Below are positions 1-46,060 of a stretch of DNA of 46,060 nt, in pieces. Every line of letters begins with the position of its first letter. Position 1 is the stretch's first letter. The stretch comes from a virus: positions 1-46,060 of the IMG/VR virus record IMGVR_UViG_3300025849_002608; one strand, written 5' to 3'. The notes under the pieces were generated by a model. The model was not told where the DNA came from and made no database searches. It saw only the letters and a list, made by a program, of their open reading frames with translations. Both the position numbers and the translations under genes were made by a program.

Positions 1-593
1 ATAATCCCAATGATGTCATAGATGCACAACCAAATAATGTACCTGGCACTGGAAATGAAGACACAAGTGCTATTCTTGATCCTACTGCAAGGGGAACTAA
101 TTCTGGCACTATAACTGGCAGTAATGATACCACTGGATCAACATCAAATATAGATAGTAGACTATTAGTTGCTTTGGAAAATGCGGCTGCCGCAGCTGGT
201 GTAACTGGTGTCATATCACCACAGGGCGGTAATAGAGGTCCTGGGGGCAGTGGTAGACATAATGGATATGCAGCAGATATTAGTCTTTATGATGGCACTA
301 GACTGTTATCAGTAGAGAATCCTAGAGATCTTGCTATCATACAAAACTATACTCAGGCATTTTTAAATGAAACTCGAAGTGCAGGATTAACACCAAGTGT
401 TGGTATAGCTAATCCAACTCAAGGAACTGGCAGAGAGCTATATATGAGTGGAACAACTCACCATTATGATATTGCAAGAACACCAGGAATTGGGTCAAGT
501 GTAGCGCCATCTCGGGGAGCATATTGGGGTGGCAGTGGCCGCACAGTATCACATCCAGCGCCAAATTGGTTAGTAAATATGTATAACAGTTAA
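1..593 (+). CDS. Possible M15-like peptidase domain, tail-associated (partial, 5' end outside window)
   Basis: The reading frame is open from the left edge, so the gene begins upstream; the first internal ATG at 174 is not its start. The first 55 or so residues are a low-complexity Gly/Thr/Asn/Ser linker. The remainder holds RHNGYAADI, with a His codon at 258 and an Asp codon at 276, and a later THHYDI with His codons at 459 and 462. This recalls the zinc-binding His/Asp/His layout of M15-type D-Ala-D-Ala peptidases found in phage lysins, but the His-Asp spacing is one residue shorter than the usual HxxGxAxD form. It lies 8 bases before a gp5-like hub gene, so a role in local cell-wall opening at the baseplate is plausible. 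It could instead be an inactive structural protein. The reading frame is certain; the peptidase call is tentative. Confidence 0.55.
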   Translation, partial: NPNDVIDAQPNNVPGTGNEDTSAILDPTARGTNSGTITGSNDTTGSTSNIDSRLLVALENAAAAAGVTGVISPQGGNRGPGGSGRHNGYAADISLYDGTRLLSVENPRDLAIIQNYTQAFLNETRSAGLTPSVGIANPTQGTGRELYMSGTTHHYDIARTPGIGSSVAPSRGAYWGGSGRTVSHPAPNWLVNMYNS

Positions 594-601
594 GGAATAC
601 A

Positions 602-1978
602 ATGTCAAACAAAGAAAGAAATAGACCAACTAATACCAACAGGGATTCAATTGGTGTACCAGCATTATTCGATAGTGGCACTCGTTCTGGATTTTCAATG
701 CCCACTGGAGTATATGTGGGTAAAGTTATTGATGCTGCAGACGGTGATTATGGACAATCAATATATGTTAGCTTAGTTAATAATAATAAATTTGGTGAGA
801 CAGAAACACGTGATGATAGACAAAAATTTACTAAAGTTAGAAATGTGTCTCCATTTGGTGGGTCAATAGCTAACGGTGATACTTCCGTAAATTACGGATC
901 AACATTCCCGCCGCCTGGACCAGGTACTGAAGTTTTGGTTGCATTTACTGGAGATGATCCAGTTGGATTTCTTCTTGGGTCACTGCCAGTAGTTGGTCGT
1001 AATGGTGCAATTCCTGGTTTACCTGCAAGTCAAATAAAAGATGAAGACAGTGTAGGACCATCAATTGATCCAGGCACAAAACAAACAGGTAATAGTAGAC
1101 CTAGACATCCAGTTGGAAATGCAGTTGCAGAACAAGGCACTGGATTAGATCCAGTACGAGGAATTGGCAGTAGTGGTGCTAGAAGAGAATCTCCGTCAAA
1201 TGTAGCTGGGTTTTTAACGCCTGCAGGTCATAGTTTTGTAATGGACGACGGCACAGTTGCGTTTAAAGAAGGTGAAAATTACGTACCTGATCAATCCCGT
1301 GAAGAAGGTCAAGATAACTTAATGCGCCTACGTAGTGCAGGCGGAGCACAGATGTTATTTAATGATAGTGCAGGTATTGTGTACATAACAAACCAAAAAG
1401 GTACTAGTTGGATGCAATTAGACAGTGATGGAAATGTTGATGTATATGCCGCTGGCAGTGTAAGTTATCATGCAGAAGAAGATTTTAATTTTTATGCTGA
1501 TGGTGATATCAACATGGATGCTGACACATTTAATATCAAAGCTAGAGGGGCTGCAGGAATACAGGCAGAAACAGCAACTGGTCCAATACAACTTAAAGCA
1601 AATAAAGATATACGCCTAACAACTGATCTTAATTTACAACTTAAAGCTAGTGGATTTGGTAGAATTAGTACAGATGGTATGTTGGACTTAAATGGTCCCA
1701 CAGCATTAGGCGCAGTTGGACCTACTAGTGGCAGTTTAAGTATAAACCGTTCAGTAAAAGAAAGTATTAATCCAAGAGTTCCAGAGCACGAGCCTTGGGG
1801 CGGCCATAGTGCACAAGGAAGTAAAGTAGCTGCGCAAGCACCTTCAAGTGCGCAAACATCTGCTACTGATATAGATCTCACCAATGTGGGTCCAGCACCA
1901 GCGGCATCGCCACCAGCACCAACCTTTGAAGGCAGGAGACCGCCAGTTTCGAATCGAGATAGAGGAGGTCCGCAGTAA
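602..1978 (+). CDS. 5: T4 gp5-like baseplate hub / spike protein lacking the lysozyme domain
   Basis: The 458-residue product has an N-terminal OB-fold-like region (about 35-140) of the VgrG/gp5 type, beginning TGVYVGKV and ending in a GFLLGSLP strand. The C-terminal part (about 215-365) is a run of short beta-strand repeats (for example VDVYAAGSVSYHAEEDFNFY) like the needle-shaped triple beta-helix of gp5 and VgrG spikes. A Pro-rich tail closes it. In T4, gp5 carries a lysozyme domain between OB fold and needle; here a linker of about 75 residues occupies that place. The ATG at 602 is preceded by AAGGA. In the virion it should form the membrane-piercing tip of the tail tube, with gp27-like partners expected upstream of the window. 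Confidence 0.85.
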   Translation: MSNKERNRPTNTNRDSIGVPALFDSGTRSGFSMPTGVYVGKVIDAADGDYGQSIYVSLVNNNKFGETETRDDRQKFTKVRNVSPFGGSIANGDTSVNYGSTFPPPGPGTEVLVAFTGDDPVGFLLGSLPVVGRNGAIPGLPASQIKDEDSVGPSIDPGTKQTGNSRPRHPVGNAVAEQGTGLDPVRGIGSSGARRESPSNVAGFLTPAGHSFVMDDGTVAFKEGENYVPDQSREEGQDNLMRLRSAGGAQMLFNDSAGIVYITNQKGTSWMQLDSDGNVDVYAAGSVSYHAEEDFNFYADGDINMDADTFNIKARGAAGIQAETATGPIQLKANKDIRLTTDLNLQLKASGFGRISTDGMLDLNGPTALGAVGPTSGSLSINRSVKESINPRVPEHEPWGGHSAQGSKVAAQAPSSAQTSATDIDLTNVGPAPAASPPAPTFEGRRPPVSNRDRGGPQ

Positions 1979-1980
1979 CA

Positions 1981-2868
1981 ATGAATATGTTATCTAAATT
2001 TAAAACAGATTGGGAAGAATTTGTCACCAAAGACGATGACTGGAATGTTGAGCTAGATATTAATACTATATCTGCCAGTGAAAAAATAATCCTGGTTACA
2101 CTTAATATGTCAAGGTATATTGGATATAATAAAACTGGTTACAGTATTCCTGGCGCCGAACGTGGTATTACTGAACAAGAAGCATATGATATTTGGATAG
2201 CTGATTTTCAAAAAAATCAACGTAGCATGATTAAACAACTAAAAGCATTTGGACTAACTAGTATACCACAGTGTGTATATGATGGGTTGCTACTTTATTA
2301 CATTATTAATGGTGATATCCTACAAGTAACTGCTAATGAAGGTTTATATGAAATACGTGATTATATTGTTGACGGCGATTGGGACTCACTTGCTAGTATA
2401 ATTAAACGCAGTAACTTTAATCGAAAGTTCTGTACACGGGTATCCGCAATCATACGGTTAAGTGACTATGGTAAATCAAAGTCACGTAGTTGGCACAGAC
2501 AAACTGGCATATTCCAAATGCGTGATAAAAACGAAATTGGATTGCTTGGCGGAGAAGATTTGGATAGAGCACGATTTGCATACTATGCTGAAACACTAAG
2601 GTTCCTCCCAAATACCCCAGAAGGTATCAAACGTACTATTGCAAAACAATACAACAGTACATTAGTTGTTGACCAATTTACATATGGTAGTAGTAATGTT
2701 TTTACAATTAATGGTAGTCCAAGCATGGATCCAGTAGAAAAACTCAAAGTAGAAGTTAATGGAGAAGCGATTCAGCATTTTTTCGACTTTACAATACTTA
2801 ATAATGTCATTACTATAACAAAATCACTTAATAGTGGTGATATCATTAGATTTACTACTAAAATTTAA
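1981..2868 (+). CDS. Baseplate-associated protein with degenerate T4-lysozyme-like fold
   Basis: The 295-residue protein starts two bases after the hub gene ends. Residues about 60-165 can be lined up by eye with the C-terminal lobe of T4 lysozyme: GITEQEAYDIWIADF matches the GVITKDEAEKLFNQD segment, and a GDWDSLASIIKRSNFN stretch followed by a basic helix matches the RWDEAAVNLAKS region. The N-terminal part lacks a recognisable Glu-Gly...Asp...Thr catalytic set, so it is probably not an active muramidase. Residues about 230-295 form a separate beta-rich domain (FTINGSPSMDPVEKLKVEVNG). Its position right after a gp5 that lacks lysozyme suggests the domain was split off and retained as a structural part. 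This is based on pattern reading alone. Confidence 0.55.
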   Translation: MNMLSKFKTDWEEFVTKDDDWNVELDINTISASEKIILVTLNMSRYIGYNKTGYSIPGAERGITEQEAYDIWIADFQKNQRSMIKQLKAFGLTSIPQCVYDGLLLYYIINGDILQVTANEGLYEIRDYIVDGDWDSLASIIKRSNFNRKFCTRVSAIIRLSDYGKSKSRSWHRQTGIFQMRDKNEIGLLGGEDLDRARFAYYAETLRFLPNTPEGIKRTIAKQYNSTLVVDQFTYGSSNVFTINGSPSMDPVEKLKVEVNGEAIQHFFDFTILNNVITITKSLNSGDIIRFTTKI

Positions 2869-2888
2869 AAAGTAGCAGTTAATTTTGC

Positions 2889-2896
2889 TATAAATA
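2889..2896 (+). promoter_or_regulatory. T4-type late promoter box TATAAATA
   Basis: TATAAATA is an exact match to the T4 late promoter element recognised with the gp55 sigma-like factor. It sits at the end of the 27-base gap before gp25 and its last base is the A of the ATG at 2896. A transcript starting a few bases downstream could not include that ATG in a leader, so either the ATG at 2902 is used or the promoter mainly serves gp6 and the giant gene behind it. An eight-base AT-rich match can arise by chance. Confidence 0.5.
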
Positions 2897-3267
2897 TGAG
2901 TATGGTTACATACGTTGGATATAGCACAATTGATAGTAAAAACATTAACTCAGTCCTTACTGACAAGGACTTAGCTCTTCGTGACTTACTAAATCACTTT
3001 TATACTCGCAAGGGTGAAAGAGTAATGAATCCAAATTTTGGATCAATATTACCTGATTTAATTTTTGAACCCTTGGATGCAGCTACTGAACAGTTAGCAA
3101 GAGATGATGTACAAAACATTATTGACAGCGACCCAAGATGGATTTTTAGCGAATTAAATTTAAGTAAACCAACAGATCATCAATTAGATATACGAGTACG
3201 TGTTATCTACGATGACACTGGTTTAGCTGAAGAGCTATATTTAACATACACAAGTGAGATAACATAA
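2896..3267 (+). CDS. 25: T4 gp25-like baseplate wedge subunit
   Basis: At 123 residues the protein has the usual size of gp25-like wedge proteins, the contractile-injection-system family once called gp25-like lysozyme. The signature region is KGERVMNPNFGSILPDLIFEP at about residues 39-59, where the conserved Glu and FG are present, followed by a helix (TEQLARDDVQNIIDSDPR) and a final beta pair. It caps the base of the sheath and joins the gp6 wedge, and the gp6-like gene follows with a one-base overlap. The ATG at 2896 overlaps a late promoter box; a second in-frame ATG at 2902 is an alternative start. Confidence 0.93.
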   Translation: MSMVTYVGYSTIDSKNINSVLTDKDLALRDLLNHFYTRKGERVMNPNFGSILPDLIFEPLDAATEQLARDDVQNIIDSDPRWIFSELNLSKPTDHQLDIRVRVIYDDTGLAEELYLTYTSEIT

Positions 3268-6200
3268 TGGCACAAGGCGCAAGACAAAGCAGTTTATTTG
3301 CTGCTGAAGATTTTAGTGTAGTCTATGAAAGTTTTGCACAAGCAAACTTCCAAGCATACGACTTTGACACTATTAAAAATGCAATGGTAGAGTACATAGA
3401 TACCAACTACCCAGAAAATTTTAATGACTGGATTAGCTCAAGTGAGTTTACAAGTTTACTAGAACTTATGGCATTTTTGGGACACAACTTAGCATTCCGT
3501 AATGATCTTAACTCACGTGAAAATTATTTAAGTACAGCAGAACGTAGAGACAGTGCCCTCCGTATTGCTGAATTCCTTGGATACAACCCAACACGTAATG
3601 TAGTAGCCAGTGGATATTTAAAAATTGATAGCATAAAGACAACTGAAACAGTGTATGATGTGGACGGCAATAGTCTTGCAAACGTTGATTTACAATTTGA
3701 AGATGTTACTGATCCAGTGTTTTATCAAAACTTTATTACTGTAATGAATAGTATTTTTAGTAGTAGTAATCAGTTTGGTACACCATTTAGTAGAAGTGTT
3801 CGTGATGGTATCACAAATGAAGTTTATAGAACAACTAGTGTAGGTGTTGAACCATCATATGAATTTAACGGAAGTATTTCTGGTTCACGAGCAGTATTTG
3901 GTGCACACAGTGTGTATCACAACAGTGTTGCAAATCGTATTCAAGAAAAAACACCTGATCCATATGGTGCACTTGATATATTATATAGAAATGACAATGG
4001 CGGATTTAGTAGTCCAGACACTGGATTCTTTTTAGGATTTAAACAAGGTGTACTGAATTTTAAAGACTTTAATATTACTGAAGGCCTGCCAAATCTTGTT
4101 CTTGATATTGAAGACTCCAATGTAGCTAATGGAAACATTTGGGTACAGACTGTTGATGAAATTGGAAAAGTAATGTCTAATTGGAATCAAGTTGATCGAA
4201 TTTTTGGTCTGAATGCAATATATAACAATCTTGACAATAACTTTAGAAACATCTATACTGTATCAAGTAGAGAAGACGACAAAATTAGTATTGTGTTTGG
4301 TGATGGATTATTTGGAAATGTACCACGTGGTATTATTCGTGTTTGGTATAGAACTGGATTAAATCGTAGTTATACACTTAATCCAGAAAGTTTTGGATCA
4401 ACTTCGTATTCATTTAATTATTCAGGAAGTGACGGAAACACATATCGTGCTGTTCTTAGTGCTAGTTTAAAATCTAGAGTAAACAACGCTAGCCAACGTG
4501 AAAGTTTGCAAAGTATTAAAGACAATGCTGGAAGATTTTTTAGTACACAAGATAGATTGGTAACAGCAGAAGATTATAGTATTTTCCCACTAACAGTAAG
4601 TGAAAATATTCGTAAGATTAAAAGTGTTAACCGTGTACATAGTGGACACAGTCGATTTAGAGACTTTAATGATCCAACTGGCAGTTATAGTGATGCTATA
4701 CAGTTTTTAGATGATGGATATCTTTATAAAGAAGGTATTGCGGCACGTAGTGTGGTTAGCTTACCAACAAATTTAAATAGTGAACAAACTTATAGTAGAT
4801 TTATTAAACCACTATTAGACAACCCAGAAGTTAAAAACTTCTTTTATGATAGACAGTATTATGGCCCAGACGGTGCATATGCACCAGCAGACCAATATAC
4901 TAATACAACTGCTAATATTGTTTACTACAATACAGACGGCAGTGCATCAAATACATTCCGTTGGAACCAAGTTACCAAAGGGGCAAATGCAAGTACAGGA
5001 TACTTAACTGACGATACAAGTACTATACAGCGAGTTAAAACTAATGGCGTTGCGCCCATGGATAAAATTGACATAAACTCAATTATTGAGTTTGTGACTC
5101 CTCCATATAAAATAGGATATATTAAAACTATCAAAGTTACCTCTGCTGGTAGTGGATATACTACAGCACCAACAGTTACAATAGCAGGCGCTGGCACAGG
5201 CGCTACTGGTGTTGCAAACCTTGATGGTAGTGGAACATTAATTAGTATCACTATCACAAATGCTGGCTTAAATTATGACAGTGCAACAAGCATTACACTT
5301 AGCGGTGGTGGCGGAACCGGCGCATCTGCAACGGCTGAAGTATCGAGTGCAGATACACAATGGGTAAGAGTAACTGGAATTTATAATGACGGTTTAGGAA
5401 TTGACAACAACGTTGGTACGTCAACAGGTATTGACATGATTGGCCGTGGAAGTATTACACTTAATGGAGTCATTCCAAGTGGTGCAAGAATTAAACGCAT
5501 TTTACCAAGTTGGGCTAAAGATTTAACAAGTGCAATTAAAACAGATGTACTTAATCGTATTACAAACAAAAATAGTTTTGGGCTACGCTTTGATGCTGCA
5601 ACCCAAGCGTGGGCAATAGTTGATGGTAGTGATTTGACTACTAGCTCAATTACAAACAACAACCCAAGTAGCTGGAGCAGAACATACGAAGGCGACACAA
5701 ACGGCACAGGATTAGACAACAGTTGGATTATAAGACTAAATTATACCTCATCACAATGGGAAATTATAACAAGAAAAACTCGTTATGTATTTGGTAGTGA
5801 CGAACAAATTAAATTTGCTAACTTAAACTTTTCCGAGACATTTAGTAGTGAAACACTAAAACCAAGTATGGATAACATTAAGATACTAGGAATTAATGCA
5901 AAAAGTAAATCAAATAGTTTACCGATTGGAACAGACAATACTATGAATGCATTTGGATATTTTATATACCCAGATGGATACACTGATCCTAACAAAATTA
6001 GGTTAACATTGTCAAGTCCAACAAACGATGGGTTTCCAGTAAATCCAAGTGCATTCCATGACATTGTTGGCAATGAAACAATTACTATAGATGATAAAGT
6101 AGTTGATGGGTTTACATATACAGTACATAATGCCAATAGTGGTACATCAGTAACTGGACGCAGTGGACTATCAAGTAAGTATACACGAATTGCTGATGTA

Positions 6201-6806
6201 AATCAAGTTATTGATCCAGCAACTACAAATATTATTGATACATACGTACTGCTAACATCATATGAAAATAGCTTTAGAACGTGGGCAAGATTTGACGGCA
6301 GAGCATATACTAAGCCAAACTCTCCTACCATCTCATCATTAAATGACTTATTTAAAAGTTTAGACAACAAAAAGTCAATTAGTGATCAAGTTATATATAG
6401 ACCAGTTAAGTATAAAATACTCTTTGGAAACTTGGCTAGTAGTGAACTACAAGCAAAATTCAATGTAACTAAAACTACAAACTGTACACTTAGTGATACT
6501 GAAATTAAACAAGAAGTAATCCGCCTAATTAACCAATACTTTAGTATTGATAGTTGGGACTTTGGTGACACATTTTACTTTACTGAACTAGCTGCGTTTA
6601 TTCACAACAACACAGTTGGTCAGATAGCACAAATTAATATCCAATCAGTGGATAATCAAGCAAACGCAAACGCACTATTTGAAATAATTAGTGACAGCGA
6701 CGAATTGTTCTTGCCAGTTATATCAACTAGTGATATTGTGGTAAGTAAGAGTACAGTTTATAATCCTACATCAATTGCAGCCAATAGCGGAGTTAATATT
6801 ACATGA
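3267..6806 (+). CDS. 6: T4 gp6-like baseplate wedge protein, enlarged
   Basis: The N-terminal 130 residues carry a typical gp6 pattern: ENFNDWISSSEFTSLLELMA, then LAFRNDLNSRENYL and a YNPTRN segment. gp6 forms the ring of dimers that holds the six wedges around the hub. T4 gp6 is about 660 residues; this one has 1179, so roughly 500 extra are present. Part of the extra sequence is a Gly/Thr-rich beta module at about residues 621-693 (SGYTTAPTVTIAG... followed by LNYDSATSITLSGGGG), which recurs in the next gene. The C-terminal 200 residues (YKILFGNLASSELQ... INQYFSIDSWDFGDTF) again look like the gp6/J-family C-terminal region. It overlaps gp25 by one base and the giant gene by four. Confidence 0.9.
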   Translation: MAQGARQSSLFAAEDFSVVYESFAQANFQAYDFDTIKNAMVEYIDTNYPENFNDWISSSEFTSLLELMAFLGHNLAFRNDLNSRENYLSTAERRDSALRIAEFLGYNPTRNVVASGYLKIDSIKTTETVYDVDGNSLANVDLQFEDVTDPVFYQNFITVMNSIFSSSNQFGTPFSRSVRDGITNEVYRTTSVGVEPSYEFNGSISGSRAVFGAHSVYHNSVANRIQEKTPDPYGALDILYRNDNGGFSSPDTGFFLGFKQGVLNFKDFNITEGLPNLVLDIEDSNVANGNIWVQTVDEIGKVMSNWNQVDRIFGLNAIYNNLDNNFRNIYTVSSREDDKISIVFGDGLFGNVPRGIIRVWYRTGLNRSYTLNPESFGSTSYSFNYSGSDGNTYRAVLSASLKSRVNNASQRESLQSIKDNAGRFFSTQDRLVTAEDYSIFPLTVSENIRKIKSVNRVHSGHSRFRDFNDPTGSYSDAIQFLDDGYLYKEGIAARSVVSLPTNLNSEQTYSRFIKPLLDNPEVKNFFYDRQYYGPDGAYAPADQYTNTTANIVYYNTDGSASNTFRWNQVTKGANASTGYLTDDTSTIQRVKTNGVAPMDKIDINSIIEFVTPPYKIGYIKTIKVTSAGSGYTTAPTVTIAGAGTGATGVANLDGSGTLISITITNAGLNYDSATSITLSGGGGTGASATAEVSSADTQWVRVTGIYNDGLGIDNNVGTSTGIDMIGRGSITLNGVIPSGARIKRILPSWAKDLTSAIKTDVLNRITNKNSFGLRFDAATQAWAIVDGSDLTTSSITNNNPSSWSRTYEGDTNGTGLDNSWIIRLNYTSSQWEIITRKTRYVFGSDEQIKFANLNFSETFSSETLKPSMDNIKILGINAKSKSNSLPIGTDNTMNAFGYFIYPDGYTDPNKIRLTLSSPTNDGFPVNPSAFHDIVGNETITIDDKVVDGFTYTVHNANSGTSVTGRSGLSSKYTRIADVNQVIDPATTNIIDTYVLLTSYENSFRTWARFDGRAYTKPNSPTISSLNDLFKSLDNKKSISDQVIYRPVKYKILFGNLASSELQAKFNVTKTTNCTLSDTEIKQEVIRLINQYFSIDSWDFGDTFYFTELAAFIHNNTVGQIAQINIQSVDNQANANALFEIISDSDELFLPVISTSDIVVSKSTVYNPTSIAANSGVNIT

Positions 6807-9800
6807 GCAAGTTCCATGCCAATCCAATTATAGCAAAAAAATCTACTAGACCTGGTGAAAGTTCAGAATATGTTGGCACTCGCAGTACAGTAGATTTGTT
6901 ACCTGCAATTTTTCAAACTACAGTTAACAAGAAATTTTTAAATAGCACACTTGAACAATTAATGTCAAGTGGTAGTATGGAAGCAGTCAACTATTATTTG
7001 GGAGACCAGCAGAACAAAAATGTAGTTAATGATAGGTTTGTATCTGATAAACGTTTTGCTACTAACTATCAATTTGTACCAGGCGCAGTAGTACGTGATC
7101 AAGATCAAAATATTACTGAAGCTATGACATATGACGACTTAATTGATATGTTAAAATATAATGAAGTTGACACTTCTAATACAAATCGTGTTTTTAACGA
7201 AACAGGGTATACGTTAGATTTACCAATTGACTATGATATGTTTATTAACTATCATCATTACTTTTGGTTAGTAGACTTCTTGCCAATTTGTGTAGCTGAA
7301 GCAACTGCTACTGATCCAATTTCAATACCTGATATTATTGGTAAACCATATTACAAAACAGAAACACTAGTTAATGGAAAACAACTAAGTTTGCTAAATG
7401 GTATGAGAGTTAAATTTACTGGTGCTAATACATCTGGTAATACTGATTATACAGTTGACGACATTTATATTGTAGATGGTGTTGGTACTAGTATTCAACT
7501 TACTCGACAATTTGATGGCACAGGTGCATCTGGTTACGGAAAAAGAGTATGGTTTAATGATACTATATATGGTACTCAAGAGCCAAGCCAATGGAATGGT
7601 AGCGAAACTGACTTTGTTTACCCTGACTACGATTTTAGTGAATACGAAGTATTAAGTAGAGATTATGTTGTTGAAGAACGCCAAAGTCCGGACCAAAGTG
7701 TTTGGAGTAGACGCAATTTATGGATCCATGAAGAGACTGTAAAGTATGTTGCAACGTATACTGCTGGCGAATATCCAAATAGATCTGAGAGTACTTACTT
7801 ACTAGATAAGTTTCGTGGAGTACGTCCAATTATTGCGTTTAGAAATGGTATTGAAAAATATAACTTTGCTAACTCGTCATTAGGAAGTGTTACACATATT
7901 ATTGATAACGTTGATGACCCAGCTACTGAAGTTATTGGAATTACTAATTGGAATTTAGCAGAGCAAACAATTACTTCAACATGGAGTAATATTGGTTATG
8001 AGTTCGGAACAAGTATTAAATTAGTTAGCAATGGTGTTTCAAGTTATTGGAATTGTATTAAAACACACACTAGTGGTAAAAACCCTAGCTATATAGAAAA
8101 TGCAGTGTATTGGGAACAAGTACAAGCTCGTACACTTCAAAACGATGATACTATTTTATTTTTAAACCCAACAAACACTAGTTATAGTAATAATATCTAT
8201 ACAGTGCAAGTAGACGGCAGTAATGTTGTTACTGGTCTTACTCAACTATACGGAGACAGTTCAACTACTATACCTACTAATGCTGGTGTTAATGTGCGCA
8301 TAGGATACAATAATGTATTGGGCGAAACATATCCCAATAACATCTATAGTGGAAGTGAATGGTACTGGAATGGTAGTACATGGACATATGCACAGCAGAA
8401 AACAAGTCGTAGTATGGGCATTAAATTTAACCTATACGATAGTTCTAGTACTTTGCTTAATAATGCAACCAAATATCCAAACAATAACTTTTTTGGTGAT
8501 AACATTTTTAACTACGGCACTGGAAATACAAATATAGATACTGCACTTGGGTTTAGTCCAAGATATGTAGATTACGGTAATACTCCAGGGTTAAGTTTTG
8601 ACATTGAACTTGGCAGTAAAAGATATAATTATATTAACTTAAATCCAACAGATTCTCCAGAAAATAGTGATGCATCTAACTCTTCGGAAATACCTGGTTA
8701 TTACTACTACAAAAACCTTAGTGATAGTTCTTATCATAATGGATGGGTAACAGTTAGAAATCAACAATCTGTTAAAAAACACATACAAAAAACTGTAGTA
8801 GATACAAAGCCAATTGTTATTGATATTGGAACATCTGACATTGAAGCACCTGATACATTTAAGATATCAAAACGTAATAATAAAATACAAGTGTTTCAGT
8901 GGAATAGTACACACGCTACAGCAGAACCTCATCGTTTAAACGGATTGAATCCAGTATTGTTTGTTGATAGAACTAAAACATATACTATATCAACAATTTT
9001 TGATATTACTGATTTAGAATTTGTAAACCCTGATGGCACAGCATTAACTAACGTTACTCTTGGCACACCTACAGGGAATAGTCGCACACTAAATGTAACT
9101 GACTCGTTTGTAGATGAAACAATTATGTACCGACTTGTTAGTGATAACACTGTAAGTGGTCTGATATATGTGAATAGTGATTCAATACCTGATAACTTGA
9201 CAATTACTAAAAACGGAGAACCGTTTACTGTATATACTTTAGCTAATAACAAAATAACTATTCCTAGCGGGTTTGCAATTGATGATCTTTTTGATGTTGT
9301 TTGGCACACTAACGACAATATTAAGCAAGGCACAGACATGCCTGCTGACACACATTTATTAAATTCACAAAATGAACCACTAACTGATGTTAGTTTTGGT
9401 GATGTGTTGTCTCATATGCAACAACAAATGCAAAGTATACCTGGGTTTAATGGTGAGTTTTTTGGTGTAAACAACTATCGACATTTACCACATATACATG
9501 AATTTGGTGGTACTATCCGTCAACAGCCATACTCGACAGAATTGTTAAATCAAACATCAATGTTTATTGATACTAATATGTTTAATAGTTTAAAGTTTGC
9601 AATAGATAGTTACAGCAATTTTAAGCGACAATTTATACAGAAAGCACGACAGTTACATAATACTCTCGACAGTACAGTTAGTGTAATTTCACTAGTGGAC
9701 GAAGTATTAGCTAGTATAAACATTGGTAAAAATCGTAATGACATTTTCGCTAACAGTGAAATGTTAAAATACAAAGAGTATGAGGAATTTAACGGACAGT

Positions 9801-12800
9801 GGACTTCATCAATGAGCGCAGTTTTTAATTTACCACAAACTGTTAACACTTATGAAGACACTAAAAATCATATACAAGTAAGTATACGTGATAATGATGG
9901 TTCTGGAAATTCTAGATGGAGAGCGTTAGTAAAAGATCAAGATTACACACTTACTCAAAATCAACTAACTATTACTACTACTCCAACCTTTGATAGTAAC
10001 GATTCAGCATTAGTTCAAATTAGATGGTATCCACTAACTAGTCCGAGCTTTGTTCCACCTAGTGCAGTTAAACTAGGACTATTAGACAAGTACAATGTTG
10101 AAGTAGATGCAGATTCAATATATGGACACGATGGATCAATAACCGCTCGCAAGGGTACTGAATTGTATAATAGAAATGCAGTAGGCTTTAATATTGAAGA
10201 TGCTGTATTATTTGAGTTTGAAACTCGAGTATTCAATAACTTGGATAATGTTTCAACTGTAAACTACAAAAAGAATATGCCTTTGGCAAGTCGCCCAAAC
10301 AGATATAATTGGGCAGATTTAACTGAAGCGTTGCGTAGTACCTTTAACAAATGGAAAACTAAAAACAATGTTACTAGTTTACATGATGCTAGTCAATACA
10401 GTGCAAGCGACAAGTTTACTTGGAATTATAATTCAGTAGGTCCAAAGATTGGCGGCTGGAGAGGACTATACACATACTATTTTAATACCGATCGTCCGCA
10501 CACACACCCTTGGGAAATGATGGGTTATAACACTAAACCTACATGGTGGGATGCAAATTATAGTTGGACAAACCCAACTAAGCGTACAGCATTTATTGCT
10601 GCGTTAGAATCTGGTCATACAAATGATCCAGCTTTGAGTCCAAAAAAATACAATTTAACATTTACATATAGTGCTTATGATTGGCAAACAGATACACTTG
10701 TAACTACAGGAGGAGTTTTAAACGATCCAGTAACAGCAAATGTTGTGTCAGCGCCGTCTGATCCAGCTCGTGCATTTGTATTTGGCGATTGGGGTACTAT
10801 TGAAAATAACTGGCGCCAAACAAGTAACTACAAACTTGCATTATTTTATGCATTACTTAAATTGCGTCCATTAAAGATAACAAACGACTATTTCCGCAGT
10901 AAAGTAAGATCAGTAAGAAGTTTTGATACAAAACACCGTATATATGAAGATACGTTAATGTTAGGAAATAATAAGTTAGTAAAGCTATCTAATTCAGACT
11001 ATAGTGATAATATTATAGAACTAGTTAATGTCAAAGACGGTGGTAACGGATACACAAGTTCACCAGTTCTTAGTGTGTTTAGTAATTTTGGTAGCGGTGC
11101 AGAATTGCAAGCAACAGTAAGTGGCGGCGCAGTCACATCAGTTGCAGTAACAAACCCAGGTGGAAATTATCAAACAGTACCAACAATTAATGTTAATAGT
11201 GGGTCTGCAACATTTAGCGTAATATTAGCTTCTGGTGCAAAACGTTATATATCTGGATTAAACAATGCAGTAGTTAACTTTGCACAATATAATAATACTA
11301 CAGTATCAACTATTAGTAAGCGTTTTGAAAACTATGCTATTAATCCAATGATCAAAGCTGGCGGATTTATTAGCAATAACCAAGAGATTATTCTTGAGAG
11401 TAGTCAAGACAAAGGTCGTGTTAACGTACCAGAAGAAAACATTAACACTGTGTTATACACAAGTCAACCAAAAGAAGAACTGTTCTTTGGTGCTGTTAAA
11501 ATAACAAAAGCAGCTAATGGTTACCAAATATCAGGTTATGATACCACTAAACAAACATTTACATACTTTAAGCCAAAACGAGATGCTGGTGTGGTAATGG
11601 TTGATGCTGGTAATACAAGAGTTAGCAAATACAAATATCATGAAAGTACTACCAGCACATTAGATTATAATACTGTATTAGATACTATACAAGACTTATA
11701 TGAATTTATAATTGGATATGGTTTATATTTAGAAAGCCAAGGCTGGAAACCATCATGGAACACTGCGGCAGGAAGTACAGTTATTTGGTCTGAAACTGCA
11801 AAATTAAATGGTGTACACTATGCTATACCAAGTGTTACTAAAATAGAAATTAACGAAACATCTAACGGATACTTTAGCAACGTCAATAATAAATTTGATG
11901 GACAGTACAATGTAGTTGGAAAGTCTGGCATACAGATACTAAACACTAAACTTATTATAACTCGTGATGTAATTGGCGAAGACGATGGTACAACCATAGT
12001 AGAAGCAATTGCTGGTACAGAAATATATGGAGTTAGATTATATCGTGTTGAAGTAGAACATGTAATGGTTATTGACAATGAGTCAAACTTTGATGATTTA
12101 ATTTATAATCCAGCTCTTGGCATCCGCCATAAAAGGATTATATGGAGAGGGAGCCGAAGTAAAAATTGGAATGGTAAATTATTTGCACCAGGATACATTA
12201 TAAATGGAAACAGTGTTATACCTAACTTTGATACAGTTGCCAATGAGATTGACCAATACTATGGTCCTGGCAATACGTTAAGTAACCAACAGCAAGTTGA
12301 TGTTGCAAGATTTAATTCTGGCTACAACAAGCCTGAATGGAATGATATTGTTGGCTTAGACGATGATACCCTATTCAACTTTGTTAAAGGTACTCGAAAG
12401 TATAAAGGTACTCGACATGCACTAAATGCATTTATGCGTAATACAGCGTTATTTGGTACAATGTCAACTGCAACAGTACACGAAGAGTGGGCAATACGAA
12501 CAGCAGATTATGGTGATATCCGTAACAAAAATACATTAGAGTTTGCAGTTACAAAAGACTTGTTAAAAACAAATCCACAGCCTATACGTTTTAGTGCAAC
12601 AGAATTTAATGACGTACTAAGTGACATTGTCATTGATGTAGACTTTAATAGCCCATTGCTAGTTAATGGCACACCTGGAAATAATTTTACAACTAGAGCA
12701 GCAAAAACGTTTAACTATACAACTATTTCAGAAGAAGAAATATTTGCAAATGATTTTGTTACAGCCGGGCTTCCGTTATTAACTGAAACAGACTATCGTG

Positions 12801-15800
12801 TGCTAAACAAAAGCGATTTTGCACAATTCCCTAACGAAGTTAAAGAAGCATATAGTTTTAACGGAGAATGGAAAGATATCAAACAGTGGGACAACAAGAC
12901 AGCATACAAATATAAAGATCGAGTAATATATGCAGGTCGTGTTTGGGAGATGCTTGATCCTGATGGCACAAGTGGACTAACCAAACCAAATGATCCTATT
13001 GAAACTACTGCTACTGTTACACTTCCGGTTATTCCTAACACAGGACAAACTCTTATTATTGATGGAACGACAGTAAATTTACAGCAGTCAACAAATACTA
13101 CAACATTTGGTATTATTAATAAAACAGGAACATCTAATATTGGCGATACTAACGTTGTTACTGATAATTCGACACTTATATTAGGGTCATCTAGTGCAGA
13201 CGCTAGAACTATTACATTTGACAGCACAACTACTAGTACAGTTTATAACGACATTAATATTGTTGGTGATATTATAAGTCCACAAATTGAAGGTAGTGCA
13301 ACTAGTACTTTAATTATTGAAAATACAACTGTAGAGTTTGATGAAACAGAAACTCTTAATAGTAATGTTACAGCACAAGCTGCTTTTGAGCAAATGTTCT
13401 TTGATGCATTTGAATCTGGCGTTAATACATCTGCAACACGGGCAGAGGTTGCAACTAATAGAGTACAAAGTATTGAAGCATTTAGAACAGCATATATTGC
13501 GTCTTCCAGTGAATCAGCTTGGGAAACAGTGCTAACAGATTACTTTGCTAATTCGCCAGTTGGTTTAGAATTTACAGTATTGTTAGCGTTAGATGCTAGT
13601 CCGGCTCCATCTTACCAATCAGAACTTCATGATCTTATTACAAGTGATGTTGACTTAGTAAACAAGAGTATTGGCACAACATATAATGCCGCTAGTGTAA
13701 TTGCTGGCACTGAAACTGTAACTCCAGCAAACATTAGTAGTGCACAAACTGACTTGGATGACAGTGCATTACCAGAAGCAATTAGAGACTGGCTACAAGC
13801 TAACAGTAGCACAGTGTTTGCAACAAGTACAATTGTTTCTACTACAACAGGCACAGTGTTTAAGACTTATAACTTAACTGAGATTATTGAACGTATCAAC
13901 AATGCAAATATTACTAATATTACAGCAAGTAACAGTAATAATAGACTTACTATTACAAAAACAACTACAACACCAAGTACTGAGTTTACATTAACAATTA
14001 GTGTTGGCACAGCAAATGCTGAAGTTGGATTTAGCACAGTTGGGACTACTACTGAAACTAGTAGTGGCACAATTACAGCAAATAGTCCAAACTTAACTAT
14101 AACGCAAGTTGTTAATGCAATCAACAACGCAGATATTACTGGTGTCACAGCACAAGTTGGTGGTGCAAATAATAATGTTCTACAACTTAATAGCAATAAT
14201 GAAACACTTTATATTGGTCCAGGTACTGCCAATTCTGTAATTGGATTGACTACTGGTATTACTAACGCTCCACTAACAACTACTACTGTTGCATCTACTG
14301 TAGATCTTAATTCAATAATTAACATTATTAATAACGCTTCAATTACTGGTGTTGGTGCTAGTAATAGTAACAATAGACTTAAACTTACCAGCACTAACTC
14401 AACATTAGTTATAGGATCTGGTACTGCAAACATAACACTAGGTGTAACTGCACAGACTATTAGTGCTACTCAAACTGAAATAAGTAACGTCTTTAATGCG
14501 TTTGTAGGAAGTGATGGTAATCAAGTTTTCCAAGAAATGACTAATGATCCACATATTTTTAGTATTTGGTTAGCTGATAATATTGATGACAATGACAGCA
14601 ATGGCGGATATGCAGTATATCAAACAATGGATTTTGGTATGAGTATTACTAAAGCATGTGCTGGTATTAACGATGCAGACGATGCACAGATCTCAGTTAA
14701 ACTTAGTGATGGAAATGTACAGGCACACAATCTTTCAGCTGATGACTATGTGTTTATTACAGGCAGTAATACAGTTCCTAGTATTGATGGAATACATCGT
14801 GTTACTGATACTGCTGCTGGAAATATACTTACATTTTATATTGATGAATATATCCAGGATGAAGGCAATGTTGGTAATGTTTATCCAATACGTAATGTTA
14901 GGTTCGCAGACTATAATACACTTAACAATAATACCAATACTAAAGTAAATGATGTTTTCAAATATAACTTTAATGGATATAGACAAAACAATCAACAAGC
15001 TCCAAAGTATGCTTTTGTTGACGACGATGGAAACGGTAACCCTTCAGTTTACAAGTGGGACGGTAATTATACTAACAGCACCGGGCATACTGGAAATGGC
15101 TGGGTTAAAGTTAGACAAAGTAGTCCACAAGCACGTAATGATCTTATTGAAAGTGTGAAACTTTATGATGCTTATACTAGAAGCACTATTACACAACTTG
15201 AGATATTTGATCCAGCTAAAGGCATTATTCCAGGATTTATTGAGGAAGAGATTGACTTTATCTTAACAGCAGACATTGCAAGTTACAATTACAATACGAT
15301 TGATGGGTTTACAGAAAATACAAAGTCTTGGGCATCTGAACAAGTTGGATTGCGTTGGTGGGATATTAACACTTCTGTGTATATTGACTATGAACAAAGT
15401 AGTATTGATTATAAACAAGCATATTGGGCTAGATTGTTTGATGGTGCTAGTATTGATGTATATGAATGGACACGCAGTAGTGTTCCACCTGAAGAATGGT
15501 TAGATCTTGTTCAACGAAATGGTTATATTGATGGAAACTTGGCAAGTGGTATTCCACTAAGTGTTGAAATTGATAATGAAACTGTTTATAGCTGGACTGA
15601 AGAGAAAGTCTACAATAGTAAAACAAAGCGTACAGAAAACAGTTATTTCTTCTGGGTTAAGTTAAAGCAAAATAACTCTGCACAACGTAACTATAACACG
15701 TATCAGTTGGCTAGACTTTTAGAAAATCCAAGTGCATTTAATATTAGCTGGGCTGCCGCCGCAGGCGCAAATGAATTACTGTTGTCTAATGTTGACTTAG

Positions 15801-17791
15801 CTATTACAGATAATACAGTTGTGCAAATTAATCAACGTATAGATAGTAACGCACTTTCACTAAGTGAATGGACATTGTTGTCAGAAAATGATCCTACTAG
15901 TATTATACCAGAGCAGTTACATATTAAGATGCGTGATAGTTTAACTGGATATAATAAACATACTGAAAGATATTCATATACAACATGGAATAATAGTACA
16001 GTGTATGCATTAAATGCAGTAGTAGATTACAACGGTAGTTTTTATATTAATCTATTAGAAGGAAATAGTGGAAACACTCCATCTCCTAATGCCGCCATTC
16101 CAAAATGGTCTAAGATTTATGATTATAGTTTACCAGATGGTACTCCTGAATCGGATATTGATGTGTTACGTCCACATGCATTACCAGACTTAAACTTGCA
16201 TCCTTATAATCGCTATGGACACTTAATAAGACCAAGACAAAGTTTGGTACGTGATCTTCCAATCGCAAGACAAAACTTTGTTGAAACTGCCAATAGCTTA
16301 CTTGCAGACATTCCATTAACTGATGGCGGAGATGCATGGGAAACTGTTATGGAGAAAACATATGTGGAAGGATCAGTAACATATGATTTATCACCATATT
16401 GGAATTATAGTGATTATGTTAGAAGAACATATGACAACAATGATAGTTTAACATATATGTACAATACTAGTATTCCTACAAAATATACATCAGATGATAA
16501 AAGTGTATTATTGGGATTATTAGGCGAACCATTCCCGTATGTAAATGGCGACACACTAAAAATTACAACAGTTATTCACAACGATGGTATTAACAGACCT
16601 GAAATCTATAGCCGAGTTAATGATGAATGGGTACTTGAACATAAAGTTAAAGGTACAATTCAACTAAGCGAAGAACTTTGGAATTCACAAAAGTTTGGTC
16701 TGGGTTATGATATGAGTGGATTTGATACAGACGGATTTGATAATTCAGTTGATGGTATTTTAAGTAGTATATTTGATGGTTTAAGATCTCATATATTTGT
16801 TGGAAGGCATCAAGTTAAATATAATAAACTATGGTTTAAATGTTTGTATCAAGCAATTGCTGATAACACAGCAGACGATTTTGCATTTAAAACTACATTT
16901 GTAAAACTAAATGTCGAGCACCCATTACTTACAAGTAAAGAAAAATATGCAAATTATAATGTAAATGTTGTTGAAGACTTTTTCAATAGTATTAAGCCAT
17001 TCCATACTAAGTTACATAGTACAGCAGATCGTAATACGCATATTGATTCATGGGAAAACCAAATTACTGAAGTAAGTCGCAATAATGTTATTACAATGAA
17101 ATATGAAGATCATACTGAAAGAGATTGGCAAGGAGACACTATACTAACTGGCGGCACATTTGCTACAGCACCAGATAATACAGATGAAATAACCTTTACC
17201 ACAGTTGATGGCGATATTGAATACATTTATGACGGCAATGTTTTCCAACAGGCAGTAACAGAGGGTTGGGGAAATGAACTTTATCCAATGGATGTACATG
17301 AAAATATCAGTGTACTAGTACAAACTAATACTAGTGGATCTGCAGAAACTACTGATACACGTTCGTTCCGTATGAATATCTGGGAACAGTATAACACATA
17401 CGAGAGTACAGTTATTGAAACTGCAAAACAAACAACATTAAGTTCTGCAGTGACAGTTAATGATAACGAATTACAAGTAACAGACGCATCAATACTAGAC
17501 AATAGCGGTGCAGTTTGGATCGGAAATGAAAGAATTGAATATGGTGCAAAAGACGGAAACGTTTTGCGTTACTGTACTCGAGGAACATATGGAACACCAG
17601 CAGTAGCGCATAACAGTAGTGATGTTGTTACTAACGCAGGTGCTTCATCAAGAATACCTATACTAGAAAACTTTGGCCATTATGGTGATAACTTAAAACT
17701 AGCATATAACGACAGTGGCGTGAGTCTCGCTGCGGCAGGGACTTCCCCAGAGCATGCTTTCATTAGAAATGCGGGTTCTGGATCTATATAA
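6803..17791 (+). CDS. Giant tail/baseplate structural protein (3662 residues), in the position of gp7
   Basis: This single uninterrupted frame is 24% of the window. It follows gp6 with a 4-base overlap (ATGA), where gp7 lies in T4, but at 3662 residues it is over three times the size of T4 gp7 (about 1030), so a gp7 identity is positional only. Visible parts: an N-terminal domain (1-180) with several Trp/Tyr/His-rich motifs; short carbohydrate-binding-like surface motifs near residues 395-440, 2027-2065 and 3062-3100 (W...YALNAVVDYNGSFY type); a Gly-rich beta module at about 1406-1479 like one in gp6; three tandem 70-residue repeats at about 2342-2553; and a C-terminal GNERIEY...RGTYGTPAVAH motif seen in phage tail proteins. 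There is no signal peptide or membrane segment. It is probably a peripheral baseplate or receptor-facing protein. Confidence 0.75.
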   Translation: MSKFHANPIIAKKSTRPGESSEYVGTRSTVDLLPAIFQTTVNKKFLNSTLEQLMSSGSMEAVNYYLGDQQNKNVVNDRFVSDKRFATNYQFVPGAVVRDQDQNITEAMTYDDLIDMLKYNEVDTSNTNRVFNETGYTLDLPIDYDMFINYHHYFWLVDFLPICVAEATATDPISIPDIIGKPYYKTETLVNGKQLSLLNGMRVKFTGANTSGNTDYTVDDIYIVDGVGTSIQLTRQFDGTGASGYGKRVWFNDTIYGTQEPSQWNGSETDFVYPDYDFSEYEVLSRDYVVEERQSPDQSVWSRRNLWIHEETVKYVATYTAGEYPNRSESTYLLDKFRGVRPIIAFRNGIEKYNFANSSLGSVTHIIDNVDDPATEVIGITNWNLAEQTITSTWSNIGYEFGTSIKLVSNGVSSYWNCIKTHTSGKNPSYIENAVYWEQVQARTLQNDDTILFLNPTNTSYSNNIYTVQVDGSNVVTGLTQLYGDSSTTIPTNAGVNVRIGYNNVLGETYPNNIYSGSEWYWNGSTWTYAQQKTSRSMGIKFNLYDSSSTLLNNATKYPNNNFFGDNIFNYGTGNTNIDTALGFSPRYVDYGNTPGLSFDIELGSKRYNYINLNPTDSPENSDASNSSEIPGYYYYKNLSDSSYHNGWVTVRNQQSVKKHIQKTVVDTKPIVIDIGTSDIEAPDTFKISKRNNKIQVFQWNSTHATAEPHRLNGLNPVLFVDRTKTYTISTIFDITDLEFVNPDGTALTNVTLGTPTGNSRTLNVTDSFVDETIMYRLVSDNTVSGLIYVNSDSIPDNLTITKNGEPFTVYTLANNKITIPSGFAIDDLFDVVWHTNDNIKQGTDMPADTHLLNSQNEPLTDVSFGDVLSHMQQQMQSIPGFNGEFFGVNNYRHLPHIHEFGGTIRQQPYSTELLNQTSMFIDTNMFNSLKFAIDSYSNFKRQFIQKARQLHNTLDSTVSVISLVDEVLASINIGKNRNDIFANSEMLKYKEYEEFNGQWTSSMSAVFNLPQTVNTYEDTKNHIQVSIRDNDGSGNSRWRALVKDQDYTLTQNQLTITTTPTFDSNDSALVQIRWYPLTSPSFVPPSAVKLGLLDKYNVEVDADSIYGHDGSITARKGTELYNRNAVGFNIEDAVLFEFETRVFNNLDNVSTVNYKKNMPLASRPNRYNWADLTEALRSTFNKWKTKNNVTSLHDASQYSASDKFTWNYNSVGPKIGGWRGLYTYYFNTDRPHTHPWEMMGYNTKPTWWDANYSWTNPTKRTAFIAALESGHTNDPALSPKKYNLTFTYSAYDWQTDTLVTTGGVLNDPVTANVVSAPSDPARAFVFGDWGTIENNWRQTSNYKLALFYALLKLRPLKITNDYFRSKVRSVRSFDTKHRIYEDTLMLGNNKLVKLSNSDYSDNIIELVNVKDGGNGYTSSPVLSVFSNFGSGAELQATVSGGAVTSVAVTNPGGNYQTVPTINVNSGSATFSVILASGAKRYISGLNNAVVNFAQYNNTTVSTISKRFENYAINPMIKAGGFISNNQEIILESSQDKGRVNVPEENINTVLYTSQPKEELFFGAVKITKAANGYQISGYDTTKQTFTYFKPKRDAGVVMVDAGNTRVSKYKYHESTTSTLDYNTVLDTIQDLYEFIIGYGLYLESQGWKPSWNTAAGSTVIWSETAKLNGVHYAIPSVTKIEINETSNGYFSNVNNKFDGQYNVVGKSGIQILNTKLIITRDVIGEDDGTTIVEAIAGTEIYGVRLYRVEVEHVMVIDNESNFDDLIYNPALGIRHKRIIWRGSRSKNWNGKLFAPGYIINGNSVIPNFDTVANEIDQYYGPGNTLSNQQQVDVARFNSGYNKPEWNDIVGLDDDTLFNFVKGTRKYKGTRHALNAFMRNTALFGTMSTATVHEEWAIRTADYGDIRNKNTLEFAVTKDLLKTNPQPIRFSATEFNDVLSDIVIDVDFNSPLLVNGTPGNNFTTRAAKTFNYTTISEEEIFANDFVTAGLPLLTETDYRVLNKSDFAQFPNEVKEAYSFNGEWKDIKQWDNKTAYKYKDRVIYAGRVWEMLDPDGTSGLTKPNDPIETTATVTLPVIPNTGQTLIIDGTTVNLQQSTNTTTFGIINKTGTSNIGDTNVVTDNSTLILGSSSADARTITFDSTTTSTVYNDINIVGDIISPQIEGSATSTLIIENTTVEFDETETLNSNVTAQAAFEQMFFDAFESGVNTSATRAEVATNRVQSIEAFRTAYIASSSESAWETVLTDYFANSPVGLEFTVLLALDASPAPSYQSELHDLITSDVDLVNKSIGTTYNAASVIAGTETVTPANISSAQTDLDDSALPEAIRDWLQANSSTVFATSTIVSTTTGTVFKTYNLTEIIERINNANITNITASNSNNRLTITKTTTTPSTEFTLTISVGTANAEVGFSTVGTTTETSSGTITANSPNLTITQVVNAINNADITGVTAQVGGANNNVLQLNSNNETLYIGPGTANSVIGLTTGITNAPLTTTTVASTVDLNSIINIINNASITGVGASNSNNRLKLTSTNSTLVIGSGTANITLGVTAQTISATQTEISNVFNAFVGSDGNQVFQEMTNDPHIFSIWLADNIDDNDSNGGYAVYQTMDFGMSITKACAGINDADDAQISVKLSDGNVQAHNLSADDYVFITGSNTVPSIDGIHRVTDTAAGNILTFYIDEYIQDEGNVGNVYPIRNVRFADYNTLNNNTNTKVNDVFKYNFNGYRQNNQQAPKYAFVDDDGNGNPSVYKWDGNYTNSTGHTGNGWVKVRQSSPQARNDLIESVKLYDAYTRSTITQLEIFDPAKGIIPGFIEEEIDFILTADIASYNYNTIDGFTENTKSWASEQVGLRWWDINTSVYIDYEQSSIDYKQAYWARLFDGASIDVYEWTRSSVPPEEWLDLVQRNGYIDGNLASGIPLSVEIDNETVYSWTEEKVYNSKTKRTENSYFFWVKLKQNNSAQRNYNTYQLARLLENPSAFNISWAAAAGANELLLSNVDLAITDNTVVQINQRIDSNALSLSEWTLLSENDPTSIIPEQLHIKMRDSLTGYNKHTERYSYTTWNNSTVYALNAVVDYNGSFYINLLEGNSGNTPSPNAAIPKWSKIYDYSLPDGTPESDIDVLRPHALPDLNLHPYNRYGHLIRPRQSLVRDLPIARQNFVETANSLLADIPLTDGGDAWETVMEKTYVEGSVTYDLSPYWNYSDYVRRTYDNNDSLTYMYNTSIPTKYTSDDKSVLLGLLGEPFPYVNGDTLKITTVIHNDGINRPEIYSRVNDEWVLEHKVKGTIQLSEELWNSQKFGLGYDMSGFDTDGFDNSVDGILSSIFDGLRSHIFVGRHQVKYNKLWFKCLYQAIADNTADDFAFKTTFVKLNVEHPLLTSKEKYANYNVNVVEDFFNSIKPFHTKLHSTADRNTHIDSWENQITEVSRNNVITMKYEDHTERDWQGDTILTGGTFATAPDNTDEITFTTVDGDIEYIYDGNVFQQAVTEGWGNELYPMDVHENISVLVQTNTSGSAETTDTRSFRMNIWEQYNTYESTVIETAKQTTLSSAVTVNDNELQVTDASILDNSGAVWIGNERIEYGAKDGNVLRYCTRGTYGTPAVAHNSSDVVTNAGASSRIPILENFGHYGDNLKLAYNDSGVSLAAAGTSPEHAFIRNAGSGSI
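13825..14460 (+). repeat. Three tandem ~70-residue protein repeats inside the giant tail protein
   Basis: Three consecutive units at about 13825-14040, 14041-14260 and 14261-14460 each encode a helix of the form I..IN.A.IT, then an (S)NN(R)L.L strand, then a L.IG.GTAN...G strand pair. Examples are IIERINNANITNITASNSNN, VVNAINNADITGVTA and IINIINNASITGVGASNSNN. The DNA has diverged, so the duplication is not recent, but units 1 and 3 share ITxxxASNSNNRL at the protein level. They are probably beta-rich modules projecting from the baseplate; the count may vary between relatives. Confidence 0.75.
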
Positions 17792-17794
17792 ATA
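17787..17794 (+). promoter_or_regulatory. T4-type late promoter box TATAAATA
   Basis: This exact TATAAATA overlaps the stop codon of the giant gene and ends 19 bases before the ATG at 17814. That is good spacing for a late promoter whose transcript starts inside the short leader. A near match (TATAAATG, 17796-17803) follows directly. It would give the three small tail genes at 17814-20439 their own late transcript. Confidence 0.6.
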
Positions 17795-17813
17795 TTATAA
17801 ATGGAAAAAGATT

Positions 17814-18413
17814 ATGAGTGTAAATAAAACTGAAAAAACAATGATAGGCGTAGAAGGTCACATTACAATATGGGATCCTGATAGTGGTGAAGTATTGACA
17901 CGCCGCCGCAACGCTGTTAACTTTGAGAATATGAGTGTTGCTCTTGCTAACTTGTTAGCAAATGAAGCAGGAATAACTGGATCACATCACATTGGTACAA
18001 TGAGATTTGGTAATGCAGGTACAACAATTGACGGATTGGGTGCAATAACATATAAAGCAACTAATACAACATTGTCAAGTGGTATACTATATAACCAAAC
18101 TTTTAGTAAAGTGGTAGATGAAGCAGTATCTGGAAGCGCCGACAACAGTGTTGAAGTTTCACATACAAGTACAAACTTGTATAGTGATGTAATTGTAACA
18201 TGTACGTTAGATTACGCAGAACCAGTTGGACAGGATGTAACAGATACAGCGACTAACATGGATGGAACATATGTATTTGACGAACTAGCACTGTATAGTG
18301 CTAATGATGATTTGTTAACACATGTAATTTTTCATCCAGTACAAAAAAGTGCCAATAGAAAAATACAAGTAATATACACACTCAGACTACGCACATCATA
18401 TAGTGATGTTTAA
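17814..18413 (+). CDS. Small beta-rich tail structural protein, function unknown
   Basis: The frame is open from 17754, inside the giant gene, but the ATG at 17814 follows the late promoter box and a GGAAAAAG purine stretch, so the 199-residue version is preferred. The protein is rich in Thr, Asn, Val and beta-branched residues with no membrane segment. The C-terminal part (YVFDELALYSANDDLLTHVIFHPVQKSANRKIQV) follows a layout common in phage tail and fibre proteins: FDE-hydrophobic-Y, then F.PV.KS, then an alternating beta strand. Lying between the giant tail protein and a fibre-like gene, it is likely a baseplate or fibre-connector component. A gp8-like role is possible by position but was not recognised from sequence. 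Confidence 0.6.
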   Translation: MSVNKTEKTMIGVEGHITIWDPDSGEVLTRRRNAVNFENMSVALANLLANEAGITGSHHIGTMRFGNAGTTIDGLGAITYKATNTTLSSGILYNQTFSKVVDEAVSGSADNSVEVSHTSTNLYSDVIVTCTLDYAEPVGQDVTDTATNMDGTYVFDELALYSANDDLLTHVIFHPVQKSANRKIQVIYTLRLRTSYSDV

Positions 18414-18422
18414 GGAAAAGAT

Positions 18423-19340
18423 ATGCCATATACAATAGATTATTCAGAAACTGGAAAAACACCAATAGTAGTAAACGATGGTGTCGTTGACACAAGTACT
18501 AGTTTAAAACTGATAGGTAAAAATTACAACAGGTTTGGTGAGTATCTTAACGAAAACTTACTACACTTGCTAGAAAACTTTGCAGGAGCGACAGCACCAG
18601 ATACTCCAACTGAAGGTCAACTTTGGTATGATACTAGTGAAAGCTACTTAAAAATATATGAGAGTGGCAAGTGGTATACTATTGGATCACCAGCTGGAAA
18701 TACTCGTATGGAAGTCAGAACTAGGCTTGACACCAATGGTGTTTCGCATTATACTATTGAGAACATAGTTGATAGTGTTATTGTTACTATACTTGTAGAC
18801 GATACAACTGCATGGACGCCAGCCGCTACTGAGTATCTTGAAGATGGTGTAACAGCGTTGAGTACACAGTTTCCAGTTATACAAGCCGGTGTTAGTATGA
18901 ACACTACAACTAATTTTAAGTTTAGAGGAACAGCTACTAGTGCTGAATATGCTGACCTTGCAGAAAGATATAATGCAGATGAAGTATATGAACCAGGCAC
19001 TGTAGTAAAAATTGGCGGAAGCCACGAAATAACACAAACAAGTGAGTGTTGTGATACTAATGTATTTGGCATTATATCAACAGCACCAGGATTTGAAATG
19101 AATAGTGCAGCAGGAAATGACGATACCCATCCTTTTGTAGCGTTGGCAGGTCGTGTACCTTGTAAAGTAGTTGGAAAAATTAAAAAAGGCGACAGAGTAG
19201 TTAGTAGTAACACGCCTGGACATGCTAAAGCAGTTGAAATGACGCAAATACTTGATTATCGAAATATTATAGGGAGAGCTCTTGCAGATAAAACCGATGA
19301 CGGTGAAGGTTTAATCGAAGTAGTAGTAGGAGCAAAGTAA
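18423..19340 (+). CDS. Tail fibre-like structural protein
   Basis: The 305-residue protein has two recognisable parts. Residues about 25-85 (LKLIGKNYNRFGEYLNENLL, LLENFAG..., GQLWYDTSESYLKIY, then a Trp) match a motif common in structural proteins of marine T4-like phages. Residues about 170-305 (YADLAERYNADEVYEPGTVV, GIISTAPG, VALAGRVPCKVVGKIKKGD) match the C-terminal domain found at the ends of many T4-like tail fibres, related to peptidase-G2-like intramolecular chaperone domains. Whether it self-cleaves cannot be seen. A GGAAAAG motif precedes the ATG. It probably forms part of a short fibre or a collar. Confidence 0.72.
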   Translation: MPYTIDYSETGKTPIVVNDGVVDTSTSLKLIGKNYNRFGEYLNENLLHLLENFAGATAPDTPTEGQLWYDTSESYLKIYESGKWYTIGSPAGNTRMEVRTRLDTNGVSHYTIENIVDSVIVTILVDDTTAWTPAATEYLEDGVTALSTQFPVIQAGVSMNTTTNFKFRGTATSAEYADLAERYNADEVYEPGTVVKIGGSHEITQTSECCDTNVFGIISTAPGFEMNSAAGNDDTHPFVALAGRVPCKVVGKIKKGDRVVSSNTPGHAKAVEMTQILDYRNIIGRALADKTDDGEGLIEVVVGAK

Positions 19341-19341
19341 T

Positions 19342-20439
19342 ATGTCGGTAACAGCAGGTACATTAGTACTAGCCAGTGAATACAATACAGTAGCAGAACT
19401 TGTCAACAAAATTTTTGGCGACAAGTATGCTGCTGTTCTCGTCACTGATGCTGACCGTTCCAACCACAAGTTTGGTTGGGGTGCAGTTAATATTGAAGAC
19501 GCACTTGCTGATGGTACACTGATTACTGCCGAACGTTTACAAGATATGATTAACCGCACAAACATTATGGTTGATCACGTTAACATTAATGACACAATAT
19601 TAGTGTTTAGTGTTCCATCTAACCGTACAGACATTCTTGCAAGAACACCAATACGTGCAGAAGATTTAAACCTAGTTGACACTAAAGTTAACAACAGCAT
19701 TTTATCAAACAATACACATTTAACAATTGATCCAACTAATGCAAGTACTGTTACATCAACACCAGCTTCGCCATATACAAGATCCGCAGTTTGGCAAAAT
19801 AAACTAGTTAGCGAACATAAATGGACATTTAATAATTATAATCATGCTCGTTACTTTTTTAATAGTGGCGGACAACTTAGATTGAATATGTCAATAGAAG
19901 GCGGTAGTACTGCTGGATATTATAACTGGGCAGACATTATTAACGAAATTGGTGTTTTAAGTTTTACATGGGATAACACTTTCCAAAGTAGTAGTATTAC
20001 ACAAGGCACCAGCGAAGGCAAAGGATTTTATGATTTAACTAATTCATATCAACTATTGTTTACTAGTAGCGGAGTAACAGCACCGCCAAGTGGATATGGA
20101 TATGGGTATACTGCTGCAGGGTTGTATATACATGATAATGCTTTTGAAAGTGCGTATCCATTAGGCGATGCTTCTAGTTACGGATACGGATACGGATACA
20201 GTAGCTATTCTCAACGATATATGAAACTTTATGGCAAATGGGCAGATAATGGTGCAGATGTTGACTTTAAAATTGTACTGGACGATACTGCATTCGCACA
20301 ATTCACTGATGGTGAACTGGAAGCAACATGTAGTTACTTAATGCCAGAAGTCATAACTCTTGATACTGCTGAATTTGACGTCACTCCACAACCTGTGCTT
20401 ACGATCTTTAACAATTTTAATACTGTTGATGACAGTTAA
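19342..20439 (+). CDS. Tail structural protein with YGYGYG repeats
   Basis: The 365-residue protein begins one base after the fibre-like gene stops. The N-terminal part (LASEYNTVAELVNKIFGD..., GWGAVNIEDALADGTLITAE) is helical and resembles starts of virion proteins in related marine phages. The middle (about 150-230) is a beta-rich domain with many aromatics (HKWTFNNYNHARYFFNSGG, LSFTWDNTF). Two Tyr-Gly repeats, SGYGYGY and SYGYGYGYSSYS, flank a short stretch near residues 250-290. It is the last gene before the promoter at 20450, so it closes the late virion module. A fibre, whisker or receptor-binding role is possible; no family was recognised with confidence. Confidence 0.6.
   Translation: MSVTAGTLVLASEYNTVAELVNKIFGDKYAAVLVTDADRSNHKFGWGAVNIEDALADGTLITAERLQDMINRTNIMVDHVNINDTILVFSVPSNRTDILARTPIRAEDLNLVDTKVNNSILSNNTHLTIDPTNASTVTSTPASPYTRSAVWQNKLVSEHKWTFNNYNHARYFFNSGGQLRLNMSIEGGSTAGYYNWADIINEIGVLSFTWDNTFQSSSITQGTSEGKGFYDLTNSYQLLFTSSGVTAPPSGYGYGYTAAGLYIHDNAFESAYPLGDASSYGYGYGYSSYSQRYMKLYGKWADNGADVDFKIVLDDTAFAQFTDGELEATCSYLMPEVITLDTAEFDVTPQPVLTIFNNFNTVDDS
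20092..20199 (+). repeat. Two hexamer-repeat tracts coding for Tyr-Gly repeats
   Basis: Tract one (20092-20109) is three copies of GGATAT with one change. Tract two (20179-20199) is TAC followed by three exact copies of GGATAC. They encode GYGYGY and YGYGYGY. The repeat type allows length change by slippage in multiples of two residues, and different third bases (TAT versus TAC) show the two tracts expanded separately. Confidence 0.8.
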
Positions 20440-20449
20440 AAAAAACCTC

Positions 20450-20477
20450 TTGACATATCACGATAAATAATTATAAT
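20450..20477 (+). promoter_or_regulatory. Consensus sigma-70-type promoter for the downstream 25 kb operon
   Basis: TTGACA at 20450-20455 and TATAAT at 20472-20477 are both perfect consensus hexamers, separated by 16 bases, inside the only intergenic gap of notable size (65 bases) in the window. Transcription would start near 20484, about 20 bases before the gene at 20505. This is the host-polymerase type of promoter used for early phage genes, unlike the TATAAATA boxes in the virion module. No terminator hairpin is seen between the virion module and this promoter, so read-through is likely as well. Confidence 0.85.
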
Positions 20478-20492
20478 AGTACTTAACTATAT

Positions 20493-20497
20493 AGGAG
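20493..20497 (+). promoter_or_regulatory. Strong ribosome binding site (AGGAG)
   Basis: AGGAG lies seven bases before the ATG at 20505. It is the clearest Shine-Dalgarno site in the window and, with the consensus promoter upstream, predicts strong expression of the first gene of the operon. Confidence 0.85.
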
Positions 20498-20504
20498 AAC
20501 TCAT

Positions 20505-20852
20505 ATGGATGAGAGGCTTGAAAAGGCTTTGGAGTTCGGTAACTATCGAACTACACTTAGTAATCAAAAGAAAAATATTATTGCTCGTATGCAAACACTG
20601 CAACTATTGCATTATCAAGGAGGATCCTTTACTGCGAATCCTAGCACAATATCGTTTGTACACGCATTGATACAACTTGGAAAGAAGAAAAGTGTTATTT
20701 TAGACACTAAGGAAAACCCAATTGAAATATCTGATCTTAACGAATTTTTAGAAGGATTAGTTGGTGCATATTCCGAAGGTGTAAATGAATATAAAGTACA
20801 GATGGACAAGATTAAAAAGTCTAGAAATATTAAGAAAATCATGGATTGGTAA
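20505..20852 (+). CDS. Small conserved phage-type protein, role unknown
   Basis: The 115-residue protein is the first gene behind the consensus promoter. It opens with MDERLEKALEFGNYRTTLSNQKKN, followed by a mixed alpha/beta middle (GGSFTANPSTISFVHALIQL, VILDTKENPIEISDLNEF) and a basic C-terminal helix (VQMDKIKKSRNIKKIMDW). The ALEF.NYR.T start and the PI.I.DL..F core resemble small proteins of unknown role seen in T4-like marine phages. There is no signal peptide, membrane segment or catalytic motif. Its stop overlaps the next ATG (TAATG), so translation is coupled to the glycosyltransferase gene behind it. It might be an accessory or regulatory factor; no function is proposed. Confidence 0.8.
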   Translation: MDERLEKALEFGNYRTTLSNQKKNIIARMQTLQLLHYQGGSFTANPSTISFVHALIQLGKKKSVILDTKENPIEISDLNEFLEGLVGAYSEGVNEYKVQMDKIKKSRNIKKIMDW

Positions 20853-21760
20853 TGAGCGATACACAAGAGGAATCTGGCGTTTGTTTTTTTGCGTATAACA
20901 ATGACAAAATTGATTACATACAATTAGCACACATAGCGGCGGCGTATGTTAAAGCGAACCAAAAAAATAACAATACTTGTTTAATAACTGACAATGGGAC
21001 TTATCAGTATCTTAAAGACAGCATAGATCCAAAATTACACAGCATGTGTTTTGATCATGTTGTACTTGCGGATGTTCCACACGAAGCAAATCCACGTAGA
21101 CACTTTGATAGTCCGTGGACAGAGTTTAATGTACAATTTAGTAATAGTAATAAGCATGATGTTTTTACACTAACTCCTTTTGAAAAAACTTTGTTAATTG
21201 ACACTGATTTTTTTATTATGAACGACTTTTATGATTATCTGTTTGAAACTAATATACCATTGGGTATGCACAAGTATGCAAGATACATGGAACATCAGCC
21301 TCCGTATTTAAATGAACAGCAACTTAGTGAAGCAGGTATACACCATTGGTGGAGTACTGTTGTTTATTTTGACCAAAGTGAAGAGTCTGAAATCTTTTTT
21401 AATACTTGGGCGCATGTTAAAGATAATTGGGACTACTATCATTTGTTATATCAATTCCCTCCTGGTCTTTACCGTACAGATTTTTGTGTTAGTATTGCTA
21501 ATCACATCTTAAATGGGTTTAACGAGAACAATATGGTTCATGACTTTAATGGTGAACCGTTAGTTAATATGGATCAAAAGGACGATATAATTGAAGTCAA
21601 AGGGATGAATGATTATATCATACTAAGTCACAATAGAAAAGAAGAGTGGAAAAACATCTTAACACGACAGACAAATCAGAACTTACATCTAATGAACAAA
21701 CTAGCATTAGGAAGACATGCACAAAAAATTATAGACTTAATTGTTGCTGAGGGAATTTAA
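20852..21760 (+). CDS. GT-A-type glycosyltransferase-like protein
   Basis: The start is taken as the ATG at 20852 (TAATG overlap) rather than the in-frame TTG at 20846, giving 302 residues. An N-terminal Rossmann-like half runs to a LLIDTDFFI strand at about 114-122. D117-T-D119 after hydrophobic residues is the DxD metal/nucleotide-sugar motif of GT-A enzymes. The helical His/Trp-rich stretch after it (about 140-210, HHWWSTVVYFDQSE) is where acceptor and sugar contacts usually lie. No membrane segment is present, so it should act in the cytoplasm. It shares a layout with the next gene. The substrate is unknown; DNA, a protein and a lipid-linked sugar all remain possible. Confidence 0.65.
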   Translation: MSDTQEESGVCFFAYNNDKIDYIQLAHIAAAYVKANQKNNNTCLITDNGTYQYLKDSIDPKLHSMCFDHVVLADVPHEANPRRHFDSPWTEFNVQFSNSNKHDVFTLTPFEKTLLIDTDFFIMNDFYDYLFETNIPLGMHKYARYMEHQPPYLNEQQLSEAGIHHWWSTVVYFDQSEESEIFFNTWAHVKDNWDYYHLLYQFPPGLYRTDFCVSIANHILNGFNENNMVHDFNGEPLVNMDQKDDIIEVKGMNDYIILSHNRKEEWKNILTRQTNQNLHLMNKLALGRHAQKIIDLIVAEGI

Positions 21761-22650
21761 TGAGTAAACGAGGATTTATAATAATAGGCATCAATACTGA
21801 TGTTGATAGAATGCAGTATGCTGAAGCCTGTGCTTTAAGCATTAAAAAATGTGACCCAGAGGCAAGTATTTGCCTTTTGTATGATGATAAGAATAGTGAG
21901 ACAGAAAACAATTTAAGCAAATATACTGGTTCGTTTGATTTAGCCGTTTCATTGCCATTTGGTAATACTGGACATAATGATGGATTTCATGGCTCCAACT
22001 TATGGCAAGTCTATGAATCATCACCATATGATGAAACAATATATGTAGATTACGATACGCTGTTTATTAATGTTGATATTCGACAGTTGTGGGATACCTT
22101 TTCACCTTATGAACTAGCAATACCTAGTAAAGCAATGACTTATCGTAATAGCCAATGCAATGTAAAAACACAATTTGAATATGAGTTAGCAGTTGATCTC
22201 CCTAAACTATATAACAGTATGATTTATTTTAAAAATGAGTCAGCGACTGCTATTGAATGGTTTAAGATGGCGGATCCAGTATTTCAAAACTGGAGAGAAA
22301 CTTATAACAGAATATTTAAAGACAAAAAACCAGAGACGTTTAACAAAAACATTCTATGTAATATTGTAACATCACTACTTGATATTGAAAAACAAATAGC
22401 TGTTCCAAGTATTAATAATTTTTACGACTTAGAAGCAAAAAGTCAATATCTATGGAATAACAATGTATCGTCAGAATGGTCAAATAACCTTAACTATTGG
22501 TTTCCAGACAACAATCAGCTAATGATTGAAAATAGTATAATTCCATCAGGAATTGTACACTACAGAGACGAAAACTTCTTAACTAATGAAATTTTAAATG
22601 AATACAGAACCCAGATTGATATCAGTAGTAGGCGAAAAGCCTCTTCCTAA
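21760..22650 (+). CDS. GT-A-type glycosyltransferase-like protein (GT8-like layout)
   Basis: The 296-residue protein starts with GFIIIGINTDVDRMQYAEACALSIK, a pattern typical of the first beta-alpha unit of GT8-like enzymes, and has IYVDYDTLFI at about 94-103, with D97-Y-D99 as the DxD metal site. Further motifs, YNSMIYFKN near 190 and GIVHYRD near 268, fit the C-terminal His metal ligand seen in this fold. TAATG couples it to the gene before. Together with its neighbour it probably adds successive sugars to one acceptor. Its last 53 bases overlap the next gene. Confidence 0.68.
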   Translation: MSKRGFIIIGINTDVDRMQYAEACALSIKKCDPEASICLLYDDKNSETENNLSKYTGSFDLAVSLPFGNTGHNDGFHGSNLWQVYESSPYDETIYVDYDTLFINVDIRQLWDTFSPYELAIPSKAMTYRNSQCNVKTQFEYELAVDLPKLYNSMIYFKNESATAIEWFKMADPVFQNWRETYNRIFKDKKPETFNKNILCNIVTSLLDIEKQIAVPSINNFYDLEAKSQYLWNNNVSSEWSNNLNYWFPDNNQLMIENSIIPSGIVHYRDENFLTNEILNEYRTQIDISSRRKASS

Positions 22651-23581
22651 GTACTATGTTTTTTATGACGAATGGTCAGGAGAAATCCACAGTGTAGGAA
22701 ACAAGTTCAAGGATATTGGACAATCAGTGTTATACACTGAGGATAGTACTGCGGCTGAAATACTGTTAGGACATTTGAATCCACGTAAGTACATTGTTAA
22801 TGATACGGCATCTGGTACATTTATTATGGCTAAAAAAGACGCACTGCGTATTAAAGCTGAAGAAGATCAACTAAGTAAGATTGTTACCGTACCACTAAGT
22901 GTTGATAGGGAAATTAATGTTATTGCTTACATAGATAGTATGATGTTGGAAATTAATATCCATAATGATGTCGTTCTCAGAATGGCTGGTAACAACATCA
23001 ATAAAAAATTTGCAAAAGCACATAATCAAAACAACACTATACTATATTTTTATATTGTTCAAAAAAACAATCCTAACATATTGTACAAGACAATAAAGAT
23101 TGATCCTATTGACTTAATCAACAACGGCTATGTGCTGTATGATCTGTATGATCTTTCAACCAAAGTAGCATTAGGTAATATTGATGTATTGACTCGACGT
23201 GTATTTAAAAGTTATGGGTTAAAAACTAAAAATCGTTATGTATCACTTGACTTCAATAAAAGAAAAACTAGTAAACGAAATACAATACATATAACAGATA
23301 ATAATCCTGAAGCAGCATTTATAGTAAGTCAATCAACTAAGGGCTGGATATTTAAAAGTAACTTTACCAACCCAGAGGAAATTAGAATCTACAGTGACCT
23401 TGATCTCTATATAATTGGAAAATTACCACATGAATTGCGTGGACGTATTAAGATACCAAAAACTGAACTAGGATATGGTAAAGAATATCTAGTAAACACT
23501 ACTGTAGATTTATCTACATCAAAATTCCTTGTTGGCGAATCCGGCAAGAACATTACATTTAATTATGAGGAAATAAAATAA
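22598..23581 (+). CDS. Unknown protein, possibly virion-associated
   Basis: The 327-residue protein was not recognised. It begins PKYYVFYDEWSGEIHSVGN, then has a helix-strand middle (YIVNDTASGTFIMAKKDALRIKAEEDQ), and a long beta-rich C-terminal half with many Ile, Asn and Lys residues (FIVSQSTKGWIFKSNFTNPEEIRIYSDLDLYIIG). There is no signal peptide, transmembrane segment or enzymatic motif. The assigned ATG gives an unusually long 53-base overlap with the preceding gene; the in-frame TTG at 22616 would shorten it to 35. It sits between glycosyltransferase-like genes, so an acceptor or scaffold role can be imagined, as can a minor structural protein. Confidence 0.7.
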   Translation: MNTEPRLISVVGEKPLPKYYVFYDEWSGEIHSVGNKFKDIGQSVLYTEDSTAAEILLGHLNPRKYIVNDTASGTFIMAKKDALRIKAEEDQLSKIVTVPLSVDREINVIAYIDSMMLEINIHNDVVLRMAGNNINKKFAKAHNQNNTILYFYIVQKNNPNILYKTIKIDPIDLINNGYVLYDLYDLSTKVALGNIDVLTRRVFKSYGLKTKNRYVSLDFNKRKTSKRNTIHITDNNPEAAFIVSQSTKGWIFKSNFTNPEEIRIYSDLDLYIIGKLPHELRGRIKIPKTELGYGKEYLVNTTVDLSTSKFLVGESGKNITFNYEEIK

Positions 23582-24561
23582 TGTCAAATATGGTTAGTAT
23601 CAATGATTTTGACATAGTTTACATTAGCTATGATGAACCTAATGCTGATGAAAACTATGCAGATTTATTAGACAAATGTCCATGGGCTAAACGTAGTCAT
23701 GGGGTGTGGGGCAGTGATGCCGCTCATAAAGCTGCAGCCGCACTAAGTGAAACTGATCGTTTCATTACAGTTGATGCTGATAATATCGTTCTCGATGACT
23801 TTTTTAATGTTGAGTTAGATATGGACAAAATTGGTGATAATCATGTTATTAGTTTTGCGGCAAAAAACAAAGTAAACGGATTAGTGTACGGCAATGGTGG
23901 TATTAAAATGTGGCCAGTTGAAGTTGTTAACCGTATGAGAACACATGAAGCAGCACCAGTAACAGACAAGCGGGCGCAAGTAGACTTTTGTTGGAACATT
24001 CATTATGTACAAATGAACAATTGGTATAGTTGGGTACACAACAATGGTTCACCATTGCAAGCATGGCGTGCTGGGTTCCGTGAAGGTGTTAAGATGGGAT
24101 TGGAAAACGGAGATGTCGTTGATCCAGCGGCGTTAAAACGTATTCACAGAGAAAATTATAGACGTCTTATGGTGTGGATGACTGTTGGTGAAGATACTAC
24201 AAATGGACTTTGGGCTATATATGGTGCACGTTTAGGAGCATATATGACTAATGTTACTCGTACTGATTGGGACTGGAAAAATGTACGTGACTTTGATTGG
24301 CTAACGAAATACTTTGAAGAAGAACTAGCACCACAGTTTGAGGGCGGTACTGAACTATGTCCACGTACTGGTTATACTTGGGATAAAGATAAGCTAAAAG
24401 CAAAAACAGTTGAAATTGGTACCAATTTACGTAACTCTCTTGATCTTGAATTAGCAGATATTGGTGTTGAAGGATCACGTTTCTGGAAAACAGTATATCG
24501 TAATCCAAGTAGGCTTGGCGCACAAGTTCGTGAAGACCAAGTACAAGACACCATTGACTAA
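23581..24561 (+). CDS. Glycosyltransferase-like conserved phage protein
   Basis: The 326-residue protein opens DFDIVYISYDEPNADENYADLL and has RFITVDADNIVLDDFF at about 60-75, where D65-A-D67 is the likely DxD motif of a GT-A fold. Other marked motifs are CPWAKRSHGVWGSDAAHKAAA (33-53) and NGGIKMWP (about 105). Proteins with this look occur in marine T4-like phages next to structural genes. The charged C-terminal 80 residues have no recognised fold. The gene overlaps its predecessor by one base and is followed by a 26-base gap before the radical SAM array. The acceptor is unknown. Confidence 0.65.
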   Translation: MSNMVSINDFDIVYISYDEPNADENYADLLDKCPWAKRSHGVWGSDAAHKAAAALSETDRFITVDADNIVLDDFFNVELDMDKIGDNHVISFAAKNKVNGLVYGNGGIKMWPVEVVNRMRTHEAAPVTDKRAQVDFCWNIHYVQMNNWYSWVHNNGSPLQAWRAGFREGVKMGLENGDVVDPAALKRIHRENYRRLMVWMTVGEDTTNGLWAIYGARLGAYMTNVTRTDWDWKNVRDFDWLTKYFEEELAPQFEGGTELCPRTGYTWDKDKLKAKTVEIGTNLRNSLDLELADIGVEGSRFWKTVYRNPSRLGAQVREDQVQDTID

Positions 24562-24587
24562 CCAACGGAAGTATGCTAGATTAAAAT

Positions 24588-26057
24588 ATGAATGAAAAAA
24601 CTGAAATAGTAAACTATGAGTTAGACCCAGATCCAGAAACTGCGGCCCACTTAGTAAAGCCTAAACTAGATGAAATATCTTCTAGTATGTGTATGGCCAA
24701 ATGGCTGTGGACCAGTATTCACTTGACTAATGGAACAACTAATAGTTGCTTCTTGCCGCCTATACATAAAATTGAAGTAGAAAACATACTACACAATCCC
24801 AAAGGCTTACACAATACTCCACAGAAAAAAGAACAGCGTCAAATGATGCTTAACGGCGAACAACCAGATGGATGTAGCTACTGTTGGAATATTGAAAAGA
24901 TGGACAGATCATTTAATAGTGATCGTCATTATCGTAGTAGTGAACCTTGGGCGCAAGCTGGTTGGGATGATGTATTAGAAAAAGGAGCAGATGGCGATAT
25001 TGAGCCACGCTTTATGGAAGTCAATTTTAATCATGCATGTAACTTAGCATGTAGTTATTGTAGTCCACATCTAAGTTCAAAGTGGGCAGAAGATATTGAG
25101 CAAAACGGTCCGTATGATACTATTGTTCCTCATAATAGTATTGACTACTTTAAGCAAATTAAACAATATCCTATCCCACATAGAGAGCACAACCCATATG
25201 TGGAAGCATTTTGGGAATGGTGGCCTGAACTGTATCCTAAACTACAAAACTTTCGTATGACTGGCGGTGAACCGCTTATGGATAAAAACACATTCCGTGT
25301 GTTAGATTATGTTATTGATAACGGACGTCCAGATCTAGAAATGGCTGTTACTACTAATGCAAGTGTGCCAGATAAATTATGGAACAAGTTTGTAGACAAA
25401 GTAAGTTTTATTAGCGAGTACAAAAAATTAAAACGCTTCCGTGCATTTGTAAGTGTAGACGGATGGGGCGATCAAGCAGAGTATATGCGGCATGGATTAG
25501 ATTTTGATCGTATGTGGAATAATGTAAATAACTATCTAACCAGAGTGGATGAAGGATTAGTTACGTTTATTGTTACATTTAACATGCTTAGTTTACCAAG
25601 TATCAAGAAGTTACTTACAGGTATACTAGAACTACAGCGTATACATAATGTAACTAAAAGCAGACGTGATGAAAATGGAAACATTGTAGTATACGGACAC
25701 CATAAAGTGTTTATTGATACACCAATGTTACGCTATCCACTGTGGCAAAGTTTACAATTAACACCAGAAAGCCATTGGCATTATGCAGACGAAGCACTTG
25801 AATTTATGAAAGAAAATATTGATAAACATCGTGACAGTCGTTGGATAGGATTCAAACCACACCAGATTGAACGTTTTGATCGTAGTATTGAATTTATGAA
25901 GCAAGGATTTGATACTGACGAACAACGTGCGGAAGCTGAAGAGAACTTTGTAAGATTTTTTGATGATCATGATAGAAGAAGAGATACTGATTTGTTAGCA
26001 ACATTCCCTGAATTTGCACCACAGTACCACGAATGGAAAGAAAAATATAATGTATAA
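24588..26057 (+). CDS. Radical SAM protein A, N-terminal twitch type
   Basis: The 489-residue protein has two cysteine-rich parts. C35, C54, C96 and C99 (GCSYCW) form an N-terminal twitch-like set for an auxiliary iron-sulfur cluster. The radical SAM CxxxCxxC site is C151-C155-C158 (CNLACSYC), with the SAM-amino-group motif GGEP at 226-229 and a beta strand with Asn (VTTNASV) after it. Such enzymes cleave S-adenosylmethionine to a 5'-deoxyadenosyl radical that takes a hydrogen from the substrate; the auxiliary cluster often helps in oxidation (as in BtrN or anaerobic sulfatase maturases). The closest relative in the window is the next gene: both share the PYVEAFW.WWP segment. The substrate is unknown. 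Confidence 0.85.
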   Translation: MNEKTEIVNYELDPDPETAAHLVKPKLDEISSSMCMAKWLWTSIHLTNGTTNSCFLPPIHKIEVENILHNPKGLHNTPQKKEQRQMMLNGEQPDGCSYCWNIEKMDRSFNSDRHYRSSEPWAQAGWDDVLEKGADGDIEPRFMEVNFNHACNLACSYCSPHLSSKWAEDIEQNGPYDTIVPHNSIDYFKQIKQYPIPHREHNPYVEAFWEWWPELYPKLQNFRMTGGEPLMDKNTFRVLDYVIDNGRPDLEMAVTTNASVPDKLWNKFVDKVSFISEYKKLKRFRAFVSVDGWGDQAEYMRHGLDFDRMWNNVNNYLTRVDEGLVTFIVTFNMLSLPSIKKLLTGILELQRIHNVTKSRRDENGNIVVYGHHKVFIDTPMLRYPLWQSLQLTPESHWHYADEALEFMKENIDKHRDSRWIGFKPHQIERFDRSIEFMKQGFDTDEQRAEAEENFVRFFDDHDRRRDTDLLATFPEFAPQYHEWKEKYNV

Positions 26058-27732
26058 GAATATTGAATACGCTGACGAACGAGAAAATATGAAAAAAGTA
26101 TACGGGTGTGACACCATGTGTACTGCTAAATTTCTTACTAGTACGTTATATCTTCAAAGTGGGCACACACATAGTTGCTATCACCCATTGCCGCATAAAA
26201 TTCCACTGGAAGAAATTAAGGACAATCCAAGTGCATTGCATAACACTAAGCATAAAATTGCTAGACGTAAGCAAATGCTTAATGGTGAGCGTCCTAGTGA
26301 ATGTAACTATTGTTGGCGTGTAGAAGATATTGACGAAACACAACTTAGTGATCGTATTATCAAAAGTAAAAACGAACTATTGCTCACACCAGACGCACAT
26401 GAAATGATCTTAAAAAATGGATGGGATCATAACTATAGACCAACATACTTGGAAATTAGTTTTGGTAACGAATGTAATATGCGTTGTGCGTACTGCCATC
26501 CTAAAGCAAGTAGTGCTTGGATGAAGGAGATGGATCTAGAAGGAGCATTTCCAGAAGCACCACACTTGCAGGTACTTGAAGATAAAATTTATCCAGAAGA
26601 AGACAACCCATATGTGGAAGCATTTTGGAAATGGTGGCCGTATCTACGTAAAACACTTAAAGTTATTCGTGTTACTGGAGGCGAACCGTTACTACAGCAA
26701 AACGTTTGGAAGTTTTTAAGCAAACTAGAACAAACTGGTGAATGTAGTGAAATGGTATTACAAATTAATACTAACCTTAATGTTAAGAATAAGCTAGTAA
26801 GTAGAATGTGTGATTCTGTTAATAAGTTACTTGCAAATAAAAAAATTAAACGTTTCCAAATCTTTAGTAGTGTTGAGAGTTGGGGAGAACGTGCTACGTA
26901 TGCTAGAAACGGATTAAACTTAGAATTGTTTGAGCAAAACATTGACACAATTATGAATAAGATGGGACACCATCATGTTGATGATTTTAATGGTATTCAA
27001 ATTATGAATACATATAACATTATGTGTGTAACAAGCTACAACAACTTTCTTGAAAAAATACTAGAATGGAGACGCAAATACCAAAATGGTCTTGAGTATC
27101 CTAAGATTATGTTTGACATTCCACACTGTACTGAGCCAAATCACTGGACATTAATTGGACTTCCAGATGAATTCAGTGAATATGTTTCATTAACGACAGA
27201 ATTTATACAACGTTGGAAATGGAAAGCAAACTGGCACAAGTATCCACAAGAGGAGCATGATCAACAATATCACATGTACTTCAGTGAAGAAGAAGTACGA
27301 GCTTGGAATAGAGTTGAAAGCATGTGGAAGAATATATGTGAGAAAAGAGCTCGGGTACAAACTGAAGCATATCTTGAGCCTAGAGAAATAGATGATGCTA
27401 GACGTAATTGGTTTTTGTTTATTAAATCTACAGATGAGAGACGGGGAACAGATTTTAAAAAAACGTTTCCTGAAATGGTCGATTATTACGATCTGTGTGC
27501 CACATTATATGACATTCGTGAAATGGAATATAACCGCAAATGTAAAGACGAATTGTTAAAAAATGAACCATTAGATTTTCATTGGGATGACGATTTTGTT
27601 TGGCATCATCCAGCACTTGCAAAAGCATTAATTAACTGGAGAAAGATTCGAAACATACCTACCAAAATGTATTCATCTGATGAATTAGTTGGAGCATTTG
27701 GTGTGTTTGAAGGAGACAATAATGAAGAGTAG
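26050..27732 (+). CDS. Radical SAM protein B, N-terminal twitch type
   Basis: The ATG at 26050, overlapping the previous stop by 8 bases, is preferred to the in-frame TTG at 26014; this gives 560 residues. N-terminal cysteines C20, C24, C43, C85 and C88 (CNYCW) form the auxiliary-cluster region; the SAM cluster site is C142-C146-C149 (CNMRCAYC) and GGEP lies at 210-213. It parallels protein A along most of its length (HKI...NP.ALHNT and MLNGE.P..C.YCW in both), so the two arose by tandem duplication. It is about 70 residues longer, with a charged C-terminal extension (HWDDDFVWHHPAL). The fold and cofactor are clear; the substrate is not. Confidence 0.85.
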   Translation: MYKNIEYADERENMKKVYGCDTMCTAKFLTSTLYLQSGHTHSCYHPLPHKIPLEEIKDNPSALHNTKHKIARRKQMLNGERPSECNYCWRVEDIDETQLSDRIIKSKNELLLTPDAHEMILKNGWDHNYRPTYLEISFGNECNMRCAYCHPKASSAWMKEMDLEGAFPEAPHLQVLEDKIYPEEDNPYVEAFWKWWPYLRKTLKVIRVTGGEPLLQQNVWKFLSKLEQTGECSEMVLQINTNLNVKNKLVSRMCDSVNKLLANKKIKRFQIFSSVESWGERATYARNGLNLELFEQNIDTIMNKMGHHHVDDFNGIQIMNTYNIMCVTSYNNFLEKILEWRRKYQNGLEYPKIMFDIPHCTEPNHWTLIGLPDEFSEYVSLTTEFIQRWKWKANWHKYPQEEHDQQYHMYFSEEEVRAWNRVESMWKNICEKRARVQTEAYLEPREIDDARRNWFLFIKSTDERRGTDFKKTFPEMVDYYDLCATLYDIREMEYNRKCKDELLKNEPLDFHWDDDFVWHHPALAKALINWRKIRNIPTKMYSSDELVGAFGVFEGDNNEE

Positions 27733-29011
27733 TGAACATTTACTTAAAGACAGTAAGTTTTTTTGTATGGCTCCTTGGGTTACAATGCACTTTTGGCCAA
27801 GTGGTCAAGCATTTCCATGTTGTGTAATACTTCCTGAAGGCAACAATCTTAGTGAAGAATACATGGGCAACCTTAACGATAGCAGTATAGGTGAGCTTTG
27901 GAATACTGAGCAAATGCGTGAATTGCGCCGTAACATGATTGATGATAGACCCAGTAAAAGTTGTAGACGATGTTATCAACAAGAAAAAGATGCTGACATA
28001 CATACACTACGTAAAAGTTTAAATGATGACTTTGGTGATATGTTTGATCGTGTTAGAGATACACAAGAGGATGGATCGCATGATGACCCACGCTTTTATT
28101 ATTGGGATGTAAGATTTAATAACTTGTGTAACTTACGGTGTTTAAGTTGTGGTCCACAGTTTAGTAGTAGTTGGATTAATGATGCCAAAGCAGCCTGGAA
28201 CTATGAAGAGCCTGCACTACTAGAGTTACCTAAAACATTCTGGGACGATGCGTTGCCAGCAATTCAGGAAGTAAGGCATGCATACTTTGCAGGTGGTGAA
28301 CCACTGATAACAGCAGAACACTACAAGATGTTAGACACTTGGTTAGAGAGTGGGAATACAGATGTGAACATTAGTTATACCACAAACTTTACTAAAACAA
28401 ACTTAGGCAAAAAGCGAGTATTTGATTACTGGAACAAGTTTAAAAATGTAAATGTTGGTGCCAGTTTAGACGACAATTGGGAACGTGCAGAGTACCTACG
28501 TAAAGATACTATTTGGACAGATATTGTAAAAAATAGACGTGAAATGATAGCGGAATGTCCTAATACACCATTCTTTATTAGTAGTACAATTAGTGCTTAT
28601 AATGTATGGCACTGGCCAGACTTCCATCGTGAATGGATTGAAGAAGGATTGGTAGACATTAATAGTTTAAACTTGACTATCTTAACACATCCTGAGAGAC
28701 TAAGTATACAAGTACTGCCAAAAGACTTTAAACTACAAGTAACTAAAAAATGGGAAAAACATATTGAATATGTTCAGGATTTACGTAAACAACAAAATCC
28801 AGACTGGCAAAATGATACTACTAATTTTGAAGGTATAATTAAGTTTATGTATGCAGACGATACATTTGATAACAAATTTAATGAGTTTTTATGGACTACA
28901 AAAGAATTTGATAACATTAGAAAAAATGATGCATATGCAGTGTATCCAGAGTTAGAACAACTTAAAAAATATGAGATAATGCCAGATGACCCAAGATATA
29001 AAATCGCTTAG
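27722..29011 (+). CDS. Radical SAM protein C, N-terminal twitch type
   Basis: The frame opens at 27689 but the ATG at 27722 follows AAGGAG and overlaps the previous stop, giving 429 residues. The N-terminus is KFFCMAPWVTMHFWPSGQAFPCC, with C15, C33, C34, C81 and C84 as auxiliary-cluster ligand candidates. The radical SAM motif is C136-C140-C143 (CNLRCLSC), GGEP is at 191-194, and a TTNF strand follows. The CMAPW..MH.WP.G.AFPCC start is typical of the N-twitch radical SAM group. It pairs with protein D, which shares this start, the ELWN segment and the C-terminal LP.D.KL.VTK.WEKH segment. This suggests related substrates. Confidence 0.87.
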   Translation: MKSSEHLLKDSKFFCMAPWVTMHFWPSGQAFPCCVILPEGNNLSEEYMGNLNDSSIGELWNTEQMRELRRNMIDDRPSKSCRRCYQQEKDADIHTLRKSLNDDFGDMFDRVRDTQEDGSHDDPRFYYWDVRFNNLCNLRCLSCGPQFSSSWINDAKAAWNYEEPALLELPKTFWDDALPAIQEVRHAYFAGGEPLITAEHYKMLDTWLESGNTDVNISYTTNFTKTNLGKKRVFDYWNKFKNVNVGASLDDNWERAEYLRKDTIWTDIVKNRREMIAECPNTPFFISSTISAYNVWHWPDFHREWIEEGLVDINSLNLTILTHPERLSIQVLPKDFKLQVTKKWEKHIEYVQDLRKQQNPDWQNDTTNFEGIIKFMYADDTFDNKFNEFLWTTKEFDNIRKNDAYAVYPELEQLKKYEIMPDDPRYKIA

Positions 29012-30287
29012 TAACCAATACCAACTACATGATAGTAAAACATTCTGCATGGCTCCTTGGATCCATATGCATGTGTGGCCAAACGGACGAGCATTTCCTT
29101 GTTGTTTAGCTGAACATAATGAAGGAAACGATTATGGCAATACTAATACACATACGTTAGAAGAATTATGGAACAGCGACTTAGCTAAAACATTACGTAC
29201 TAATATGTTAAATGATAAGCCAACTAGTGCATGTACTCGTTGCTACGAACTCGAATCAGACAGTAATGCATACACACTACGAAAAAACATGAACAATCGT
29301 TTTGCACATCACTTTTGGCGTACACATGATACAAAAGAAGATGGCACATATGATGGCATTAACCTTACTTACATGGACTTTCGTTTTAGTAACTTATGTA
29401 ATATGAGTTGTAGAAGTTGTAGTCCTACATTTAGTACACAATGGTATGACGATTTTATTAAAGAGTTTGGCAGTGTTCCTAAAGATATAGCAGAGCAAAA
29501 ATTTATACAACTCAAGAATAAAAAAGGATTTGAGCAAGAACTGTGGCCCTATTTGGACACAGTAGAAGAAGTATACTGGGCAGGCGGTGAACCCTTAATA
29601 ACAGACATGCACTGGAAGATTATGAACCACTGGGTTGAAACAGGACACGCACAAAACGTTAGTGTTTTGTACACCACAAACTTCAGTCAACTTACATATA
29701 AAAACCAACACGTATTTGATTTATGGAAACAATTTAAGCAAGTTAAAGTTAGTGCTAGTTTGGATGCAATGGGAACACATGGCGAGTACATACGTAAAGG
29801 TACTATTTGGTCAGACATTGAAGCAAACAGACAAGCAATGTTAGACGATCCAGAATTAGCCCATGTTGAGTTTGATATATGTCCAACACTTAGCCTTATG
29901 AATGTACTACACTTTCCTGACTTCCATGAAGAGTGGGTTAACAAAGGATTTATCCCCCCAGGCGAAGTTCGATTAAATAACTTGCTAGACCCAAAGTTTT
30001 TGAGTATGCAAGCATTACCAAATGATTATAAATTAAAAGTTACTAAGCGATGGGAAAAACACCTCGAATGGTTATCAATAAGAGAAGATTTTGTTCCAGA
30101 TCATTGGCCCGCTAGTCAATATATTGACAGTGCTAAAGGACTATTAAATTTTATGAATACAACAGACCGAACTAGTGAGCTAGCAAGTACAATTAAAGAA
30201 TTTGAAAGATGGGACAAATGGAGAGACGAAAGTTGGTTAGAAGTATTACCAGAATTGGCATGTATTGGAGAATATCGTGAGCAGTAA
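28986..30287 (+). CDS. Radical SAM protein D, N-terminal twitch type
   Basis: The 433-residue protein overlaps gene C by 26 bases. C21, C39, C40, C83 and C86 form the N-terminal cluster region (FCMAPWIHMHVWPNGRAFPCC). The SAM site is C138-C142-C145 (CNMSCRSC), with GGEP at 200-203 followed by TTNFSQL. The similarity to protein C runs from end to end and is the strongest of any pair in the array, so this is a tandem duplicate that has since diverged. Retention of all cysteines in both copies argues that both are active enzymes with different substrates or successive steps. Confidence 0.87.
   Translation: MTQDIKSLSNQYQLHDSKTFCMAPWIHMHVWPNGRAFPCCLAEHNEGNDYGNTNTHTLEELWNSDLAKTLRTNMLNDKPTSACTRCYELESDSNAYTLRKNMNNRFAHHFWRTHDTKEDGTYDGINLTYMDFRFSNLCNMSCRSCSPTFSTQWYDDFIKEFGSVPKDIAEQKFIQLKNKKGFEQELWPYLDTVEEVYWAGGEPLITDMHWKIMNHWVETGHAQNVSVLYTTNFSQLTYKNQHVFDLWKQFKQVKVSASLDAMGTHGEYIRKGTIWSDIEANRQAMLDDPELAHVEFDICPTLSLMNVLHFPDFHEEWVNKGFIPPGEVRLNNLLDPKFLSMQALPNDYKLKVTKRWEKHLEWLSIREDFVPDHWPASQYIDSAKGLLNFMNTTDRTSELASTIKEFERWDKWRDESWLEVLPELACIGEYREQ
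30267..30270 (+). promoter_or_regulatory. Ribosome binding site that selects the GTG start at 30277
   Basis: GGAG at 30267-30270 lies six bases before the GTG at 30277, better placed than anything upstream of the in-frame TTG at 30265. It lies within the end of gene D. Confidence 0.6.
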
Positions 30288-31566
30288 AACTTATTGTTTA
30301 TTTCCTTTTACCAATTTAAATAGTAATACTGAAGGCAGTGTAAAGTTATGTTGTAGTATTAATGAAAACATTCATGCAACTGATTCTAATGACAATGAAC
30401 TAAATTTTGGAACACACAGTGTTGAAGATATTTGGAACAGTCAGTATATGAAAGATATACGGAAACAAATGCTTAATGGAGAGCGGCCAAAAGCATGTGA
30501 TGTATGTTGGAAACTGGAAGACAGTGGTATACAAAGTTCAAGACAAAGCGCATTTGGTGAGCTTAAAGCATGGGCAATGCCTAAAGAATATCAAACAATA
30601 AATCCTCCACTTCCGCAGAGCTTAGAGCTTCGATTAGGAAATTTTTGTAACTTACGGTGTAATAGTTGTTGGAGTTTAAGTAGTGATAGAGTTGCAGAAG
30701 AACGTAGACGTATTCAGCTCAATGATGATATTATGCCATTTTGGCTTAGGAAAGAATGGGATCATGAACTAGACTTAGAAAACCAAGCAAACTGGCGATG
30801 GTGGGAAAGTGATGAGTTTGTAGATAGTATTAAAAAACTCGCACCCACACTAAAAAGATTATACCTCACTGGAGGAGAACCAACATTAATTAAGCGTAAT
30901 ATTGAAATTATGCAAATGATACTTGATGCTGGTAATACAAACTGTTACATTGCACTTACTACTAACTTAACTCAGTGGAATGATGTGTTCTATAATACCA
31001 TGACAAGATTTGATCATGGTGAGATTCAGATTAGTATAGATCATGTACATGACAAAAATGAGTATATAAGATATCCAACTAAATGGGAAAGTATAGAAAA
31101 AAATGTTATCAGACTTTATGATAAATTTCCACAGAGTTGGAAGATTAAACATTATACTGTATTTCAAACTTATAACTATGATGCTATACCTGACGTACTT
31201 GATTGGGTGCACAATCATCGTAGCTGGTATGACAGTAAAGAAAAGAACAGGCTTTATATTTGGAGCCCAATTATGTTGGATAGCCCTTCGTACTTGGACG
31301 TTAGAATTATTCAGCCTGAAGTTAGACAACGTACAATTGAAAAGCTAAAAGCATATGAGCCTAGTCATCAAGTACCTAATGTATGGTGGCAACATGGCGT
31401 AGAACAAGCTATTAAGAGACTGGAAGACAACTCACTAAGTGAGGAATATTGTACAGACCAACGTCAGCGGTTTAGGGAATTTAATGACACCATGGATAGA
31501 CAACGAAACACACAATGGTATAGTACTTTCCATAACCTTGCGTTTGAGGTATTAAATAATGAGTGA
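30277..31566 (+). CDS. Radical SAM protein E, N-terminal twitch type
   Basis: A GTG start at 30277 with GGAG six bases upstream is preferred; it overlaps the end of gene D by 11 bases and gives 429 residues. C7, C25, C26, C74 and C77 (CDVCW) make up the auxiliary-cluster region, in the form KTYCLFPFTNLNSNTEGSVKLCC. The SAM cluster site is C124-C128-C131 (CNLRCNSC) and GGEP is at 199-202, with a TTNLTQW strand after it. Its nearest relative here is protein H (KSYCILPYNHLSIDPTG, then CC at the same residues), with three other genes between them. The SAM site and auxiliary region are intact, and the substrate is unknown. Confidence 0.87.
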   Translation: MSSKTYCLFPFTNLNSNTEGSVKLCCSINENIHATDSNDNELNFGTHSVEDIWNSQYMKDIRKQMLNGERPKACDVCWKLEDSGIQSSRQSAFGELKAWAMPKEYQTINPPLPQSLELRLGNFCNLRCNSCWSLSSDRVAEERRRIQLNDDIMPFWLRKEWDHELDLENQANWRWWESDEFVDSIKKLAPTLKRLYLTGGEPTLIKRNIEIMQMILDAGNTNCYIALTTNLTQWNDVFYNTMTRFDHGEIQISIDHVHDKNEYIRYPTKWESIEKNVIRLYDKFPQSWKIKHYTVFQTYNYDAIPDVLDWVHNHRSWYDSKEKNRLYIWSPIMLDSPSYLDVRIIQPEVRQRTIEKLKAYEPSHQVPNVWWQHGVEQAIKRLEDNSLSEEYCTDQRQRFREFNDTMDRQRNTQWYSTFHNLAFEVLNNE

Positions 31567-33763
31567 AGAACAAGGTGTTGCATGGTACAGACTACAACAG
31601 AAAGAAAGACAAGACCCTCCTACTAGAGAAGAAGGCACTTACTTGGAAGACCGTAGTACTGCTACACAAAAAATTATGGAAAAGTGGAGCAAGGGTCCAC
31701 AAAAAGGTTTAAAACCAGTTGAGATAGAATACAATACTAATCGCAATACTCGGTTGTGTTTATTAATGTGTCCTGAATGGGATCCAGGTTTTCCACATTA
31801 TGGAATTGCCAAACTTGCAGGTGTAACGAATACTGCTGGATTTGCTACTAAGTGTTTTGATTTAAATGTTGAAGCATACGCAGCATATAATGATGCAAAG
31901 TATAAAGGCGAGCCGTGGGACATACACTATGATCCGTGGGAAGGACCAAGAGATTGGCACTGGATTGGTGAACAATATTGGAACGAACTACACACTTATG
32001 TAAAGCCAATTCTCGACAAAGCAGTTGACCAGATGGTAGAGTTTGCTCCAGACTTTTTGGGAGTAAGTCTTTATTACTGTAATGAAGAACCTAGCGACTA
32101 CATTATTAAAGAAATAAAAAAACGTCTGCCTGACATTAAAATTATTGTAGGCGGACCTAGCACACACTATAGTTATTTTAAACCAAAAGAAATATATGAC
32201 TTCGTTGTTAATGGAGAAGGCGAGCGTCCATTACTAAACATTTTAATGCAACATGAAGGCAAACTTCTAATTGAAGGAGAAAAAGTTGGGAAAACTATTG
32301 TCTTACGACAAGAGGAAAATGAACGAGTAAGTTTAAATGACTTACCGTATCCTGATTATAGTAATATGCCAATGGACAAGTATAGTTTTCCAAATGGCGC
32401 ATTACTTGCTATTAGTAGAGGATGTATTGCTAAATGCACATTCTGTGAAGAGACACATTACTACAAGTATAGACAACGTACTAGTGTTAGTACACTAGAC
32501 GAAGTTATTTACATGCACAAAACATATGGTACAAACGTATTTTATTTTGTTGACAGTTTAGTAAATGGTAATCTTAACGAATTGAGAGCATTTGCAGAAG
32601 GTGTAATTGCCAGTGGTATTAAGATACACTGGAGTGGTTATGCTAGATGCGATGGACGTATGGACTTGGAGTATATGCAAGTGTTACGTGATAGTGGATG
32701 TGAAGCTCTTAACTATGGTACAGAGAGTGGTGCACAAGAAGTATTAGATGCCATGGATAAAAAAGTTACTATACCAGAAATGGAAGCTAACTTTAGAGAC
32801 GGTAAAAAAGTAGGCATTGGTGCTATGACTAACTGGATTGTTGGATACCCTAATGAAAATGGTCGTATGCTTGAAGATAGTATGACCTTTTTGTGGCGTC
32901 AACGTAATCAAGGGTTGTTAAACATTGGACAAGGTACTGGCTTTAATGTTGGTGTTGACACGATTGTAGGTCAAAACTTTGATAGATTTAATTTAAAACA
33001 ATGGTATTATTATGATCATTGGATTACCAAAGATGACAAAATGAGTATTGCTCACAAGCTAATACGTATGAAAACTTTTAGTATTTTTACTGACTTTTTA
33101 CTTAGTGAGACAGAAATTGGCAAACCTACTCGTCATAATCTCCGTGAACGGCATTATACTATTGAGTGGAATGACCCTAACAGACAAAATGAAATTGAAT
33201 ATCCTGATAAAGACACTGACTATAACATAATTAAACCAGGCATAAGTAATTTTGCAGATAGTTTAGTCAATGAAATATGGCCTTTCTTACATGTAGTATG
33301 GAAAACTCGAGGCGGATACAAATTTAATCTAAAGTTTAATTACGAATGGGAATTAGAAGAATGGGGTGCACGTAATGCAGCACCGCTATATGCAGATTAT
33401 AAATTTGAAATTGATGACGATGGCAATTGGTCAGCTGACTTTGATTGGGATTATAGACAAACACATACTGATCATGTATATCAAGATCATACCTATCCTG
33501 ATGAGAACGGAAACATTATATCAGATCCAGACACAGTCGGACCAGTGTTTACTGTAATGAACTTTTTTAGCGACAATAGTAATGCAGCTACTCGTGCTAG
33601 AAAACTAGCATGGAAGGGTGACGAAAACTTTAAAAATCATGATCCTTGGAATGCATTTGACCCAGACTGGTTTAACAAAGTTAAAGAAGATTTTAGAGTT
33701 GGTCGTGAAATGGACTATAGTTTTATGTATGATTGGCAAGGAACAGGAAAATGGAATGAGTGA
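31559..33763 (+). CDS. Radical SAM protein F with N-terminal B12-binding-like domain
   Basis: The 734-residue protein differs from its neighbours. Residues about 60-245 (LCLLMCPEWDP...GIAKLAGVTNTAGF, FLGVSLYYCNE, IKIIVGGPSTHY, FVVNGEGERPLL) have the alternating strand/helix pattern of the B12-binding domain of class B radical SAM enzymes. The SAM motif is C289-C293-C296 (CIAKCTFC), and the barrel continues with HWSGYARCD, ALNYGTESG and GAMTNWIVGYP. The His of the DxHxxG corrinoid motif is not evident, so cobalamin may be bound base-off without it or not at all. The C-terminal 250 residues are rich in Trp, Asp and Tyr and unrecognised. Relatives often methylate unreactive carbons or make sulfur and cyclisation changes; the exact role is open. 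Confidence 0.82.
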   Translation: MSEEQGVAWYRLQQKERQDPPTREEGTYLEDRSTATQKIMEKWSKGPQKGLKPVEIEYNTNRNTRLCLLMCPEWDPGFPHYGIAKLAGVTNTAGFATKCFDLNVEAYAAYNDAKYKGEPWDIHYDPWEGPRDWHWIGEQYWNELHTYVKPILDKAVDQMVEFAPDFLGVSLYYCNEEPSDYIIKEIKKRLPDIKIIVGGPSTHYSYFKPKEIYDFVVNGEGERPLLNILMQHEGKLLIEGEKVGKTIVLRQEENERVSLNDLPYPDYSNMPMDKYSFPNGALLAISRGCIAKCTFCEETHYYKYRQRTSVSTLDEVIYMHKTYGTNVFYFVDSLVNGNLNELRAFAEGVIASGIKIHWSGYARCDGRMDLEYMQVLRDSGCEALNYGTESGAQEVLDAMDKKVTIPEMEANFRDGKKVGIGAMTNWIVGYPNENGRMLEDSMTFLWRQRNQGLLNIGQGTGFNVGVDTIVGQNFDRFNLKQWYYYDHWITKDDKMSIAHKLIRMKTFSIFTDFLLSETEIGKPTRHNLRERHYTIEWNDPNRQNEIEYPDKDTDYNIIKPGISNFADSLVNEIWPFLHVVWKTRGGYKFNLKFNYEWELEEWGARNAAPLYADYKFEIDDDGNWSADFDWDYRQTHTDHVYQDHTYPDENGNIISDPDTVGPVFTVMNFFSDNSNAATRARKLAWKGDENFKNHDPWNAFDPDWFNKVKEDFRVGREMDYSFMYDWQGTGKWNE

Positions 33764-34763
33764 GCTAATACGAATTGAACAAGGTGGTGAGCCGTTTGTT
33801 AATATTACATGGCAAGTTAGTAACTTATGTAACTTTCGTTGTACATACTGTAATGAAGCAAACTGGAACGGCAGTAACCTTAACTTAGATATTGAAGCTA
33901 TTAAAGCTGGATTAACTAAACTGATTGACTATGAACTCAGTAGGGGTTATACTAGACTTAAAGTGTTCTTTAGTGGCGGCGAACCTTGTTATTGGAAGCC
34001 ACTTGTTCCTGTAATGGAGCATATACTAGCAAGTGGAATGACTGAAGTCAAGTTTGCTGTTAACACAAACCTTAGCAGTAAAATGTCCTGGTGGGAAAAG
34101 AATGTACATTACTTTGACGATGTTGTTGCTAGTTACCATCCTGAGTTTGTTGATAGTGATCACTATATGGAGATTTATAAGTTTTTAAGTGATAGAGTAA
34201 ACTATCTATGTGGGCGCATGATGATGCATGAGCCAACTTGGGATGAAGTAATCGACTTTAGTAACAGACTAAAAACAGAGATGAGTGAACACAACTGGCG
34301 AGTAGAGTATGTACCTATTTTTGAAGAGCTTAGTCATACAACACGCCCATACAATTATAAAAACCCAGAGCATAAAGAGTTTTTAGAAACAACCAACTTG
34401 GAACAAGACATTAAATACAATGTTCCAGCCAAAGCTGATGGTATGGGAAGTATGGAAGTATATGCAGACGGATCAGAGAAGCCCATTAACTGTAACAGAC
34501 TAGTAGCAGAAAACAAAAACTTCTTCAAAGGATGGAAATGTTTAATCCCAATGGAGAGCATTTTCATTAACTGTGAAGGTCATATTGACATGGGTAGTTG
34601 TGGGGTAATGCCAAGAGTAGGTAACCTATATGACCCAGAACTAGAATTAGACTTACCTGAAAGTGTAATTTGTCCTAAGTCACATTGTCATTGTGGTACA
34701 GATATTTACATTACAAAATACAAGGATAGAAATTATGAACCACTTAATGAAATTAGCACATAA
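33756..34763 (+). CDS. Radical SAM protein G with C-terminal SPASM-like cysteine region
   Basis: The ATG at 33756 overlaps the end of gene F by 8 bases; a longer frame from 33618 lies within gene F and is not used. The 335-residue protein has its SAM site near the N-terminus, C25-C29-C32 (CNFRCTYC), and GGEP at 74-77. Cysteines cluster in the last third (ending CPKSHCHCGTD), as expected for a SPASM or C-terminal twitch auxiliary cluster. This is the classical order, the reverse of the N-twitch neighbours. SPASM enzymes commonly modify peptides, proteins or sugars. The gene ends inside the start of the small SnoaL-like gene. Substrate unknown. Confidence 0.82.
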   Translation: MSELIRIEQGGEPFVNITWQVSNLCNFRCTYCNEANWNGSNLNLDIEAIKAGLTKLIDYELSRGYTRLKVFFSGGEPCYWKPLVPVMEHILASGMTEVKFAVNTNLSSKMSWWEKNVHYFDDVVASYHPEFVDSDHYMEIYKFLSDRVNYLCGRMMMHEPTWDEVIDFSNRLKTEMSEHNWRVEYVPIFEELSHTTRPYNYKNPEHKEFLETTNLEQDIKYNVPAKADGMGSMEVYADGSEKPINCNRLVAENKNFFKGWKCLIPMESIFINCEGHIDMGSCGVMPRVGNLYDPELELDLPESVICPKSHCHCGTDIYITKYKDRNYEPLNEIST

Positions 34764-35064
34764 CTATTTTAAAGCCTGGAATAGCAATGATGTAGAACAA
34801 CTAAAGCCAATGTTTAATGAGGATATTATACTCATTGACTGGGACGTTAGTGTTGAGGGTTTTGATAAGGTTATTGAAACTAATCAAAATATTTTTAAAG
34901 CAGTGCCTGGCATACGTGCTGAGGTATCTAATATAGTAACTGATGATAATGTTGCAATAGCACAGATAATTGTACATATCAGTGAGGATGAAGCTATTGA
35001 AGTAGTAGACGTTTTAAAATTTGTTGATAATAAGATAAGTGCTATTAGAGCATACAAGGGATAA
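34735..35064 (+). CDS. NTF2/SnoaL-like small protein
   Basis: The ATG at 34735 is chosen over upstream in-frame positions because an AAGGATAG purine run precedes it; it overlaps gene G by 29 bases. The 109-residue product fits the cone-shaped SnoaL/NTF2 fold: two helices (LAHNYFKAWNSNDVEQLKPMF), a DIILIDWDVSVEGFDKVIE segment, then beta strands (IRAEVSNIVTDDNVAIAQIIVHIS, VVDVLKFVDNKISAIRAYKG). SnoaL-like proteins act as cyclases, isomerases or hydrolases on small molecules in biosynthetic clusters, or as simple binding proteins. Set between radical SAM genes, it may process the same small molecule. It has no clear catalytic residue set. Confidence 0.72.
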   Translation: MNHLMKLAHNYFKAWNSNDVEQLKPMFNEDIILIDWDVSVEGFDKVIETNQNIFKAVPGIRAEVSNIVTDDNVAIAQIIVHISEDEAIEVVDVLKFVDNKISAIRAYKG

Positions 35065-35066
35065 AA

Positions 35067-36287
35067 ATGGATACTAAGTCATACTGCATTTTGCCGTACA
35101 ACCATTTAAGTATAGATCCAACTGGTCAAATTCGTCCATGTTGTAACTATAACTTTCATGCCGATAATTATCCTGGTGTAGAAAAAGGCTGGGAATTTAA
35201 AAACATTATCGACTGTGAAGGTGGCTTACTTGATGCAGTACCTCATCGTGAACTACGTAAAGATATTGAATCTGGTAAGAAACATGATTTTTGCAACCGC
35301 TGTTGGATAGTAGAAGATGGCGGTGGGTTTAGTTATAGACAAAGCTGGAACCAATGGTTTGATGCATCAGAACCACATCAATTCCGTACAAACATAAACA
35401 TTGAGTACTTAGAACTTACACTAGGAAACAAATGTAATATTCAGTGTAGAATGTGTAATCCTTGGTCAAGTAGTATGTGGGCTGACGACATGGTTAACAA
35501 TCCTGAAATTAATTTTTGGAAAGCAGACATGTCTGAGATTAATTTTGAATGGTATGACCATCCTAATTTTGATAAAGTGTTTGAAGAGATTATACCTACA
35601 CTAAAGCACATAAACATGCTAGGCGGTGAACCATTATTTGTTCCGAAATATTATGAATTATTACAGCGTATAATTGATAGCGGACGAGCACCGGAAGTTA
35701 GTTTACAATTTAACACCAACATGTTAGCAGTACAAGATAAAGTATTTGACTTATGGAAACATTTTAAGAAAATTAATATCAACATGAGTTGTGATGGTGT
35801 TAATGGAGTTAATGAGTATGTACGTTGGCCAGGCAAATGGAGTAAGTGGGAACGTAACCTACAAAAAGTAATTAATTGGTCAAAACAAATGGAACCAGGT
35901 AAGTGGGTACTACAAGTGCATAGTACAATGAGTAGTTTAACTTGGTTAGATTTAGCTAATTTATATGAATATACACAAACACTCGATATAGAAATTAAAC
36001 TTCCTTATCTTATACAAGTAAATCAACCTGCCTACATGGATGCTATACATTTGCCAGATGCAATTAAACAAAAAGGCTATGATGCTGCTGTTTCTGTTTT
36101 AAATAACAGTAATGCTCCAGAGTGGGAAAAAGCAAACAACCAAGCATTATTAGATCATGTCATGGGCCAAGACAGAGATCCTGCTAAGTGGGAACAATTT
36201 ATAGATCATACCAATAAACTTGACAAAGTAAGAAAGCAAACTATACTTGATGTTATACCAGAATACAAGGACTATTGGAAAACTTAA
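35067..36287 (+). CDS. Radical SAM protein H, N-terminal twitch type
   Basis: The 406-residue protein starts two bases after the SnoaL-like gene. C7, C25, C26, C76 and C79 (CNRCW) are the auxiliary-cluster candidates, in KSYCILPYNHLSIDPTGQIRPCC. The SAM site is C123-C127-C130 (CNIQCRMC) and GGEP starts at 186, in MLGGEPLF. The barrel strand FNTNM and ININMSCDGVN follow. It resembles protein E most closely. It is the last of the eight radical SAM genes and ends in a TAATG overlap with the glycosyltransferase-like gene, which ties the array to the sugar genes that follow. Confidence 0.87.
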   Translation: MDTKSYCILPYNHLSIDPTGQIRPCCNYNFHADNYPGVEKGWEFKNIIDCEGGLLDAVPHRELRKDIESGKKHDFCNRCWIVEDGGGFSYRQSWNQWFDASEPHQFRTNINIEYLELTLGNKCNIQCRMCNPWSSSMWADDMVNNPEINFWKADMSEINFEWYDHPNFDKVFEEIIPTLKHINMLGGEPLFVPKYYELLQRIIDSGRAPEVSLQFNTNMLAVQDKVFDLWKHFKKININMSCDGVNGVNEYVRWPGKWSKWERNLQKVINWSKQMEPGKWVLQVHSTMSSLTWLDLANLYEYTQTLDIEIKLPYLIQVNQPAYMDAIHLPDAIKQKGYDAAVSVLNNSNAPEWEKANNQALLDHVMGQDRDPAKWEQFIDHTNKLDKVRKQTILDVIPEYKDYWKT

Positions 36288-37450
36288 TGGCAGTACTACA
36301 TCCTGATTCAACAGCAACCCATGCGCTGGATACCAATTTTACATTAGATTTAATAAAAGATAGCAGTAGACAGGAGATACTAGTTGTTGGAACTCCATAT
36401 GGGTTACAGCCTGATAAACAAACGGGCGATGTTCTTGTGCCATATAATCAAATAGAATATTTTGAGAACTTCTCTACACATTTTTCACACCTCTTACCTG
36501 ACATAAAAAGTGGAAAAACTAAAGTAGTTTTTTTATTTTGTGATGCATGGAATACATGTAATGAACAAGAACAACATTTACAGTTTAACGGCAATTTTTT
36601 AACAATAGACATATACAACATACTATACAAAGTTGTTACAGATCTCAATATTAAACAACACAGTGTGTTTAGTACACCTAGTAGTGTAAAAAATTTAAAA
36701 CAGCATGATGATTGGCCTGCGATTTATTATACTGAATCATTCAATCGTTATTTTGGATTTAAAGGTGTATTTGGGAAGTCTTTCAAAAAAACTAACCCAT
36801 TAACAAACAAATACTTTTGGTTAAATCGACGTAGTAGGTCACATCGAATATATGCATTACATGAAGCATTTCGTTTAGGCATGATGCAACAAGCACTTTA
36901 TACATTTCATAACTTTGATGAGGGCAATTTAGACAGTGGACATTTCTTTCATGTGTTAAGACAATATTTGCCAGCTGAACAAATTGACATGGACTTTTTA
37001 AATCATACTCGTAACGATTTAGATCCAGGGTATAATGTTAGTACTGATGCACAGAATGAGTCTGAACTGTTACAACTTCAAAAGTTAAGTCAATCTTGTT
37101 CGTTAGAAATAGTAAGTGAATTTAACTGTAGTAACAACAAACCATTTTTAACTGAAAAGATAGGACGCAGTATTGTAATGGGCAACCCGTTTATTGTACT
37201 TGGTGATGCAGGAACACTCGACGAGCTACGTACCCTTGGGTTTCGTACATTTAGTAAATGGATTGACGAATCATATGACACAGTTACAGATGTAAAAACA
37301 AGAATTGATACAGCATTAGCTGCCGCTAGAGATTGCAATATTATGTCATACGATACTGAATTGCAAGAAACTTTAGAATATAATTATAACTTTTACTTCT
37401 CGGAGTTTTGTGAACAACAAACAAACGTATTAAAGGAAATGTTTCAATGA
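36287..37450 (+). CDS. GT-B/fucosyltransferase-like protein, putative
   Basis: The ATG at 36287 (TAATG with gene H) is preferred to the in-frame TTG at 36275, giving 387 residues. The N-terminal 200 residues are not recognised; a basic RRSRSHRIYALHEAFRLGM stretch lies near 185-203. Residues about 286-330 (PFLTEKIGRSIVMGNPFIVLG, then GTLDELRTLGFRTF and DESYD) follow the pattern at the C-terminal nucleotide-sugar side of exostosin- and GT10-like transferases, where the TEK and the following small-residue loop hold the donor. It could thus transfer a deoxyhexose such as fucose, fitting with the GDP-fucose synthase-like gene downstream. It could instead be an unrelated phage protein with this motif. 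Confidence 0.6.
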   Translation: MAVLHPDSTATHALDTNFTLDLIKDSSRQEILVVGTPYGLQPDKQTGDVLVPYNQIEYFENFSTHFSHLLPDIKSGKTKVVFLFCDAWNTCNEQEQHLQFNGNFLTIDIYNILYKVVTDLNIKQHSVFSTPSSVKNLKQHDDWPAIYYTESFNRYFGFKGVFGKSFKKTNPLTNKYFWLNRRSRSHRIYALHEAFRLGMMQQALYTFHNFDEGNLDSGHFFHVLRQYLPAEQIDMDFLNHTRNDLDPGYNVSTDAQNESELLQLQKLSQSCSLEIVSEFNCSNNKPFLTEKIGRSIVMGNPFIVLGDAGTLDELRTLGFRTFSKWIDESYDTVTDVKTRIDTALAAARDCNIMSYDTELQETLEYNYNFYFSEFCEQQTNVLKEMFQ

Positions 37451-38988
37451 CGCCTCAACACGTTATACAACAAGTATCTGATATGAATATCTGGCATAAT
37501 GCAGTTTGGGTAAACCGTCAACAGCAAACATTCTTTGTGCCTATATGGCGTAATGGTAACACAGAATTTATGCACTTAGCAGAACAGTTTGGCTATACAT
37601 TAGAAAAGTATTTTGATCTTACTGGGTACACAGGCTATGCATTTGTTAGACATCCCAGTAAAAGACTAGCTGGACAAATATGGAGAGCAATGCAAAATCA
37701 ACAGTTTAGTTTTGAACAGTGTGTTGATTATATTATGCAAGGAGACTTATCTAAAGATCCTCATTTTAGAACACAACAAAGTTTCTTGCAAGACTATGAT
37801 GTTGAGTACCTAATAGACTTAGACGATATGCAATCCACAGGACATCAACATATTGATGCAGTGATTAGTTATATGCAACAGCCTAAAGAGATTGTACGCA
37901 GTGCAATTGATCAACAACAACGACAAGAGATTCAACAGCAAATAGACAACACACAAATAATTAACAAGTACCAACAAGACTTTGAGCTAGTAATGCCAAC
38001 AGTTGGTATAGTTGGTGTAGGCAAAATTGGATCTATACTACATCAAGCACTAACAGAAAAAGGCGTTAAAGTCAAGAGATATGATGTAAAAAAAGAATAC
38101 GACAGTCTTGACAGTATTAAAAAATGTGACATAATATGGTTGTGTGTTGATACACCAACAGTTGATGGCGAAAAAGACTTTGATTATACTAATTTAAAAT
38201 CAGCACTTGATAACTTTTCCAATAAAACTGTTATTATTGGTTGTACAGTAGCACCTGGCACATGTGCGAAACTCCAAACACAGTGTAACTTTGTTTACAT
38301 GCCATTCCTTATTAGTCAAGGTGACGTAATGTCAGGATTAACAGATCCTGATTGTTGGTTCATTGGTGGCGATTATAATTCACAAGTAAGTAATCTAGTC
38401 AGTATTTTAAGTCCAAGTGTACAACATTGGGGAACATATGAAGAAGCAGAACTTGCTAAAGCTATGTACAATGCTTGGATAATTCAAAAAATAAACTTTG
38501 CTAATTGGGTAGGCGACTTGGGTACAGTTTACAATGCCAATGCACATCAAGTAATGGACTGGCTTAAAGGATGTGATAAACTTATTACTGGACCAGCATA
38601 TATGACACCAGGATGGGGAGACGGTGGTCCATGTCACCCGAGAGATAACTTAATGATGAGTTGGGCTAGTAGAGACTTGCCATATGATTTAGCATGGAAT
38701 AATCATACAGTTAGAATAAAGCAAGCAGAACACTTAGCACACCGTGCGATAAGTACCAAGTTACCAGTAATAATACTTGGTAAAAGTTACAAGCCAGGTA
38801 TTGATGATACAACTGGAAGCTATGGTTTACTAGTAGCACAGCAAATAGAAAAACTTAATGGTGAGGTATATTTCGAGGACCACTTGACACCTGGTGATTA
38901 TTGTTATATACTAGCACATGATGACTGGTATGGACATACACCATCACAAGAGAGCATAACAATAACAATATGGAAAAACAATTTATAA
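37447..38988 (+). CDS. Fusion: sulfotransferase-like domain + UDP-glucose/GDP-mannose 6-dehydrogenase
   Basis: Residues about 20-145 have the style of a sulfotransferase: VPIWRNGNTEF (31-41) at the 5'-phosphosulfate loop, then GYAFVRHPSKRL (63-74) at the 3'-phosphate site. Residues about 180-513 are a nucleotide-sugar dehydrogenase: GIVGVGKIG (187-195) binds NAD, GCTVAPGTC lies in the core, AKAMYNAWIIQKINFAN forms the central helix, GDGGPCHPRD holds the catalytic Cys396, and GKSYKPGIDDTTGS opens the sugar-binding domain. The enzyme should oxidise the C6 of UDP-glucose or a similar sugar to a uronic acid. The dehydrogenase is short (about 335 residues against about 390-430). A sulfotransferase joined to a dehydrogenase is unusual. 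The two halves could act in sequence. Confidence 0.85.
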   Translation: MTPQHVIQQVSDMNIWHNAVWVNRQQQTFFVPIWRNGNTEFMHLAEQFGYTLEKYFDLTGYTGYAFVRHPSKRLAGQIWRAMQNQQFSFEQCVDYIMQGDLSKDPHFRTQQSFLQDYDVEYLIDLDDMQSTGHQHIDAVISYMQQPKEIVRSAIDQQQRQEIQQQIDNTQIINKYQQDFELVMPTVGIVGVGKIGSILHQALTEKGVKVKRYDVKKEYDSLDSIKKCDIIWLCVDTPTVDGEKDFDYTNLKSALDNFSNKTVIIGCTVAPGTCAKLQTQCNFVYMPFLISQGDVMSGLTDPDCWFIGGDYNSQVSNLVSILSPSVQHWGTYEEAELAKAMYNAWIIQKINFANWVGDLGTVYNANAHQVMDWLKGCDKLITGPAYMTPGWGDGGPCHPRDNLMMSWASRDLPYDLAWNNHTVRIKQAEHLAHRAISTKLPVIILGKSYKPGIDDTTGSYGLLVAQQIEKLNGEVYFEDHLTPGDYCYILAHDDWYGHTPSQESITITIWKNNL

Positions 38989-39659
38989 ATGCAATGCAGT
39001 CAATTGACTGGCAACCTGCAATTAACATACGTAATGTAGGATATTTAAAAGACAGTGTTGACCCAGACGTAGGATGGTGGGATACTGCTATTAAGTATTT
39101 TCCTGAGCTGTCGTATGATGCAAACATCTTAGATGTTGGTACTTGGTTTGGTGTATTTCCTAGAATACTTAAAGAGATGGGATACACTAACGTAGAATGT
39201 ACAGAGTGTGCAGCCCATAATGCTGGTGTGCGTGATGATTTACAACGATTGCATCAGCTTTTTGATATTGCGCCTTTTGAGTTTGAAGTGTCACCAGGTA
39301 AAGAGTTTAGTTTACCTAAGACATATGATTTGATTACTGTATTGCACACAAATATGCACTGGCAGATACATGACTTATATTGTATTAAAAAAGGAAATGA
39401 TATCGAACCAACAATAACAAAAGAATGGCAAGTTGTTGACAGTAACGGAATAACTAATACATTCTTTGTGCCTTGGAAGGTACATGAATGGCAATCATTT
39501 ATTGACAGCATTAAACAACAACTCAATCCTGGGGGCGTGTGTATTATGCAACCTCATCCTTGGCCTTATGATTCAGAACCAGAGGTTACTGAACTACTTG
39601 CTCCTTATATTAAAGAGCACAGTGTTGAGCACAGCATATTATGTATTACGAAAGATTAA
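38970..39659 (+). CDS. Class I SAM-dependent methyltransferase
   Basis: The 229-residue protein has the SAM-binding motif ILDVGTWFGVF at residues 53-63, then the acidic strand end ECTECAA (80-86), a YDLITVLHTNMHW motif-IV region and LNPGGVCIMQPHPWPY near the C-terminus. The His-rich segment after motif IV (HTNMHWQIHD) is unusual and could shape the active site. The methyl acceptor is unknown: a sugar hydroxyl, an amine or a nucleotide could all fit. It overlaps the dehydrogenase by 19 bases and lies directly before a second methyltransferase, so the pathway product probably carries at least two methyl groups. Confidence 0.82.
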   Translation: MEKQFINAMQSIDWQPAINIRNVGYLKDSVDPDVGWWDTAIKYFPELSYDANILDVGTWFGVFPRILKEMGYTNVECTECAAHNAGVRDDLQRLHQLFDIAPFEFEVSPGKEFSLPKTYDLITVLHTNMHWQIHDLYCIKKGNDIEPTITKEWQVVDSNGITNTFFVPWKVHEWQSFIDSIKQQLNPGGVCIMQPHPWPYDSEPEVTELLAPYIKEHSVEHSILCITKD

Positions 39660-39661
39660 AA

Positions 39662-40861
39662 ATGAGCTTAATTATTAATAAAGCAGAAACATGTCGTGTA
39701 TGCGGTAGTTCAATAAAAATGGTTGCTGACTTTGGTAGTATATGTATTAATGATTTTCCTACTGCACCCAACGTTAACAAAGGCAGTGCACCAATGATAC
39801 TAGATCAGTGTACTCAATGTGATTTAGTACAACTAAGGCATACTGTAGATCCTGATATATTATATGGAGATCATTATTGGTATGAAAGTGCCCTTAACCC
39901 AAAGTTAAAAAATAATCTGCTAGACATTGCTGGGTATATAAATGAAAATACTCAGCCTGGTGACAGCGTATTAGACATTGGCGCAAATGATGGCACATTA
40001 CTTAGTGGTGTTGACCCGGATCGCATACGTATAGGTTGTGAACCTGCAAGTAACTTATGGAATAAACTTTGTGAGCATGCCGATGTAGTGTTACCTGGCA
40101 TGTGGGATAGTACAAAGTTAGTAAACAAAGCCAAAGCTGTGACTGCTATTGGTATGTTTTATGATATGGATGATCCCAATGACTTTATTCGAGGTGTAGC
40201 AGACGTACTAGATGATGATGGAATATTCATTGCACAACTTATGACACTTAAACCTATGTTAGATCAGAGTGACTTAGGTAATGTGTGCCATGAACATTTA
40301 GAATACTACAGTTACAAAAGCCTAGTTAAATTGTACGAACAGAATGGACTGCAAATTAACGATGTTAAGTTTAATGACATACAAGGTGGTAGTTATCAAA
40401 TATGGGCTGGACATTACCACAGTGGAAGTATTGAAATCTGGGAAAATACAAAACAACAGTTAGAACAATTTGTAGATAAAGTAACACGAAACGGAAATCT
40501 ATTAAAAGCATTACTTAAAGACAATGTATCACAAAATAAAAAATGCTATGTATATGGTGCAAGTACCAAGGGTAATACTATGTTACAAATATGGGGATTA
40601 GATCACACACTATTTACTGGTGCGGCTGAGATACATCCTGATAAAATTGGACGCTATACTGTAGGCAGTAACATACCTATTGTAAGTGAAGATGATGCAC
40701 TAGCTGATGCAGATGTTTTGTTTGTGCCAAACTTTGGCTTTAAACAACTATTTGTTGACAAGTTAACACCTTGGCTACGCAAAGGCGGTAAGATAGTAAT
40801 TGCGATGCCAGAATTGGAGGTAATACAGTATGAAGAAAATTGTACTAGCGACACCCCGTAG
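39662..40861 (+). CDS. Sugar C-methyltransferase, TylC3/TcaB9-like
   Basis: The start is set at the ATG at 39662, three codons after the previous stop's frame ends, instead of the in-frame ATG at 39641; this gives 399 residues. The N-terminal zinc site is C11, C14, C50 and C53 (CRVCG, CTQC). VLDIGANDGTLL at 103-114 binds SAM. H210-E-H212 followed by Y215-Y216-S217 (HEHLEYYS) matches the catalytic HEH..YF/YS signature of NDP-sugar C-3 methyltransferases. The C-terminal Rossmann half (CYVYGASTKGNTML, NFGFKQLF) is the family's second domain. The enzyme makes methyl-branched deoxysugars from NDP-4-keto sugars, usually with dehydratase and aminotransferase partners. Confidence 0.85.
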   Translation: MSLIINKAETCRVCGSSIKMVADFGSICINDFPTAPNVNKGSAPMILDQCTQCDLVQLRHTVDPDILYGDHYWYESALNPKLKNNLLDIAGYINENTQPGDSVLDIGANDGTLLSGVDPDRIRIGCEPASNLWNKLCEHADVVLPGMWDSTKLVNKAKAVTAIGMFYDMDDPNDFIRGVADVLDDDGIFIAQLMTLKPMLDQSDLGNVCHEHLEYYSYKSLVKLYEQNGLQINDVKFNDIQGGSYQIWAGHYHSGSIEIWENTKQQLEQFVDKVTRNGNLLKALLKDNVSQNKKCYVYGASTKGNTMLQIWGLDHTLFTGAAEIHPDKIGRYTVGSNIPIVSEDDALADADVLFVPNFGFKQLFVDKLTPWLRKGGKIVIAMPELEVIQYEENCTSDTP

Positions 40862-41543
40862 TGGCAGTCATGCTTACTGCGACTTACAGGAAAACAATCT
40901 TAGTGAGTGTATGAATATAGAAGATATGCTATTGCCACGATTGTCTAATGAACAAATAGACTTTAGTGTATGTAGTGATGTATTTTTAGACGCACTTAAT
41001 GATTTAAACTTCATCACAGCATGGTGTAACCGACCGAAGATTACAGAACAACACTGTATGTATACTTTCGATGATAATATGAATAAAATTAGCTTTACAC
41101 AGCAACCAACACTTGATGTTGTTATTAATGAACACTATAGTCGTTGGCGTAGGATCAAGCAAATGGATTCTTGGTGCGTTAAACTAATTAAGTATCAGGG
41201 AACACCACAAAATGTTGTTGATCAAATGCTACACCAGGCTGATGAAGTTGTAATACTAAAAAGACGAGATCGTTTAGCACAAGCACTTAGCATGACTAAA
41301 GCAACACAGTCACAGTTATGGCATGGTAATAACTTAACTGGCGATGCTGGTGATATTGACTACGAAGTATTTAAAAACTCAGCACATGATATTATTAATA
41401 ATGAACGCTGGGTTGACCAATATGATGGCACTGAACTATACTATGAAGATCTAGATTTAACTAACAGTTCATTTAATAAGAATAGCGTTAGTTTAAACTA
41501 TGACCCAGTACGCTGTCAAGAGATAATTGAGGAACTTGTATGA
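40830..41543 (+). CDS. Stf0-like sulfotransferase
   Basis: The 237-residue protein opens ATPRSGS (7-13), the 5'-phosphosulfate loop of PAPS-dependent sulfotransferases. VILKRRDRLAQALS (141-154) followed by a Thr/Gln/Trp helix matches the 3'-phosphate region of Stf0-like enzymes, which sulfate trehalose and other sugars. It is a little shorter than the typical 250-270 residues. It would need host or phage PAPS. With the sulfotransferase-like half of the fusion at 37447 this is the second sulfation candidate in the operon. It overlaps the C-methyltransferase by 32 bases and the reductase by 4. Confidence 0.75.
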   Translation: MKKIVLATPRSGSHAYCDLQENNLSECMNIEDMLLPRLSNEQIDFSVCSDVFLDALNDLNFITAWCNRPKITEQHCMYTFDDNMNKISFTQQPTLDVVINEHYSRWRRIKQMDSWCVKLIKYQGTPQNVVDQMLHQADEVVILKRRDRLAQALSMTKATQSQLWHGNNLTGDAGDIDYEVFKNSAHDIINNERWVDQYDGTELYYEDLDLTNSSFNKNSVSLNYDPVRCQEIIEELV

Positions 41544-42430
41544 AATATTATATAGCTGGAAACCGTGGACTAGTTGGACGTAACTATAACGAATTTATTA
41601 ATACGACAATAGGCGGCAATACTAAGACCATAGACTATACTGATCGTACAAGTACTATAGTTGAAATGAAACGTGAGCTTCCTAGCCATGTGGTAATTAA
41701 CGCTGCAACAGTTGGTGGATTACAGGAAGATTTGGATCGTAGCTTTGAATTAATGTTACGAAACCTAAACATACAAAACAATTTGTTTGAGGCCTGTGCT
41801 GAGGCTGGTGTTGATCGTGTATTACTGCAAGGCAGTACATGCAGTTATCCAGAGCATGGTCCACAACCGTTTATGGAACAACAACTACTAGAAGGTAAAC
41901 CTTTTGATGGATATTTGACAACAGCACTACCAAAACTAGTGGGTATGTATCAGTGTCGTGCTAGTAACGATAAACGTGGTACTAAGTGGCGTACTGCCGT
42001 ATGTACAAACATGTTTGGTCCTGGTGACCGTACAGGAGAACATGCCCATGTAGTAGGTGCGCTAATGCAAAAGTTTGTAACTGCGGTACGTGAAGATCAC
42101 AGTGAGATAGAAATTTGGGGCAGTGGCAACCAGAGTAGAGACTTACTTTACATTAAAGATGCTGTACGTGCTATGGATTTAACATTAAACAACGACAAGT
42201 ACGATACAGTTAACATTGCCAGTGGTGTAGAAACAACTATACGTGAACTTGCTGAAACACTTAAACGTATTAGTGGATTTCAGGGTACACTGTATTATAA
42301 TACAACCCGTCCTGAAGGTATCAGTAATCGTGCAATTAGTAATCAGCGGTTAACGTCATTAGGTTGGAGACCACTTTATAGTTTGGAAGAAGCCCTAGCA
42401 GAAACATATGAGTGGTATAATAATTTATGA
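41540..42430 (+). CDS. GDP-L-fucose synthase-like short-chain reductase
   Basis: The 296-residue protein has GNRGLVG (7-13, the GxxGxxG NADPH site), LLQGSTCSYP (95-104, holding the S and C of the fucose synthase active site) and NMFGPGD plus a DLLYIKDAV segment. The catalytic pair is unusual: K132 aligns with the family Lys (KLVGMYQC), but the residue four before is T128, and the only nearby Tyr is Y125, seven before. The normal YxxxK is absent in that register. It could be a three-residue insertion in the loop or a changed reaction, such as epimerisation or reduction with a different base. The next gene overlaps by 4 bases. Confidence 0.82.
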   Translation: MKYYIAGNRGLVGRNYNEFINTTIGGNTKTIDYTDRTSTIVEMKRELPSHVVINAATVGGLQEDLDRSFELMLRNLNIQNNLFEACAEAGVDRVLLQGSTCSYPEHGPQPFMEQQLLEGKPFDGYLTTALPKLVGMYQCRASNDKRGTKWRTAVCTNMFGPGDRTGEHAHVVGALMQKFVTAVREDHSEIEIWGSGNQSRDLLYIKDAVRAMDLTLNNDKYDTVNIASGVETTIRELAETLKRISGFQGTLYYNTTRPEGISNRAISNQRLTSLGWRPLYSLEEALAETYEWYNNL

Positions 42431-43344
42431 TTTGGTTTTTTGGCACAAGCCATACTGATGGATTTGCTGATGGTATAAAACAGCAGGGCAAAGCCAGTTA
42501 CCCAGAGTTAGTTGGTAACCAAACAGGACAGTCTTTTATTAACTTTGGTACTAGCGGTGCACAAAATTTACAAATATTTGACTTTATAAAGATAGCTGTC
42601 AGTGATAAAACTATACAGCGGCCTGATGCTATTATTATTGAACCACGTTTGTTTTATGACCACGGATCGTTTCCTAGATTAACTCTGGAAGGAAAAATGA
42701 CACATAAAACAATTACTTGGAGATCTGATAGTGACGCTTATTATTCTGGTTGGTGGAACGACTTCTTAAAAATGTATGCATGTTGGCAAAAAACAAAGTC
42801 GACAAGAAACCGACAACAACAGCATCACAAACAACTACAGTTTTGGAGTACTATGCATAATGTCGATAATCAATGGTTACAACGAAGAACAGAGCACGAT
42901 GAAATAGAATGGGTTAAGCGAGAATCTTTTGACTATACTCAATGGTGTGGTGAATGGTATGACTCAATGATGCAGTTAGTAAATCGAGTAGAACAACAAT
43001 CACACCCTTATGCGTTATTAAAGCTAGAACAAGAAGTAATGTCTATGATATTTGCTGCACAGACAGTAACAGATTGTGTTGGTATATTCTTTTGGGGTAG
43101 TGACATTGATGTTAAACAAGAGATTACTAATAAGTTTAAAGGAATGCAAACTTTAAAATCATATAATATACTTGGAGATCAAACTGTACACCAAGTCTTG
43201 GCAAAAAATCATCCTAAACAGTACCTCAAGAGTCAAAAAACTTATATTGATGCCCACTTAGGACCAGAAGCACATAATGTATTAGCACCGTATATAAGCA
43301 ATTGGGTTACAGATCGGAAAAATAGTGTAAATGATAAACTTTAA
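42427..43344 (+). CDS. SGNH-hydrolase-like protein
   Basis: The 305-residue protein begins with FFGTSHTDG (4-12), where S8 would be the nucleophile of a GDSL/SGNH hydrolase. NFGTSGAQN (39-47) supplies the block II Gly and block III-like Asn, and DAHLGPEAH (275-283) supplies the C-terminal Asp-His pair. This family removes or moves acyl groups, including O-acetyl groups on sugars. A long Gln/His-rich middle (RNRQQQHHKQLQFW) is not typical. In a sugar cluster, deacetylation or acetyl transfer is the natural guess, but many phage proteins of this look have no tested function. Confidence 0.65.
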   Translation: MIWFFGTSHTDGFADGIKQQGKASYPELVGNQTGQSFINFGTSGAQNLQIFDFIKIAVSDKTIQRPDAIIIEPRLFYDHGSFPRLTLEGKMTHKTITWRSDSDAYYSGWWNDFLKMYACWQKTKSTRNRQQQHHKQLQFWSTMHNVDNQWLQRRTEHDEIEWVKRESFDYTQWCGEWYDSMMQLVNRVEQQSHPYALLKLEQEVMSMIFAAQTVTDCVGIFFWGSDIDVKQEITNKFKGMQTLKSYNILGDQTVHQVLAKNHPKQYLKSQKTYIDAHLGPEAHNVLAPYISNWVTDRKNSVNDKL

Positions 43345-44656
43345 ATATACAATCGCTCCTAGTCACTATCCAAATTTTAATGTGACAGTATCTGATGATA
43401 TCTCAGATGTCAAAGAAACAACTCATGACTTTGACCACTACTGTTTATTGTTTGTGGGAAGGTTAAGTTATTTTGGAACAGAAAAATGGGAACAATTTGC
43501 ACTAACAGAATACAACCGTTTCTTCCAACAATGCAAGAGTAAAAATATAAAAGTTACTTGTAAATTTATTGTCTATGACACCGACGAATTACTAAGCGGT
43601 CATATCTGTAACAGACTGTCTGGGTTTGGCAACATCTATTCTAAATTGTTCAACACTATAAAAGATTCAGAAGATGTAACAAAAATTTTTTATCCTAATC
43701 AATACGATACTACTAAAACGTTTGACCCCGATGACATTGAAAAGTATAATAATGTTGTTTCTTACCTACATAAACAGTCAGTTGACGAGCATCACTTAAA
43801 CATAAAACAAAACGACTTTGAGGAATACTGTAAGAATGTGTTTAGCGAGGCAGACAATATAAATTTTTACTATGTTGACAATAATAAAGAAGTTCTTAGT
43901 CGAATACAAACAACTTTAAACAATACAGATATAAAAAGTGTTTACGGCTTTGGACAACACTTCCAAGTTGGATCTGCTTATAAAAAATATCCAGACATGT
44001 TTGATGATATTGACAATAATACAATAGTAATGAAAGTTAGATATGACGGTGTTTATTTCAATGCTACTAGACATTTTTCATCAGTAGATGCAACTCAACT
44101 TGAGCCTGAGTTGTTTAAGAATGTTTTTTATAGTATAGAAGACAACACAACATTTCAAAATTTTTTCCTATTATCAAATTCGCTAAGGTCAGAAGTGTTT
44201 AATATCTATCAATTGCCTACAGTAATGTATACAAGACAAAGGGCAGATGGAAAATTACATATACATCATTTTCCACACGATATATCTTTAATGTTTAACA
44301 AAGAAGGTATGATACATTATGCAAAGCATTATACGGACTTTATATTAGAACAAGCTGTACAAACACACGACATTAATTTTAAGAACTTTATTAACCATAG
44401 TAACTATTATTTGGGATTAAATATACATGCATCTCTTGGTAAGTTTTTTAATTTTATCGAATTTAATCAATTGGAGTATACTCCCAAGGACGTGGAAGGT
44501 AACCCTGTTAATGTTTTTGGAGCAACATTACGTGAACTAACAGTACCTCAAACTGTCAGTGACACACATGATAATTATAAATTAACTTGGTATACTGGGT
44601 ACTGGAATCTTGCACGTCTAATAGAAGAAAGGTTTGGAAAAAATGTTAACACCTAA
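43331..44656 (+). CDS. Unknown protein in the sugar cluster
   Basis: The 441-residue protein was not recognised. It is rich in Asn, Asp, Phe and His, with no signal peptide, membrane segment or clear catalytic motif. Two stretches may matter: LLFVGRLSYFG at about 39-49, and NNTIVMKVRYDGVYFN at about 225-240, which recalls the short R.D strand of some surface-sugar transferases of the WavE type. The second resemblance is weak. It overlaps the SGNH gene and the aminotransferase gene by 14 bases each, so it belongs to the operon. A glycosyltransferase or a polysaccharide-binding protein could fit. Confidence 0.75.
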   Translation: MINFKYTIAPSHYPNFNVTVSDDISDVKETTHDFDHYCLLFVGRLSYFGTEKWEQFALTEYNRFFQQCKSKNIKVTCKFIVYDTDELLSGHICNRLSGFGNIYSKLFNTIKDSEDVTKIFYPNQYDTTKTFDPDDIEKYNNVVSYLHKQSVDEHHLNIKQNDFEEYCKNVFSEADNINFYYVDNNKEVLSRIQTTLNNTDIKSVYGFGQHFQVGSAYKKYPDMFDDIDNNTIVMKVRYDGVYFNATRHFSSVDATQLEPELFKNVFYSIEDNTTFQNFFLLSNSLRSEVFNIYQLPTVMYTRQRADGKLHIHHFPHDISLMFNKEGMIHYAKHYTDFILEQAVQTHDINFKNFINHSNYYLGLNIHASLGKFFNFIEFNQLEYTPKDVEGNPVNVFGATLRELTVPQTVSDTHDNYKLTWYTGYWNLARLIEERFGKNVNT

Positions 44657-45710
44657 CAGTCATATGAACCCAGTGTACGAACTGGAAGAACGCAACAGTG
44701 TCAAAGAATATATTGACAGTGGTGGTTGGATTATGGAACACACTAAGACAAGAGAGTTGGAGCAAATGATCTGCGACTATACTGGTGCAAAGTACGCTCA
44801 TATGGTTCCAAGTGCCACAATGGGACTACTACTTTGCAGTATGCTCAGTAACATTAAGTCTGGAGAGACATTTGACTGCCCAGCATACACTCAAGCCGCT
44901 ACTGCAAATGGTAGTATACTAATGGGTGCTACTCCAAATTTTATTGATGTTGATCCCAACACATATACTCTAAACTTTAGTAAAGTACAAAACCGTGTTG
45001 TTTATGTAGCAAGCATAAACGGAAGAACACCAGCTGATTATCATCATCAAATAAAACAGCTACAAGATGGTGGACACTTTGTTATTGAAGATGCCGCACA
45101 AGCCTTAGGCAGTTGGCATCGTGATCAGCATATTGGAACAATGGGTCATGTTGGTGTGTTTAGTTTTGGTGCACCTAAAATTATTACAACAGGACAAGGC
45201 GGATGTATCATAACAAATGATGTTGGTCTAAGCGAACGTATACATGCTATCAAAAACTTCGGACGCACAGTGGGCGTAGGTGAAGTGTACAATGTAATGG
45301 GTATGAACTTTAAGTTTACGGATTTACAAGCCAGTTTTGGCGTAGAACAAATGCGCAAACTACCTGAGATTGTAGAGCGTAAGAAAGAAATTTATGAATT
45401 GTATTGGCGTGAACTGTCAGATACAGTAGACTTTGTTCCTACTAATTTGCTAGAAGTAACTCCAACATATCCGGAAATACTAGTAAAAAATCGTGACGAA
45501 CTTGCTGAGTATTTGCGTAGCATGCACATAGGATGCAGAGCAGTTTACGATAGTTTAACTTCACAACCATTTCACAGCAAATGGACAACTGCTACTCCTA
45601 CAACTGATTATATTGGTGCTAGAGGACTACAACTACCAGGACAAGCAGATCTATTAGATTATGATATTATGGAAATTTGTCAAGTTATACGAGACTTTTA
45701 TAAACCTTAA
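44643..45710 (+). CDS. DegT/DnrJ/EryC1/StrS-family sugar aminotransferase
   Basis: The ATG at 44643 is preferred to the TTG at 44634; the product has 355 residues. GGWIMEHTKTRELEQ and KYAHMVPSATMGLLL are the typical opening of this PLP-dependent family. VIEDAAQALGS gives the Asp and Gln that hold the PLP ring, and FSFGAPKIITTGQGG holds K179 as the Schiff-base lysine. GMNFKFTDLQAS is the usual substrate-side loop. These enzymes transfer an amino group from glutamate to an NDP-keto sugar; some relatives instead dehydrate (when the Lys is lost), which is not the case here. The gene ends 26 bases inside the oppositely oriented epimerase gene. Confidence 0.92.
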   Translation: MLTPNSHMNPVYELEERNSVKEYIDSGGWIMEHTKTRELEQMICDYTGAKYAHMVPSATMGLLLCSMLSNIKSGETFDCPAYTQAATANGSILMGATPNFIDVDPNTYTLNFSKVQNRVVYVASINGRTPADYHHQIKQLQDGGHFVIEDAAQALGSWHRDQHIGTMGHVGVFSFGAPKIITTGQGGCIITNDVGLSERIHAIKNFGRTVGVGEVYNVMGMNFKFTDLQASFGVEQMRKLPEIVERKKEIYELYWRELSDTVDFVPTNLLEVTPTYPEILVKNRDELAEYLRSMHIGCRAVYDSLTSQPFHSKWTTATPTTDYIGARGLQLPGQADLLDYDIMEICQVIRDFYKP

Positions 45711-46060
45711 TCAAGTTTTGTATTCCCTGATCTAATGTTTCATTTGCAGAGAATTCTAGTTCACGTATTTTAGTATAGTCAACAAAGTAGTTACGACCGT
45801 CTTGATCATGCGCTAGTGTAGTGTTATTCTCAAAGGTCCAGTCTGGTATATGACGTTTAATAGTTTCGCATATTTCTAGTTTAGTATGGTTAAGCGTTTC
45901 GTCACCTACATTCCATACTTGACCTTTCATTTCGTCAAAGCGTTCAATGCCCCAAGCAAAGCTACGTACTAGGTCGTTAATGCTGATAAATGTACGCTTA
46001 AAGTGGCCTTCAAATAATGTCATGTGTTCGCCCTGACATGCTTTACGCACAAAGTCATTA
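45685..46060 (-). CDS. NAD-dependent sugar epimerase/dehydratase, C-terminal part (runs off the window)
   Basis: The frame is open to the right edge, so only the last 125 codons are seen. It reads in the minus direction and meets the aminotransferase tail to tail with a 26-base overlap. The visible part has ACQGEHMTLFEGHFKRTFISI and NDLVRSF, the typical segment after the substrate loop of extended short-chain sugar dehydrogenases, and VWNVGDETLNHTKLEI, the usual final beta-alpha unit. The catalytic Tyr/Lys and NAD site are beyond the window. It most likely handles an NDP-sugar, and could be the dehydratase or epimerase feeding the + strand genes. Confidence 0.85.
   Translation of the reverse strand, partial: NDFVRKACQGEHMTLFEGHFKRTFISINDLVRSFAWGIERFDEMKGQVWNVGDETLNHTKLEICETIKRHIPDWTFENNTTLAHDQDGRNYFVDYTKIRELEFSANETLDQGIQNLIKVYKSLV

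Follow-up and report, generated by a model that had tools for sequence, protein, structure and literature searches.

Why would a bacterial virus carry eight radical SAM (rSAM) genes side by side, and on what would their products act? We addressed this question on the whole 46,060 nt virus record IMGVR_UViG_3300025849_002608 (hereafter the window; its genes are numbered w01 onwards and all those described below lie on the + strand). The initial annotation, made from the sequence alone, had pointed to eight CxxxCxxC rSAM proteins at positions 24,588–36,287, and this observation was confirmed. It had further proposed that the array performs a multistep modification during infection and that the neighbouring sugar-nucleotide genes indicate a glycan or sugar-derived product. 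This interpretation was supported only in part.

The radical SAM array

All eight rSAM genes were found in one overlapping operon. Six of them matched the NCBIfam model NF033640 (N_Twi_rSAM, twitch domain-containing radical SAM protein) over their full length and far above its cut-off of 170 bits: w15 (24,588–26,057; 333 bits), w16 (26,014–27,732; 261 bits), w17 (27,689–29,011; 360 bits), w18 (28,986–30,287; 371 bits), w19 (30,265–31,566; 303 bits) and w23 (35,067–36,287; 303 bits). These proteins possess the four N-terminal auxiliary Cys, the CX3CX2C motif and GGEP. An N-terminal SPASM match (PF13186) was seen in w17 and w18 (44 and 46 bits, respectively), and w19 matched PF04055 with 43.5 bits. 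Proteins w16 and w17 more likely start at internal ATGs near 26,050 and 27,722. The seventh protein, w20 (31,559–33,763), was not listed by NF033640, but showed a B12-binding domain (PF02310, 36.2 bits against a cut-off of 32.1) and a Radical_SAM domain (PF04055, 49.2 against 29.5), followed by an unassigned C-terminal region; it has 25 viral relatives. The eighth, w21 (33,756–34,763), was rSAM-like but below all family cut-offs (PF04055 26.8 bits against 29.5; best NCBIfam model STM4011, 52 against 200; NF033640 only 35). The initial annotation had assigned to it a C-terminal SPASM-like set. No PF13186 match was obtained for w21, although its CxxxCxxC and seven C-terminal Cys were invariant in 8 relatives. 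The long w21 ORF starting at 33,618 overlaps w20, whereas the conserved start is the ATG at 33,756, which overlaps w20 by 8 bases. A ninth gene, w22 (34,693–35,064), had been missed: it is not an rSAM gene but encodes a SnoaL/NTF2-like protein (SnoaL_2, 46 bits). The spacing was as originally described, with overlaps throughout and a single 2-base gap.

The array is far beyond what chance would produce. A search with w18 returned 14 loci, 12 of which possessed the same array; w20 was missing in some, w17 in one, and w19 was moved in one. A search with w15 returned at least 436 viral relatives, of which 80 were kept. Among 298 successive rSAM pairs in 83 viral loci with w15, 216 overlapped or lay within 10 bases. 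Distant relatives (about 45% identity in w15) typically possess five N-twitch enzymes. In 180 non-redundant N-twitch proteins, the three rSAM cysteines were invariant (180/180) and the four auxiliary cysteines were complete in 178. The two conditions under which the initial proposal would have failed, non-conserved cysteines and a scattered array, were thus examined: the cysteines are conserved, and the array is not scattered in its lineage in spite of the losses of w17 and w20 and the displacement of w19. The dN/dS values between the window and one relative (L006) were 0.029–0.076 for the eight rSAM genes (0.043 for w15, 0.029 for w21), compared to 0.067–0.22 for the neighbouring genes tested outside the array and 0.30 for w22. 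This strong purifying selection ruled out a decayed array.

A recent tandem amplification of one gene was also rejected. The N-twitch paralogues of the window are 19–32% identical to the first one, and in the tree they fall into old, separate clades: w15 with distant orthologues, a separate distant clade for the second position, a clade with w17 and w18, and lineage-specific w19 and w23 clades. Only w17/w18 look like a lineage-specific duplication. The old paralogues kept as separate lineages make a multistep process plausible, but unproven.

No PDB relative of w15 was found by sequence. Only weak hits were obtained for w20 (TokK and an apramycin oxidoreductase) and for w21 (5wgg, a radical SAM domain protein). 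It has been proposed for the five-gene rSAM cluster of the Campylobacter phages CP220 and CPt10 (PMC2853527) that such enzymes are metabolic helpers, improving host redox or cofactor metabolism under low oxygen. This is very unlikely here, as none of the eight proteins scored above the cut-off of any cofactor-pathway equivalog in NCBIfam, and the synteny is with tail and sugar genes. A bacterial origin was also searched for. A scan of 84,980 species genomes with w15 gave only two contigs, both from one Marinimicrobia MAG and with phage synteny, probably corresponding to a misbinned phage; 2 of 245 genomes of that phylum, one of them this MAG, matched the N-twitch model.

Tail genes and predicted glycosyltransferases upstream

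The window is a fragment of a jumbo myovirus genome. It begins with baseplate genes (gp5-, gp25- and gp6-like), and its baseplate wedge protein is closest to those of jumbo myoviruses (Atu_ph07, SCTP-2, Phosso and GAP32 relatives). No tRNA gene was found in the window. After a 3662-aa structural protein comes w07 (17,754–18,413), a tail/virion-region protein (phrog_11259, E 2e-57) kept upstream of w15 in 36 of the 83 loci. The C-terminal half of w08 (18,423–19,340) is 53% identical to PA5oct gp359, annotated as a virion structural protein detected by ESI-MS/MS, and the w09 profile (19,342–20,439) hits PA5oct gp360, also annotated from ESI-MS/MS (E 3e-37). The small protein w10 (20,505–20,852), of unknown role, is conserved in an alignment of 16 relatives.

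The w09 protein contains (Gly-Tyr)n tracts, which raised the possibility that the rSAM enzymes modify protein directly, in the manner of RiPP maturases, by installing cross-links or epimerising residues in a virion protein such as w09. Sequence relatives of several members in NCBIfam do include SPASM-type peptide maturases, but all far below cut-off. The (GY)n tracts were present in 21 of 91 w09 relatives and in no other protein family scanned, and occurred only in w09 of relatives that carry the array; however, they are missing in most array-bearing phages. There is no room for a precursor peptide gene between the array genes, which overlap or lie 2 bases apart, and the conserved glycosyltransferases and nucleotide-sugar genes would be unexplained. 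This reading is improbable.

The next genes form a small predicted glycosyltransferase module. Protein w11 (20,846–21,760) is glycogenin-like, with a DxD motif: its AlphaFold2 model (pLDDT 92) matched glycogenin and the UGGT catalytic domain in Foldseek with a probability of 1.00 (E 2e-7). Protein w12 (21,760–22,650) is related to w11 (profile–profile probability 99.8%), and its profile found glycogenin-1 in the PDB (E 4e-8), although its DxD-type motif is degenerate. Neither protein had a Pfam GT8 hit, identity to glycogenin/GT8 enzymes is only about 12%, and scanning w11 relatives member by member against Pfam was uninformative. Protein w13 (22,598–23,581), of unknown role, had no Pfam or PHROG match and is present in the closer relatives. 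Protein w14 (23,581–24,561), directly before the array, is GT-A-like: nearly all the best Foldseek hits of its model (pLDDT 87.5) were GT-A enzymes (SunS, TarP, WrtF; probability about 0.9, E 5e-4), but with TM-scores of only about 0.3, so that this assignment is likely, not certain.

In the 83 loci, which were chosen for rSAM genes and not for glycosyltransferases, w14, w11 and w12 were upstream of w15 in 81, 81 and 77 cases, respectively, and distant relatives keep the order tail genes, w11, w12, w14. The reverse search with w14 alone gave at least 586 relatives. Among the 80 kept, GT8 was upstream in 71/71 loci with enough upstream sequence, but rSAM genes followed in only 38/69 with enough downstream sequence. 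Of the 31 rSAM-less loci, 16 were inspected, and all had the GT8 and w14-like genes behind tail genes or w10. In 8 of these 16, the operon then ended before genes on the opposite strand. In the other 8 (loci L250, L253, L254, L256, L261, L269, L271 and L272), it continued into same-strand ORFs with no similarity to the window, which could include sugar genes. The rSAM array therefore goes with the glycosyltransferases, but not the reverse, as expected of a tailoring pathway, and looks like an optional add-on to a tail-linked module.

Downstream sugar genes and the proposed role of the array

Downstream of the array lies w24 (36,275–37,450), a conserved protein repeatedly found beside these arrays. 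It had no family or PDB match, including in an uninformative member-by-member Pfam scan of its relatives, and is glycosyltransferase-like by eye only. It is followed by w25 (37,447–38,988), of the nucleotide-sugar dehydrogenase family (PF00984; TIGR03026, E 2e-27, below cut-off), w26 (38,970–39,659), methyltransferase-like (Methyltransf_23, E 3e-5, below cut-off), w27 (39,641–40,861), a C-methyltransferase (Methyltransf_13/14; PF08484, E 8e-20), w28 (40,830–41,543), a Stf0-type sulfotransferase (PF09037, E 3.5e-7), w29 (41,540–42,430), a GDP-fucose-synthase-like NDP-sugar epimerase/reductase (NF047922, E 2e-62, below the equivalog cut-off), and w32 (44,634–45,710), a DegT-type sugar aminotransferase (phrog_3139, E 1.5e-38; LegC/PseC-like, below cut-off). 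In the two relatives L008 and L010, an additional ORF sits between w14 and w15; the L010 protein looks like an HldE-type nucleotidyltransferase fused to a mannose-6-phosphate-isomerase-type cupin, below the curated cut-offs. A bacterial N-twitch homologue also sits among glycosyltransferases. The link to sugars or glycans suggested by the initial annotation is well supported, and by stronger evidence than was available to it.

We propose, tentatively, that a jumbo phage possessing a glycosyltransferase module straight after its tail genes has acquired, downstream of it, an operon of rSAM enzymes and nucleotide-sugar genes. In this model, the glycosyltransferases build or attach a sugar chain, most likely on the neighbouring tail proteins in the cytoplasm. 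The rSAM enzymes would then oxidise, epimerise, rearrange or, for the B12 enzyme, C-methylate the sugar or its precursor at unactivated C-H positions, supported by phage-encoded Fe-S carriers and, in some phages, by a nucleosidase. The gene content, the motifs, the synteny, the selection, the fold assignments from predicted models (only likely for w14) and the one-way dependence on the glycosyltransferase module were established by the present analysis, whereas the assembly of Fe-S clusters and cleavage of SAM, the sugar nature of the substrate, the sequential order of the reactions and the tail as acceptor are inferences made without biochemical data. We found no known substrate, product or activity for any N-twitch enzyme of this family.

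Proximity to tail genes does not prove the acceptor, as phages often place host-surface glycan genes there. The enzymes might instead remodel LPS or capsule sugars during infection, for instance to block superinfection, by using the lipid-linked assembly and export machinery of the host. This was favoured by the authors who described glycosyltransferases in the host-recognition cluster of pelagimyophages, where rSAM cassettes also occur (PMC7029224). The many nucleotide-sugar genes downstream agree with this, and the one bacterial N-twitch neighbourhood examined contains glycosyltransferases, a UbiA-type prenyltransferase and an ABC transporter. However, a simple hydropathy scan predicted no transmembrane segment in any of the 32 window proteins, and no flippase, polymerase or initiating transferase was seen among them, so no sugar-lipid synthesis or export machinery is seen here. 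In addition, the minimal glycosyltransferase module is tied to tail genes and lacks sugar-nucleotide genes similar to those of the window. The lack of predicted membrane proteins and the tail linkage favour glycosylation of tail proteins; host-surface remodelling using host machinery remains possible but is unlikely. The synthesis of a hypermodified, sugar-bearing DNA base protecting the phage genome is very unlikely. Virus glycosyltransferases that glycosylate DNA are known (cited in PMC12619734), but the present module is linked to tail genes and no base-modifying gene was seen among the window genes with a family match.

The window's phage belongs to a widespread but largely uncultured jumbo-phage group in which N-twitch rSAM enzymes are a major gene class. 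If these enzymes tailor a virion glycan, phage particles carry sugars made by a chemistry known from antibiotic biosynthesis, with consequences for host recognition and for escape from defence, and a function would be given to a large rSAM subfamily for which we found no assigned reaction. The one-way dependence makes the question directly testable. A bolder version, which is unlikely but not excluded, is that jumbo phages run a dedicated radical-chemistry pathway building an otherwise unknown sugar on the tail proteins of the virion, a class of viral glycan made by C-H functionalisation.

Related phages and accessory genes

Phages with many rSAM proteins have already been described, so that the statement in the initial annotation that single copies are usual in phages is misleading. 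Campylobacter phages CP220 and CPt10, T4-like relatives, encode 11 and 12, five of them in one interchangeable cluster (PMC2853527). CP220 gave seven matches to the N-twitch model, short, all under 31 bits and far below the cut-off; the published cluster includes a glycine amidinotransferase, and no GT8 match was found near the CP220 homologue of w08. A marine T4-like genome, TARA_ERS488813_N000010, carries 12 rSAM genes and Fe-S carrier genes (PMC5332604). This genome and the pelagimyophage cassettes share with the present array phages a tail-fibre and glycosyltransferase neighbourhood and Fe-S carrier genes in rSAM-rich phages, but belong to smaller T4-like phages, and we saw no description there of an ordered N-twitch array behind a GT8 module. 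Literature searches for such an array behind a tail-linked GT8/GT-A module, restricted to open-licence papers, found nothing; what appears to be new is this arrangement rather than the abundance of rSAM genes. Agrobacterium phage Atu_ph07 and Sinorhizobium phage Phosso each have three annotated rSAM genes at the same genomic position, just downstream of the w08 homologue, a tail structural gene, but these are not N-twitch by score and no match to the w11, w12 or w14 profiles was found nearby.

Large array-bearing records hold 7–15 N-twitch matches, the maximum being observed in a 320 kb phage contig, although the IMG/VR records of these relatives may be incomplete. A-type Fe-S carriers were present in 7/7 array-bearing records of at least 230 kb and in 0/12 cultured phages, mostly related jumbo phages. 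Fisher's test, calculated by hand, gives about 2e-5, without correction for relatedness; over all 12 array records, the comparison is 7/12 against 0/12. Campylobacter CP220 and Vibrio phage K566, the latter with N-twitch enzymes, have several rSAM genes without such a carrier, and in the window, which is a fragment, neither a carrier nor a nucleosidase is seen. No flavodoxin-family electron donor was found in 12 records of array phages. An MTA/SAH-nucleosidase-family gene lies within or next to arrays in four contigs; such enzymes also cleave 5'-deoxyadenosine, the rSAM by-product. A 57.7 kb sister contig, G257, showed 18 matches to the N-twitch model in two arrays, at about 8.0–17.4 kb (seven) and 34.9–48.5 kb (eleven), one match reading across a stop codon at its edge. 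A second array, predicted at about 17 kb past w23, would fall outside our window. Between the two arrays of G257 lie aminotransferase, pentose-phosphate-epimerase-like, SIS, nucleotidyltransferase-like and carbamoyltransferase genes.

Gly-Tyr repeats in the putative tail protein w09

The putative tail protein w09 showed Gly-Tyr repeats (positions 20092–20199), encoded in part by a hexanucleotide repeat, TACGGA, present in 3.5 copies at positions 20179–20199. The observation also involved the loci of relatives designated L006, L008–L012, L015, L016, L019, L029, and L041. The tract was found only in w09, in 21 of 91 relatives, and its length varied between relatives. It is possible that the tract corresponds to a length-variable adhesin loop, or that it provides a Tyr acceptor for the glycogenin-like enzymes.

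Radical SAM genes in relatives and in cultured phages

A second, larger array of radical SAM (rSAM) genes was observed in G257, the contig of a close relative (G257:C1:34892–48539, loci L137 and L221). This array comprised eleven rSAM-like frames, with an MTA/SAH-type nucleosidase, and was followed by two aspartyl-hydroxylase-like proteins, a TauD-type dioxygenase, a methyltransferase, and an FMN-reductase-like protein.

In the cultured rhizobial jumbo phages Atu_ph07 (locus L223, positions 116908–123069) and Phosso (locus L103, positions 185271–192395), three annotated rSAM genes each, which are not of the N-twitch type, were present at the same place behind the homologue of w08 and were mixed with unknown genes. 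These phages may be a tractable model. The cultured Vibrio phage K566 (locus L005) carried four N-twitch rSAM genes, with a PagP-like annotation and a nicotinamide phosphoribosyltransferase nearby, whereas no match to w08–w14 was seen in the stretch examined.

Two contigs of 153 and 335 kb (L100 and L101), deposited in a public bacterial metagenome-assembled genome (MAG) of Marinimicrobia, showed the phage synteny, with tail genes, GT8, w14, and w15. They probably correspond to a misbinned jumbo phage.

Proteins without an assigned family

The family of w24 (positions 36275–37450) and its relatives, characterized by F-x-TEKI and a GFxTFDxxIDESYD motif, had no Pfam or PDB match and recurred, often several times, beside these arrays. 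By eye only, it resembles a glycosyltransferase. Two further proteins, w30 and w31 (positions 42427–44656), were without a convincing family, although w30, which starts with FFGTSHTDGF, looks by eye like an SGNH-type hydrolase. In eight loci of relatives lacking rSAM genes (L250, L253, L254, L256, L261, L269, L271, and L272), three w14-like genes in a row were followed by same-strand ORFs with no similarity to the window.
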